Positions 1 to 41,452 of a DNA stretch of 41,452 bases are shown piece after piece; positions within the stretch are counted from its first letter, which is position 1; the number at the start of each line of letters is the position of its first letter. The notes under the pieces were generated by a model. The model saw only the letters and a list, made by a program, of their open reading frames with translations, was not told the DNA's origin and did no database searches. The DNA is from Pseudomonadota bacterium (GTDB taxonomy: Bacteria; Pseudomonadota; Gammaproteobacteria; Burkholderiales; Thiobacillaceae), in the NCBI GenBank assembly GCA_030653935.1, contig JAURYL010000029.1, positions 1 to 41,452 on the forward strand. The letters are read 5' to 3'. Both the position numbers and the translations under genes were made by a program.

Positions 1-1
1 G

Positions 2-277
2 AGCTTTCCGCAACGGGTCAACGTCGGCTTCATGCAGGTCATCCACCGGCGCGAAATCAAACTGCGCGTATTCGAGCGCGGCGCCGGCGAAACCCTGGCT
101 TGCGGCACAGGCGCCTGCGCCGCCGTGGTCGCCGGCATCAGCCGCGGCCTGCTTGACCACAGCGTCCAGGTTCACACCCGGGGCGGCGACCTTTTCATTC
201 GTTGGGCCGGCAACGGCCACCATGTCTTTCTCACCGGCCCGGCAGTCACTGTTTTTCAAGGCGAGATCAGGTTGTGA
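2..277 (+). CDS. dapF: Diaminopimelate epimerase, C-terminal part
   Basis: C-terminal 91 residues of DapF, the cytoplasmic cofactor-independent epimerase that converts LL- to meso-diaminopimelate for lysine and peptidoglycan. The frame is open from base 2 and the gene begins outside the window. Visible family hallmarks are the stretch [12 protein letters not shown] and the motif [12 protein letters not shown], which holds the second active-site cysteine (ACGTG) and the phosphate-binding turn. The end [11 protein letters not shown] is the usual DapF C-terminus, so the gene looks intact here. An internal ATG at 32 is not the start. In many proteobacteria dapF is followed by DUF484 and xerC. Here the DUF484 gene comes about 1.4 kb later, after an accessory island. 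Confidence 0.95.
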
Positions 278-282
278 GCACC

Positions 283-417
283 TATTGGCCATTTGCCGAG
301 GTGGACACCCCTGTAGCGCCGGCTTCCAGCCGGCTTGTTTGTCGAGTCAGAAGTACGAAGCCGGCTGGAAGCCGGCGCTACATGTGGAGTCTTCACCGTG
401 TCTCGGCTAATGGGCCA
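283..417. repeat. REP-type inverted pair (BIME-like) downstream of dapF
   Basis: Two copies of a palindromic unit face each other. The left copy is at 312-336 and the right copy, its exact reverse complement over 25 bp, is at 358-382. Each unit is itself a hairpin, GCCGGCT-TCC-AGCCGGC, next to a TGTAGCG end. Weaker complementarity continues outward: GGCCATTTGCCGAG near 286-299 pairs imperfectly with CTCGGCTAATGGGCC near 401-415. The same 23-bp unit occurs at 16756-16778 inside the murB-ddl frame. The remaining bases up to 612 (about 195 nt) show no gene; they contain the leader of the toxin-antitoxin pair. Confidence 0.85.
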
Positions 418-612
418 TCCGGGTAGAACCAACTTGCCATCCCCGCAGGCCATGCGCGACGAAGATGCAGAAGTGGCGGGAGGGGCCGCCAACGCGGCAT
501 CCCCGGATTCCGCCCGGGAACGCTTGTAAGATTGCTAACCGGCATCGAGTGGGCTGCATCCGGGCTGCGCTCACTGTGAAAGGGAACGACTTGATTCGGA
601 AAAGGAGAGGCA

Positions 613-846
613 ATGAACATCCAGATCGAGGCAATGGTGGAACAGGCCAAGGCATTGACGGCTGAAGAGCGCGTGGCCTTGCTGGACGCACTGAATGAAC
701 TCATCAATCCACCGGATGCCGCATGGCAAGAGGCCTGGGCCAAGGAAAGCGAAGACCGGCTTACCGCTTATGAGCAAGGCAGAATCGAAGCGGAAGACTT
801 TGATGTGGTGATGGCGCGGTTGCGCAAGGAATATCTCCCCAAATGA
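613..846 (+). CDS. Type II antitoxin, addiction module component (CHP02574-like)
   Basis: A 77-residue acidic, helical protein of the family annotated as 'addiction module protein', usually paired with a RelE/ParE toxin. The N-terminus (IEAMVEQAKALTAEERVALLDAL) matches that family's opening helices, followed by a linker with NPPDAAWQEAW and an acidic C-terminal half that would wrap the toxin. The start is supported by the purine-rich AAAGGAGAGG at 600-609, just upstream of ATG 613. The stop overlaps the toxin start in an ATGA at 843-846, the usual translational coupling. The pair lies in the island between dapF and the DUF484 gene. Autorepression is common for such modules, but no clear operator was identified. 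The assignment is by sequence pattern. Confidence 0.85.
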   Translation: MNIQIEAMVEQAKALTAEERVALLDALNELINPPDAAWQEAWAKESEDRLTAYEQGRIEAEDFDVVMARLRKEYLPK

Positions 847-1145
847 GGGTTCGCATGCTCTCCGTCGCCGGGAAGGAAATGGCTGAGGCGATGGCCTGGT
901 ACCGCGAACGCAGCCCGCGCGCCGCCGAGGGATTGTGGCTGAAAGTGCTGGAGGCGAGGCGGTCCATGGCCCTCTTCCCCCTTGCCGCGCCGTTGATTTC
1001 CGAGAATGTCCGTCGTTTTATCTTGTCAGGTTATCCCTACGACCTGATTTACGCGGTGCGCGTGGAGGAAATCGCAATACTCGCGGTCGCGCACCACAGT
1101 CGGCAGCCGGGCTATTGGTTGGAACGGCTGGAGCAATTGCATTGA
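843..1145 (+). CDS. RelE/ParE-family toxin
   Basis: A 100-residue basic protein of the RelE/ParE superfamily: mRNA interferases (RelE) or gyrase poisons (ParE). Visible hallmarks are the N-terminal helical region with AMAWYRERSP, the segment VRRFILSGYPYDLIYAV, and the C-terminal beta strands IAILAVAHHSRQPGYW. The RRF...YPY..IY...V.I.I.AVAH.SR.PGYW pattern is typical of ParE-like toxins. The start ATG at 843 overlaps the antitoxin stop by 4 nt. ParE and RelE activity cannot be separated from sequence. The gene is intact, so with its partner the module may be functional. Confidence 0.88.
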   Translation: MRVRMLSVAGKEMAEAMAWYRERSPRAAEGLWLKVLEARRSMALFPLAAPLISENVRRFILSGYPYDLIYAVRVEEIAILAVAHHSRQPGYWLERLEQLH

Positions 1146-1165
1146 GTTGCAAGATTGGCCTGCCA

Positions 1166-1636
1166 ATGCCTTTCCCCCTATACAGCACTCCTTCCCACCC
1201 CAGCGCCCCGTCCCGCCGCGCTGTTCCAACGCCCACCCACCGCTCCGCTCTCGGCCAATTCATGACGCCGCCCGGCGTGGCGCGCTTCATCGCCTCGTTG
1301 TTCCCCAAGGCCGACAAGTCAACCTGCCGTCTGCTCGATGCCGGCGCCGGAATGGGGGCTTTGTCGGCGGTGATTCACGATTCGAAGCGTGATTGGTTGA
1401 TTCTGGTGGAGGCCGTGACCAGCCACGGGCCGGCGGATGGCAAGCGCCACGACGAACTGGCGCGGTTGTTCGCGGCTTCGAGTGCGGGCCTGGTATTCGT
1501 CACCGCCTTTCCGACCCGTGCGCTGATGGCCCGCTATGTTTCCGAGATCGCCTGGGAAACCGAGGTTTGGGTGGCGGATGCGCCGACGCATCTGATTCAT
1601 TTCAATGGCTCGCGTTTTCTCGGTCCTTATCAGTAG
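1166..1636 (+). pseudogene. Remnant of a PstI/BsuBI-like restriction-modification system (methylase start fused to nuclease end)
   Basis: A 156-codon open frame that appears to be a deletion scar. After a proline-rich leader, residues about 26-50 (SALGQFMTPPGVARFIASLF, then LDAGAGMGALS) match the N-terminus of an N6-adenine methyltransferase of the M.PstI/M.BsuBI type: the QFxTP opening and the SAM-binding AGAGxGALS. From about residue 60 the sequence instead resembles the C-terminal part of BsuBI/PstI restriction endonucleases (VEAVTSHGPADGKRHDEL, LVFVTAFPTRALM, IAWETEVWVADAPTHLIH, HFNGSRFLGPY). The middle of both genes is missing, so neither activity is expected. ATG 1166 is the likely start if it is translated. 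The family calls come from motif recall. Confidence 0.75.
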
Positions 1637-1704
1637 TATTCGCAAGCCCTTTCGGGATGTGACGCATCGCTCCCGCTTTTCTCATCTTTTTCAAGCTCAC
1701 TCCT

Positions 1705-2352
1705 ATGAACATCACCCCCGAACAGATCACTGAATTTCTCAAGCTCAATCCGGAGTTTTTCGTCGGCCATCCCGAGATGCTGATTGATATCACGGTGCCG
1801 CACCCGTATAGCGGCCAGGCAATTTCCCTGGGCGAGCGGCAGGTGCTGGCGTTGCGCGACAAGTCGCGCGGGTTGGAGATCAAGTTGCGCGAGTTCATTC
1901 AGTTCGCCGAGGAGAACGACGCCATCGGCGACAAGCTGCACAAGATGTCGCTGTCGCTGATGCGCGCGAAGAGCCTGGAGGCGGTGTTGCAGTCGTTCTA
2001 TCTGGATTTGTCCGAGAGTTTCTCGGTGCCGCATACCGTCGTGCGCATCTGGGCGGACAACGCGCCGGACATGCCCGAGTTCGCCAAGGTGAGCATGGAT
2101 ATCGAGGTGCTGGCCGAGGGCTTGAGCCAGCCGCAATGCGGCCCCGAGGTGCCGGACGAAGTGCGCGCCTGGTTCGGCGAGGTCGGCGCGCATCAGAAGT
2201 CCTTCGCCCTGGCGCCGCTCAAGGAGGGCAACCTGACCGGCCTGATGGTGCTGTCCTCCGAGGACAGCAAACGCTTCTATCCCGAGATGGGCACCCTCTA
2301 CCTGACCTGGCTCGCCCAGCTCGCCGGCGCCGCCTGCTGCCGCTTCCTGTAA
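1705..2352 (+). CDS. DUF484 family protein
   Basis: A 215-residue DUF484 protein, a GAF-like family of unknown function usually encoded between dapF and xerC. The opening ITPEQITEFLKLNPEFFVGHPEML is the family signature. It is followed by VPHPYSGQAISLGERQVLALRDK, a long helix or coiled region (about residues 50-95), and a GAF-like beta/alpha half (VPHTVVRIWADNAP through FALAPLKEGNLTGLMVLSSED). It ends LAGAACCRFL, the expected C-terminus. The expected downstream neighbour xerC is absent. Instead, a 160-bp palindrome begins at the last base pair after the stop. The role is unknown; a link with recombination or cell-cycle control is inferred only from conserved neighbourhoods. Confidence 0.9.
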   Translation: MNITPEQITEFLKLNPEFFVGHPEMLIDITVPHPYSGQAISLGERQVLALRDKSRGLEIKLREFIQFAEENDAIGDKLHKMSLSLMRAKSLEAVLQSFYLDLSESFSVPHTVVRIWADNAPDMPEFAKVSMDIEVLAEGLSQPQCGPEVPDEVRAWFGEVGAHQKSFALAPLKEGNLTGLMVLSSEDSKRFYPEMGTLYLTWLAQLAGAACCRFL

Positions 2353-2512
2353 GGGATGAGGAAATTACCGATGTCCCGTTTTTGGAGGGACTGGCGGGAT
2401 GCAGTGCGAGGCGTTCCGAGCGCCGTGTGGCGAGCCACATCAGCGAGGAACAACGACGCAATGCGCCCATCATTGCATCCATAAATGGGATATTGGTTGT
2501 TTCCTCATCCCT
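2353..2512. repeat. 160-bp imperfect palindrome, MITE-like
   Basis: The outer 12 bp, GGGATGAGGAAA at 2353-2364, are repeated inverted at 2500-2511. Imperfect pairing continues to the centre at about 2432, where GTGTGG-CGAG-CCACAT forms the tip, so the whole element can fold as one long hairpin. A TAAG occurs at both outer edges (2350-2353 and 2512-2515), resembling a target-site duplication. The left TAAG contains the TAA stop of the DUF484 gene. No transposase is encoded. From 2513 to 2735 I see no gene or clear repeat. Confidence 0.75.
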
Positions 2513-2735
2513 AAGCCTCGCGCCCCATCGCGACGGGGCTTGAATCTTCTCCGCGCCTGCCGTTGCGTGGTGAATGCGCCTGCCGGCTTGATCTCATTTT
2601 TCCGCTTCTTCCGCGCGTCACTTAAAGTGGAACATTAAGTTTCATGCCTAGGTTGCTCATTCGAAAAGAACATTCGTCTGGGTTGACTGTCCTCCGTAAG
2701 TCCTTGAGCCCATTGAAATTTTTCCTGTTTCGTCC

Positions 2736-2765
2736 TTGACGCTGGGGATTCGTGTTCTCTATAGT
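2736..2765 (+). promoter_or_regulatory. Sigma70-like promoter of the dcw operon (Pmra)
   Basis: TTGACG at 2736-2741 and TATAGT at 2760-2765, separated by 18 bp, match the -35 and -10 consensus closely. Transcription would start near 2772, about 58 nt before the mraZ ATG, in the midst of the MraZ boxes. It is the only strong promoter seen ahead of the tightly packed genes from mraZ to ftsA. Confidence 0.7.
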
Positions 2766-2809
2766 GGGGATAAGTGGGAATTTGTGTGGAATGGTGTCGC
2801 CAAGTGGAC
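2764..2809 (+). promoter_or_regulatory. MraZ operator: GTG-led boxes every 10 bp
   Basis: GTGGGG at 2764, GTGGGA at 2774 and GTGTGG at 2784 are spaced exactly 10 bp, with weaker in-phase matches GTGTCG at 2794 and GTGGAC at 2804. E. coli MraZ represses Pmra by binding TGGGR-type boxes with the same 10-bp period. The boxes here overlap the -10 and the transcription start, which fits autorepression of mraZ and the operon. Confidence 0.75.
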
Positions 2810-2829
2810 CACGGAGGAGAGCACAAGAC

Positions 2830-3303
2830 ATGTTTACGGGATCAACGCAGATGGCGCTGGATGGGAAGGGTCGCTTGGCCATTCCCGCGCGCCTGCGCGA
2901 GCGCCTTGCCGGCGTTTGCGGCGGTCATCTCGTGCTGACGGCGGACCCGACCAGTGGTTGTCTGCTGCTCTACCCCTATCCCGAGTGGGAAAAAGTCGCT
3001 GCCCGCCTCAATGCGTTGTCCAGCCTTGATCCGATCGCCAAGGAATTGAAGCGACTGGTGATCGGTTCGGCCGAGGAAGTCGACTCGGATGGCGCCGGCC
3101 GCATCCTGATTCCGCCGATGTTGCGTCGCTTCGCCAAGCTGGAGAAGAGCGTGGCGCTGGTTGGTCAGGGCGATAAGTTCGAGCTGTGGGATGACGCCAC
3201 CTGGCAGGGCCTGTTCGACAAGGCGGCGCAGTTCCCGCAGCAATTGGCCGAGGCCGCGCGTGACGGCACCCTCTCCGAAGGTCTCAAGGATTTCACGCTG
3301 TGA
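2830..3303 (+). CDS. mraZ: Transcriptional regulator MraZ
   Basis: A 157-residue MraZ, the ring-forming DNA-binding protein that represses the dcw promoter. It shows two SpoVT/AbrB-type swapped-hairpin repeats: [17 protein letters not shown] (about residues 11-27) and [18 protein letters not shown] (about 79-96), each with the family's DxxGR pattern. The start is set at ATG 2830 because GGAGGAG at 2813-2819 is well placed and [15 protein letters not shown] is the usual MraZ N-terminus. An earlier in-frame ATG at 2752 lies inside the promoter and is rejected. The stop overlaps the GTG start of rsmH by 4 nt. Confidence 0.95.
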
Positions 3304-4292
3304 GCGGCAAACATGCTCACCGCCGGGCCGACCCAAGCCAGGCGGCTACGGGCGTTTCGGCGGGCCATGTCAGCGTGTTGCTGGAGGAGGCCGTCGCGGC
3401 GTTGAACCTGAGGGAAGACGGTATTTACGTGGATGCGACGTTTGGCAGGGGGGGGCACAGTCGGGCGATTCTCGCGCGGCTGGGGCCGAACGGCGGGTTG
3501 ATCGCGCTGGATCGTGATCCGGCTGCGGTGGCGGTGGGCGAAGCTATGGACGACGCGCGGTTTCGCATGGTCCATGCGCCGTTCTCCGAGGTGGACGTGG
3601 CGCTGCGCGAAGCGGGTGTGGCGGAAGTGGATGGCGTGTTGTTCGACCTGGGGGTGTCCAGCCCGCAGTTGGATGAAGCAGAGCGGGGCTTCAGTTTTCG
3701 GTTCGATGCCCCTTTGGATATGCGTATGGACACCAGCCGCGGCATGACCGCGGCGGAGTGGCTGAATCAGGCGCCGGCAGAGGAGATTGCACGAGTTGTC
3801 AGGGACTATGGCGAAGAGCGGTTTGCTCGGCAGGTTGCGCGTGCGATTGTGGAAGCAAGAACGGTCGCGCCGCTCGCGAGTACCCGTCAGCTTGCTCAAG
3901 TGGTCGCCGGCGCCGTGCGCACCCGAGAGCGCGGCCAGGACCCGGCGACGCGGACATTTCAGGCTGTGCGGATTTTCATTAACCGCGAGCTTGAAGAGAT
4001 TGAGCAGGCGTTGCCGCGCGCGGCGGTCTCGCTGAAGACGGGCGGGCGGCTGGTGGTGATCAGTTTTCATTCCCTGGAAGATCGATTGGTGAAGCGGTTC
4101 ATGCGCAAGGAATCGGAGGGCGAGCAGGTGCCGCTCGAAATTCCCCTGCCCGCTTCCGCCCTGCGCGGCGGCTGTCTGCGCCTGATCGGCAACAAGGTGA
4201 AGCCTTCCGAGCGTGAATCGAGCGCGAATCCGCGCGCGCGCAGCGCCACCATGCGGGTGGCCGAGCGCACGGAGGTGCCATGGTCAAGCTGA
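3300..4292 (+). CDS. rsmH: 16S rRNA m4C1402 N4-methyltransferase
   Basis: A 330-residue RsmH (MraW), which methylates N4 of C1402 in the 16S rRNA P-site using SAM. The N-terminal [13 protein letters not shown] motif is followed by the SAM-binding region [16 protein letters not shown] and GLIALDRDP, then [16 protein letters not shown] and the helical insert with [16 protein letters not shown]. The C-terminal part has [12 protein letters not shown] and [15 protein letters not shown]. All are strict family motifs and the length is normal. The start is a GTG at 3300 in a GTGA overlap with mraZ. A 22-residue leader precedes the conserved core, so a slightly later start is possible, but no other start is well placed. 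The end overlaps ftsL by 13 nt. Confidence 0.95.
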
Positions 4293-4555
4293 ATCTGGTT
4301 CTGGTCGCGGTCTTGGTCGCCTGCGCCCTTTCCGTTGTCTCGGCGCGCCATCAGGCGCGCACGTCGTTTATAGCCTTGCAGGCCGAGCAAGCGCATGCCC
4401 GCGCCCTGGATGTGGAGTGGGGACAGTTGCAACTGGAGATTTCCACTTGGCTGATGCACAACCGGGTGGAAAAAGTGGCGCGTGATCGTCTGAAGATGGC
4501 GATACCCGACCCGCGCCACATCTATGTCCTGCACGCGCAGGGGGTGGCGCCATGA
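4280..4555 (+). CDS. ftsL: Cell division protein FtsL
   Basis: A 91-residue bitopic divisome protein that forms the FtsQLB complex with FtsB and FtsQ and activates FtsWI septal synthesis. A short N-terminus leads into a transmembrane helix (about residues 3-21, [20 protein letters not shown]) and then a periplasmic coiled coil ([24 protein letters not shown]), ending with the family-typical [21 protein letters not shown]. The start ATG at 4280 has GGAGG at 4271-4275. The gene overlaps rsmH by 13 nt and ftsI by 4 nt (ATGA), so translation is probably coupled. Confidence 0.92.
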
Positions 4556-6297
4556 AGCACTCGGGCAAGGCCAACACCATGCTGCACCTCGACCTGCAAC
4601 GTTGGCGCATGCGTCTGACCCTGGCATTGTTGTTCGGCGGTTTTGCCGCCCTGTCGGTGCGCGCCGTCTACCTGCAAGCCTGGCACAACGACTTCCTCAA
4701 CGAGGAAGGCGAAAAGCGGGTGCAGCGGGTGGCGCCCATCCCCGCCTATCGCGGCGTCATCAGCGACCGTCGCGGCGAGCCGGTGGCGGTGAGCACGCCG
4801 GTGGAAACGATCTGGATCAACCCCAAGCAGGCCAACCCCGGCGCGGCGGAGATTCAATCGCTGGCCAATATCCTGGATCGTGACCCGGATCAGATCGCGC
4901 GCCTGTTCGCCGACAAGAGCAAGGGTTTCGTCTATCTGGAGCGGCTGCTGGAGCCGCCCAAGGCGCGTCAGATCATGGCCTTGAACCTGGAAGGCGTGTT
5001 CAGCAAGCCGGAGTACCGCCGCTATTACCCCGCAGGCGAAGTCATGGGGCACGTGCTGGGCATCACCAATCTCGACGACAAGGGCCAGGAAGGCGTCGAA
5101 CTGGCGTTCCAGTCGTGGCTGGCCGGCGAGGCGGGGGCGCAGCGGGTGGTGCGCGACCGTCTCGGCAACGTGGTGGAAGTGCTGGAGCAGATCAAGCCGC
5201 CGAAGCCGGGGCGCGATCTGGTGCTGAGCCTGAATCAGCACATCCAGTATCTCGCCTATCGTGAGCTTTCCGAGGCCGTGGAAAAACACAAGGCCCGCGC
5301 CGGCAGCGTGGTGGTGCTCGACGCGCGCACCGGCGAGATTCTGGCCTTGGCCAATACCCCCAGCTTCAATCCCAACAGCCGCGCCACCTACACCCCGGAA
5401 CGGGTGCGCAACCGCGCCGTGACCGATGTGTTTGAGCCGGGTTCCACCATGAAGCCATTCCTGGTGGCCGCCGCCCTCGATGCCAGGGTGGTGTCCCCGG
5501 AGACCACCATCGACACCGGCCCGGGCTGGTTCATCGTCGGCGACAAGAAAATCACCGATACCCATGCCAAGGGCGTGATGACCGTCGCCCAGTCGATCCA
5601 GGTGTCCAGCAATGTCGCCGCCGCCAAGATCGCCCTGGAAATGCGCGGCGAGGACTACTGGCGCCTGCTCAGCAACGCCGGTATCGGCGCGCGGCCGAAT
5701 TCGGGTCTACCCGGCGAGGTCAGCGGCCGGCTGCGTCCCTTCGATACCTGGCGCCCAATCGAGAAAGCGACCATGGCTTACGGCCACGGGCTTTCGGTAA
5801 GCCTGTTGCAACTGGCGCATGCCTACACCGCCTTCGCCAACGACGGCGTCATGCCGGCGCTGACCACGCTGCGCCGGGAAAGCGTCGCCACCGGGACGCG
5901 GGTGATGTCCGTCGACGGCGCCCGGAAAATGTTGCCGATGCTGGAAATGGTCACCCAGAACGGGGGAACCGCGCCGATGGCCAGGGTGGCGGGCTATCGC
6001 GTCGCCGGCAAGACCGGTACCGCGCACAAGTTCAAGGTCAACGGCGGCGGCTACGAGCCGGACAAATACGTCAGCTCCTTCGTCGGCCTGGCGCCGGCCT
6101 CGAACCCGCGCCTGGTGGTGGCGGTGATGATCGATGAACCGGGTGGCCGCGATTACTACGGTGGCCTGATCGCCGCCCCCATCTTTTCCCGGGTGATGGC
6201 GGGCGCCCTGCGTTTCATGGCGGTGCCGCCGGATACCTCGTTCAACAGCGACAGCGCCCCGCCGGGCGAGGCGCCTGTGGTCGCGGAGTCGGTGTGA
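4552..6297 (+). CDS. ftsI: Peptidoglycan D,D-transpeptidase FtsI (PBP3)
   Basis: A 581-residue class B penicillin-binding protein that cross-links septal peptidoglycan with FtsW. One N-terminal membrane anchor (about residues 19-41, LTLALLFGGFAALSVRAVYLQ) precedes the pedestal domain (AYRGVISDRRGEPVAVS; YYPAGEVMGHVLGITN; GQEGVELAFQSWLAGE). The transpeptidase domain has all three catalytic motifs: SxxK at S298-K301 (GSTMKPF), SxN at 352-354 (SSN) and KTG at 487-489 (AGKTGTAHK). The length matches proteobacterial FtsI. The start ATG at 4552 overlaps the ftsL stop by 4 nt. The end overlaps the murE start by 1 nt (TGATG). Confidence 0.96.
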   Translation: MKHSGKANTMLHLDLQRWRMRLTLALLFGGFAALSVRAVYLQAWHNDFLNEEGEKRVQRVAPIPAYRGVISDRRGEPVAVSTPVETIWINPKQANPGAAEIQSLANILDRDPDQIARLFADKSKGFVYLERLLEPPKARQIMALNLEGVFSKPEYRRYYPAGEVMGHVLGITNLDDKGQEGVELAFQSWLAGEAGAQRVVRDRLGNVVEVLEQIKPPKPGRDLVLSLNQHIQYLAYRELSEAVEKHKARAGSVVVLDARTGEILALANTPSFNPNSRATYTPERVRNRAVTDVFEPGSTMKPFLVAAALDARVVSPETTIDTGPGWFIVGDKKITDTHAKGVMTVAQSIQVSSNVAAAKIALEMRGEDYWRLLSNAGIGARPNSGLPGEVSGRLRPFDTWRPIEKATMAYGHGLSVSLLQLAHAYTAFANDGVMPALTTLRRESVATGTRVMSVDGARKMLPMLEMVTQNGGTAPMARVAGYRVAGKTGTAHKFKVNGGGYEPDKYVSSFVGLAPASNPRLVVAVMIDEPGGRDYYGGLIAAPIFSRVMAGALRFMAVPPDTSFNSDSAPPGEAPVVAESV

Positions 6298-7829
6298 TGG
6301 AGCATTTCGGATTTCGGATTTCGGATTTCGGATCCGCGGCGGCGCTGGTCGACCGGTTGCGCGCGCTGGCGCCCGGCGCGCGCGCTATGACCGCCGACAG
6401 CCGGCGCGTCGGTGAGGGCGACGTGTTCCTCGCCTATCCCGGCGGCGCGCACGATGGCCGCGACCATATTGCCGCCGCCATCGCCGCCGGCGCGGCGGCC
6501 GTGCTCTGGGAGCCCTCCGGCCATGACTGGAAGGGCGGAGCAGTCGCCAATCTGCCCGTGGAAAATCTGAAGGAACAGGCCGCCGGCCTCGCCGCCGCCT
6601 GGTATGGCAACCCCTCGCAACAACTCTGGATGACCGGCATCACCGGCACCAACGGGAAGACCTCTGTATCGCAGTGGCTGGCCGCCGCCTGGACCACACT
6701 CGGGCGCAAGACGGCGGCCATCGGCACCATCGGCAACGGCTTCCCGGGCGAAGTGCTTCGCGCTGCAAGCAGCGCTCCTACCGCGCCCAGCCACACCACG
6801 CCGGACGCGGTCAGCCTGCAAGCTCTGTTGGCCGACTATCGCGACGCCGGCGCGCGCGGCGTGGCGATGGAAGTTTCCTCGCACGGTCTGCATCAAGGGC
6901 GTGTCGCCGGCGTGGCGTTTGACGTCGCGGTGCTGACCAATCTGACTCAAGACCATCTCGATTACCACGGCGACATGGCCAGCTATGCCGCCGCCAAGGC
7001 GCGCCTGTTCGCCTGGCCCGGCCTGAAATGGGCGGTGCTGAACAGCGACGACGAACTCGGCGCGTCACTGGAAAAACAATTACGTGGCGGCGCTACCCAG
7101 GTATTGAGCTACGGATTGCATTCCGGGGAGGTCTGCGCGCAGCGCCTGCAATCCGGTCGCGACGGCTTGCGCATGGAGATCGTCACGCCCTGGGGCATGG
7201 GTGAACTGGCCAGCCCGCTGCTCGGCGAATTCAATGCCTATAACCTGCTCGCCGCTCTGGCCGCGTTGTTGGCTGGCGATGTGCCGCTGGCCGACGCGCT
7301 GGCCGCGCTGGAAAAGGTCGAAGCGGTGCCGGGGCGGATGCAGCCGGTAGGAGGCCCGCTTGCGGGCCGAACAGGCGAAGGAGCACCCACCGTGATCGTC
7401 GATTTCGCCCATACCCCGGATGCCCTGGAAAAGGTGCTGGCGACGCTGAAGCCGCTCACCCGTGGCCGGCTGATCTGTGTTTTCGGTTGTGGCGGTGGCC
7501 GCGACACCGCCAAGCGGCCGTTGATGGGCGCGGCGGTGGCGGCGCGCGCCGATGTCGCCATCGTTACCAGCGACAACCCGCGCCATGAAGACCCCGCCCA
7601 CATCATCGCCGACATCCTCGCCGGCATGCCGCCGGGGCAGGACGCCATCGTCGACCGTCGCGCCGCGATCCACAAAGCCATTCAATCCGCCGGCCCCGAC
7701 GACATCGTGGTGCTGGCCGGCAAGGGGCATGAGCCCTATCAGGAAATCAACGGGATCAGAAGCCCGTTCTCGGATCGTGATGAGGCGCTCAAGGCGCTTT
7801 CAGAAAGGAATCAACGTGCAGCTACATGA
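6297..7829 (+). CDS. murE: UDP-MurNAc-tripeptide synthetase (meso-DAP adding)
   Basis: A 510-residue Mur ligase that adds meso-diaminopimelate to UDP-MurNAc-L-Ala-D-Glu in the cytoplasm. The ATP-binding loop GITGTNGKT is at residues 114-122, and the C-terminal domain has SDNPRHEDP, whose DNPR motif marks meso-DAP rather than lysine specificity. FAHTPDAL and VLAGKGHEPYQE are also present. ATG 6297 overlaps the ftsI stop; GTG 6294 is an alternative. Three stretches are foreign to the family: the N-terminus is encoded by four ATTTCGG heptamers (6304-6331), and two GTAGGAG-led hairpins are translated at 6757-6782 (about residues 154-162) and 7347-7371 (about 351-358). All keep the frame. The catalytic motifs are intact, so activity is likely retained. 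Confidence 0.95.
   Translation: MEHFGFRISDFGSAAALVDRLRALAPGARAMTADSRRVGEGDVFLAYPGGAHDGRDHIAAAIAAGAAAVLWEPSGHDWKGGAVANLPVENLKEQAAGLAAAWYGNPSQQLWMTGITGTNGKTSVSQWLAAAWTTLGRKTAAIGTIGNGFPGEVLRAASSAPTAPSHTTPDAVSLQALLADYRDAGARGVAMEVSSHGLHQGRVAGVAFDVAVLTNLTQDHLDYHGDMASYAAAKARLFAWPGLKWAVLNSDDELGASLEKQLRGGATQVLSYGLHSGEVCAQRLQSGRDGLRMEIVTPWGMGELASPLLGEFNAYNLLAALAALLAGDVPLADALAALEKVEAVPGRMQPVGGPLAGRTGEGAPTVIVDFAHTPDALEKVLATLKPLTRGRLICVFGCGGGRDTAKRPLMGAAVAARADVAIVTSDNPRHEDPAHIIADILAGMPPGQDAIVDRRAAIHKAIQSAGPDDIVVLAGKGHEPYQEINGIRSPFSDRDEALKALSERNQRAAT
6304..6331 (+). repeat. ATTTCGG heptamer x4 at the start of murE
   Basis: Four perfect tandem copies of ATTTCGG encode the first residues after the start (HFGFRISDF). 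Two perfect copies plus a degenerate one lie just after the ftsZ stop at 20995-21014. Because the unit is 7 nt, the four-copy array is 28 nt, so a change of one unit would shift the frame relative to ATG 6297. Confidence 0.85.
6757..6782 (-). repeat. GTAGGAG-type REP hairpin inside murE
   Basis: Read on the minus strand, GGTAGGA is followed by a perfect 7-2-7 hairpin, GCGCTGC-TT-GCAGCGC (6760-6775). On the plus strand it is translated as part of VLRAASSAPT, a segment that MurE orthologues do not have between the NGFPG and TTPDAV motifs. Confidence 0.8.
7347..7371 (+). repeat. GTAGGAG-type REP hairpin inside murE (second copy)
   Basis: GTAGGAG followed by a perfect 7-2-7 hairpin GGCCCGC-TT-GCGGGCC at 7353-7368, ending in GAA. 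It is translated as VGGPLAGRT just before the conserved VIVDFAHTPDAL motif. It has the same architecture as the copy at 6757-6782 but different stem bases. Confidence 0.85.
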
Positions 7830-9159
7830 AGCCGCCCACGCCCTGAACGCCGTCGCCATCGGCGCGGACGTGGCATTCGATATCGTCTCCAGTGACAGCC
7901 GGGCGCTGCCGCGAGGCTGCCTGTTCGTCGCCCTCAAGGGGCCGCGATTCGACGGCCATGGCTATGCCGCCCAGGCACTGGCGCAAGGCGCCGCCGCCGT
8001 CATGGTGGAGGCCGGCGCCGGGCTGGAAGTCGCGCCAGCGCTGGTGGTCGACGACAGCCGTCTCGGCCTCGGCCGTCTCGCCGCCTGGCACCGCGCGCGG
8101 ATGCCGGCGAAGATTGCCGCCATCACCGGCAGCAACGGCAAGACCACGGTGAAGGAAATGCTCGCCGCCATCCTCGCGGCGGAAGCGGGCGAAGGCGCGG
8201 TGCTGGCCACCGTCGGCAATCTCAACAACGACATCGGCGTGCCCCTGACCTTGCTGCGGCTGACACCGGCGCACCGCTATGCAGCCATCGAGATGGGGAT
8301 GAACCACCTCGGGGAAATCGCCTATCTGACCGAACTCGCGCGCCCGGATGTGGCGCTGGTCAACAACGCCCTGCGCGCCCATCTGGAAGGCCTCGGCAGC
8401 GTCGAGGCGGTGGCGCGCGCCAAGGGCGAGATTTTCTCGGGGCTCAAGGATGACGGCATCGCCATCATCAACGCCGACGACCCCCACGCCGACTACTGGC
8501 GCGGTCTGGCCGGCCAGCACCAGGTGCTGAGCTTCGGCAACGCGGCAACCGCTGATGTGCGGCTCATGCCCGACGCCGTGCGCTTCATCCTCGAAACTCC
8601 GATGGGGCGGATCGACACCGTGCTGCGCGTGCCCGGCGAACACAATCGACGCAACGCCGCCGCCGCCGCGACCGTCGCCCTGGCGCTGGGTACCCCGGTG
8701 GCTGCCGTGGCGCGCGGCCTCGCCGCCTACAGCGGCAGCAAGGGCCGTTTGCAGGTCCATGACTGCATCCTCGGCGCCACCCTGATCGACGACAGCTACA
8801 ACGCCAATCCCGATTCCGTGCTCGCCGCCATTCAGGTGCTGGCGGCGCGGCCGGGGCGGCGCATCCTGGTCCTCGGCGACATGGGCGAGCTCGGGCCGGA
8901 GGCCGCCGCGCTGCATCGCGAAGTGGGCGAGCGCGCCCGCAAGGCCGGCATCGACCGCCTGCTCTGTCTCGGCGAGCTGTCGATCAACGCGGCCCAGGGG
9001 TTTGGCCAGGGTGCCATGCACTTCGAGCGCATCGAGGAAATGCTGGCGGAAATCGAATGCGCCCTCGGCGTCGACGTGACTGTGTTGGTGAAGGGTTCCC
9101 GCTTCATGAAGATGGAACGTGTGGTGCAGTCGTTTGTGGAGAACCAGCAATGCTCCTGA
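7816..9159 (+). CDS. murF: UDP-MurNAc-tripeptide:D-Ala-D-Ala ligase
   Basis: A 447-residue Mur ligase that completes the UDP-MurNAc-pentapeptide by adding D-Ala-D-Ala. Visible features are SSDSRALPRGCLFVALKG (substrate domain), the ATP loop AITGSNGKTTVKE (about residues 101-113), NNDIGVPLTLL, AAIEMGMNHLGEI, and DDSYNANPDS followed by LGDMGELG in the C-terminal domain. The start is GTG 7816: AGAAAGGA lies 7 nt upstream and VQLHEAAHAL is a normal N-terminus. It overlaps murE by 14 nt. Unlike murE and murD, no repeat is seen inside this gene, but one sits immediately after it. The C-terminus VENQQCS is encoded by bases that are copied again at the mraY start. Confidence 0.95.
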   Translation: MQLHEAAHALNAVAIGADVAFDIVSSDSRALPRGCLFVALKGPRFDGHGYAAQALAQGAAAVMVEAGAGLEVAPALVVDDSRLGLGRLAAWHRARMPAKIAAITGSNGKTTVKEMLAAILAAEAGEGAVLATVGNLNNDIGVPLTLLRLTPAHRYAAIEMGMNHLGEIAYLTELARPDVALVNNALRAHLEGLGSVEAVARAKGEIFSGLKDDGIAIINADDPHADYWRGLAGQHQVLSFGNAATADVRLMPDAVRFILETPMGRIDTVLRVPGEHNRRNAAAAATVALALGTPVAAVARGLAAYSGSKGRLQVHDCILGATLIDDSYNANPDSVLAAIQVLAARPGRRILVLGDMGELGPEAAALHREVGERARKAGIDRLLCLGELSINAAQGFGQGAMHFERIEEMLAEIECALGVDVTVLVKGSRFMKMERVVQSFVENQQCS

Positions 9160-9171
9160 TGCCCACCAACC

Positions 9172-9231
9172 CCGTAGGGTGCGCCGCGCGCACCGATTCA
9201 CGCTCGACGGTGCGCGCGGCGCACGCTACGG
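9172..9231. repeat. Palindromic repeat between murF and mraY
   Basis: Arms of 24 bp at 9172-9195 and 9208-9231 are reverse complements with one mismatch, with a 12-nt loop between them. Each arm begins with the CCGTAGGGTGCG-type end. It fills the only real gap in the run of Mur genes and is bracketed by ATGCTCCTGATG (9150-9161) and ATGCTCTTGATG (9260-9271), which differ at one base. Confidence 0.8.
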
Positions 9232-9259
9232 CGGTAAGCGAACGTGAGGGTTGTCAACC

Positions 9260-10345
9260 ATGCTCTTGATGTTCGCCCAGTGGCTCGGCCATGACATCCG
9301 CCTGTTCAACGTCTTCAACTACATCACCCTGCGCGCGGTGCTGGCGGCGCTGACGGCGCTGCTCATCTCCTTCGTCGTCGGCCCCTGGATGATCCGCAAG
9401 CTCACCCATCTGAAGGTCGGGCAGCCGGTGCGTGATGATGGCCCGCAAACACATCTGGTCAAGGCTGGTACGCCGACCATGGGCGGCGCCCTGATTCTTG
9501 CCGCCGTGGCCGCGACGACCCTGCTGTGGGCCGACCTCACCAACAAATATGTCTGGATCGCCCTGGTTACTCTGGTCGGTTTTGGCGCCATCGGCTGGGT
9601 GGACGATTGGCGCAAGGTGGTGGAAAAAAATCCACGAGGGCTGGCTTCGCGCTGGAAGTACTTCTGGCAATCGGTGATCGGTTTCTCCGTCGCCGGTTGG
9701 CTGGCCTGGTCCGCCGACCTGCCGGCGCAGACCGAACTGATCGTGCCCTTCTTCAAGCACATCGTCATGCCGCTGGGGGTGACGGGCTTTGTGCTGCTGG
9801 CCTACTTCGTCATCGTCGGCACCAGTAACGCGGTGAACCTGACCGATGGCGCCGATGGCCTCGCCATCCTGCCGACGGTGATGGTGGCCGGCGCCCTGGC
9901 CATCTTCGCCTACGTGGCCGGCCACGCAGTGTTTTCCAAGTATCTCGGCCTGCCGCATATCCCCGGCGCTGGTGAACTGGTGGTGTTCTGCGCCGCCCTG
10001 GTCGGCGCCGGCCTGGCCTTCCTCTGGTTTAACGCCTATCCGGCCGAAGTCTTCATGGGCGACGTCGGCGCTCTGGCCCTGGGTGCCGCGCTCGGCGTGG
10101 TGGCGGTGATCGTGCGCCAGGAAATCGTGCTGTTCATCATGGGCGGTGTCTTCGTCGCCGAAACCGTCTCGGTGATGCTGCAAGTGGGTTCCTTCAAGTT
10201 GCGCGGGAAAAGGGTGTTCTTGATGGCGCCCATCCATCATCACTTCGAGAAGAAGGGCTGGAAGGAAACCCAGGTGGTGGTGCGTTTCTGGATCATCAGC
10301 ATGATTCTCGTGCTGATCGGCCTTTCAACCTTGAAGCTGCGTTGA
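9260..10345 (+). CDS. mraY: Phospho-MurNAc-pentapeptide translocase
   Basis: A 361-residue polytopic membrane enzyme that transfers phospho-MurNAc-pentapeptide to undecaprenyl phosphate, forming lipid I on the cytoplasmic face. It has about ten transmembrane helices and all catalytic signatures: [19 protein letters not shown] (the DD metal motif), [31 protein letters not shown] and [12 protein letters not shown]. The length equals the family norm. ATG 9260 is chosen because MLLMFAQWL is the usual N-terminus and GTGAGGG lies 9 nt upstream. A TTG at 9251 is less likely. The spacing to murD is only 7 nt. Its start region is duplicated upstream inside the murF 3' end. Confidence 0.97.
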
Positions 10346-10352
10346 AACCGCG

Positions 10353-11942
10353 ATGACAACGAAACCTCCGGCGAATTCAGCCCGCAAGCGCGCCTCCTAC
10401 CTCGAAGGCCGCAAGGTCCTGGTGGTCGGTCTCGGCGACACCGGCGCGGCCTCTGTGCGCTGGTTGCTGGAGCGCGAGGCGCTGGTGCGCGGCACGGATA
10501 CCCGCGCCGAGCCGCCGCACGCGCAACATCTGCGTGAGGCATTTCCGGAAGTGGCGTTGACGTTGGGCGGCTTCGTGGCCGCTGATTTTTCCTGGGCCGA
10601 CCTGATCGTCGCCAGTCCCGGCGTCGCCCTCGCCACGCCCGAGCTGCAAGCGGCCTTGGCGGCGGGCAAGGAAGTGGTGGGTGACGTGGAGTTGTTCGCA
10701 CGCGCCATAAACGGCCCCCACGCTCACATTCGTTCGCTGCCCCCCGAGGGGGCGCCAAGCCCGACTTGGGGCGGCCCGGCGTCGGGCAGCGGCACCCGGG
10801 CCAAGGTCATCGCCATCACCGGCTCCAATGGCAAGAGCACGGTCACCAGTCTGGTTGGCCATCTCTGCGCGGCCGTCGGTCTGGATACCGTGGTCGCGGG
10901 AAATATCGGCCTGCCGGTGCTGGAGGCGTTGGAGAACCGTGAAACTATCATGCGCGACCCCGACGTCTGGGTCTTGGAACTATCCAGTTTCCAGCTGGAA
11001 ACCACCAGCAGCCTGCATCCTGACGCCGCCACCGTGCTCAACATCTCGCAGGACCACATGGATCGCTATGTCGGCCTGGGCGATTACGCCGCCGCCAAGG
11101 CGCGTATTTTCGCGGGCGAGGGCGTGCAGGTGCTGAACCGGGATGATCCGATGGTGATGGCGATGGCCAGGCCAGGTCTGCCGCAATGGACATTCGGCAT
11201 CACCGACGTCCCGCCCCTTGCTCCCGGCGTCTTCGGTCTCACCACGCGCAAGGACCGCCTCTGGTTGTGCGAGGGCGAGGAGGCGCTGCTGCCGGTGGAC
11301 AAGCTGCCCATCGCCGGCCTGCACAACGCCGCCAATGCCCTGGCCGCGCTGGCGCTATGCCACGCCATCGGCCTGCCCTACGCCGGCCTGGTTCCCGCGC
11401 TGAAAACATTCGAGGGTCTACCGCACCGGGTGCAGCGGGTGGCGGAAGTGGCGGGGCGCACGTTCTATGACGATTCCAAGGGCACCAACGTCGGCGCCAC
11501 CGTGGCCGCCTTGCTGGGCTTCACCGCGCCGGTGGTGCTGATTGCCGGCGGTGACGGCAAGGGCCAGGATTTTTCCCCGCTGAAAGAGGCGGTGAACAAC
11601 GTTCGCGCCATGGTGTTGATCGGCCGTGACGCGCCGTTGCTGGAACAGGCCGTAAACGGGGCCTGTCCGGTGGCGCGCGCGGAAACCATGGAAGAAGCGG
11701 TGGGCCTGGCATTCCAGCTGTCGCAGCCGGGCGACGCGGTGCTGCTGTCGCCGGCCTGCGCCAGTTGGGACATGTTCCGCAATTACGCGCATCGCGCCGA
11801 GGTATTCATCGGCGCCGTGGAGGTACTCAAGGCCATCGGTGGAGAGTGCCGCCGCCAGCAGGAGCGTCGCATTCGCGGCGCCACGGCGCAGAGCGATGAA
11901 CGGCGGCGACGTGAGCGCAGAAGGTCGCACCATGTTTCATAA
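10353..11942 (+). CDS. murD: UDP-MurNAc-L-alanine:D-glutamate ligase, with extra inserts
   Basis: A 529-residue Mur ligase that adds D-glutamate. That is well above the family's usual ~450-490. Core motifs are present: KVLVVGLGDTGAASVRWL, the ATP loop AITGSNGKST (about residues 151-160), LELSSFQLET, NISQDHMDRY, DDSKGTNVGAT and LSPACASWDMF. Two repeats account for part of the excess. A REP hairpin at 10380-10400 gives the N-terminal ARKRASY. A C-rich element at about 10715-10803 inserts roughly 30 residues (PHAHIRSLPPEGAPSPTWGG and on) just before the ATP loop. The C-terminus after EVLKAIGG is an unusual Arg-rich tail (RRQQERRIRG...RRRERRRS) that overlaps the ftsW start by 11 nt. Confidence 0.94.
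   Translation: MTTKPPANSARKRASYLEGRKVLVVGLGDTGAASVRWLLEREALVRGTDTRAEPPHAQHLREAFPEVALTLGGFVAADFSWADLIVASPGVALATPELQAALAAGKEVVGDVELFARAINGPHAHIRSLPPEGAPSPTWGGPASGSGTRAKVIAITGSNGKSTVTSLVGHLCAAVGLDTVVAGNIGLPVLEALENRETIMRDPDVWVLELSSFQLETTSSLHPDAATVLNISQDHMDRYVGLGDYAAAKARIFAGEGVQVLNRDDPMVMAMARPGLPQWTFGITDVPPLAPGVFGLTTRKDRLWLCEGEEALLPVDKLPIAGLHNAANALAALALCHAIGLPYAGLVPALKTFEGLPHRVQRVAEVAGRTFYDDSKGTNVGATVAALLGFTAPVVLIAGGDGKGQDFSPLKEAVNNVRAMVLIGRDAPLLEQAVNGACPVARAETMEEAVGLAFQLSQPGDAVLLSPACASWDMFRNYAHRAEVFIGAVEVLKAIGGECRRQQERRIRGATAQSDERRRRERRRSHHVS
10380..10400 (-). repeat. GTAGGAG-type REP in the murD N-terminus
   Basis: Read on the minus strand it is GTAGGAGGC followed by GCGC-TT-GCGGGC, the same family as 7347-7371 but with an imperfect stem. 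It encodes ARKRASY between the murD start and the nucleotide-binding KVLVVGLG motif, so it lengthens the N-terminus without breaking the frame. Confidence 0.7.
10715..10803. repeat. C-rich/G-rich repeat element inserted in murD
   Basis: Begins CCCCCACGCTC, runs through TTCGTTCGCTG and ends CCCCCCGAGGGGG (10740-10752), followed by two further short hairpins, CCAAG-CCCGA-CTTGG and GCCCG-GCGT-CGGGC. From memory, similar C-run/TTCG/G-run repeats occur widely between genes in Betaproteobacteria. Here it is translated as a proline- and glycine-rich loop upstream of the MurD ATP-binding site. Confidence 0.65.
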
Positions 11943-13092
11943 CGCGGCCCTCAAGCGTACCGCCTTGACGCCCTACGACTGGGGACTGGTGTTCGCCGCC
12001 ACCGGGCTGCTGGTGATCGGCCTGGTGATGGTGTTTTCGGCCTCCTCGTCGGTCGCCGAGGCCAAGTCGGCCAGCAAGGAGCACACCTATTACCTGGTGC
12101 GCCATGCCATCTATCTGGTGATCGGGCTCGGCGCCGGCTATGCCGCCTTCCAGATCCCGACGCCGCTGTGGCAGAAAATGTCGCCGCTGCTGTTCATCGC
12201 CGGCGCGGTGTTGCTGGTGCTGGTACTGATTCCCTTCATCGGCAAGGACGTCAACGGCAGCCGGCGCTGGATTCCGCTGGGGCCCCTGGGCAATTTCCAG
12301 CCCTCCGAGTTCATGAAATTCGCCACCATTCTCTATGCCGCCGATTACACCGTGCGCAAGGCGGCGCACATGCAAAACCTGGCGCGCGGTTTCCTGCCGC
12401 TGTTCCTGGTGATGCTGGGCGTGGGCAGCGCGTTGCTGCTGGAGCCGGATTTCGGCGCCTTCGTGGTCATCATCAGCATCGCGCTGGGCGTGTTGTTTCT
12501 GGGCGGCCTCAATGCCCGCCTGTTCTTCGGTTTGATCGCCCTGCTCGGTGTGGGTTTCGTGTTGCTGGTGATGACGTCGGAGTACCGAATGGCGCGGGTG
12601 ACCAGCTATCTCGACCCGTTCAAGGACCCCTATGGCGCCGGCTATCAGCTCTCGCATGCCTTGATCGCCCTCGGTCGTGGTGAGATCACCGGCGTCGGCC
12701 TTGGCGACAGCGTCGAAAAATTGTTCTACCTGCCCGAGTCCTATACCGATTTCCTGCTTGCCGTGATCGGCGAGGAACTCGGACTGATCGGCGTACTGGC
12801 GGTGATCGGCCTGTTTGCCTGGCTGACCTGGCGCGCCTTCTCCATCGGTTGGCAGGCCAGCCTGATGGGACGCAACTATGCCGCCCTGGTGGCGCAGGGT
12901 GTCGGCGTCTGGATGGGGCTGCAATCGTTCATCAACATGGGCGTCAATCTCGGCCTGCTGCCGACCAAGGGACTGACCCTGCCGCTGATGAGCTACGGCG
13001 GCTCCGGTCTCGTCGCCAACTGCCTGGCCCTGGCGGTGTTGCTGCGTGTGGATTACGAGAACCGCTGCCTGATGAAGGGGAAGCGGGCATGA
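11932..13092 (+). CDS. ftsW: Septal peptidoglycan glycosyltransferase FtsW
   Basis: A 386-residue SEDS protein that polymerises lipid II at the septum together with FtsI. About ten transmembrane helices are evident. Family motifs include MVFSASS after TM1, [19 protein letters not shown] (the SEDS signature, about residues 107-125), [48 protein letters not shown] and the C-terminal [14 protein letters not shown] 11932 has AGAAGG 7 nt upstream. An upstream in-frame ATG at 11896 would add 12 residues. It overlaps the end of murD by 11 nt and the murG start by 4 nt (ATGA). Confidence 0.95.
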
Positions 13093-14270
13093 ACATTCAG
13101 GGGCAAGGTACAAGGGGCAAGGAGCAAGGAGCGCAGGCGGCCGATGGTCGCCTTGCCCCTTGCCCCTTGCCACTTGCCTCCCGTACAGCTTTGATCATGG
13201 CCGGCGGCACCGGCGGCCATGTGATGCCGGCGCTGGCGGTGGCCGAGGCCCTGCGCGGCGAGGGCTGGCGCGTGGTCTGGTTGGGCACCCATGCCGGCAT
13301 GGAGGCGAAGCTGGTTCCGGCCAAAGGTTTCGACATGGCCTGGGTGAAGGTGGCGGGAGTGCGCGGCAAGGGTCTGCTCACCAAGCTGTTGCTGCCGTTC
13401 AACCTGCTGCACGCCTTCTGGCAATCGGCGCGCGCCATTTTCCGTGAGCGCCCGGATGTGGCGCTGGGTCTGGGCGGTTATGTTGCTTTCCCTGGCGGCA
13501 TGATGGCGGTGCTGCTGAACAAGCCGCTGGTGATCCATGAACAGAATGCCGTCGCCGGCCTCACCAACAAGATCCTGGCGCATATCGCCGACCGCGTGCT
13601 GTTGGGCCTGCCTTTGCAGGAGCAAGGGGCAAGGGGCAAGGGGCAAGGCGCAATGGCATCGGGTGAATGGGTCGGCAACCCGGTGCGGCCGGAAATCGGC
13701 GCCCTGGCGGCGCCGGCGCAACGCCTGGCCGGACGCGAAGGCCCGCTGCGTTTGCTGGTGATCGGCGGCTCGCTGGGGGCGGCGGCCTTGAATGAAATGA
13801 TTCCGCGAGCGCTGGCGCTGCTGCCGCTGGAACAACGCCCCGTGGTGCGGCATCAGTCCGGCGCGCGCCACCTCGAAGTGCTCAAGCGCAACTATGAAAG
13901 TGCGGAAGTCGCGGTCGAGCCGCTGGCCTTCATCGACGACATGGCCGAAGCCTATGCCTGGGCGGATGTGGTGATCTGCCGCGCCGGTGCACTGACCGTG
14001 GCGGAAATCGCCGCCGCCGGCCTGCCCGCCCTGTTCGTGCCCTTCCCCTTCGCGGTGGATGACCACCAGACCGCCAACGCCGCTTTCCTGGCCGACCAGG
14101 GCGCGGCTTGGTCGATGCAACAGAAAACCCTCAGCCCGGAAAAATTGGCCGAATGGCTGAGTGGACTCACCCGCGCGGATCTGCTCGCTCGCGCGCAGAA
14201 AGCGCGCGCGCTGGCAAAGCCGGACGCGACCGCGCGAGTGGCGCAAGTGCTGAAGGAGTTGGCGAAATGA
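13089..14270 (+). CDS. murG: Lipid II synthase MurG, with repeat-encoded inserts
   Basis: A 393-residue GT28 glycosyltransferase that adds GlcNAc to lipid I at the inner face of the membrane. Core motifs are intact: [20 protein letters not shown] (about residues 34-53), the [12 protein letters not shown] acceptor region, [23 protein letters not shown] and the donor site [19 protein letters not shown]. The family usually starts about 5 residues before IMAGGTGGH. Here an extra ~33-residue leader rich in Gly, Gln, Lys and Pro is encoded by an inverted pair of GGGGCAA heptamer arrays. A second, unpaired array lies at 13620-13648 and adds [12 protein letters not shown] before [13 protein letters not shown] 13089 overlaps the ftsW stop; an internal ATG at 13197 could serve as a shorter start. 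Confidence 0.94.
13100..13181. repeat. Inverted GGGGCAA heptamer arrays in the murG leader
   Basis: The left arm at 13100-13131 consists of GGGGCAAG-type heptamers with degenerate copies. The right arm at 13151-13181 consists of CTTGCCC-type heptamers, so the arms are complementary and can fold over a ~19-nt spacer. The element lies wholly within the murG frame, immediately after the start codon. Confidence 0.8.
13620..13648 (+). repeat. GGGGCAA heptamer array inside murG
   Basis: Three perfect tandem copies of AGGGGCA plus partial ends, in the same orientation as the left arm at 13100-13131 but with no inverted partner. Translated as [11 protein letters not shown]. It lies in the interdomain region ahead of the conserved VGNPVR motif. 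Confidence 0.8.
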
Positions 14271-15769
14271 AACATAAGGTCAACCGCATCCACTTCGTCG
14301 GCATCGGCGGCGCCGGCATGAGCGGCATCGCCGAAGTGCTGATCAATCTGGGCTACAAGGTGTCCGGCAGCGATGGCGCCGACAACGCGGTGACCCAGCG
14401 TCTGGCCGGAATGGGCGCGACCGTGTTCAAAGGACATGCTGGCGAAAATATCCAGGGCGCCAATGTGCTGGTGATTTCCAGCGCCATCAAGGAAGACAAC
14501 CCGGAAGTGCAAGCCGCGCGCGCGGCGCGCATTCCGGTGGTGGCGCGCGCCATGATGCTGGCCGAGTTGATGCGCTTCAAACAGGGCATCGCCATCGCCG
14601 GCACCCACGGCAAGACCACCACCACCAGCCTGATCGCCAGCGTGCTGAACGAGGCCGGGCTGGACCCGACCTATGTGATCGGCGGCAAGTTGTTGGCGTC
14701 CGGCGCCAACGCCCGTCTGGGAACAGGCGAATGGCTGGTGGCGGAGGCGGACGAGTCGGACGCTTCCTTCCTGTATCTGTCGCCGGTGGTGTCCATCGTC
14801 ACCAATATCGACGCCGACCACATGGAAACCTACGGCCACGATTTTGAGCGTCTGAAATCGGCCTTTGTGGAATTCCTGCATCGCCTGCCGTTCTGGGGCA
14901 TGGCCATCCTCTGCGCCGACGATCCGGTGGTGCGCGAGCTGCTGCCGCGCATCGACAAGCCGGTGATGACCTACGGCACCGGCGAGGATTGCGCCATCCG
15001 CGCGGTGAATATCCGCGCCGAGGACGGCCGCATGTGCTTCACCGCCATCCGCAACGGGGTGAAATCCGCCGTCGACATCACCCTCAACATGCCGGGCATG
15101 CACAACGTACTCAATGCCCTCGCGGCGGTGGCCGTGGCCTGGGAACTGCAAGTGCCGGATGCCGCGTTGCAACGGGCGCTGGCGAATTTCAGTGGTGTCG
15201 GCCGCCGCTTCCAGCGCTATGGGGAAATCACCTTGCCCGCTGCGCGGGCAGGGGCAAGGGGCAAGGGGCAAGGGGCAAGGAAACCCCAACCCGATCAGCC
15301 GCACGACGGTTTTCCCTTGCCCCTTGCCCCTTGCCCCTCGTCCGCAGGACGAACCTTCACCCTGATCGACGATTACGGCCATCACCCGGTGGAAATGCAG
15401 GCCACCCTGAATGCCGCGCGCGGCGCCTTCCCCGGCCGCCGTCTGGTGCTGGCGTTCCAGCCGCACCGCTATACCCGCACCCGCGATCTGTTCGAGGACT
15501 TCGTGCGGGTGCTGTCGCAGGCCGACGCGGTGCTGCTGACCGAGGTCTACGCCGCCAGCGAGCAACCGATCATCGCCGCCGATGGTCGCGCCCTCTCCCG
15601 CGCCCTGCGCGTGGCCGGCAAGGTGGAGCCGGTGTTCGTCGAGGACGTGAATGAGCTTCCCGCCGCCCTGGCCGACTTCGTGCGCGATGGCGACGTGGTG
15701 CTGAGCATGGGCGCCGGCTCCATCGGCCAGGTGCCGGCCAGACTCGCGGAAATGGGAGCGCCGGCATGA
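14267..15769 (+). CDS. murC: UDP-MurNAc:L-alanine ligase, with a ~36-residue insert
   Basis: A 500-residue Mur ligase that adds L-alanine, the first residue of the stem peptide. Motifs: [17 protein letters not shown] (substrate-binding N-terminus), the ATP loop [14 protein letters not shown] (about residues 111-124), [34 protein letters not shown] and [15 protein letters not shown]. The family is normally about 460-470 residues. The excess is a single insert at about residues 324-361, between RYGEITLP and [11 protein letters not shown], encoded by a GCCCGC hairpin plus paired GGGGCAA and TTGCCCC heptamer arrays. The insert lies at the start of the C-terminal domain in a loop before the conserved DYGHHP. 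ATGA overlaps join it to murG and murB. Confidence 0.95.
15235..15338. repeat. Inverted GGGGCAA heptamer element inside murC
   Basis: A short hairpin GCCCGC-TGC-GCGGGC (15235-15249) is followed by four GGGGCAA units (15251-15278), a 38-nt spacer, and the inverted array of three TTGCCCC units (15317-15337). The layout matches the murG leader element: tandem heptamers as the two arms of one large hairpin. The element keeps the murC frame open throughout. Confidence 0.85.
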
Positions 15770-17697
15770 CCACGCCGCGCGGCATCCTGGAACACAACGT
15801 GGCCATGAGCGGCTATACCAGCTGGCGGGCTGGTGGGCCGGCGGATCGCCTTTACAAGCCGGCAGACCTGGAAGATTTGTGCGCCTTCCTGGCGACCGTG
15901 CCGACGGACGAGCCGGTGCATTTCGTCGGCCTCGGCAGCAACCTGCTGGTGCGCGACGGCGGAGTGCGCGGCACGGTGATCCATGTCCATGGCGCGCTGA
16001 AGGAACTGCGTTTCGAGGACCGTTGCGCGAGCCAGCGCCCGGAGAACATGGCGAAATTCGGTGTGGTCTACGCCGAGGCGGGCGTGGCCAGCCCCAAACT
16101 GGCGCGCTTCGCCGCCAGCCACAACCTCACCGGCGCGGAATTTCTCGCCGGCATACCCGGCACTGTCGGCGGTGCTCTGGCGATGAACGCGGGTTGTTAT
16201 GGCCACGAGACCTGGGCATACGTGTGCCAGGTGTTGACCGTGGACCACCAGGGCAAAACCCACAAGCGGACCCCGCGCGAGTTCCAGGTGGGCTATCGCC
16301 ATGTCGACCCCAACGGGCGGCATGATGAGTGGTTCCTGGCCGCCTGGTTCATGTTCCCGAAAGGCGATGGCGAGGCGGCGCGCGTGGAAATCAAACGCCT
16401 GCTGGAACGGCGCATGGCCAGCCAGCCGCTCGACCTGCCCAACGCCGGTTCGGTGTTCCGCAATCCGCCGGGGGATTACGCCGCCCGCCTGATCGAATCC
16501 TGCGGCATGAAGGGCATGCGTATCGGCGATGCCCAGGTTTCGGAAAAACATGCCAATTTCATCGTCAACCTGGGCCAGGCCAAGGCGAGCGACATCGAAA
16601 CCCTGATCGAGACGGTGCGGGAAAAAGTGAAGGAAAACAGTGGCGTCGAGTTGATCCGGGAAGTGCGAATTATTGGCGAACATGACGCGCGGGCGTCCTC
16701 GCCAGCTGGCCGGCCGCAGGTCGGTGTGATGGGATCGGCTTGGGAACGGGCTCAGGCCGGCTGGAAGCCGGCGCTACAAGATTTCGGCAAAGTCGCGGTG
16801 ATGTTCGGTGGCTCCTCCGCCGAGCGCGAGGTTTCCCTCAAGAGCGGCGCGGCGGTGTTGGCCGCCCTGCAAAGCCGGGGTGTCGACGCGCACGCCTTCG
16901 ATCCCGCCGCGCGAGCCCTGGAGGACTTGAAGAAGGAAGGGTTTCAGCGCGTCTTCATCGCCCTGCATGGCCGTGGTGGCGAGGACGGCACCCTGCAAGG
17001 GGCGTTGACCCTGATGGGCATTCCCTACACCGGAAGCGGTGTCCTGGCTTCCGCCCTGGCGATGGACAAGTGGCGCAGCAAGTTGCTCTGGCGGGCGGCC
17101 GGCTTGCCGATTCCTGACTATGCCCTGCTCGATGCCGCCTCCGATTACGCCGCCGTGGCCGAACGTCTGGGATTGCCTCTGTTCGTGAAGCCCGCGCGCG
17201 AGGGTTCCAGCATTGGCGTGATCAAGGTGAAACACGCCGCCGATATGGCCGCCGCCTATCAGGAAGCGGCGCTACATGATGATTTGGTGCTGGCGGAACA
17301 GGCGATGAGCGGTGGCGAGTACACCGTCGCGGTGCTCGGCGAGGACGCCGAACTGAAGGCCTTACCGTCCATTCGCATCGTGCCGGCGACCGAGTTCTAC
17401 GACTACGAGTCCAAATATCTGCGAGACGACACTCGTTACCTCTGTCCAAGCGGCCTCTCCGAGGCGGCGGAGGCGGAGATGCGCGAGCTGGCGCTACGCG
17501 GCTTCCGCGCGCTCGGTTGCCGTGGTTGGGCGCGAGTGGACTTCCTGCTCGACGCCGCCGGTCGCCCCTATCTGCTGGAAGCCAATACCGCGCCCGGCAT
17601 GACCGACCACAGTCTGGTGCCGATGGCGGCGCGCGTGGCCGGCCTCGAATTCGCCGATCTTTGTGTTCGCATCCTGGAGTTGGCCCATGTGGAATGA
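15766..17697 (+). CDS. murB-ddl: Fused UDP-N-acetylenolpyruvoylglucosamine reductase / D-Ala-D-Ala ligase
   Basis: A single 643-residue open frame carries two enzymes. Residues about 1-305 are MurB, the FAD/NADPH reductase making UDP-MurNAc: [55 protein letters not shown], the catalytic-serine motif NAGSVFRNP, and [13 protein letters not shown]. Residues about 341-643 are Ddl, an ATP-grasp ligase: [53 protein letters not shown] and [17 protein letters not shown]. The ~35-residue linker is encoded by about 100 nt with no stop and includes the translated REP at 16754-16778 (QAGWKPALQ). Separate Ddl translation from ATG 16729 is possible, though only a weak AGG precedes it. The ends overlap murC (ATGA) and ftsQ (11 nt). 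Confidence 0.9.
16754..16778 (-). repeat. GCCGGCT REP in the murB-ddl linker
   Basis: GCCGGCT-GGA-AGCCGGC followed by GCTACA. Its 23 bp from 16756 are identical to 360-382 downstream of dapF. It is a single copy here and translates as AGWKPALQ. The flanking bases 16683-16753 show no similarity to either enzyme and probably represent former intergenic DNA. Confidence 0.85.
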
Positions 17698-18469
17698 CCC
17701 GGTAGCGCTCAATCGCCTCAGCCGTTTGATCCTGGCAGTCACCCTCTTGTTCACGGTGTGGACGGTGGGGCGGGCGGCGGCGGAGAAACTGGCGCCGTTC
17801 TGGCAAGTGCAGGTGGTCGGTGTCGGCAGCGAGGAAACGTATGTGGCGGCGAAGGAGGCTCTGGGCAAGTTGCGCGGCGGCTTCTTCGCGCTCGATCTGG
17901 TGGCCGCGCGCGCTGAATTCGAGCGCTTGCCCTGGGTGCGGCACGCGGAAATTCGCCGGGTCTGGCCGGGGCGCCTGGCGATCATCCTGGAAGAGCACCG
18001 CGCGGCGGCCGCCTGGAACGACCGCGCCTTGCTCAATACCCACGGCGAGGTGTTCGCGGTCGTGGCGATGGATCAATACCTCGGCCTGCCGCGCCTCTAC
18101 GCGCCGGAAGGCACCGAGCGGGAAACAGCGCGCCGCTACGGCGAGTTCGTGGCGGTGGTGAAACCACTCGGCATGCGCGTCGAACAGGTCGTGGTGACGA
18201 CGCGGCAGTCCTGGCGGGTGCGCCTACAGGGCGGCAAGTCGGGCGCGGGCAACGGTGTCGGTGGTGTCCTGGTGGAACTGGGACGCGATCATCTCTCCGA
18301 CCGCCTCGCCCGCTTCGCCCGTTTCTATCCGCAGGCGGTGGAGTCGATGGGGCCGATTGCCCGCGCCGACATGCGCTATCCCAACGGTTTCGCGGCGCAA
18401 GTGAAGGGCGGCCCGGTAGGAGGCCAACCCATGGGCCGAAAAATGGCTAAGGACGTAAACAAGGCATGA
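17687..18469 (+). CDS. ftsQ: Cell division protein FtsQ
   Basis: A 260-residue bitopic divisome protein that scaffolds FtsB and FtsL. A short cytoplasmic N-terminus and one transmembrane helix (about residues 8-30, [18 protein letters not shown]) precede the POTRA domain ([60 protein letters not shown]). The beta domain follows, with [16 protein letters not shown] and [11 protein letters not shown]. The end is unusual: after the conserved [16 protein letters not shown] it continues with [15 protein letters not shown], encoded by a GTAGGAG-type repeat at 18416-18440. ATG 17687 overlaps ddl by 11 nt and has GGAG upstream. The stop overlaps ftsA (ATGA). Confidence 0.93.
18416..18440 (+). repeat. 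GTAGGAG-type REP variant in the ftsQ tail
   Basis: GTAGGAGGCC, then AACCCAT, then GGGCCGAA. Both ends match the copy at 7347-7371, but the loop is longer and the stem shorter. It is translated as GGQPMGR near the FtsQ C-terminus, beyond the last conserved residues. Confidence 0.7.
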
Positions 18470-19704
18470 GCAAGATTCGAGAAAACAAGGACTTGATCGT
18501 CGGTCTCGACATCGGTACGTCGAAGATCGTCGCCCTGGTGGCGGAGGCGCTGCCGGAAGGTGGCATCAACATCATCGGCATGGGCCAGGCGCCGTCACGC
18601 GGCCTCAAGAAGGGCGTGGTGGTGGATATCGAGGCGACCGTCGCGGCGATCCAGCGCGCGCTGGAAGAAGCCGAGCTGATGGCCAACTGCAAGATTACCC
18701 AGGTCTACACGGGCATCGCCGGCAGCCACATCAAGGCGCAGAACTCCAGCGGCATGCTGCCGATCCGCGACCGCGAGGTAAGCCAGGCGGACAAGGACCG
18801 GGTGGTGGAAATCGCCCGCGCCCTCAACATTCCGGCCGACCAGCAGGTGCTGCACGTGCTGCCGCAGGAATACATCATTGACGGCCAGGACGGGGTGCGC
18901 GAACCCCTGGGCATGTCCGGCGTGCGTCTGGAAGTGAAGGTGCACATCGTCACCGGCGCCGTCTCCGCCGCCCAGAACATCGTCAAATGCGTGCGCCGCT
19001 GCGGCCTGGAAGTGCAGGACCTGGTGCTGCAACCGCTGGCGTCGAGCAAGGCGGTGCTGAATGACGACGAGAAGGACCTCGGCGTCTGCCTGGTGGACAT
19101 CGGCGGCGGCACCACCGACATCGCCGTCTATACCCGTGGCGCCATCCAGCATGTGGCGGTGATACCCATCGCCGGCGATCAGATCACCAACGACATCGCC
19201 ATGACCCTGCGCACGCCGACGCGCGAAGCGGAAGACCTGAAGATTCAGCACGGCACCGCACTGCGCCAGTTGGCCGACCCCAAGGAAATGATTGAGGTTC
19301 CGGGCATCGGCGATCGCGGCCCGCGCATGCTTTCCAAGCAGTTGCTCTCGGAAGTGATCGAGCCACGCGCGGAAGAGCTTTACAGCCTGGTGCAGGCGGA
19401 ACTGCGCCGCTCCGGCTTCGAGGAGCAGATTTCCTCCGGCATCGTGCTTACAGGCGGCAGCAGCCAGATGCGCGGGATGGTGGAACTGGCCGAGGAAATC
19501 TTCCACATGCCGGTGCGCGTCGGCATGCCGGAATATCTCGGCGGCTTTTCCGAGCGGGTGAAGAACCCGCGTTTCGCCACCAGTGTCGGCCTCTTGCTGA
19601 TCGGCCTGGACAAGCACGACACCGACCAGGCGGCGCGCATCCAGGGCGCCAGCTTCAAGCAGATCCTGGAAAGAATGAAGTCATGGTTTCAACAGAATTT
19701 TTGA
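18466..19704 (+). CDS. ftsA: Cell division protein FtsA
   Basis: A 412-residue actin-like ATPase that tethers FtsZ to the membrane and recruits the late divisome. Phosphate 1 motif DLIVGLDIGTSKIVALVAE (about residues 5-23), the SHS2/1C domain (IQRALEEAELMANCKITQVYTGIAGSHI), LEVKVHIVTGAVSAAQN, phosphate 2 LVDIGGGTTDIAVY and the adenosine motif GIVLTGGSSQMRGMVELAE are all present. The C-terminus FKQILERMKSWFQQNF is the amphipathic membrane-targeting helix. Length and motifs are normal. ATG 18466 overlaps the ftsQ stop by 4 nt. A 101-nt gap separates it from ftsZ. Confidence 0.97.
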   Translation: MSKIRENKDLIVGLDIGTSKIVALVAEALPEGGINIIGMGQAPSRGLKKGVVVDIEATVAAIQRALEEAELMANCKITQVYTGIAGSHIKAQNSSGMLPIRDREVSQADKDRVVEIARALNIPADQQVLHVLPQEYIIDGQDGVREPLGMSGVRLEVKVHIVTGAVSAAQNIVKCVRRCGLEVQDLVLQPLASSKAVLNDDEKDLGVCLVDIGGGTTDIAVYTRGAIQHVAVIPIAGDQITNDIAMTLRTPTREAEDLKIQHGTALRQLADPKEMIEVPGIGDRGPRMLSKQLLSEVIEPRAEELYSLVQAELRRSGFEEQISSGIVLTGGSSQMRGMVELAEEIFHMPVRVGMPEYLGGFSERVKNPRFATSVGLLLIGLDKHDTDQAARIQGASFKQILERMKSWFQQNF

Positions 19705-19805
19705 TTCGGGAACGGCGCGCGCGCTGGAGAAAGGGAGCGCATTTCTTCTCCATTGCACTAATCCGTAACCGTTTTTTGTGTAAGTCACCGTAGGAGGGAC
19801 GCAAC

Positions 19806-20990
19806 ATGTTGTTCGAACTGGAAGACCTGAATACCCAGGAAGCCGTGATCAAGGTCATCGGCGTGGGTGGTTGCGGCGGCAACGCCGTGGATCACATGAT
19901 CGGCAAGGGCATGACGGGGGTGGAGTTCATCACCATCAATACCGACGCCCAGGCGCTGCGGCGCAACCGCGCGCCGGTGCAATTGCAGATCGGCAATTCC
20001 GCCACCAAGGGCCTCGGCGCCGGCGGCAAGTGGGAAGTGGGCCGCGAGGCGGCCCTGGAGGACAAGGAACGCATCGCGGCGCTGATCGATGGCGCCGACA
20101 TGCTGTTCATCGCCGCCGGCATGGGTGGCGGCACCGGTACCGGCGCCGCGCCGGTGGTGGCGGAGGTGGCGAAGGATCTCGGCATCCTGGCCGTGGCCGT
20201 GGTGACCAAGCCCTTCATCTTTGAACAAAACAAACGCATGCGCTCCGCCGAGCAGGGCTTGAAGTCTCTGTCCGAACATGTCGACAGCCTGATCGTCATC
20301 CCCAACGAGAAGCTGATCCAGGTACTCGGCGGCGGTACCAAGCTGACCGATGCCTTCATCGCCGCCAACGACGTGCTGCACAGCGCGGTATCCGGCATTG
20401 CCGAGATCATCAGCAACCCGGGCATGATCAACGTCGACTTCGCCGACGTGAAGACGGTGATGAGCGAAGTTGGTATGGCCATGATGGGCTCCGCCCTGGC
20501 CGAGGGCGCGGATCGTGCCCGTGTCGCGGCCGAGAAGGCGGTCGCCAGCCCGTTGCTGGAAAATGTCGATCTCAAGGGCGCGCGCGGCGTGCTGGTGAAC
20601 ATCACCTCCAACGACAGCCTGACCCTGGACGAGTATTACGAAGTGATGAACACCATCCAGGGCTTCGCCGCCGAGGAAGCCACCGTGATCGTCGGCACCG
20701 CGCTGGACGAGACCATGGGCGACGGCCTGCGCGTGACCATGGTGGCCACCGGCCTGGGCAATCCGGTCAAATCGTCGATGAAAAAACCGGAAATCCGCAT
20801 CGTCGAGCCGGTGATGCTGGCTACCGGTACCGGCGACGCGCGTCCGTACAGCAACGCCTATGACGGTGATATCGACACCCCCACCGTCATCCGCAACCGC
20901 CGCAGTAGCCAGGCGGCGGTGGAAGTGGCGCAGTCGGCGGGCATCGATACGCTGGATATCCCCGCCTTCCTGCGCAAGCAGGCGGACTGA
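19806..20990 (+). CDS. ftsZ: Cell division GTPase FtsZ
   Basis: A 394-residue tubulin-like GTPase that polymerises into the Z-ring. GTP-binding motifs: KVIGVGGCGGNAVDHM (about residues 17-32), the tubulin signature GMGGGTGTGAAPVVAEVAKD (about 105-124), and NVDFADVKTVMSEVGMAMMG. A variable spacer follows the globular domain, and the C-terminal peptide DTLDIPAFLRKQAD binds FtsA and ZipA. A strong AGGAGGG at 19794-19800 precedes ATG 19806, giving ftsZ a much better ribosome site than its neighbours, as expected for a high-copy protein. The 101-nt leader has AT-rich stretches (TTGCAC at 19753, then GTTTTTTGTG), but no convincing promoter was recognised. Confidence 0.98.
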   Translation: MLFELEDLNTQEAVIKVIGVGGCGGNAVDHMIGKGMTGVEFITINTDAQALRRNRAPVQLQIGNSATKGLGAGGKWEVGREAALEDKERIAALIDGADMLFIAAGMGGGTGTGAAPVVAEVAKDLGILAVAVVTKPFIFEQNKRMRSAEQGLKSLSEHVDSLIVIPNEKLIQVLGGGTKLTDAFIAANDVLHSAVSGIAEIISNPGMINVDFADVKTVMSEVGMAMMGSALAEGADRARVAAEKAVASPLLENVDLKGARGVLVNITSNDSLTLDEYYEVMNTIQGFAAEEATVIVGTALDETMGDGLRVTMVATGLGNPVKSSMKKPEIRIVEPVMLATGTGDARPYSNAYDGDIDTPTVIRNRRSSQAAVEVAQSAGIDTLDIPAFLRKQAD

Positions 20991-20994
20991 TTCG

Positions 20995-21014
20995 ATTTCG
21001 GATTTCGGATTTCT
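20995..21014 (+). repeat. ATTTCGG heptamers after ftsZ
   Basis: ATTTCGG at 20995-21001 and 21002-21008, then the degenerate ATTTCTGG. The same heptamer forms the four-copy array at the start of murE (6304-6331). Confidence 0.75.
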
Positions 21015-21054
21015 GGAATCAGACGTGCAACAAGCTGTTGTTTTGTTTGGTGAT

Positions 21055-21094
21055 TATCCCGGCTGGGCGCAACCCCTCCCGCCCGCCCGGGATA
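21055..21094. terminator. Strong hairpin between ftsZ and lpxC
   Basis: TATCCCGGCTGGGCG at 21055-21069 pairs with CGCCCGCCCGGGATA at 21080-21094 (two mismatches), with a 10-nt loop. There is no T-run after it, so it is not a standard intrinsic terminator. It could attenuate read-through from ftsZ into lpxC or protect the ftsZ mRNA end. Confidence 0.45.
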
Positions 21095-21134
21095 ACATCC
21101 GGCATCCCTATCCCAATCGAAGCGGCACGATTCC

Positions 21135-22049
21135 ATGATTCGTCAACGCACCATCAAATCCTTGGTCAGCGCCACCGGCGTCGGCCTGCACACGGGTACC
21201 CGGGTCAATCTGACCCTGCGCCCGGCGGCAGCCGGTACCGGGATATGGTTTCGCCGAACCGATCTGGCGGAACCGCGTGAATTCAAGGTCGCGCCGGAAT
21301 CCGTCACGGATACCCGTCTGTGCTCCGCACTGGAAGGCAACGGCGCCAGGGTGGCGACGGTCGAACATCTGATGTCCGCCCTTGCCGGGTTGGGCATCGA
21401 CAACCTGTACATCGATCTGGATGGCCCGGAAGTGCCCATCCTCGATGGCTCCGCCGCGCCTTTCGTGTACTTGCTGCAATCCACCGGCATCGAAGTCCAG
21501 AATGCCGCCAAACGCTTCATCCGGGTGAAGCACCCGGTGCGGGTAGAGGACGGTGACAAATGGGCCGAGTTCACCCCGCATGAAGGCTGCACCCTGGCCT
21601 TCAAGATCGATTTCGATCATCCCGTATTCAAGCATTCCGCGCGCGAGATCAAGCTCGACTTCGCGCGTCAGTCCTATGTCCAGGAAATCAGCCGGGCGCG
21701 CACCTTCGGCTTCATGCGTGAAGTGGAATACCTGCGCAGCAACGGCCTCGCCCTCGGCGGGACACTGGACAACGCCATCGTCATGGACGACTTCCGCGTC
21801 CTCAACAGCGATGGTCTGCGCTATGCCGACGAGTTCGTGAAGCACAAGGTGCTCGACGCGGTGGGCGATCTCTATCTGGCCGGGCACCCGATCCTGGGCG
21901 CCTTCTCCGCCTACAAATCCGGCCACGGTCTCAACAACAAACTGTTGCGTGGCCTGCTGGCAGACGCGAGCGCCTGGGAATGGGCGGAGTTCAAGGACGA
22001 CGCCAGTGTGCCCCGTGGCCTGCTCGACCTGTATCCGCTGTCCGCCTGA
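21135..22049 (+). CDS. lpxC: UDP-3-O-acyl-N-acetylglucosamine deacetylase
   Basis: A 304-residue zinc amidase that catalyses the committed step of lipid A synthesis. Family motifs: [21 protein letters not shown] (start), [16 protein letters not shown] with the zinc histidine of [38 protein letters not shown], and [19 protein letters not shown], which contains the other zinc ligands (H and D of HKVLDAVGD). The catalytic region KSGHGLNN near the end is present. The length is normal. ATG 21135 gives the expected N-terminus, though only a weak purine run (CGAAGCGG) precedes it. It follows ftsZ, as in many proteobacteria. The stop overlaps the next small gene (TGATG). Confidence 0.97.
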
Positions 22050-22234
22050 TGTTGGGCATCCGTCTCCTCCTGATCCTGATCGGCGGCTTTCTGATCGTCA
22101 GCCTGCTTGGCTACGCCATCAGTCGCGACCCGCGCTGGCTGCGCTTCGCCGGTCTCGGCCTGAAGGGCGGCCTGGCGCTGATTCTGCTGATCATGCTGGT
22201 CTACCTGGTGGAACGGCTGGTCATGGTGATCTGA
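22049..22234 (+). CDS. Small two-helix membrane protein
   Basis: A 61-residue hydrophobic protein that I do not recognise by family. ATG 22049 shares one base with the lpxC stop (TGATG), so it is probably translated by coupling. Two predicted transmembrane helices (LLLILIGGFLIVSLLGYAI, about 6-24, and GGLALILLIMLVYLVERLVM, about 40-59) flank a basic loop SRDPRWLRFAG, which suggests an inner-membrane hairpin with the loop in the cytoplasm. Translational coupling to lpxC suggests an envelope role, but this is inference. Similar small membrane proteins often go unannotated. Confidence 0.7.
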   Translation: MLGIRLLLILIGGFLIVSLLGYAISRDPRWLRFAGLGLKGGLALILLIMLVYLVERLVMVI

Positions 22235-22261
22235 GCCCCATTATTTTTAGGAGCAGCATGG

Positions 22262-22798
22262 ATGGCGTCTTTGCAAGAGCAGTTTTTGAAAGCCGGCTTG
22301 GTGGACAAGAAAAAAGCCAAGCAGGCCAACCACGACAAAAGCAATCAGAAGAAGGATGAGCGTCGCACCGGCACGCAAAGTGTCGATGAGGCGCGTCTGG
22401 CCGCGCTGGAAACGCAACGCAAGAATGCCGAGCGAGCCCGGGAACTCAATGCCCAGCGTGACGCAGCCGCCACCCAAAAGGCGATCGAGGCGCAAATCGC
22501 CCAGATGGTGCGGCAGAACCGCCAGAGCAAGGGCGCCGGCGACATCGCCTACAACTTCACCCGCGGCAACAAGATCGACCGGATCTATGTGTCAGCCGCG
22601 GTGCGCGCGCATCTGGTGGCCGGGCATCTGGTGATCGTCTGCCTGGGCGGCGCCAGCGAATTGGTTCCCAAGGTGATCGCCGACAAGATCGCCGAGCGCG
22701 ATGCCTCACTCGTTGTTCGGGTGAACAAGACCAGCGGCGAAATCGCCGCGGATGATCCGTATGCCAGTTACCAGATTCCGGACGACCTGATGTGGTGA
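22262..22798 (+). CDS. DUF2058 family protein (YaiL-like)
   Basis: A 178-residue soluble protein of the DUF2058 family, of unknown function. The family opening SLQEQFLKAGLVDKKKAKQA is followed by a long charged helical or coiled region (about residues 20-90, rich in K, R, E and Q) and a small globular C-terminal part (AYNFTRGNKIDRIYVSAAVRAHLVAGHLVIVCLGG through YQIPDDLMW). AGGAG at 22249-22253 supports ATG 22262; an ATG at 22258 is out of frame. It is separated from the previous gene by 27 nt and may be co-transcribed with lpxC. It converges on the aminotransferase gene, with 46 nt between their stops. Confidence 0.88.
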   Translation: MASLQEQFLKAGLVDKKKAKQANHDKSNQKKDERRTGTQSVDEARLAALETQRKNAERARELNAQRDAAATQKAIEAQIAQMVRQNRQSKGAGDIAYNFTRGNKIDRIYVSAAVRAHLVAGHLVIVCLGGASELVPKVIADKIAERDASLVVRVNKTSGEIAADDPYASYQIPDDLMW

Positions 22799-22844
22799 TT
22801 CGGGCGGGCCGCCGGGATCGGCGGACACCCTGCCCGCGTCACGA

Positions 22845-23975
22845 CTACAGAACGGCGCGTAAAGCCCGCAAACAGAGGTCCACGTTCTCCCGCCGCGCCG
22901 AAGCCCCCATCAGGCCGATGCGCCAGATTTTGCCGGCGAGGGCGCCGAGGCCGGCGCCGATTTCCAGATTGAATTCATTGAGCAGGCGCGCGCGCGCGGC
23001 GGCGTCGTCGAGGCCGGCCGGGAGGCTGACCGAGTTGAGTTGTGGCAGGCGTTCGTTCTCCGGCACCACGAAAGACAAACCCATCCCCTCCAGCCCGGTC
23101 TTGAGCATTTCATGCATGGCGCGGTGCCGCGCCCAGGCGTTGTCCAGACCTTCCTCGGCGAGGATCACCAATGCCTCATGCAGGCCGTAGAGCGGGTTGA
23201 TCGGCGCGGTGTGGTGATAGGTGCGCTTGCCCTCGCCGCCCCAGTAGCCAAGCACCAGGTTGAGGTCCATGAACCAGCTCTGCACTGGCGTCTTGCGCGC
23301 CCGCACCTTGGCGATGGCGGCTTCGGAGAAGCTGACCGGTGACAGGCCGGGGGTGCAGGAGAGGCATTTCTGACTGCCGGAATAGGCGGCGTCGATGCCC
23401 CACTGGTCGAGCAACACCGGGGTGCCGCCGAGGGAAGTCACGCAGTCCATGATAGTGAGGGCGCCGTATTTGCGCGCGATGGCGGCCAGCGCGGCGGCGT
23501 CAGACTGGGCGCCGGTGGAGGTTTCCGCGTGCACGAAGGCAAGTATTTTCGCGTCGGGGTTGGTCTGGAACGCGGCCTCGACCTTGTTCACGTCCACCGC
23601 CCGGCCCCAGGGGTCTTCCACCAGCAGCGGCAGGCCGCCGGCGCGCTTCACGTTCTCCAGCATGCGGCCGCCGAACACGCCGTTGGCGCAGACGATGACC
23701 TTGTCGCCCGGTTCAACCAGATTCACGAAACAGGTTTCCATGCCGACGGAACCGGGGCCGGAGACCGGGAAGGTGAGCTTGTTCTCGGTCTGGAAGGCGT
23801 AGCGCAGCAGCGTTTTGATCTGCTCCATCATGTCCTGGAACGCCGGGTCGAGATGGCCGATGGTGGGCCGCGCCATGGCGTCGAGAATGCGTCGCGGCAC
23901 ATCGGACGGGCCGGGGCCCATGAGGATGCGCTGCGGCGGATGGAAAGAGGAAATGGTAGGGGCGGGCTGGGTCAT
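22845..23975 (-). CDS. PLP-dependent alanine-glyoxylate/serine-pyruvate aminotransferase family
   Basis: A 376-residue class V (fold type I) aminotransferase resembling alanine-glyoxylate and serine-glyoxylate aminotransferases. Visible features are [19 protein letters not shown] near the start, [25 protein letters not shown], the cofactor-binding aspartate in [10 protein letters not shown] (D177), the PLP lysine in [11 protein letters not shown] (K203), and the substrate-side [23 protein letters not shown] is chosen as the start because AGGAAA lies just upstream of the ATG on the minus strand. A longer in-frame start at 24044 has a non-conserved leader. Substrate choice (alanine, serine, or another amino donor) cannot be set from sequence. 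No close operon partner is seen. Confidence 0.88.
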
Positions 23976-24086
23976 GACGTTTCCTGATACATGGGCAGGC
24001 CGTGATTCTATTAGCTTGAGCTGCAGCCAGGCAGGCCGCCGCAAATGCGCGCCGATACAATGCCCGCCTCAAGCGGAGGATGTCGT

Positions 24087-24866
24087 ATGGACAAGGTAGT
24101 GGTGATGATCGGCCTCGGCCAGTTGGGCCGGGTGGTTGCTGGAGGCCTGCTGCGTAGCGGTCAGGTGGTGGTGCCGGTGAATCGGGATGATGATCTGCTG
24201 GCGGTGGCGGCGCGCTGGCCGAAGCCGGTGCTGGTGCTGATCTCGGTGGGTGAAAATGATCTGCACCCGGTGCTGGCGGCGCTGCCGGAAGTCTGGCGCG
24301 AACGCGTCGGCCTGTTGCAGAACGAACTGCTGCCGCGCGACTGGCTGGCGCACGGCATCGTCAACCCCACGGTGATTTCGGTCTGGTTCGAGAAGAAGAA
24401 GGGCATCGACGCCAAGCCGTTGCTGTCTTCGCCCGCTTTCGGGCCGGAAGCCGGGCGCCTGGTGCGCGCGCTCCTATCCATTGATCTGCCGGCGCACGAA
24501 GTGGCGGATGCCGACAGCATGTTGTGGGATCTGGTGCGCAAGAATCTCTACATCCTGACGACCAATATCGCTGGCCTGGAAACAGGCGGCGATGTGGGCA
24601 CGCTCTGGGCGCGGCATGAAAAGCTGGCCCGCGAGGTGGCCGCTGATGTACTGGACATCCAGGACTGGCTGGTCGGCCAACCCTGCGACCGGGAGCGGAT
24701 GCTGAGCGGGATGCTGGAAGCCTTCGAGGCCGACCCACAACATGGTTGCGCCGGGCGCAGCGCCCCGGCCCGCCTCAAGCGCGTCCTTCAGCATGCCGAT
24801 GCCGCCGCTCTGGCGGTGCCGACACTGCGTCGTCTGGCCGAATCGTCCGGGGTTGGAAATACGTAG
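24087..24866 (+). CDS. Rossmann-fold NAD(P)-binding protein of unknown function
   Basis: A 259-residue protein. The N-terminus [30 protein letters not shown] is a textbook dinucleotide-binding fold (GxGxxG at about residues 9-14), recalling ketopantoate reductases and 6-phosphogluconate dehydrogenase-like enzymes, but I cannot place it in a named family. The middle contains [20 protein letters not shown] and [12 protein letters not shown]. The C-terminal half is helical ([26 protein letters not shown]). GGAGGA at 24075-24080 supports ATG 24087. It is transcribed divergently from the aminotransferase (111 nt between starts) and ends near a hairpin shared with grxC. Confidence 0.75.
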
Positions 24867-24879
24867 AGGAACTGCATCG

Positions 24880-24931
24880 GTCAGGGCGCGGCGATAGCCG
24901 CTCCCTGACGACCGGGATCAAACCCGGTTTT
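24880..24931 (+). terminator. Twin hairpin and T-run between convergent genes
   Basis: GTCAGGG (24880-24886) pairs with CCCTGAC (24903-24909). Next to it ACCGGG (24911-24916) pairs with CCCGGT (24923-24928), followed by TTTTC. It is a plausible intrinsic terminator for the plus-strand gene ending at 24866. Its T-run touches the last codon of grxC. Confidence 0.5.
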
Positions 24932-25188
24932 CAGGCCGCCAGCAACGGCTCCAGTTCGCCGCCGGCATCCAGGGCGGAGAGGTCGTCGAAGCCGCCGACA
25001 TGGCGGTCGCCGATGTAGATCTGCGGCACGGTGCGGCGGCCGGTGATGCGCATCATGTCTTCGAGCTGGGCTGAATCGAGATCGACGCGAACTTTCTCAA
25101 TGTTGGTGACGCCTTTCTTGTTCAACAGCTTTTCGGCCATGGTGCAGTAGGGGCAGGTGGCGGTGCAGTACATCTTGACGTGGGGCAT
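24931..25188 (-). CDS. grxC: Glutaredoxin 3
   Basis: An 85-residue dithiol glutaredoxin that reduces disulfides and mixed disulfides with glutathione. The active site is C12-P-Y-C15 (YCTATCPYCTMAEKLL). The cis-proline motif RRTVPQIYIGDRHVGGFDDL, which forms the glutathione site, is at about residues 51-70. The length is that of E. coli GrxC. It lies downstream of the rhodanese gene on the same strand, as in the enterobacterial yibN-grxC-secB order; secB is not present in this window. A repeat (25205-25254) separates the two genes. Confidence 0.95.
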   Translation of the reverse strand: MPHVKMYCTATCPYCTMAEKLLNKKGVTNIEKVRVDLDSAQLEDMMRITGRRTVPQIYIGDRHVGGFDDLSALDAGGELEPLLAA

Positions 25189-25204
25189 GGTGGTTCCTTA
25201 TCAC

Positions 25205-25254
25205 AGCCGCTGAGCGGCTCTCGATGCTCCCCTCGCCCGCTTGCGGGAGAGGGG
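25205..25254. repeat. Palindromic repeat between rhodanese and grxC
   Basis: Two hairpins: AGCCGC-TGA-GCGGCT (25205-25219) and CCCCTCGCCCGC-TT-GCGGGAGAGGGG (25229-25254, one mismatch). The second, with the following TTGGGGGTGAGAG, resembles a widespread proteobacterial intergenic repeat, recalled from general knowledge. Confidence 0.7.
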
Positions 25255-25271
25255 TTGGGGGTGAGAGGGTG

Positions 25272-25682
25272 TTATTTTTCGCGCGGCAGGCCGGCCTGTT
25301 CCCAGGCTTGCATGCCACCGGCGAGGTTGTGCAGGTTCTCGAAACCCGCTTTCTTGAGGGTGCCGCAGGCGCTGCCGGAGCGATTGCCGCTACGGCAAAC
25401 GGCGATGATCGGTTTGCCCTTGAACTTTTCCAGTTCGGACAAGCGGTCCTTCAGTTTGCTCAGCGGGATATGCCTGGCTTTGGCGATGTGGCCGTCTTTC
25501 CATTCCGACTGTTCGCGCACGTCCAGCAACAGGGCGTCCTCGTGGTTGAACAGCATGACCGCTTCCTGCGGGCCGATCTGCTTGAACCCGGACATGCGCC
25601 CGAACAAGTTGCCGCCCAGCAACATGAAGCCGGAGAGGCCGGCAAGCAGAATCAGCCAGATGTTTTGTAATGCGAAATCCAT
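25272..25682 (-). CDS. Membrane-anchored rhodanese-like sulfurtransferase (YibN-like)
   Basis: A 136-residue protein with one N-terminal membrane helix (about residues 6-28, QNIWLILLAGLSGFMLLGG) and a single rhodanese domain facing the cytoplasm. ALLLDVREQSEWKDGHIAKARHIPL is the CH2A-like motif. The catalytic loop is AVCRSGNRSGSA with C96 as the persulfide-carrying cysteine, and NLAGGMQAWEQAGLP ends the domain. Architecture and the following grxC match E. coli YibN. Likely role: sulfane-sulfur handling at the inner membrane. It lies on the same strand as, and downstream of, the RND/DUF2892 operon, separated from it by the Uma2 gene. Confidence 0.9.
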   Translation of the reverse strand: MDFALQNIWLILLAGLSGFMLLGGNLFGRMSGFKQIGPQEAVMLFNHEDALLLDVREQSEWKDGHIAKARHIPLSKLKDRLSELEKFKGKPIIAVCRSGNRSGSACGTLKKAGFENLHNLAGGMQAWEQAGLPREK

Positions 25683-25705
25683 TCGTATTCCTTCTCAGTT
25701 GGGGC

Positions 25706-26278
25706 TCAGTTGGGAAAAAGTGACCAGTCGATCGTGACCTCGGGCAGGATGCCGATGCACAAAGTTCCAGTCATTTCGCTGATTTCCGGGCGCCCATAGC
25801 GACCATCGATCAAGCGGTAAACCGTGACCAGCCGGTCGGTCGGGTGCAACAGCCAGTACTCGCGTACCCCGGCCCGTTCATACAAAGCCAGTTTGACGAT
25901 CTGATCGTGCTTGGCGGAACTGGGCGAGAGCACCTCCGCCACCCAGTCCGGGGCGCCGCGCACGCCGCGCTCGTCCAACTTGGCATCGTCGCACACCACC
26001 AGCACATCCGGTTGCACCACGGTATCCACCTTGTCGTCCGCCTCGTCGGCATGGAACAGACGCACGTCAAGGGGCGCGACGAAGGGTTGGCAGGGCTTGC
26101 CCTGGAGCGCGGTGGCGACCTGACGTGCCAACTCCAGCACCAGGCTCTGGTGTATCCGCGCCGGCGCCGGCGCCATCGCGTAGGCCACGCCGTCGATCAA
26201 TTCGTAACGAGTGTCGTCGGGCCAGGAACAGTAGTCGGCGTAGGTGTAGTGCTCGGTTTTCAGTTGCGGTAGACCCAT
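25706..26278 (-). CDS. Uma2 family (DUF820) putative nuclease
   Basis: A 190-residue protein of the Uma2/DUF820 family, a PD-(D/E)xK-fold group common in cyanobacteria and present in many proteobacteria; its function is not established. Typical features are YTYADYCSWPDDTRYELIDGVAYAM at the start (the E of YELIDG is a catalytic-core residue), IHQSLVLELARQVATAL, VQPDVLVVCDDAKL (the D of the core), GAPDWVAEVLSPSSAKHD (the ExK-like E and K), and YERAGVREYWLLHPTDRLVTVYRL. It appears intact. It is inserted between the rhodanese gene and the pump operon with small gaps, so it may be co-transcribed, but no functional tie is evident. Confidence 0.88.
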   Translation of the reverse strand: MGLPQLKTEHYTYADYCSWPDDTRYELIDGVAYAMAPAPARIHQSLVLELARQVATALQGKPCQPFVAPLDVRLFHADEADDKVDTVVQPDVLVVCDDAKLDERGVRGAPDWVAEVLSPSSAKHDQIVKLALYERAGVREYWLLHPTDRLVTVYRLIDGRYGRPEISEMTGTLCIGILPEVTIDWSLFPN

Positions 26279-26315
26279 GTCGATCCCCCGAATTGCGTCG
26301 GGGACGGATTATCGC

Positions 26316-26546
26316 CTACTTGGTGCTACACGCGCTGCCACCTTCCTGGAAACCGAGTTTCTTGAGCAGTTTTTCCGGCGGGCAGAAGCCGGTGAAGCCG
26401 GATTGCAGGAGGTTGAGGCCGATGAAGGCGGTGAACCAGAGCCAGGACAGGCTGGAGAGGTCGGCCTGTCCGCTGAAGTGAGCCAGGCCCAGGGACAGCA
26501 GGATGAAGGCGCCGGCCATGATGCGGATGATGCGTTCGATGGTCAT
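26316..26546 (-). CDS. DUF2892 inner-membrane protein
   Basis: A 76-residue protein of the DUF2892 (YgaP-like transmembrane) family. It has two membrane helices (IIRIMAGAFILLSLGLAHFS, about 4-23, and SSLSWLWFTAFIGLNLLQSGFTGF, about 28-51), followed by the family's conserved CPPEKLLKKLG motif with its cysteine. The start codon overlaps the RND permease stop in an ATGA, and AGGAG lies upstream, so the two are translationally coupled. In E. coli YgaP this domain is fused to a rhodanese. Here the rhodanese is a separate gene 0.6 kb downstream. The exact role is unknown; association with sulfur transfer is known for YgaP-type proteins. Confidence 0.88.
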   Translation of the reverse strand: MTIERIIRIMAGAFILLSLGLAHFSGQADLSSLSWLWFTAFIGLNLLQSGFTGFCPPEKLLKKLGFQEGGSACSTK

Positions 26547-29500
26547 ACAGAAACTCCTGAGGATGATGAGGATGGGGTTTTTCGCTGCCACAGTAGATAG
26601 AGCAAGGGGATAACTACCAGGGTCAGCGCGGTGGAGGCGAAGGTACCGAATATCAGGCTGACCGCCAAGCCGCCGAACACCGGGTCGGTGACCATGATGG
26701 CGGAGCCGGCGATGATGGCTAATGCCGTCAACAGGATCGGGCGGAAGCGCACGGCGCCGGCTTCGGTGACGGCTTCTTCCAGGTCGTAGCCCTGTTTGCG
26801 GTAGTCGAGGATGAAGTCGATCAGCAACAGGGAGTTGCGCACCACGACGCCGGCCAGGGCGATGACGCCGATCATGGAGGTGGCGGTGAAGGCCTGGCCG
26901 GTGGCCCAGTGGCCGGGGAAGACGCCGATCAGGGTGAGGGGAATCGCGCCCATGACGATCAGCGGCAGCATGAACGACTTGTAGTAGGCGGTGAGCAGCA
27001 GGTAGATCAGCACCAGGGCGACCATGAAGGCGGAGCCGAGATCGCGGAACACGTCCAGGGTCAGGCGCATCTCGCCGCCCCAGAGCAGGGTGTAGTCGAC
27101 CACGTCCTTGGGTTGTGCCTCGACGAAGCCGAGGTTGCCGGTGGTGAAGGTGGCGCCGGATTTCAGCTTCTGTTCATCCAGCATCTTGTCCAGGGCGAGC
27201 ACGGCGTAGACCGGGCTGGATTGCAGCATCTCGCCACCGACGATGACCTGCGCGTGCTGGTCGCGGCCGCGCAGCGGCTTGGTTTCCACTTCGCGTTCGA
27301 CGCGGGCGATTTCCGACAGGGGAATCTGCGCGCCCTGGGCGTTGCCGATGCGCAGCGCCATGAGCGTGGCCGGGTCGGCGCGCTGTTCGCGCGGCAGGCG
27401 CACGCTGATGTTCATCGGTTCGCGCGCTTCCACGGTATGCAGGGTGCCGATGGCGAAGCCGCTGACGTAGTCGCGCAGCAGTTTCGCCACCTGGCCAGGG
27501 GCCACGCCGGCGAGCATGGCCTTCTCGGCATCGACGCGGACGCGGAAGCTGTCGACGTCGGCGGTGACCGAGTCGTCGACGTTGGTGAGGCCGTAGACCT
27601 TGTGGAAGGCGGCGTTCATCTCCAGGGCGCTGGCGCGCAGCACCTCGTAATCCGGGCCGTAGAGTTCGGCCAGCACTTGCGAGGGCACCGGCGGGCCGGG
27701 CGGCGTTTCGTAGATCTTGATGCGGGCGGCGGGGAAGGTGGCGCGCACCGGCGCGAGGGCAGCATCGAACTGGTTGGCGATGTCGTGCGAGGCGTCATCC
27801 CGATGGTGTTTGTCGATCAGGTTGACGCGTATCTGCGCCAGATTCTCGCCCTTCTTCAACAGATCGCCGCGCACCAGGGCGGCGAAGTCGATGGGCGCGG
27901 CCGTGCCCAGGAAGGTCTGGTAATTGTCCACATGCGGGTGTTTTGCCAGCGTGGCGGCGACCGCGCGCGCCACCTGATCGGTGGCGGCCAGGGCGGTGCC
28001 GGCGGGCATGTCCACCTGCAACAACATGGTGTTGGTGTTGTCGTTGGGCAGCATCTTCAATTCCACCCCGAGCGGCGATAGCGGCCCGTCGATGCCGGAT
28101 GGGCGCACGAATTGCCAGGCGGGCATCACCATCGCGCCGATCAGCAGGCCGAGGATGACCAGAAAGAAGATGTTGCGCTTGGCGGCGCTGGCCATCAGCG
28201 GTTTCACCGTGGCCAGATAGGCGCAACGCAAGGGGTCTGTGTCGTCGCTGCCACGGCACAGGCAAAACCGGCATATCCGTTTGGTTTTGTGGGGGCGGCC
28301 CTGGTCTTCCAGGGTTTCCGCCTGTTCCAGCGCCCGCATTGCCTTGCCCTTGAGCACCCGGCGCGCCACCCAGGGCACCACGGTATAGGCGATGAACAGC
28401 GAGGCCAGCATGGCGACCGGAACGTTGATCGGGATCGGTCGCATGAACGGGCCCATCATGCCGGTGACGAAGGCCATCGGGATGAAGGCCAGCATCACCG
28501 CGACGGTAGCGACGTTGGTGGGGTTGCCGATCTCGTTGGTGGCGGTGACCAGGGTCTGGCCGAACTGGTCCATCTTCACCTTGCCGTGATGCAGATGGCG
28601 GTGGATGTTCTCGATCACCACGATGGAGTCGTCCACCAGCAGGCCCAGCGCCAGAATCAACGCGAACAGGGTGATGCGGTTGATGGTCTGGCCGAACAGG
28701 AAGCCGACCGCGAGGACGACGAACAGGATCAGCGGGATGGTCATGGTGACGATGCCCGCTTCGCGCCAGCCGAGGAACCACCACATCAGCAGGATCACGG
28801 TGACGATGGCGATGCCGAGGTGTTCCACCAGCAGGTTGACGGCGGCGTCGGCCCGCTCGCCGTCGTCGCGGGTGACGGTTACCGTGATGCCTTGTGGTAC
28901 CGCCTGGCGCTTGAGTTGCTCCAGTTTTTCCAGCACCGCGCCGGAGACGGTGACGCCATTGGTGCCGGCTTTTTTGGCGATGGCCAGGGTGACGGCGGGG
29001 GTGACCGCCCGGCTCTGATTTTTAGCGGCCGGACCGAAACCGAACCACGACGACTCTTCCACATCGGCGCTGCCGTCTTCGATCTTCGCGATGTCTTTCA
29101 GATACACCGGGCGGCCGCCGGACGCGCCCACCACGATGGCGCCGACTTCGTTGGCATTGCCGAGGAAGCCGTCCAGGCGCAACGGGTGCGAACGGTTGCT
29201 CTGGGTCAGGTTGCCCAGGGGCGCGGAGACGTTGGCGCCGCGCAAGGCCTGGTCCACCCGGTCCAGGGAGAGACCAGCGGCGGCGAGGCGCTGCGGGTCG
29301 ATCCAGACATTGAGCGCCGGGGCGCGGCCACCCACCAGTTGCGAGAAGGAGACGCCGGGGACGTTGCGCAGGTGTTCCAGCAGGCGCGCGCCGACTTCGC
29401 GCAGGGCACGTTCGTCGTGGCTGGCGGAACTCAGGGTGAGCGTGAGGATGGGCACGTCATCGACATTGATCGGCTTGACGATGGGGTCGTTGGCCCCCGG

Positions 29501-29890
29501 CGGCATGCGGTCCATGTTCTGCATCAGCTGGTTGTACAGCTTGACCAGGCTGTCCTCCTGGTTCTGCCCGACCTTGAACTGCACGGTGACCACGCCGTAA
29601 TCGTTGGCCGCGTAGCCGAAGGTGTGATCGACGCCGGACTGCGAATGCATGATCGCTTCCAGCGGTTTGACGATGAGGTTATCCACCTCTTCCGCGCTGG
29701 CGCCCGGCTTGGTGACGATGATGCTGGCGGCCGGCACCACGATCTGCGGGTTGTATTCCCGTGGCGTCATGATCAGGGCCATGGCGCCTAGCAGGAACAA
29801 GGCCAGGATCATCAAGGGCGTGATCTTGGATTCCAGGAAGTTTCCGGCCAGGCGGCCGGCGATGTTCATCACGCTGTTGTGTTCGGACAT
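26543..29890 (-). CDS. RND efflux transporter permease
   Basis: A 1115-residue inner-membrane antiporter of the AcrB/CusA superfamily, with the standard duplicated layout: TM1 (MILALFLLGAMALIM), large periplasmic loop, TM2-6, a second half with TM7, another loop (about residues 590-890), and TM8-12. Signatures include DDSIVVIENIHRHLHHGK at TM4, ITLFALILALGLL, and MIGVIALAGVVVRNSLLLIDF in the second half. No clear CusA-type metal-binding triad was recognised, so the substrate is unknown. The cytosolic link between TM6 and TM7 carries a cluster C540-x2-C543-x-C545 and C556 with basic residues. A GGAAA site precedes the start. The gene is downstream of the membrane-fusion gene (16-nt gap) and coupled to DUF2892. 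Confidence 0.93.
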   Translation of the reverse strand: MSEHNSVMNIAGRLAGNFLESKITPLMILALFLLGAMALIMTPREYNPQIVVPAASIIVTKPGASAEEVDNLIVKPLEAIMHSQSGVDHTFGYAANDYGVVTVQFKVGQNQEDSLVKLYNQLMQNMDRMPPGANDPIVKPINVDDVPILTLTLSSASHDERALREVGARLLEHLRNVPGVSFSQLVGGRAPALNVWIDPQRLAAAGLSLDRVDQALRGANVSAPLGNLTQSNRSHPLRLDGFLGNANEVGAIVVGASGGRPVYLKDIAKIEDGSADVEESSWFGFGPAAKNQSRAVTPAVTLAIAKKAGTNGVTVSGAVLEKLEQLKRQAVPQGITVTVTRDDGERADAAVNLLVEHLGIAIVTVILLMWWFLGWREAGIVTMTIPLILFVVLAVGFLFGQTINRITLFALILALGLLVDDSIVVIENIHRHLHHGKVKMDQFGQTLVTATNEIGNPTNVATVAVMLAFIPMAFVTGMMGPFMRPIPINVPVAMLASLFIAYTVVPWVARRVLKGKAMRALEQAETLEDQGRPHKTKRICRFCLCRGSDDTDPLRCAYLATVKPLMASAAKRNIFFLVILGLLIGAMVMPAWQFVRPSGIDGPLSPLGVELKMLPNDNTNTMLLQVDMPAGTALAATDQVARAVAATLAKHPHVDNYQTFLGTAAPIDFAALVRGDLLKKGENLAQIRVNLIDKHHRDDASHDIANQFDAALAPVRATFPAARIKIYETPPGPPVPSQVLAELYGPDYEVLRASALEMNAAFHKVYGLTNVDDSVTADVDSFRVRVDAEKAMLAGVAPGQVAKLLRDYVSGFAIGTLHTVEAREPMNISVRLPREQRADPATLMALRIGNAQGAQIPLSEIARVEREVETKPLRGRDQHAQVIVGGEMLQSSPVYAVLALDKMLDEQKLKSGATFTTGNLGFVEAQPKDVVDYTLLWGGEMRLTLDVFRDLGSAFMVALVLIYLLLTAYYKSFMLPLIVMGAIPLTLIGVFPGHWATGQAFTATSMIGVIALAGVVVRNSLLLIDFILDYRKQGYDLEEAVTEAGAVRFRPILLTALAIIAGSAIMVTDPVFGGLAVSLIFGTFASTALTLVVIPLLYLLWQRKTPSSSSSGVSV

Positions 29891-29906
29891 GTCGTTGTTT
29901 CCTGGC

Positions 29907-30977
29907 TTAGTTGCCTTGGTGGCCGACCTTGTCGCCCGATTCCAGCTTCTCGGCGCCGCCGCTGACGACGCGTTCGCCGTCCGTCAACCCGGAGAGGATT
30001 TCCAGGCGGCCATCGCGGCTTTCCCCCGCGCGCACCATGCGGAATTGGGCGATGCCGTCCTGGCCGACCACGAACACGCCGCTGATGCCGGCGCGGTTGA
30101 CCAGGGCGCCGGCGGGCACCGTCAAGGTCTCGCGTTCCCCTTGCGGGAACAGGACGCGAGCGAACAGGCCGCTGCGCAAGCCGGCGCCGGAGACATCGAG
30201 CTTGACCAGGAAAGTACGGCTGACCGGGTCGGCGGCGGGCGAAATGCGCGCCACGCGGGCGACCAGGGGCTGCGCCTGGCCATCCACTTCCACCAGCACT
30301 TGCGCGCCCGGCTTCAAGGCGCTTAGCACCGATTCCGGCACCTGGGTTTCCACCAGCAACTTGCCTGGGTTCTCCAGCACCAGCACCGGCTGGCCGGGCG
30401 CGGCCAGATCGCCGGCGTGGGCCAGTTTCTGGGTGACCACTCCGGCGATGGGCGAGGTGACCGTGGCATAGCGCAACTGGCCGCTGGCCGTTTTGTGGCC
30501 GGCGCGCGCTTGCGCCAGGCGCGATTGCGCCATGTCGTGTTGCAGCTTCATTTTCTCGAACTGCTGGCGGGTGACCGCTTCTTCCTTGAACAGGGCCTCG
30601 AAACGCTGGTATTCCACCTTGGCGTCGGCGAGAGCGTCTTCTGCCTGCTTCACCCCGGCGCGGCTCTGTTCGACCTGGCCCTGTACGTCCACCGGATCGA
30701 CGCTGAACAGTTTCTGGCCGACGCGAACCTGCTGGCCTTCGACCACATCGATGGAAAGGAGGGTGCCCATCAGGCGCGAAGCTACCCGCACCTGGTTTTC
30801 CGCGACCAGGCTGGCGGGTGTGGGGTGATAGGCGGGGACGCGTGCCAGCGTGGCGTTGCCGGTCTCGGCTTGCACCACGCGGGCGGCGGGCTGCTTGTCG
30901 GTCGCTTCCTCATGACCACCGCAGCCGGCGAGTAAGGACAGCGAGAACAGGGCGAGAGGGAGTAGGCGCGGGATCAT
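29907..30977 (-). CDS. RND membrane-fusion (periplasmic adaptor) lipoprotein
   Basis: A 356-residue HlyD/AcrA-type adaptor that links the RND pump to the outer-membrane channel. The signal peptide ends in a lipobox (LSLLAGC, lipidated Cys at about residue 18). The lipoyl/barrel-sandwich halves are VRVASRLMGTLLSIDVVEGQQVRVGQKLFSVD and ATVTSPIAGVVTQKLAHAGDLAAPG, with an alpha-hairpin between (QSRAGVKQAEDALADAKVEYQRFEAL). A beta-barrel with LLVETQVPESVL and a membrane-proximal domain ending in the GLTDGERVVSGGAEKL motif follow. MIPRLLPL is chosen as the start because AGGA precedes it on the minus strand; the upstream extension overlaps tolC and is not signal-like. It sits 13 nt after the TolC gene. 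Confidence 0.93.
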   Translation of the reverse strand: MIPRLLPLALFSLSLLAGCGGHEEATDKQPAARVVQAETGNATLARVPAYHPTPASLVAENQVRVASRLMGTLLSIDVVEGQQVRVGQKLFSVDPVDVQGQVEQSRAGVKQAEDALADAKVEYQRFEALFKEEAVTRQQFEKMKLQHDMAQSRLAQARAGHKTASGQLRYATVTSPIAGVVTQKLAHAGDLAAPGQPVLVLENPGKLLVETQVPESVLSALKPGAQVLVEVDGQAQPLVARVARISPAADPVSRTFLVKLDVSGAGLRSGLFARVLFPQGERETLTVPAGALVNRAGISGVFVVGQDGIAQFRMVRAGESRDGRLEILSGLTDGERVVSGGAEKLESGDKVGHQGN

Positions 30978-30990
30978 GTTCAATCCTGAT

Positions 30991-32334
30991 TCAAAGTTGT
31001 TCGGTGTCGAGGGCGCCGGCGGCCTGTAATACCTGGCCACGGCTCACACTCAAGTCATAGCGGGCCTGGACCAGATCGGCGCGGGCACGGTCGAGCAGGG
31101 CCTGGGTGGAGAGCACATCGACCAGGGTGGTGACGCCGTTTTCATAGCGCAATCGGGTCAGGCGCTGCGCTTCCTCGGCTTCCTTGACCGCCTCGCCGCG
31201 CGCCGCCAGGCGTTCCTCCGCCTCCAGGGCGCGGCGGCGCGCTTCGGTGACCTGGAAAGCGATGGCGTCCTCGGCCTGGCGCAGCCTGGCGACCTGTTCC
31301 AGGCGCGCGGCCTGGGCGCGGTCGATGGCGGCATTGTTGTGGCCACCGTCGAACACGTTCCAGGAGAGGGTGCCGCCCAGGGTGTAGGAGGCCGCGCCGA
31401 AGCCGAGATCGCGGTCGTTCCAGTCATGCCGCGCCATCACGTTGACCTGTGGCTTCTTCGCGCCGCGCGCGGCGGCGGTGGCGGATTGTGCCGCTTCCAC
31501 CTGGTTGCGCAGGGCTTGCAGCGCGGGATGCTGGGCAATGGCCAGGGTGCGCAGGGTCTCGGCATCGCCGGCGGGCAGCTTCGTTTGCACCTCGCCGCCG
31601 ACATCGAGATCGTCACCCAACTTGCGCCCCAGCAACAGCTTCAAGCGGTCCAGCGCGGTGGCTTCCTGGCTGCGCGCCTCGGAGACGCGCAACTTGGCGT
31701 TCTCCAGATTCACCCGCGCCGACAGCAGGTCGCTTTTTACCGCCATGCCTTGCCTATGCAGGCTGCCGGTTATCCGCACGTTCTCGATCGCCGCCGTTTT
31801 CGCCTGTTCGGCTACTTGTATATAGGCGCGCGCCAGGTGCACACCCTGATAGGCCTGGAGCACATCGAGCAGGATCTGCTGGCGCGCGGCGGCGTCACCC
31901 GCCTGGGCGGCGCGCACCCGCGCCCGCGCCTCTTCGCGTTGCGCGTCGATCTGGCCGCCGCTATAGAGCGGCGCCGTCACTTCGACACGGGTATTGAAAT
32001 TGCTGATGGCTGCGGGGTCGTTGAGGGTGGCCGGGTTGAAATCGGCTGCTGTAACTCGCTCTTGCCCCAGTCGCAGGCCGAACGCGCTCAACGCATCGTT
32101 GGTATGAGTGGCGTTGAGGGAAACATTGACCCGGGGCATGCGTGCGCCAGCAGCCTGCTTCAGCCCGGACTCGGCCTGGGCGACGCGCGCCTGGCTGATG
32201 GAGAGCTCCGGGTTCTGATTCAGCGCGGCTTCCGCCGCCTGACGTAGATTCAGAGTTTCCGCCTGGGCATATCCCCAGGCCAGGCTTGATAGCAACAACC
32301 AATAAGCGCGCGGGTGTGTTGTTGATTTCAACAT
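30991..32334 (-). CDS. TolC-family outer-membrane channel
   Basis: A 447-residue outer-membrane efflux protein. A cleavable signal peptide (about residues 1-25, LLLSSLAWGYAQA) precedes LNLRQAAEAALNQNPELSISQARVAQAESGLKQA, the opening repeat of the family. The paired OEP repeats follow (AYQGVHLARAYIQVAEQAKTAA and a second half with ALRNQVEAAQSATAAARGAKKPQVNV, then TLGGTLSWNVFDGGHNNAAIDRAQA and LRYENGVTTLVDVLSTQALLDRARADL). This is the first structural gene of the pump operon and is preceded by the promoter with two palindromes. It works with the adaptor and the permease to form a tripartite pump. The substrate is unknown. Confidence 0.93.
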   Translation of the reverse strand: MLKSTTHPRAYWLLLSSLAWGYAQAETLNLRQAAEAALNQNPELSISQARVAQAESGLKQAAGARMPRVNVSLNATHTNDALSAFGLRLGQERVTAADFNPATLNDPAAISNFNTRVEVTAPLYSGGQIDAQREEARARVRAAQAGDAAARQQILLDVLQAYQGVHLARAYIQVAEQAKTAAIENVRITGSLHRQGMAVKSDLLSARVNLENAKLRVSEARSQEATALDRLKLLLGRKLGDDLDVGGEVQTKLPAGDAETLRTLAIAQHPALQALRNQVEAAQSATAAARGAKKPQVNVMARHDWNDRDLGFGAASYTLGGTLSWNVFDGGHNNAAIDRAQAARLEQVARLRQAEDAIAFQVTEARRRALEAEERLAARGEAVKEAEEAQRLTRLRYENGVTTLVDVLSTQALLDRARADLVQARYDLSVSRGQVLQAAGALDTEQL

Positions 32335-32378
32335 GATTCAAACCTCTTGAGGCCCGCCGGCTTGCGTCGGCGTGACTG

Positions 32379-32434
32379 AATATTAGATTCGGCTAATATT
32401 ACTGATTAAATATACTTATGGCAACATAAGTAAT
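32379..32434 (-). promoter_or_regulatory. Pump-operon promoter covered by two palindromic operators
   Basis: On the minus strand, TTGCCA (32424-32419) and TAATAT (32401-32396) are spaced by 17 bp, a good -35/-10 pair reading into tolC. Palindrome 1, AATATTAG-N6-CTAATATT (32379-32400), overlaps the -10. Palindrome 2, ACTTATG-N4-CATAAGT (32414-32431), covers the -35. Both are AT-rich in a GC-rich setting, as expected of ArsR-family operators, and would block RNA polymerase when bound. The rest of the 223-nt gap up to arsR (32435-32557) shows no gene. Confidence 0.65.
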
Positions 32435-32557
32435 CTGAAGCAGATGTCAAGAGACTGAGTATGGGGCACGCCGGCAACGGCGATTCGTTGTTCGACTGGG
32501 TGTCGGGCGCGGCGGCGGCCGTGGAGGGCGGCGGGTACGCTCCGACTGGCGGGGACG

Positions 32558-32875
32558 TTACTTCGCGAAGCCGCAAAAAACGTCGCGCATCATGCTGATG
32601 AGTTGCAGGGTGCGGGTATCGCCAACCCGGTAATAGACGCGGTTGGCGTCTTTGCGAGTGCGCAGCACGCCCTTGTCGCGAAGGATGGCCAGATGTTGTG
32701 AAATGTTGCTTTGTGAGGTGCCGACGCTTTCCACGATGTCCTGAACACTGACCTCCTTGTCGCCCAATACGCAGAGAATTTTCAGGCGCAAGGGATGGGA
32801 CATGGCCTTGAGGGCACGGGAGGCTTGCTCGATGTGTTCGTCCTTGTCGATGAGATCGGTGGACTCGGTGGTCAT
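32558..32875 (-). CDS. ArsR/SmtB-family repressor with paired cysteines (SqrR/BigR-like)
   Basis: A 105-residue winged helix-turn-helix protein: ALKAMSHPLRLKILCVLGDKEV, recognition helix VGTSQSNISQHLAILRDKGV, beta wing TRKDANRVYYRVGD. No arsenic-type (CVC) metal motif is present. Instead there are single cysteines in ILC (C35) and DVFCGF (C101), 66 residues apart. That is the spacing and context of the redox pair that forms a polysulfide bridge in SqrR and BigR, persulfide-sensing ArsR repressors. It lies directly upstream of the pump genes on the same strand, with palindromes in front of both. Persulfide sensing is inferred from the cysteines; control of the pump is inferred from position. 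Confidence 0.88.
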   Translation of the reverse strand: MTTESTDLIDKDEHIEQASRALKAMSHPLRLKILCVLGDKEVSVQDIVESVGTSQSNISQHLAILRDKGVLRTRKDANRVYYRVGDTRTLQLISMMRDVFCGFAK

Positions 32876-32960
32876 GGTCTGTGGGCTCCGTGCTGCCGGT
32901 TGTATAAACTCTATGAACGAGCGCGAGAATTGAAAGCGGACGCGCCAGTATAGTCTTTTA

Positions 32961-32976
32961 AGTATTCAAATATACT
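32961..32976. promoter_or_regulatory. Palindrome between arsR and gpmI, possible autoregulatory operator
   Basis: AGTAT-N6-ATACT in an AT-rich stretch about 90 bp ahead of arsR. A TATACT that could be an arsR -10 lies at 32952-32947 on the minus strand, next to the palindrome, so binding could block it. The half-sites differ from those in front of tolC, so binding by the same protein is uncertain. Confidence 0.4.
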
Positions 32977-33021
32977 AAAGTACTCGATGAAAATGACTGC
33001 CAAATACGATAAAATCCACTG

Positions 33022-34569
33022 ATGCCTCCTGCCCCCGTCAATCCTGTTCTCCTGATCATTCTGGATGGCTTCGGCTGCCGTCGCGCCGACGCTTTTAATG
33101 CCATCACTTGTGCCAACAAGCCGAATTTCGATCATTACTGGAACAGTTATCCGCATACCCTGATCCAGGCCTCCGAAGCGGCAGTGGGCCTTCCCGCCGG
33201 GCAAATGGGGAACTCCGAAGTCGGTCATCTGAATATTGGCGCCGGTCGTGTGGTGTATCAGGAATACACGCGCATCGACCGCGCCATTCAAAATGGCCAT
33301 TTTCCGAGCAATCCCGCCCTCAACGAGACCATCGCCACACTTAAAGACAACGGTGGGGCGCTGCACATTTTCGGGTTGCTGTCAGATGGCGGTGTGCACA
33401 GTCACGAAAACCATATCCACGCCATGCTCGATATGGCTTTGTATCAAGGGTTGAACAAGGTCTACGTGCATGCGTTCCTGGACGGTCGCGATACCCCCCC
33501 GAAGAGCGCGGAGGCGTATATCCGTTGCCTGCAGGACAAGATGGACGGATTGCGCGGCGGCCAGATCGCCAGTCTCGTCGGACGCTATTACGCAATGGAT
33601 CGGGACAAGCGCTGGGACAGAGTCAAGATTGCTTTTGATCTGGTGACTCTGGGTAAAGCGGAGTACCAGGCGCCCAGTGCGGCACTCGGCCTGGAAATGG
33701 CTTATGCGCGCGGGGAAACCGACGAGTTCGTGAAACCCACCGCCATCGTCCCCAAGGGGGGCGAGCCGGTGCGGATGCGAGACGGCGATGCCATCGTGTT
33801 CATGAATTTCCGCTCCGACCGCGCCCGTGAGATCACCAAGGCTTTTATCGAAACGGGGTTCAGCGGTTTCGAACGTGAATATGTGCCTAAGCTTTCCAAT
33901 TACTGCACGCTGACCGGCTACAGCGAAGAGTTCGATGTGCCGGTCGCCTTTCCGCCTGAGCGCGTGCGCAACGGATTCGGCGAGTACATCGCCAACCTGG
34001 GTCTGCGTCAGTTACGTATTGCCGAGACCGAGAAATACCCGCATGTCACCTACTTCTTCAACGGTGGCGAGGAAACGGTTTATCCGGGCGAGGATCGCAT
34101 CATGGTGAAGTCGCCGCATGTGGCGACCTATGATATGAAACCCGAGATGAGTGCGTTCGAGGTGACCGATAAATTGGTCGAGGCGATCAAGAGCCGCAAG
34201 TACGACGCCATCATCTGTAATTACGCCAACTGCGACATGGTCGGGCATACCGGGATGGTGGATGCGGCCGTCAAAGCGGTGGAAACGGTCGATGCCTGTT
34301 TGGGCCGAGTGGTGGCCGCGATGCAGTCGATCAATGGTGAAGTGCTGATCACCGCCGATCATGGCAATGCGGAGACCATGCGTGACCTCACCACCAACCA
34401 GCCACACACCGCGCACACCATCAATCTGGTGCCCTTCATCTACATTGGTCGTCCCGCGCGCATGGAGCATAGCGGCGCGCTGGAAGACATCGCGCCGACC
34501 ATGCTGAAGTTGATGGATCTGCCGCAACCGATGGAAATGACCGGTCACCCGCTCATCGAATTCGAGTGA
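33022..34569 (+). CDS. gpmI: Phosphoglycerate mutase, cofactor-independent
   Basis: A 515-residue alkaline-phosphatase-superfamily enzyme that interconverts 3- and 2-phosphoglycerate in glycolysis, using two metal ions and a phosphoserine intermediate. Metal ligand D15 in LLIILDGFG and catalytic S65 in QMGNSEVGHLNIGAGR are in place. Further motifs: LLSDGGVHSHENHI, HAFLDGRDTPPKSA, VGRYYAMDRDKRWDR, MNFRSDRAREITKAF, NYANCDMVGHTG and LITADHGNAE. The length is typical. ATG 33022 gives a normal start; no clear Shine-Dalgarno is seen (AAAATCCACTG upstream). It is divergent from arsR (146 nt) and followed by envC, an order also found in E. coli. Confidence 0.97.
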   Translation: MPPAPVNPVLLIILDGFGCRRADAFNAITCANKPNFDHYWNSYPHTLIQASEAAVGLPAGQMGNSEVGHLNIGAGRVVYQEYTRIDRAIQNGHFPSNPALNETIATLKDNGGALHIFGLLSDGGVHSHENHIHAMLDMALYQGLNKVYVHAFLDGRDTPPKSAEAYIRCLQDKMDGLRGGQIASLVGRYYAMDRDKRWDRVKIAFDLVTLGKAEYQAPSAALGLEMAYARGETDEFVKPTAIVPKGGEPVRMRDGDAIVFMNFRSDRAREITKAFIETGFSGFEREYVPKLSNYCTLTGYSEEFDVPVAFPPERVRNGFGEYIANLGLRQLRIAETEKYPHVTYFFNGGEETVYPGEDRIMVKSPHVATYDMKPEMSAFEVTDKLVEAIKSRKYDAIICNYANCDMVGHTGMVDAAVKAVETVDACLGRVVAAMQSINGEVLITADHGNAETMRDLTTNQPHTAHTINLVPFIYIGRPARMEHSGALEDIAPTMLKLMDLPQPMEMTGHPLIEFE

Positions 34570-34570
34570 A

Positions 34571-35776
34571 GTGCGCTCAGCAGCGTTCACGGCCGCGTTG
34601 ATTCGCTCCCTTCTACTTTTCCTTGCACTGACGTCAGCGGTATTTGCCGCGCCCGAAAGCGGCAGGCAGCATGAACTCAAGGAGTTGCGAGGCCGCATCG
34701 AAGCGCTGCAACAGGAACTGGAGCAGACCAGCGAAGACCGCGCGGAAGCGGCCGATGGCCTGAAACGCTCGGAACGCCGGATTTCCGACGTGGCGCGCAG
34801 CCTGCGTGATCTGGAAGCCAGACAACGGCGCATCGCGCGCCAACTCAAGACGATTGAGGCGGAAACCAGCGATTTGGGCGCGGAGATCGTCGACCAGCGT
34901 AAACGGCTGGTCGTGCTCCTGCGTGAGCGCTATGTGCGCGGTGGCGGCGACGCCATGAAGCTGATGCTCAACGGCCAGAACCCCGGCGAGGTGGCGCGCA
35001 ACCTGGAGTATTACGGCTACATCGGCCGCGCCCGCGCCGCCATCATTCACGATTACCAGACATCACTCGCGCGCCTGGATGCCCTCAAGGAGAAGGCCCA
35101 GGCACAGCGTGATGACCTGAGTCAGGTCAGAAATGATCGCATCGCGCAAAAGAAGGCACTGGAAGACGAAAAGGGCGCGCGCCAGCAGGTGCTGTACAAG
35201 CTTTCCAAGCAAATCCGCAAACAGCGCAAGGAAATCGATACGCTGGTGCGCAATGAGCAGCGTCTTGCTCGCTTGATCGAACGGTTGGCGCGTCTCGCGG
35301 CAACAGCGAAGCCGAAGGTGGCCGCGAAACCCGGCCAGAAAGTGGAGCGTGTGGCCGACGCAAGCCTTGCCGGGCTGGACTTCGGCCGCCTCAAGGGCAA
35401 ACTCGCGCTGCCGGTGGCGGGAGAAATCCTGCATCGATACGGCCAGAGCCGCGACGGTGGCGGGCCAGCCTGGAAAGGCCTGTTCATCCGTGCCCGACAG
35501 GGCCAGGAAGTCCGCGCGGTGGGGAGTGGCCTGGTGGCCTTCGCGGACTGGCTGCGGGGTTTCGGAAACCTGCTGATCATCGACCACGGCGACGGTTTCC
35601 TCAGCCTGTACAGCAATAATGAAAGCTTGTATAAACAGCCGGGCGACCCCGTCCGCGCGGGTGATGTGGTGGCTACCGTAGGTGCCACCGGAGGCCAGGA
35701 TGAACCCGGCCTCTACTTCGAACTGCGCCGTCAGGGCAAACCTTTCGACCCATTAGCCTGGGTCAATCTCAAATAG
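34571..35776 (+). CDS. EnvC-like murein hydrolase activator
   Basis: A 401-residue periplasmic protein with a signal peptide (about residues 1-26, IRSLLLFLALTSAVFA), a long coiled coil (about 28-250) and a C-terminal LytM/M23 domain. The M23 metal ligands are lost: the usual HxxxD is replaced by AWKGLFIRA, and the final HxH is YFEL, while IDHGDGFLSLYSNN keeps only part of the fold. Such degenerate LytM domains activate AmiA and AmiB amidases at the septum, as EnvC does in E. coli. The start is GTG 34571, one base after the gpmI stop. The gpmI-envC-ctpA order supports the call. Confidence 0.9.
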   Translation: MRSAAFTAALIRSLLLFLALTSAVFAAPESGRQHELKELRGRIEALQQELEQTSEDRAEAADGLKRSERRISDVARSLRDLEARQRRIARQLKTIEAETSDLGAEIVDQRKRLVVLLRERYVRGGGDAMKLMLNGQNPGEVARNLEYYGYIGRARAAIIHDYQTSLARLDALKEKAQAQRDDLSQVRNDRIAQKKALEDEKGARQQVLYKLSKQIRKQRKEIDTLVRNEQRLARLIERLARLAATAKPKVAAKPGQKVERVADASLAGLDFGRLKGKLALPVAGEILHRYGQSRDGGGPAWKGLFIRARQGQEVRAVGSGLVAFADWLRGFGNLLIIDHGDGFLSLYSNNESLYKQPGDPVRAGDVVATVGATGGQDEPGLYFELRRQGKPFDPLAWVNLK

Positions 35777-35789
35777 CCAGAGGCAACAC

Positions 35790-37223
35790 ATGGCCGGCAA
35801 TCTCAAGAAAATCAGCCTGGTGGGCATGGGCGTCCTGATCGGCGCCGCGCTCACCCTCAACTATTCCGCCACCGCCTCGCGCGATCCCGGGCCGCTGCCG
35901 ATCGAGGATCTGCGCGCCTTCAGCGAAATCTTCGGCAAGATCAAGAGCGATTACGTCGAGCCGGTGGAAGACAAGAAGCTGATCACCGAAGCCATCAACG
36001 GCATGCTCTCCGGGCTGGACCCACATTCCGCCTATCTCGACAAGGAGGCCTTCAAGGAGCTCCAGGTCGGCACCCAGGGTGAGTTTGGCGGCCTTGGAAT
36101 CGAGGTCGGCATGGAAGATGGCTTTGTAAAGGTGGTCTCGCCGATCGAAGACACCCCCGCCTTCAAGGCCGGCGTCAAGAGTGGCGATCTGGTCATCAAA
36201 CTGGATGAAACCCCGGTCAAGGGCATGACCTTGAACGATGCGGTCAAGCGCATGCGCGGCAAGCCAGGCACCGACATCACCCTCACCATCATCCGCAAGG
36301 GTCAGAACAAGCCGATCACCATCGTCATCACCCGCGCGATCATCAAAATCAAAAGCGTCAAGTACAAGCTGATCGAATCCGGTTTCGGCTATGTCCGAAT
36401 CACCCAGTTCCAGGAGCACTCCGGGGAAAATCTGGTGGCGGCGCTGAAAGACATGGGTGAGCAGAACAAGGGGGGGCTCAAGGGGCTGATCCTCGACCTG
36501 CGCAATGATCCCGGTGGCCTGCTCAATACCGCCGTCTCCGTCTCCGGCGCCTTCCTCAAGACGGGTGATCTGGTGGTCTACACCGACGGCCGCACCGAAG
36601 ACGCGAAGATGCGCCTGACCAACTCGCGGGAAAACTATCTGCGCCCCGGCGAGAGCGACTACCTGAAGAATCTGCCGGCCTGGATCAAGACCGTGCCCAT
36701 GGTGGTGCTGGTCAATGGCGGCTCCGCGTCCGCCTCGGAAATCGTCGCCGGCGCCCTGCAGGATCACAAACGCGCCTTGATCATTGGCACCCAGACTTTC
36801 GGCAAGGGCTCGGTGCAGACCATCCTGCCGCTCAACAACGGCACCGCCATCAAGCTCACCACGGCCCGTTACTACACGCCGAACGGACGTTCCATCCAGG
36901 CCAAGGGTATCGTCCCGGACATCATCGTCGAAGAGGCGACCGTTTCCACCGGTGAGGCGCCCAAGATGGAAGTGCGCGAGGCGGATCTGGAGCGGCACCT
37001 CAGCAACGGCAATGAGAAGGAAGTCGAACCCGTCCCACCCGAGGCGAAGGAGGGCAAGAGCAAGGGCGACAAGTCCAAGGATGAGAAGGCCAAGGACGAT
37101 AAGGCCAAGACGGGCAAACCCGCCCTGGAACCCGGTGAGATCGTCGGCAAGAATGACTATCAGGTCAATCAGGCGCTGATCCTGCTCAAGGGACTCCACC
37201 TGCTACAGGGACGCAAGGAGTAA
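35790..37223 (+). CDS. ctpA: C-terminal processing protease (S41 family)
   Basis: A 477-residue periplasmic serine protease. An N-terminal membrane or signal segment (about residues 7-27) is followed by the TSP-like region (IFGKIKSDYVEPVEDKKLITEAINGMLSGLDPHSAY) and a PDZ domain (EFGGLGIEVGMEDGFVKVVSPI; IKLDETPVKGMTLNDAVKRM). The peptidase core has GLILDLRNDPGGLL, the nucleophile motif NGGSASASE (residues about 309-317) and the general-base lysine in TFGKGSVQ (K339). After VVEE a Lys/Glu/Asp-rich low-complexity linker (about residues 413-448) precedes a short C-terminal tail. It follows envC by 13 nt; both act on the cell envelope. Confidence 0.94.
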   Translation: MAGNLKKISLVGMGVLIGAALTLNYSATASRDPGPLPIEDLRAFSEIFGKIKSDYVEPVEDKKLITEAINGMLSGLDPHSAYLDKEAFKELQVGTQGEFGGLGIEVGMEDGFVKVVSPIEDTPAFKAGVKSGDLVIKLDETPVKGMTLNDAVKRMRGKPGTDITLTIIRKGQNKPITIVITRAIIKIKSVKYKLIESGFGYVRITQFQEHSGENLVAALKDMGEQNKGGLKGLILDLRNDPGGLLNTAVSVSGAFLKTGDLVVYTDGRTEDAKMRLTNSRENYLRPGESDYLKNLPAWIKTVPMVVLVNGGSASASEIVAGALQDHKRALIIGTQTFGKGSVQTILPLNNGTAIKLTTARYYTPNGRSIQAKGIVPDIIVEEATVSTGEAPKMEVREADLERHLSNGNEKEVEPVPPEAKEGKSKGDKSKDEKAKDDKAKTGKPALEPGEIVGKNDYQVNQALILLKGLHLLQGRKE

Positions 37224-37226
37224 GCC

Positions 37227-37622
37227 GTGTCGGCGCCCTGTGACGTCGACAAGCTGCGGGAGGTCGTTTTTCATCCCTTGCCACCGGCGCAGGTCGAGCA
37301 GGCGCTGGGGGTACTCGCAGATATCCAGGGGCTGGAAGTTTCCCGAACCGGGCCGCTAGCGCTGCAAGTCGCCTACCGCATCAGCGACCACTGCCTCCAG
37401 GATATTGAAACGCTGCTCAGCCAGCAGGGTTTCCACCTGGAAGTTTCCTTGCTGATCCGGGTCAAGCGGGCGTTGGTCTATTACTGCGAGCATGTGCAGC
37501 GGGAAAACATGCACAAGCCCGAGGTGCAGACCAAGAAGTACATGCCGTCCATGGAGGCCTGGGAAAAGCACCCGCACGGCGACCATGACGAGACGCCGAC
37601 CGAGTGGCGGCAGTACAAATAA
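37227..37622 (+). CDS. Conserved hypothetical protein
   Basis: A 131-residue soluble protein that I do not recognise. GTG 37227 is supported by AAGGAG at 37215-37220, inside the end of ctpA. It looks like a small alpha/beta domain (VFHPLPPAQVEQALGVLADIQGLEVSRTGPLALQVAYRI; DIETLLSQQGFHLEVS), with a helical stretch RVKRALVYYCEHVQRENM and a His/Asp-rich, disordered C-terminus (HPHGDHDETPTEW). The beta-alpha-beta pattern resembles an ACT/HMA-like fold, but that is a guess. It is placed between ctpA and the MoeB-like gene and is likely in the same operon. Confidence 0.75.
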   Translation: MSAPCDVDKLREVVFHPLPPAQVEQALGVLADIQGLEVSRTGPLALQVAYRISDHCLQDIETLLSQQGFHLEVSLLIRVKRALVYYCEHVQRENMHKPEVQTKKYMPSMEAWEKHPHGDHDETPTEWRQYK

Positions 37623-37630
37623 GAACAAGT

Positions 37631-37706
37631 CGGCAGTTCGCAGTTTGCGGGAGGCGATCCCCCGGGCTGCCAACCGCCAACCGCCAACCGCCAACTGCGA
37701 ACTGCG
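37631..37706. repeat. Inverted heptamer element (CGCAGTT/AACTGCG, AACCGCC)
   Basis: CGGCAGTT-CGCAGTT at 37631-37645 is complementary to two AACTGCG heptamers at 37693-37706. Just inside the right arm are three AACCGCC heptamers (37672-37692). The arrangement, heptamers as arms of one hairpin, parallels the murG and murC elements but with different unit sequences. It fills the gap before the MoeB-like gene and ends 9 bp before its start. Confidence 0.8.
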
Positions 37707-37715
37707 AACTATCTC

Positions 37716-38462
37716 TTGAACGACTCCCAACTCCTCCGTTATTCCCGCCACATTCTGCTTGATCAGGTGGGTATCGCCGGGCAGGAAGCCCTGCTGGCGG
37801 CGCATGCCCTGATCATCGGTGCCGGCGGGCTCGGCTCGCCGGTGGCGCTCTACCTGGCCGCCGCTGGTGTCGGGCGCATTACCCTGGCGGATCACGATGT
37901 GGTTGACCTCACCAATCTGCAACGCCAGATCGCCCACAACCTTGCCAGTGTTGGGCAAAACAAGGCGCATTCCGCCGCTGGGCGAATGCGGGCGATGAAT
38001 CCGGATGTTCAGGTGATTGAAACGCCTGTCCGCCTGGAAGGCGAACAACTCGATGCCGCCATCGCCGCCGCTGATGTGGTGCTCGACTGTTCCGACAACT
38101 TTGCCACCCGCCATGCCGTCAACCGTGCTTGCGTGCTGCACCGCAAGCCCCTGGTCTCCGGCGCGGCGGTGCGTTTCGATGGACAGGTTGCGGTATTCGA
38201 CCTCCGTCATGATGCGGCACCCTGTTACGCCTGCCTGTTTCCCGAGCATGCCCAGGACGCGGAAATGCGCTGCGCGGAGTTTGGTGTGTTCGCGCCCCTG
38301 GTCGGCGTGGTGGGCGCGATGCAGGCGTTGGAAGCCTTGAAACTCCTGATCGGCATCGGCGAAAGCCTGTCCGGCCGCCTGTTGTTGTTCGATGCGCTTG
38401 CCGCTGATTGGCGCGCCATCCGCCTGAAACGCGATAGCGGTTGCGAGGCGTGTCGTAGTTGA
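37716..38462 (+). CDS. MoeB/ThiF-type adenylyltransferase
   Basis: A 248-residue E1-like enzyme that adenylates the C-terminal glycine of a ThiS- or MoaD-type sulfur carrier. The ATP-binding IIGAGGLGSPVALYLAAAGVG is at about residues 33-53. The catalytic DxDxVDLTNLQRQI is represented by DHDVVDLTNLQRQI, and DCSDNFATRHAVNRAC is the carrier-binding segment. Zinc ligands are CYACLFP and CEAC near the C-terminus. The length suits MoeB without a rhodanese domain. The only available start is TTG 37716, with no Shine-Dalgarno, since the bases ahead of it belong to the heptamer element. MoeB and ThiF cannot be told apart from sequence alone. Confidence 0.9.
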   Translation: MNDSQLLRYSRHILLDQVGIAGQEALLAAHALIIGAGGLGSPVALYLAAAGVGRITLADHDVVDLTNLQRQIAHNLASVGQNKAHSAAGRMRAMNPDVQVIETPVRLEGEQLDAAIAAADVVLDCSDNFATRHAVNRACVLHRKPLVSGAAVRFDGQVAVFDLRHDAAPCYACLFPEHAQDAEMRCAEFGVFAPLVGVVGAMQALEALKLLIGIGESLSGRLLLFDALAADWRAIRLKRDSGCEACRS

Positions 38463-38480
38463 GTCATGACACCAGGACAT

Positions 38481-38509
38481 AAAAAAGCCGGCGCGAAGCC
38501 GGCTTTTTT
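38481..38509. terminator. Bidirectional intrinsic terminator
   Basis: AAAAAAGCCGGC at 38481-38492 and GCCGGCTTTTTT at 38498-38509 form a perfect stem over GCGAA, with an A-run on one side and a T-run on the other. It lies between the convergent moeB-like and grxD genes and should stop transcription from both. Confidence 0.92.
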
Positions 38510-38526
38510 ATGTGGCGGGGCTGAAC

Positions 38527-38847
38527 TCAGCTCGCCTGAGCAGCGGTCAACAGCTTCTGTAGCTCGCCGGTCTGGTAGAGGTCGCGCATGATGTCGGAGC
38601 CGCCGATGAACTGGCCGCCGATGTAAAGCTGGGGAATGGTCGGCCAGTTGGCGTATTCCTTGATGGCGATGCGGATGTTGTCGTCCGACAGCACGTTGAC
38701 CGCGACGAAATCGGTCAGGCCACAGGCCTTGAGGATGTTGGCCGCGTTGGCGGAAAAACCGCACTGGGGAAACTGCGGTGTGCCCTTCATGTACAACACG
38801 ACCGGCTTGCTGGTGACCAACTGGTGAACCTGTTCTTTCATGTCCAT
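38527..38847 (-). CDS. grxD: Monothiol glutaredoxin (Grx4)
   Basis: A 106-residue CGFS glutaredoxin that binds a glutathione-ligated [2Fe-2S] cluster and serves in iron-sulfur cluster transfer. The active site is C29-G-F-S in GTPQFPQCGFSANAANIL. The GSH-binding motifs are YANWPTIPQLYIGGQFIGGSD (TIP and GGSD) and the helix DNIRIAIKEYA. The start is set at 38847 (MDMKEQVHQL), consistent with the family length. A start at 38841 is possible, and a longer one runs into the upstream repeat and is rejected. It is transcribed toward the terminator shared with the MoeB-like gene. Confidence 0.95.
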   Translation of the reverse strand: MDMKEQVHQLVTSKPVVLYMKGTPQFPQCGFSANAANILKACGLTDFVAVNVLSDDNIRIAIKEYANWPTIPQLYIGGQFIGGSDIMRDLYQTGELQKLLTAAQAS

Positions 38848-38922
38848 GACGATACCCTGGCTAAGTTGACAAAAACTGTCGGGAATTATACGGATCGCAT
38901 CCCGCCGTGGCAAGCGGGCTCC

Positions 38923-39099
38923 TGTAGGAGCGCCGCTCGCGGCGCGATGGCTCCGGCAAGCGGCACTGGGGTTGCCGGCGGTCCCTCCCAGATTCGGGCC
39001 GCAAGCGGACCCTCCCAGATTCGGGCCGCAAGCGGTCCCTCCCAGATTCGGGCCGCAAGCGGTCCCTCCCAGATTCGGGCCGCAAGCGGTCCCTCCTAC
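38923..39099 (-). repeat. REP copy plus 27-bp tandem array derived from it
   Basis: At 38924-38945 GTAGGAG is followed by a perfect 7-2-7 hairpin GCGCCGC-TC-GCGGCGC on the plus strand. From 38980 four 27-bp copies (38980, 39007, 39034, 39061) and a partial fifth (39088-39099) follow, nearly identical except for one T-to-A in the second. Read on the minus strand each unit contains GGGACCGC-TT-GCGGCCCG and the outermost begins GTAGGAG, so the array appears to be REPs of the same family repeated head to tail. It has no unique spacers, so it is not a CRISPR. Confidence 0.85.
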
Positions 39100-40100
39100 T
39101 GGTAATCGAAGGAATCCGAGAAAAAGGCGTCTTCCGGTAGCCCACGCGCCATGAAATCGCGCCGCGCCGCCTGGATCATGGGCGGCGCGCCGCAGGCGTA
39201 AACCTCGTAGCCCGAGAGGTCGGCGAAGTCGGCCAGTACCGCTTCATGCACGAAGCCGGTGCGGCCCGGCCAGTTGTCTTCCGGTGAAGGTTGGCTGAGC
39301 ACCGGGATGAAGTCGAAATGCGCGTGCCGCTGTTGCCACTGCGCCGGAACTTCCGCCTGATAAATGTCGCGCGGGCCGCGCGCGCCCCAATAGAGCACGA
39401 ACTGGCGGTCGATCTCATGATGGAAGGCATGCGCCAGGATGCTCTTGATCGGCGCGAAGCCGGTACCGCCAGCGACGAAGATCACCGGCTTGTCCGACTC
39501 GCGCAGGAAGAAACTGCCGTGCGGGCCGTTGATGCGCATGATGTCCTTGGCTTTCATTGTGCCGAACACCTGCTCGGTGAACTTACCGCCCGCCACATGG
39601 CGGACATGCAGTTCCAGCAGACCATCCTCTTCCGGCGAGTTGGCCAGGGAGAAGCTGCGCCGCTGCCCGTCCTTGAGCAGGAAGTCGAGGTACTGGCCGG
39701 GCAGGAACTGCAAACGTTCGTTGGCCGGCAGTTTCAGAAAGAGGGCCATCACGTCATCGGCCAGCTTTTCCATGCGCTCCACCCGGCACGGCAGGGTTCT
39801 CACCGGCACGTCCTTGGCCGCCCCCACTTCCTTGACTTCGATGCTGAGATCGCTGTTTGCCGTCGCGCAACAGAAAAGGGCCATGCCCTTCGCCTTGTCT
39901 TCCGGCGAGAGCGCGCTTTCCTGGTGACTGCCGTAGTCGATTTCACCCGCCAGAACCTTGCCCTTGCACGCACCACAGGCGCCATTGCGGCAGCCATAGG
40001 GCAGGGAAAAGCCGGCATTGAGCGCGGCGGCGAGCAGGGTGTCGCCGGTGTTGACGGTAAACTGATGGCCGCTGGGCTGAATGGTGACCTGGTGGGACAT
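39096..40100 (-). CDS. Ferredoxin-dependent flavin reductase (2Fe-2S plus FNR domains)
   Basis: A 334-residue electron-transfer protein. The N-terminal plant-type [2Fe-2S] domain has the cluster motif LPYGCRNGACGACKG with a fourth cysteine in LFCC (the C-x4-C-x2-C...C pattern). An FAD-binding barrel follows (GQYLDFLLKDGQRRSFSLAN, the RxYS-like motif) and then an NAD(P)-binding domain (VIFVAGGTGFAPIKSILAH; ACGAPPMIQAARRDF). This is the layout of CDP-6-deoxy-glucoseen reductase (AscD/RfbI) and of the reductases of aromatic oxygenases; the electron acceptor is unknown. MSHQVTIQPSG is chosen as the start (GAGGAAAT upstream). The TAG stop coincides with the first bases of the REP array, so the repeat may supply it. 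Confidence 0.9.
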   Translation of the reverse strand: MSHQVTIQPSGHQFTVNTGDTLLAAALNAGFSLPYGCRNGACGACKGKVLAGEIDYGSHQESALSPEDKAKGMALFCCATANSDLSIEVKEVGAAKDVPVRTLPCRVERMEKLADDVMALFLKLPANERLQFLPGQYLDFLLKDGQRRSFSLANSPEEDGLLELHVRHVAGGKFTEQVFGTMKAKDIMRINGPHGSFFLRESDKPVIFVAGGTGFAPIKSILAHAFHHEIDRQFVLYWGARGPRDIYQAEVPAQWQQRHAHFDFIPVLSQPSPEDNWPGRTGFVHEAVLADFADLSGYEVYACGAPPMIQAARRDFMARGLPEDAFFSDSFDYQ

Positions 40101-40129
40101 TCCGATTTCCTCTCTGTGCTGAAAAACTG

Positions 40130-40990
40130 ATGCGTATCCTGATTGTGGGTTGCGGCGATGTGGGCTTGCGCGCCGCGCGACTGCTCGCGGGACATGCCCG
40201 CCTTTATGGCTTGATTCGTTCACCAGAACGCGCGGAGGCACTGCGCGCCGTCGGTGTAACCCCCCTATTCGGTGATCTCGATGACCGAGCCAGCCTCAAG
40301 CGCCTGGCGGGCCTGGCCGATGTGGTGTTGCATTTCGCGCCACCACCCGCGCAAGGGGAACGCGATCCGCGTACCCGTCGCCTGCTGGCCGCCCTTGGGC
40401 GCGGCAGTCTATCCCAATTGATCTATATCAGCACCAGCGGGGTATACGGCGACTGTGGCGGCGAGGTGGTGTCGGAAACCCGGCCGGCGCGGCCCAACAA
40501 CCCCCGTGCCCACCGCCGCGCCGATGCCGAAGCGCAATTGCGCCGCTTCGGTATGCGCGCCACTCAGGTCAGTCTGCTGCGCGCCCCCGGCATCTACGCG
40601 CAGAACCGCATGCCGGAAGAACGGGTGAAGAAAGCCCTGCCCGCCATCGTCAGCGCCGACGACGTTCACACCAACCACATTCACGCCGACGACCTCGCCC
40701 GCCTGGCCATCGCCACGCTGTTTCATGGACGCCGCAACCGCCTCTACAACGCCGTGGACGACAGCGGCCTGAAAATGGGCGACTGGTTTGACGTGGTCGC
40801 CGATCACCTCGGCCTGCCGCGCCCCCCGCGTCTGCCCCGCGAACAAGTCATCGCCGCCGTCACCCCGGCCATGCGCACTTTCCTTACCGAATCACGGCGC
40901 TTGTCGAATCGACGTATCAAAAAAGAACTGCGTTTCCGACTGCGCTACCCCACGGTTAGGGAAGGATTGCGGGGCTGGGAGCCGTCATAA
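40130..40990 (+). CDS. NAD(P)-dependent epimerase/dehydratase-like protein (YeeZ-like)
   Basis: A 286-residue extended-SDR protein. The nucleotide-binding MRILIVGCGDVGLRAARLL (GxGxxG, about residues 7-12) opens the chain. FGDLDDRASLKRLAGLADVVLHFAPPP is the second nucleotide-contacting segment. YISTSGVYGDCGGEVVSE contains a tyrosine and serine in the usual SDR order, although the classic YxxxK is not visible (HRRADAEAQLRRF instead). It resembles YeeZ-type proteins whose substrate is unknown. It starts 29 nt from the divergent reductase gene. The end REGLRGWEPS is typical of the group. Confidence 0.85.
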   Translation: MRILIVGCGDVGLRAARLLAGHARLYGLIRSPERAEALRAVGVTPLFGDLDDRASLKRLAGLADVVLHFAPPPAQGERDPRTRRLLAALGRGSLSQLIYISTSGVYGDCGGEVVSETRPARPNNPRAHRRADAEAQLRRFGMRATQVSLLRAPGIYAQNRMPEERVKKALPAIVSADDVHTNHIHADDLARLAIATLFHGRRNRLYNAVDDSGLKMGDWFDVVADHLGLPRPPRLPREQVIAAVTPAMRTFLTESRRLSNRRIKKELRFRLRYPTVREGLRGWEPS

Positions 40991-41039
40991 AGCGCGGGAA
41001 ACTGGCTGCGGGTCATGCCGGCAAGCGGGCTGCGGCCAC

Positions 41040-41213
41040 TCAACCGTCTGAGTCGTAAAACCGAATCGAATTGCGTCCCGCCTCTTTGGCTTCATACATG
41101 GCCGCATCAGCCCAATTAAAGAGGTCGTCCTGGTCGCTTTCATGATTGAGGAACAGGGCCACGCCGATACTTACGGTGCATTGATGCTCAATGCTGGTAT
41201 CGAGTGTGAACGG
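41040..41213 (-). pseudogene. Fragment of a GGDEF (diguanylate cyclase) domain
   Basis: The minus strand encodes PFTLDTSIEHQCTVSIGVAL, then FLNHESDQDDLFNWADAAMY and EAKEAGRNSIRFYDSDG before a TGA at 41042-41040. This is the C-terminal third of a GGDEF domain (SIGVALF, ADxAMYxAKxxGRN), which makes cyclic di-GMP when complete. An in-frame TAG lies immediately upstream (41216-41214) and the GGDEF motif itself is absent, so only a remnant persists. From 41217 to the window end no gene is apparent. Confidence 0.85.
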
Positions 41214-41311
41214 CTATCCAAATCCGCGTAAATCTGGCGGCAAGGGCATATAGGCGTTCTCCCTGGTTATGGGGCTGGTGCCGACGAATTTGCTTCAGGA
41301 GAGGGGTCTGT

Positions 41312-41370
41312 CGCGGAGTGGGGGTGTTGGAAGGCGCCCGAAGGGCGACTGGAAACACCCCCACTCCGCG
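41312..41370. repeat. 59-bp perfect inverted repeat
   Basis: CGCGGAGTGGGGGTGTT at 41312-41328 and its exact reverse complement at 41354-41370 flank a 25-nt loop that contains a second hairpin, CGCCC-GAA-GGGCG (41335-41347). It lies in gene-free DNA beyond the GGDEF remnant. There is no adjacent transposase within the window. The family is not recognised. Confidence 0.8.
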
Positions 41371-41452
41371 CGGCGGCAAGTCGATGGGGAGGGGTGGCGC
41401 GCGTCAGCCAGGACGGCGGCGAGCCGGGGGGGTGGCAAGCGCGACGAGGATG

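Follow-up and report, generated by a model that had tools for sequence, protein, structure and literature searches.

The reading frames of a bacterial dcw cluster in which short repeats of several unrelated families lie inside cell-wall genes raise the question of how these repeats came to be there and why their copies keep the frame. We studied this in a betaproteobacterial genome of 3.82 Mb in 135 contigs (G000). The window, i.e., the whole stretch of DNA that was analysed, is one contig of 41,452 nucleotides (C121). Repeats lie in six of the nine ORFs from murE to ftsQ (Table 1), one of which, of 643 codons, is matched by both the MurB and the Ddl models (murB/ddl). The first-pass annotation had named four types of repeats and a C-rich element in murE, murD, murG, murC, murB-ddl, and ftsQ, and all of them were found there. 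The host ORFs of G000 are all open, and five of the six score above their NCBIfam cut-offs (MurE, MurD, MurG, MurC, and MurB+Ddl), with FtsQ under its own (89.8 vs 366 bits).

We searched 60 relatives, including 22 genus-mates, and used a tree of relatives solely to judge closeness among genomes. The dcw region was taken from 40 relatives, in some of which the stretch ends early at a contig end, and was aligned protein by protein (33 to 41 rows per gene), listing the pieces that fall between core columns. Repeats were counted in 61 sampled stretches (851,400 bases, including 10,646 N), where genes were called with a home-made caller that permits gene overlaps. The counts of ATTTCGG and GTAGGAG cover this sample, and those of GCCGGCT and GGGGCAAGGGGCAAGG cover the whole genome. 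The few-copy families (C-rich, CGTAGGGCGGA, GTAGGGTGCGCC, and CCCGGATGCAG) were scanned in the sample and stand outside the test of coding fractions, which was made on seven families.

Table 1. Host gene block and repeat elements from murE to ftsQ, in coordinates of the window.
Feature	Location and product	Coordinates	Strand	Basis
Host gene block	murE-murF-mraY-murD-ftsW-murG-murC-murB/ddl-ftsQ, tight dcw operon	6297..18469	+	
ATTTCGG heptamer array, 4.3 copies	just past murE start; reads ..HFGFRISDFG..	6304..6333	+	TRF
GTAGGAG hairpin (GTAG-type REP)	murE; LRAASSAP, 8 aa	6756..6785	-	hairpin scan 6758-6781
GTAGGAG hairpin	murE; ..VGGPLAGRTG.., ~7-9 aa	7345..7372	+	hairpin scan 7347-7370
Degenerate GTAGGAG hairpin	murD N-terminus	10376..10401	-	hairpin scan 10378-10400
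C-rich element	murD, N-terminal domain to ATP-binding P-loop; 26 aa (GPHAHIRSLPPEGAPSPTWGGPASGS)	10713..10790	+	alignment
GGGGCAA/TTGCCCC inverted heptamer-array pair	murG N-terminus; ~22-25 aa	13099..13178	+	TRF; arms 13099-13129/13151-13178
GGGGCAA array	within murG, loop after strand 169-172	13618..13653	+	TRF
GGGGCAA/TTGCCCC inverted pair	murC, residues 324-358; 35 aa	15236..15345	+	TRF; arms 15246-15280/15314-15343
GCCGGCT REP	murB-ddl junction, read through in one ORF	16753..16778	-	pattern/hairpin scan
GTAGGAG hairpin	near ftsQ C-terminus; ~9 aa	18413..18440	+	hairpin scan 18416-18439

Peptides added to the Mur enzymes and FtsQ

The alignments with up to 40 relatives show that most elements add about 7 to 35 residues in frame to the cell-wall enzymes, as had been proposed. 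The hairpin at the murD N-terminus, which folds no better than shuffled sequences, is the part of this proposal that is doubtful as a net insertion. The peptide of the first murE hairpin is found in one of 33 aligned MurE (G000 only) and the C-rich insert in one of 36 MurD (G000 only). The MurC piece is private to G000 among 41 aligned MurC, the rest having another sequence or none at this place. For the second hairpin piece of MurE, G022 has a nearly identical peptide and G009 another sequence; the C-terminal piece of FtsQ has similar counterparts in G008, G009, G017, and G022 and is a gap in G006, G011, and G019. The array at the start of murE makes up an 11-residue N-terminal piece, and G019 also carries an ATTTCGG array there. 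The orthologues of the relatives are devoid of the main inserts, in line with the earlier view that these are insertions. Genus-mates do share one loop of MurE and the tail of FtsQ. The basic C-terminal tail of MurD is common to many genus members and is not a new insert. Since the start codons of murE and murG are predicted (that of murG in G000 was set by hand), the residues of the N-terminal arrays may not all be translated.

The solved MurC, MurD, and MurG chains and the MurC and MurG models place the inserts in loops, linkers, or termini, in agreement with the first-pass annotation. In the alignment with the best solved MurC chain (29zm_A), a break separates residues 332 and 334 of that chain, which correspond to residues 323 and 361 of the query, and the MurC model has pLDDT below 50 at residues 332–354, flanked by strands 316–323 and 362–369. 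The MurD insert sits between two aligned stretches of the solved 8dp2 (query residues 122 and 149), right before the P-loop. In MurG, the model has pLDDT below 50 at residues 1–18. The internal MurG array, which partly substitutes a loop already variable among relatives, falls in an 11-residue gap of the solved Escherichia coli MurG (1f0k) and has a mean pLDDT of 60 at residues 181–190 of the model. The MurC insert is modelled as a disordered hairpin tip and the N-terminal MurG insert as a disordered N-terminus. The catalytic motifs are intact, as initially described: residues G112 and H114–T120 of the MurC P-loop and the GGTGGH motif of MurG are invariant in the alignments. The suggestion that repeats are a source of new protein loops fits the predicted shape of the inserts and does not extend to a use of these loops; the added peptides may well be functionless.

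The frame is kept because any survivor in a needed gene must keep it, and the frames are open mostly because the elements are GC-rich. Frame-friendliness as an adaptation was considered for nine elements of the window and rejected, since shuffled sequences often reach the observed number of open frames; only the ATTTCGG array stands out (0.015) and, to a weak degree, also the murC pair (0.092). Among the 11 distinct heptamer units from coding sites, 10 are stop-free on both strands, the exception being GTGATGG of G050; this is also the case for 70% of random heptamers at 64% GC.

Placement of the repeat families and the dcw cluster

Two families clearly exceed chance. The exact GCCGGCT..AGCCGGC pattern has 120 sites genome-wide vs 2 for the reversed-pattern control, and GGGGCAAGGGGCAAGG, of the GGGGCAA family, has 60 matches at about 25 places vs 0 for its control. 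GTAGGAG hairpins with a stem number 39 in the sample, of which 6 are inside the window. The 33 others are intergenic (23), at gene edges (8), or coding (2), and this high-copy, mostly intergenic placement, together with a GTAG tag at one end of an imperfect palindrome of 20–40 nt, characterises the GTAG REP superfamily. Recurrence elsewhere in the genome, which had been anticipated, holds for GCCGGCT, GTAGGAG, and GGGGCAA. A cognate RAYT (Y1 transposase) with the REP at its flanks is a further mark of this superfamily; Y1_Tnp has five matches in G000, and none was found in G020. The exact 17-mer core of the C-rich element has three copies in G000 and is present in 10 of 61 genomes, all from a single genus. 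Members of this genus carry the element in MurC, MurD, MurE, MurF, and MurB, where different frames and either direction are used to read it, once as a 72-residue triplicate. A search with Rfam at gathering scores gave no match in the window and the stretches of four relatives, which leaves nameless the element that G012, G024, G025, and G031 have at the 3' end of ftsW.

REPs were said to be typically intergenic, and in the sample the REP-type repeats mostly are. When the window is excluded, seven REP- or MITE-like families have each 2–14 fully coding copies out of 26–67 (6–21%), with a random expectation of 22–58. Since 86% of the sample is called coding, most gene hits by REP-like families seem to have been lost. 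This supports, for the REP-like families, the claim that tolerated in-frame copies are the ones that persist. The claim does not carry over to the heptamer arrays, for which, unlike REPs, no clear avoidance of genes is seen: of the 20 period-7 arrays in the sample, 9 lie fully in called genes. Five of these nine are inside the window, one of which counts owing to the hand-set murG start. Outside the window, elements are found in 24 (strict) or 37 (lax) of 716 genes, and genes contain 14 lax GCCGGCT matches, 2 under the strict rule. In the block from murE to ftsQ, 6 of the 9 ORFs have an element (p = 2e-7 and 2e-6, before any correction for the window having been picked by this very feature). 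The other genes with elements include homologues of AceE, PepA, and IleRS, two restriction R-like proteins, a helicase, and a FAD enzyme. Further cases are NuoG of G011 and of G017, and a membrane protein of G000 that has a piece of 55 residues.

We applied the same insert caller to 12 dcw genes, 12 nuo genes, and 13 leu/trp genes in up to 18 genomes; its counts omit 10 core columns at either end of each alignment, as well as matches that score under the set minimum. The dcw genes (195 gene x genome rows, 81,076 residues) have 50 inserts of at least 8 residues. The nuo genes (210 rows, 79,928 residues) have 2, both repeat-like and both in the same gene, which we take from operon order to be NuoG. 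The leu/trp genes (207 rows, 72,222 residues) have 71, of which 63 are in two linker-rich proteins, presumably FimV- and DedD-like given the operon order, and 8 are elsewhere. These two proteins spoil leu/trp as a clean control, hence the counts with and without them. A supposed trpF, also named from operon order, actually encodes a membrane protein, for which Pfam gives no match at 1e-5. A repeat signature (heptamer periodicity, an inverted repeat of at least 9, or a family motif) is present in 31 of the 50 dcw inserts and lacking in 19; it is found in 84 of 1,000 random segments matched to the dcw inserts, in 4 of the 63 inserts of the linker-rich proteins, in 2 of the 8 others of leu/trp, and in both of nuo. 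The dcw cluster is a hot region for inserts relative to nuo, one of the two control operons that were aligned, which is rich in membrane subunits and hence an imperfect match. The dense operon, which had been put forward as part of the explanation, is insufficient alone, as the long nuo operon has almost no inserts. Tolerance alone, for its part, leaves the excess in Mur genes over other soluble enzymes unexplained.

Repeats at the same sites and their explanation

The same dcw sites are struck by different repeats within the genus. A short stretch past the murG ATG, overlapping the ftsW stop, has a repeat, by eye, in 10 or 11 of the 35 relatives with a readable start (G049, without the P-loop motif, was dropped, and G005, G008, G021, and G032 have no murG in the stretch). 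As judged by eye, the arrays at this site have the units ATTTCGG, GGGAAAA, CAAGTCG, GGGAATG, GTGGCAA, and GAGTCGC or, in G050, a genome from another family, GTGATGG; in G001, G004, G006, G022, and others the site is empty. A GTTGGGC pair in G011, a GCCGGC pair in G012, and the C-rich element in G056 are each followed by a later ATG. At the MurC tip, G000, G006, G008, and G021 have different repeats, and G009, G045, and G050 other extra sequence.

We consider it probable that several repeat families enter these genomes, that the in-frame copies at tolerant Mur sites persist, and that the sites are refilled. GTAG- and GCCGGC-type REPs, the C-rich element, MITE-like pairs, and inverted heptamer pairs would keep entering the genomes of the genus, presumably by transposition. 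REP-like copies would survive mostly between genes, gene hits being usually harmful and then lost by selection. The multidomain Mur enzymes would offer tolerant positions, such as the MurG N-terminus, the MurC hairpin tip near residue 324, and the linkers and loops of MurD, MurE, MurF, and MurB. At such positions an in-frame piece of about 7 to 72 residues may hang out as a disordered loop and persist, and different repeats may refill the site. The repeats would thus provide a natural insertion-tolerance map of the Mur enzymes, to which several repeat families of a single genus have contributed, and peptidoglycan genes would be added to those already known to have taken up repeats in frame.

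The sites could instead be true insertion hot spots, where a transposase or a replication or repair process prefers certain DNA positions whatever the tolerance of the protein. The many kinds of repeats at the murG start and the different heptamer units that G015 and G020 have at the same positions speak for it. However, the repeats of G011, G012, and G056 may simply be intergenic, given the later ATG, and the preferred positions are also those where the protein or the spacer tolerates anything; we regard this alternative as unlikely.

It is rather improbable that selection maintains the heptamer pairs for a hairpin, of RNA or DNA, that acts within the long dcw transcript in the control of translation or mRNA stability at gene starts, and that their coding is incidental. 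The RNA hairpins predicted for the murC pair (-76.8 kcal/mol, z -7.6) and the murG pair (-57.9 kcal/mol, z -3.9) fold far better than shuffles, G015 and G020 differ in sequence at the start of murG and yet keep the two-armed architecture there, and heptamer repeats lie near ORF ends in Xanthomonas and Nostoc according to an excerpt of PMC4692102. Yet most genus members, e.g., G001, G004, G006, and G022 as judged by eye, have no heptamer array at the murG start, the murC pair is mid-gene and unconserved, and the C-rich element, like the single REPs, has at best a weak folding advantage over shuffles (z +0.5 to -1.7). Since strong hairpins are predicted for the murC and murG pairs only, an RNA role is possible for these pairs and unneeded for the other elements. 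The G-rich units, e.g., GGGGCAA and GGGAAAC, only suggest that heptamer arrays may form G-quadruplexes.

The FtsQ tail element, one MurE loop, and the basic MurD tail are common to several genus members, as would be expected of ancestral parts of these proteins, but this origin is already refuted for the main inserts of MurC, MurD, and MurE, which occur in G000 alone or give way to unrelated sequence in relatives; the best solved MurC, MurD, and MurG chains lack the inserts, and such an origin is very hard to credit. Most genomes are fragmented assemblies, and the sample holds 10,646 N, but artefacts of assembly or binning have a negligible probability: inserts of this class recur at the same sites in independent genomes, their frames being intact, and the inserted pieces are shorter than a usual read.

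Known repeat systems and heptamer units in two close relatives

The class of these elements is known: REPs within genes and heptamer arrays in pairs have been published before, here compared on the basis of excerpts of the papers cited. Rickettsia palindromic elements are in-frame palindromic repeats in genes of known function, to which they add tens of residues (PMC10969869, PMC3733652). The inserts of G000 are likewise in frame relative to orthologues, in host genes that are apparently intact (with FtsQ under its model cut-off). They are set apart by description, since several unrelated families including heptamer arrays are involved, in a betaproteobacterium, and many of them are on the peptidoglycan operon. 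The excerpt of Di Nocera et al. 2013 (PMC3733652) describes intragenic GTAG- and CGTC-tagged REPs in several species, with dimers of 20–30 residues, REP clusters of 43–82 residues in Thauera and R. conorii, and REPs at about one recB site in two Xanthomonas. The GTAGGAG hairpins share the GTAG tag, but the excerpt emphasises genes of DNA synthesis and repair, whereas here Mur genes are concerned and unrelated families occur at one site. The heptamers GGGAATC and GGGGA(C/T)T of Xanthomonas and Nostoc form two convergent close sites in 70 and 75 cases, some of them intragenic (PMC4692102). The arrays studied here have the same tandem 7-nt units in convergent pairs, but the excerpt gives one unit type per group, whereas here there are several units per genome and different units at one site in close relatives. 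Heptamer arrays are also found in Geobacter metallireducens, where the excerpt reports 49 elements of four tandem heptanucleotides, between and within genes, with a single consensus unit (PMC2700814), and heptanucleotides are given as the commonest repeat class in the excerpt of PMC4679880. In the titles and abstract starts of the literature searched, supplementary tables being outside this scope, we found no report of repeat insertion in mur genes or of heptamer units exchanged in place; nor did we find there a load of several families on the peptidoglycan operon, different families mixed at one site, or an exchange of units such as that between G015 and G020.

G015 and G020 are 95.3–96.6% identical over the dcw stretch and 90–98% over most other aligned pieces. 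We compared their heptamer arrays in three homologous stretches and in the loci retrieved with two exact probes, and tallied them by hand. Over 25 array sites, the unit is the same in 9 and different in 9, while 5 sites are one-sided or decayed and 2 (L319 and L322) are not comparable; this ratio of same to different is not a rate, because the first probe is biased towards sites at which one genome has a GGGAAAC array. One of the nine different-unit sites (L320) has a degenerate array for which either call is possible. The murG N-terminus, in the reading frame, is among the different-unit sites, its two-armed architecture being kept while the sequence changed. Some repeats seem swapped for others at one spot between close relatives. 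We only tentatively suggest, and with some doubt, that inverted heptamer arrays may be rewritten in place, the architecture staying fixed and the unit being replaced by an unrelated one at a few percent divergence, even in the murG frame. If true, this would point to a process that recognises architecture and not sequence, be it a switch of template to other arrays, a renewed insertion into a hot spot already occupied, or an unknown writer. Unit exchange at fixed sites would make a long-noticed class of repeats testable, by scoring close genome pairs for conservation vs exchange. Five of the G020 replacements have a common GTAGC core and a central hairpin of type CGCGCCGAAGGCGCG, and hence look like one mobile family. 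For Nostoc, Elhai et al. 2008 reportedly described heptameric tandem repeats in which small hairpin elements are set, like the central hairpin of these GTAGC elements. The GTAGC-core elements of G020 contain TAG, and all five lie between called genes; the unit at the in-frame murG site is stop-free.

Inverted heptamer pairs

Two closely related genomes, G015 and G020, carry inverted pairs of heptamer arrays at the same positions, and the units of these arrays are unrelated between the two. Another inverted heptamer-like pair lies in the window itself.

Location of repeats, shared frames and the ftsW-murG element (G, genomes, G000 being the source; L, fetched stretches with their own coordinates)
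Feature	Location	Remarks
Inverted heptamer pair, murG start	L163 about 8551-8672 (G015) vs L164 about 8548-8642 (G020)	unrelated units
Further G015/G020 inverted heptamer pairs	L321/L347, L326/L359, L328/L349, L273 about 2354	unrelated units
Inverted heptamer-like pair	window 37621-37717	GTTCGCA / GCCAACC types; adjoining genes
CTGTCGGACTTTG pair	G000:C127, L265 6277-6441	165 nt; 20-nt inverted ends
Tandem C-rich elements, MurC	L167 10474-10689 (G017)	three copies
murE + murF single frame	L149 532-4882 (G022)	1450 codons, stop to stop
MurB-Ddl shared frame	window 15766-17697; L150 5630-7673 (G011)	
ftsW-murG element	L162, L168, L169, L171	
27-nt tandem array	window 38969-39103	4.4 copies
GTAGGAGCGGACCGCGTCCGCGA hairpins	L234 about 4766-14100	n=9

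Repeats in frame and fused reading frames

In a predicted membrane protein, 55 residues come from the CTGTCGGACTTTG pair, which is read in frame. The three C-rich copies in the MurC of G017 make up a 72-residue insert.

One open frame holds murE and murF in G022. MurB and Ddl share a single frame in G000, where it runs across a REP, and also in G011; Ddl may possibly have an internal start.

The ftsW-murG gap and hairpin clusters

An element of about 70-130 nt occupies the ftsW-murG gap in G012, G024 and G025, with a variant in G031. It starts near TTTCGGTG(C/A)AGGCTAA, ends near GGCCGG(A/G)(G/A)CC and adjoins a repeated end of ftsW; a search of Rfam at gathering scores gave no match for it.

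Every unit of the 27-nt array bears a degenerate GTAGGAG-type hairpin. The GTAGGAGCGGACCGCGTCCGCGA hairpins are near-identical and spread over about 9.4 kb.
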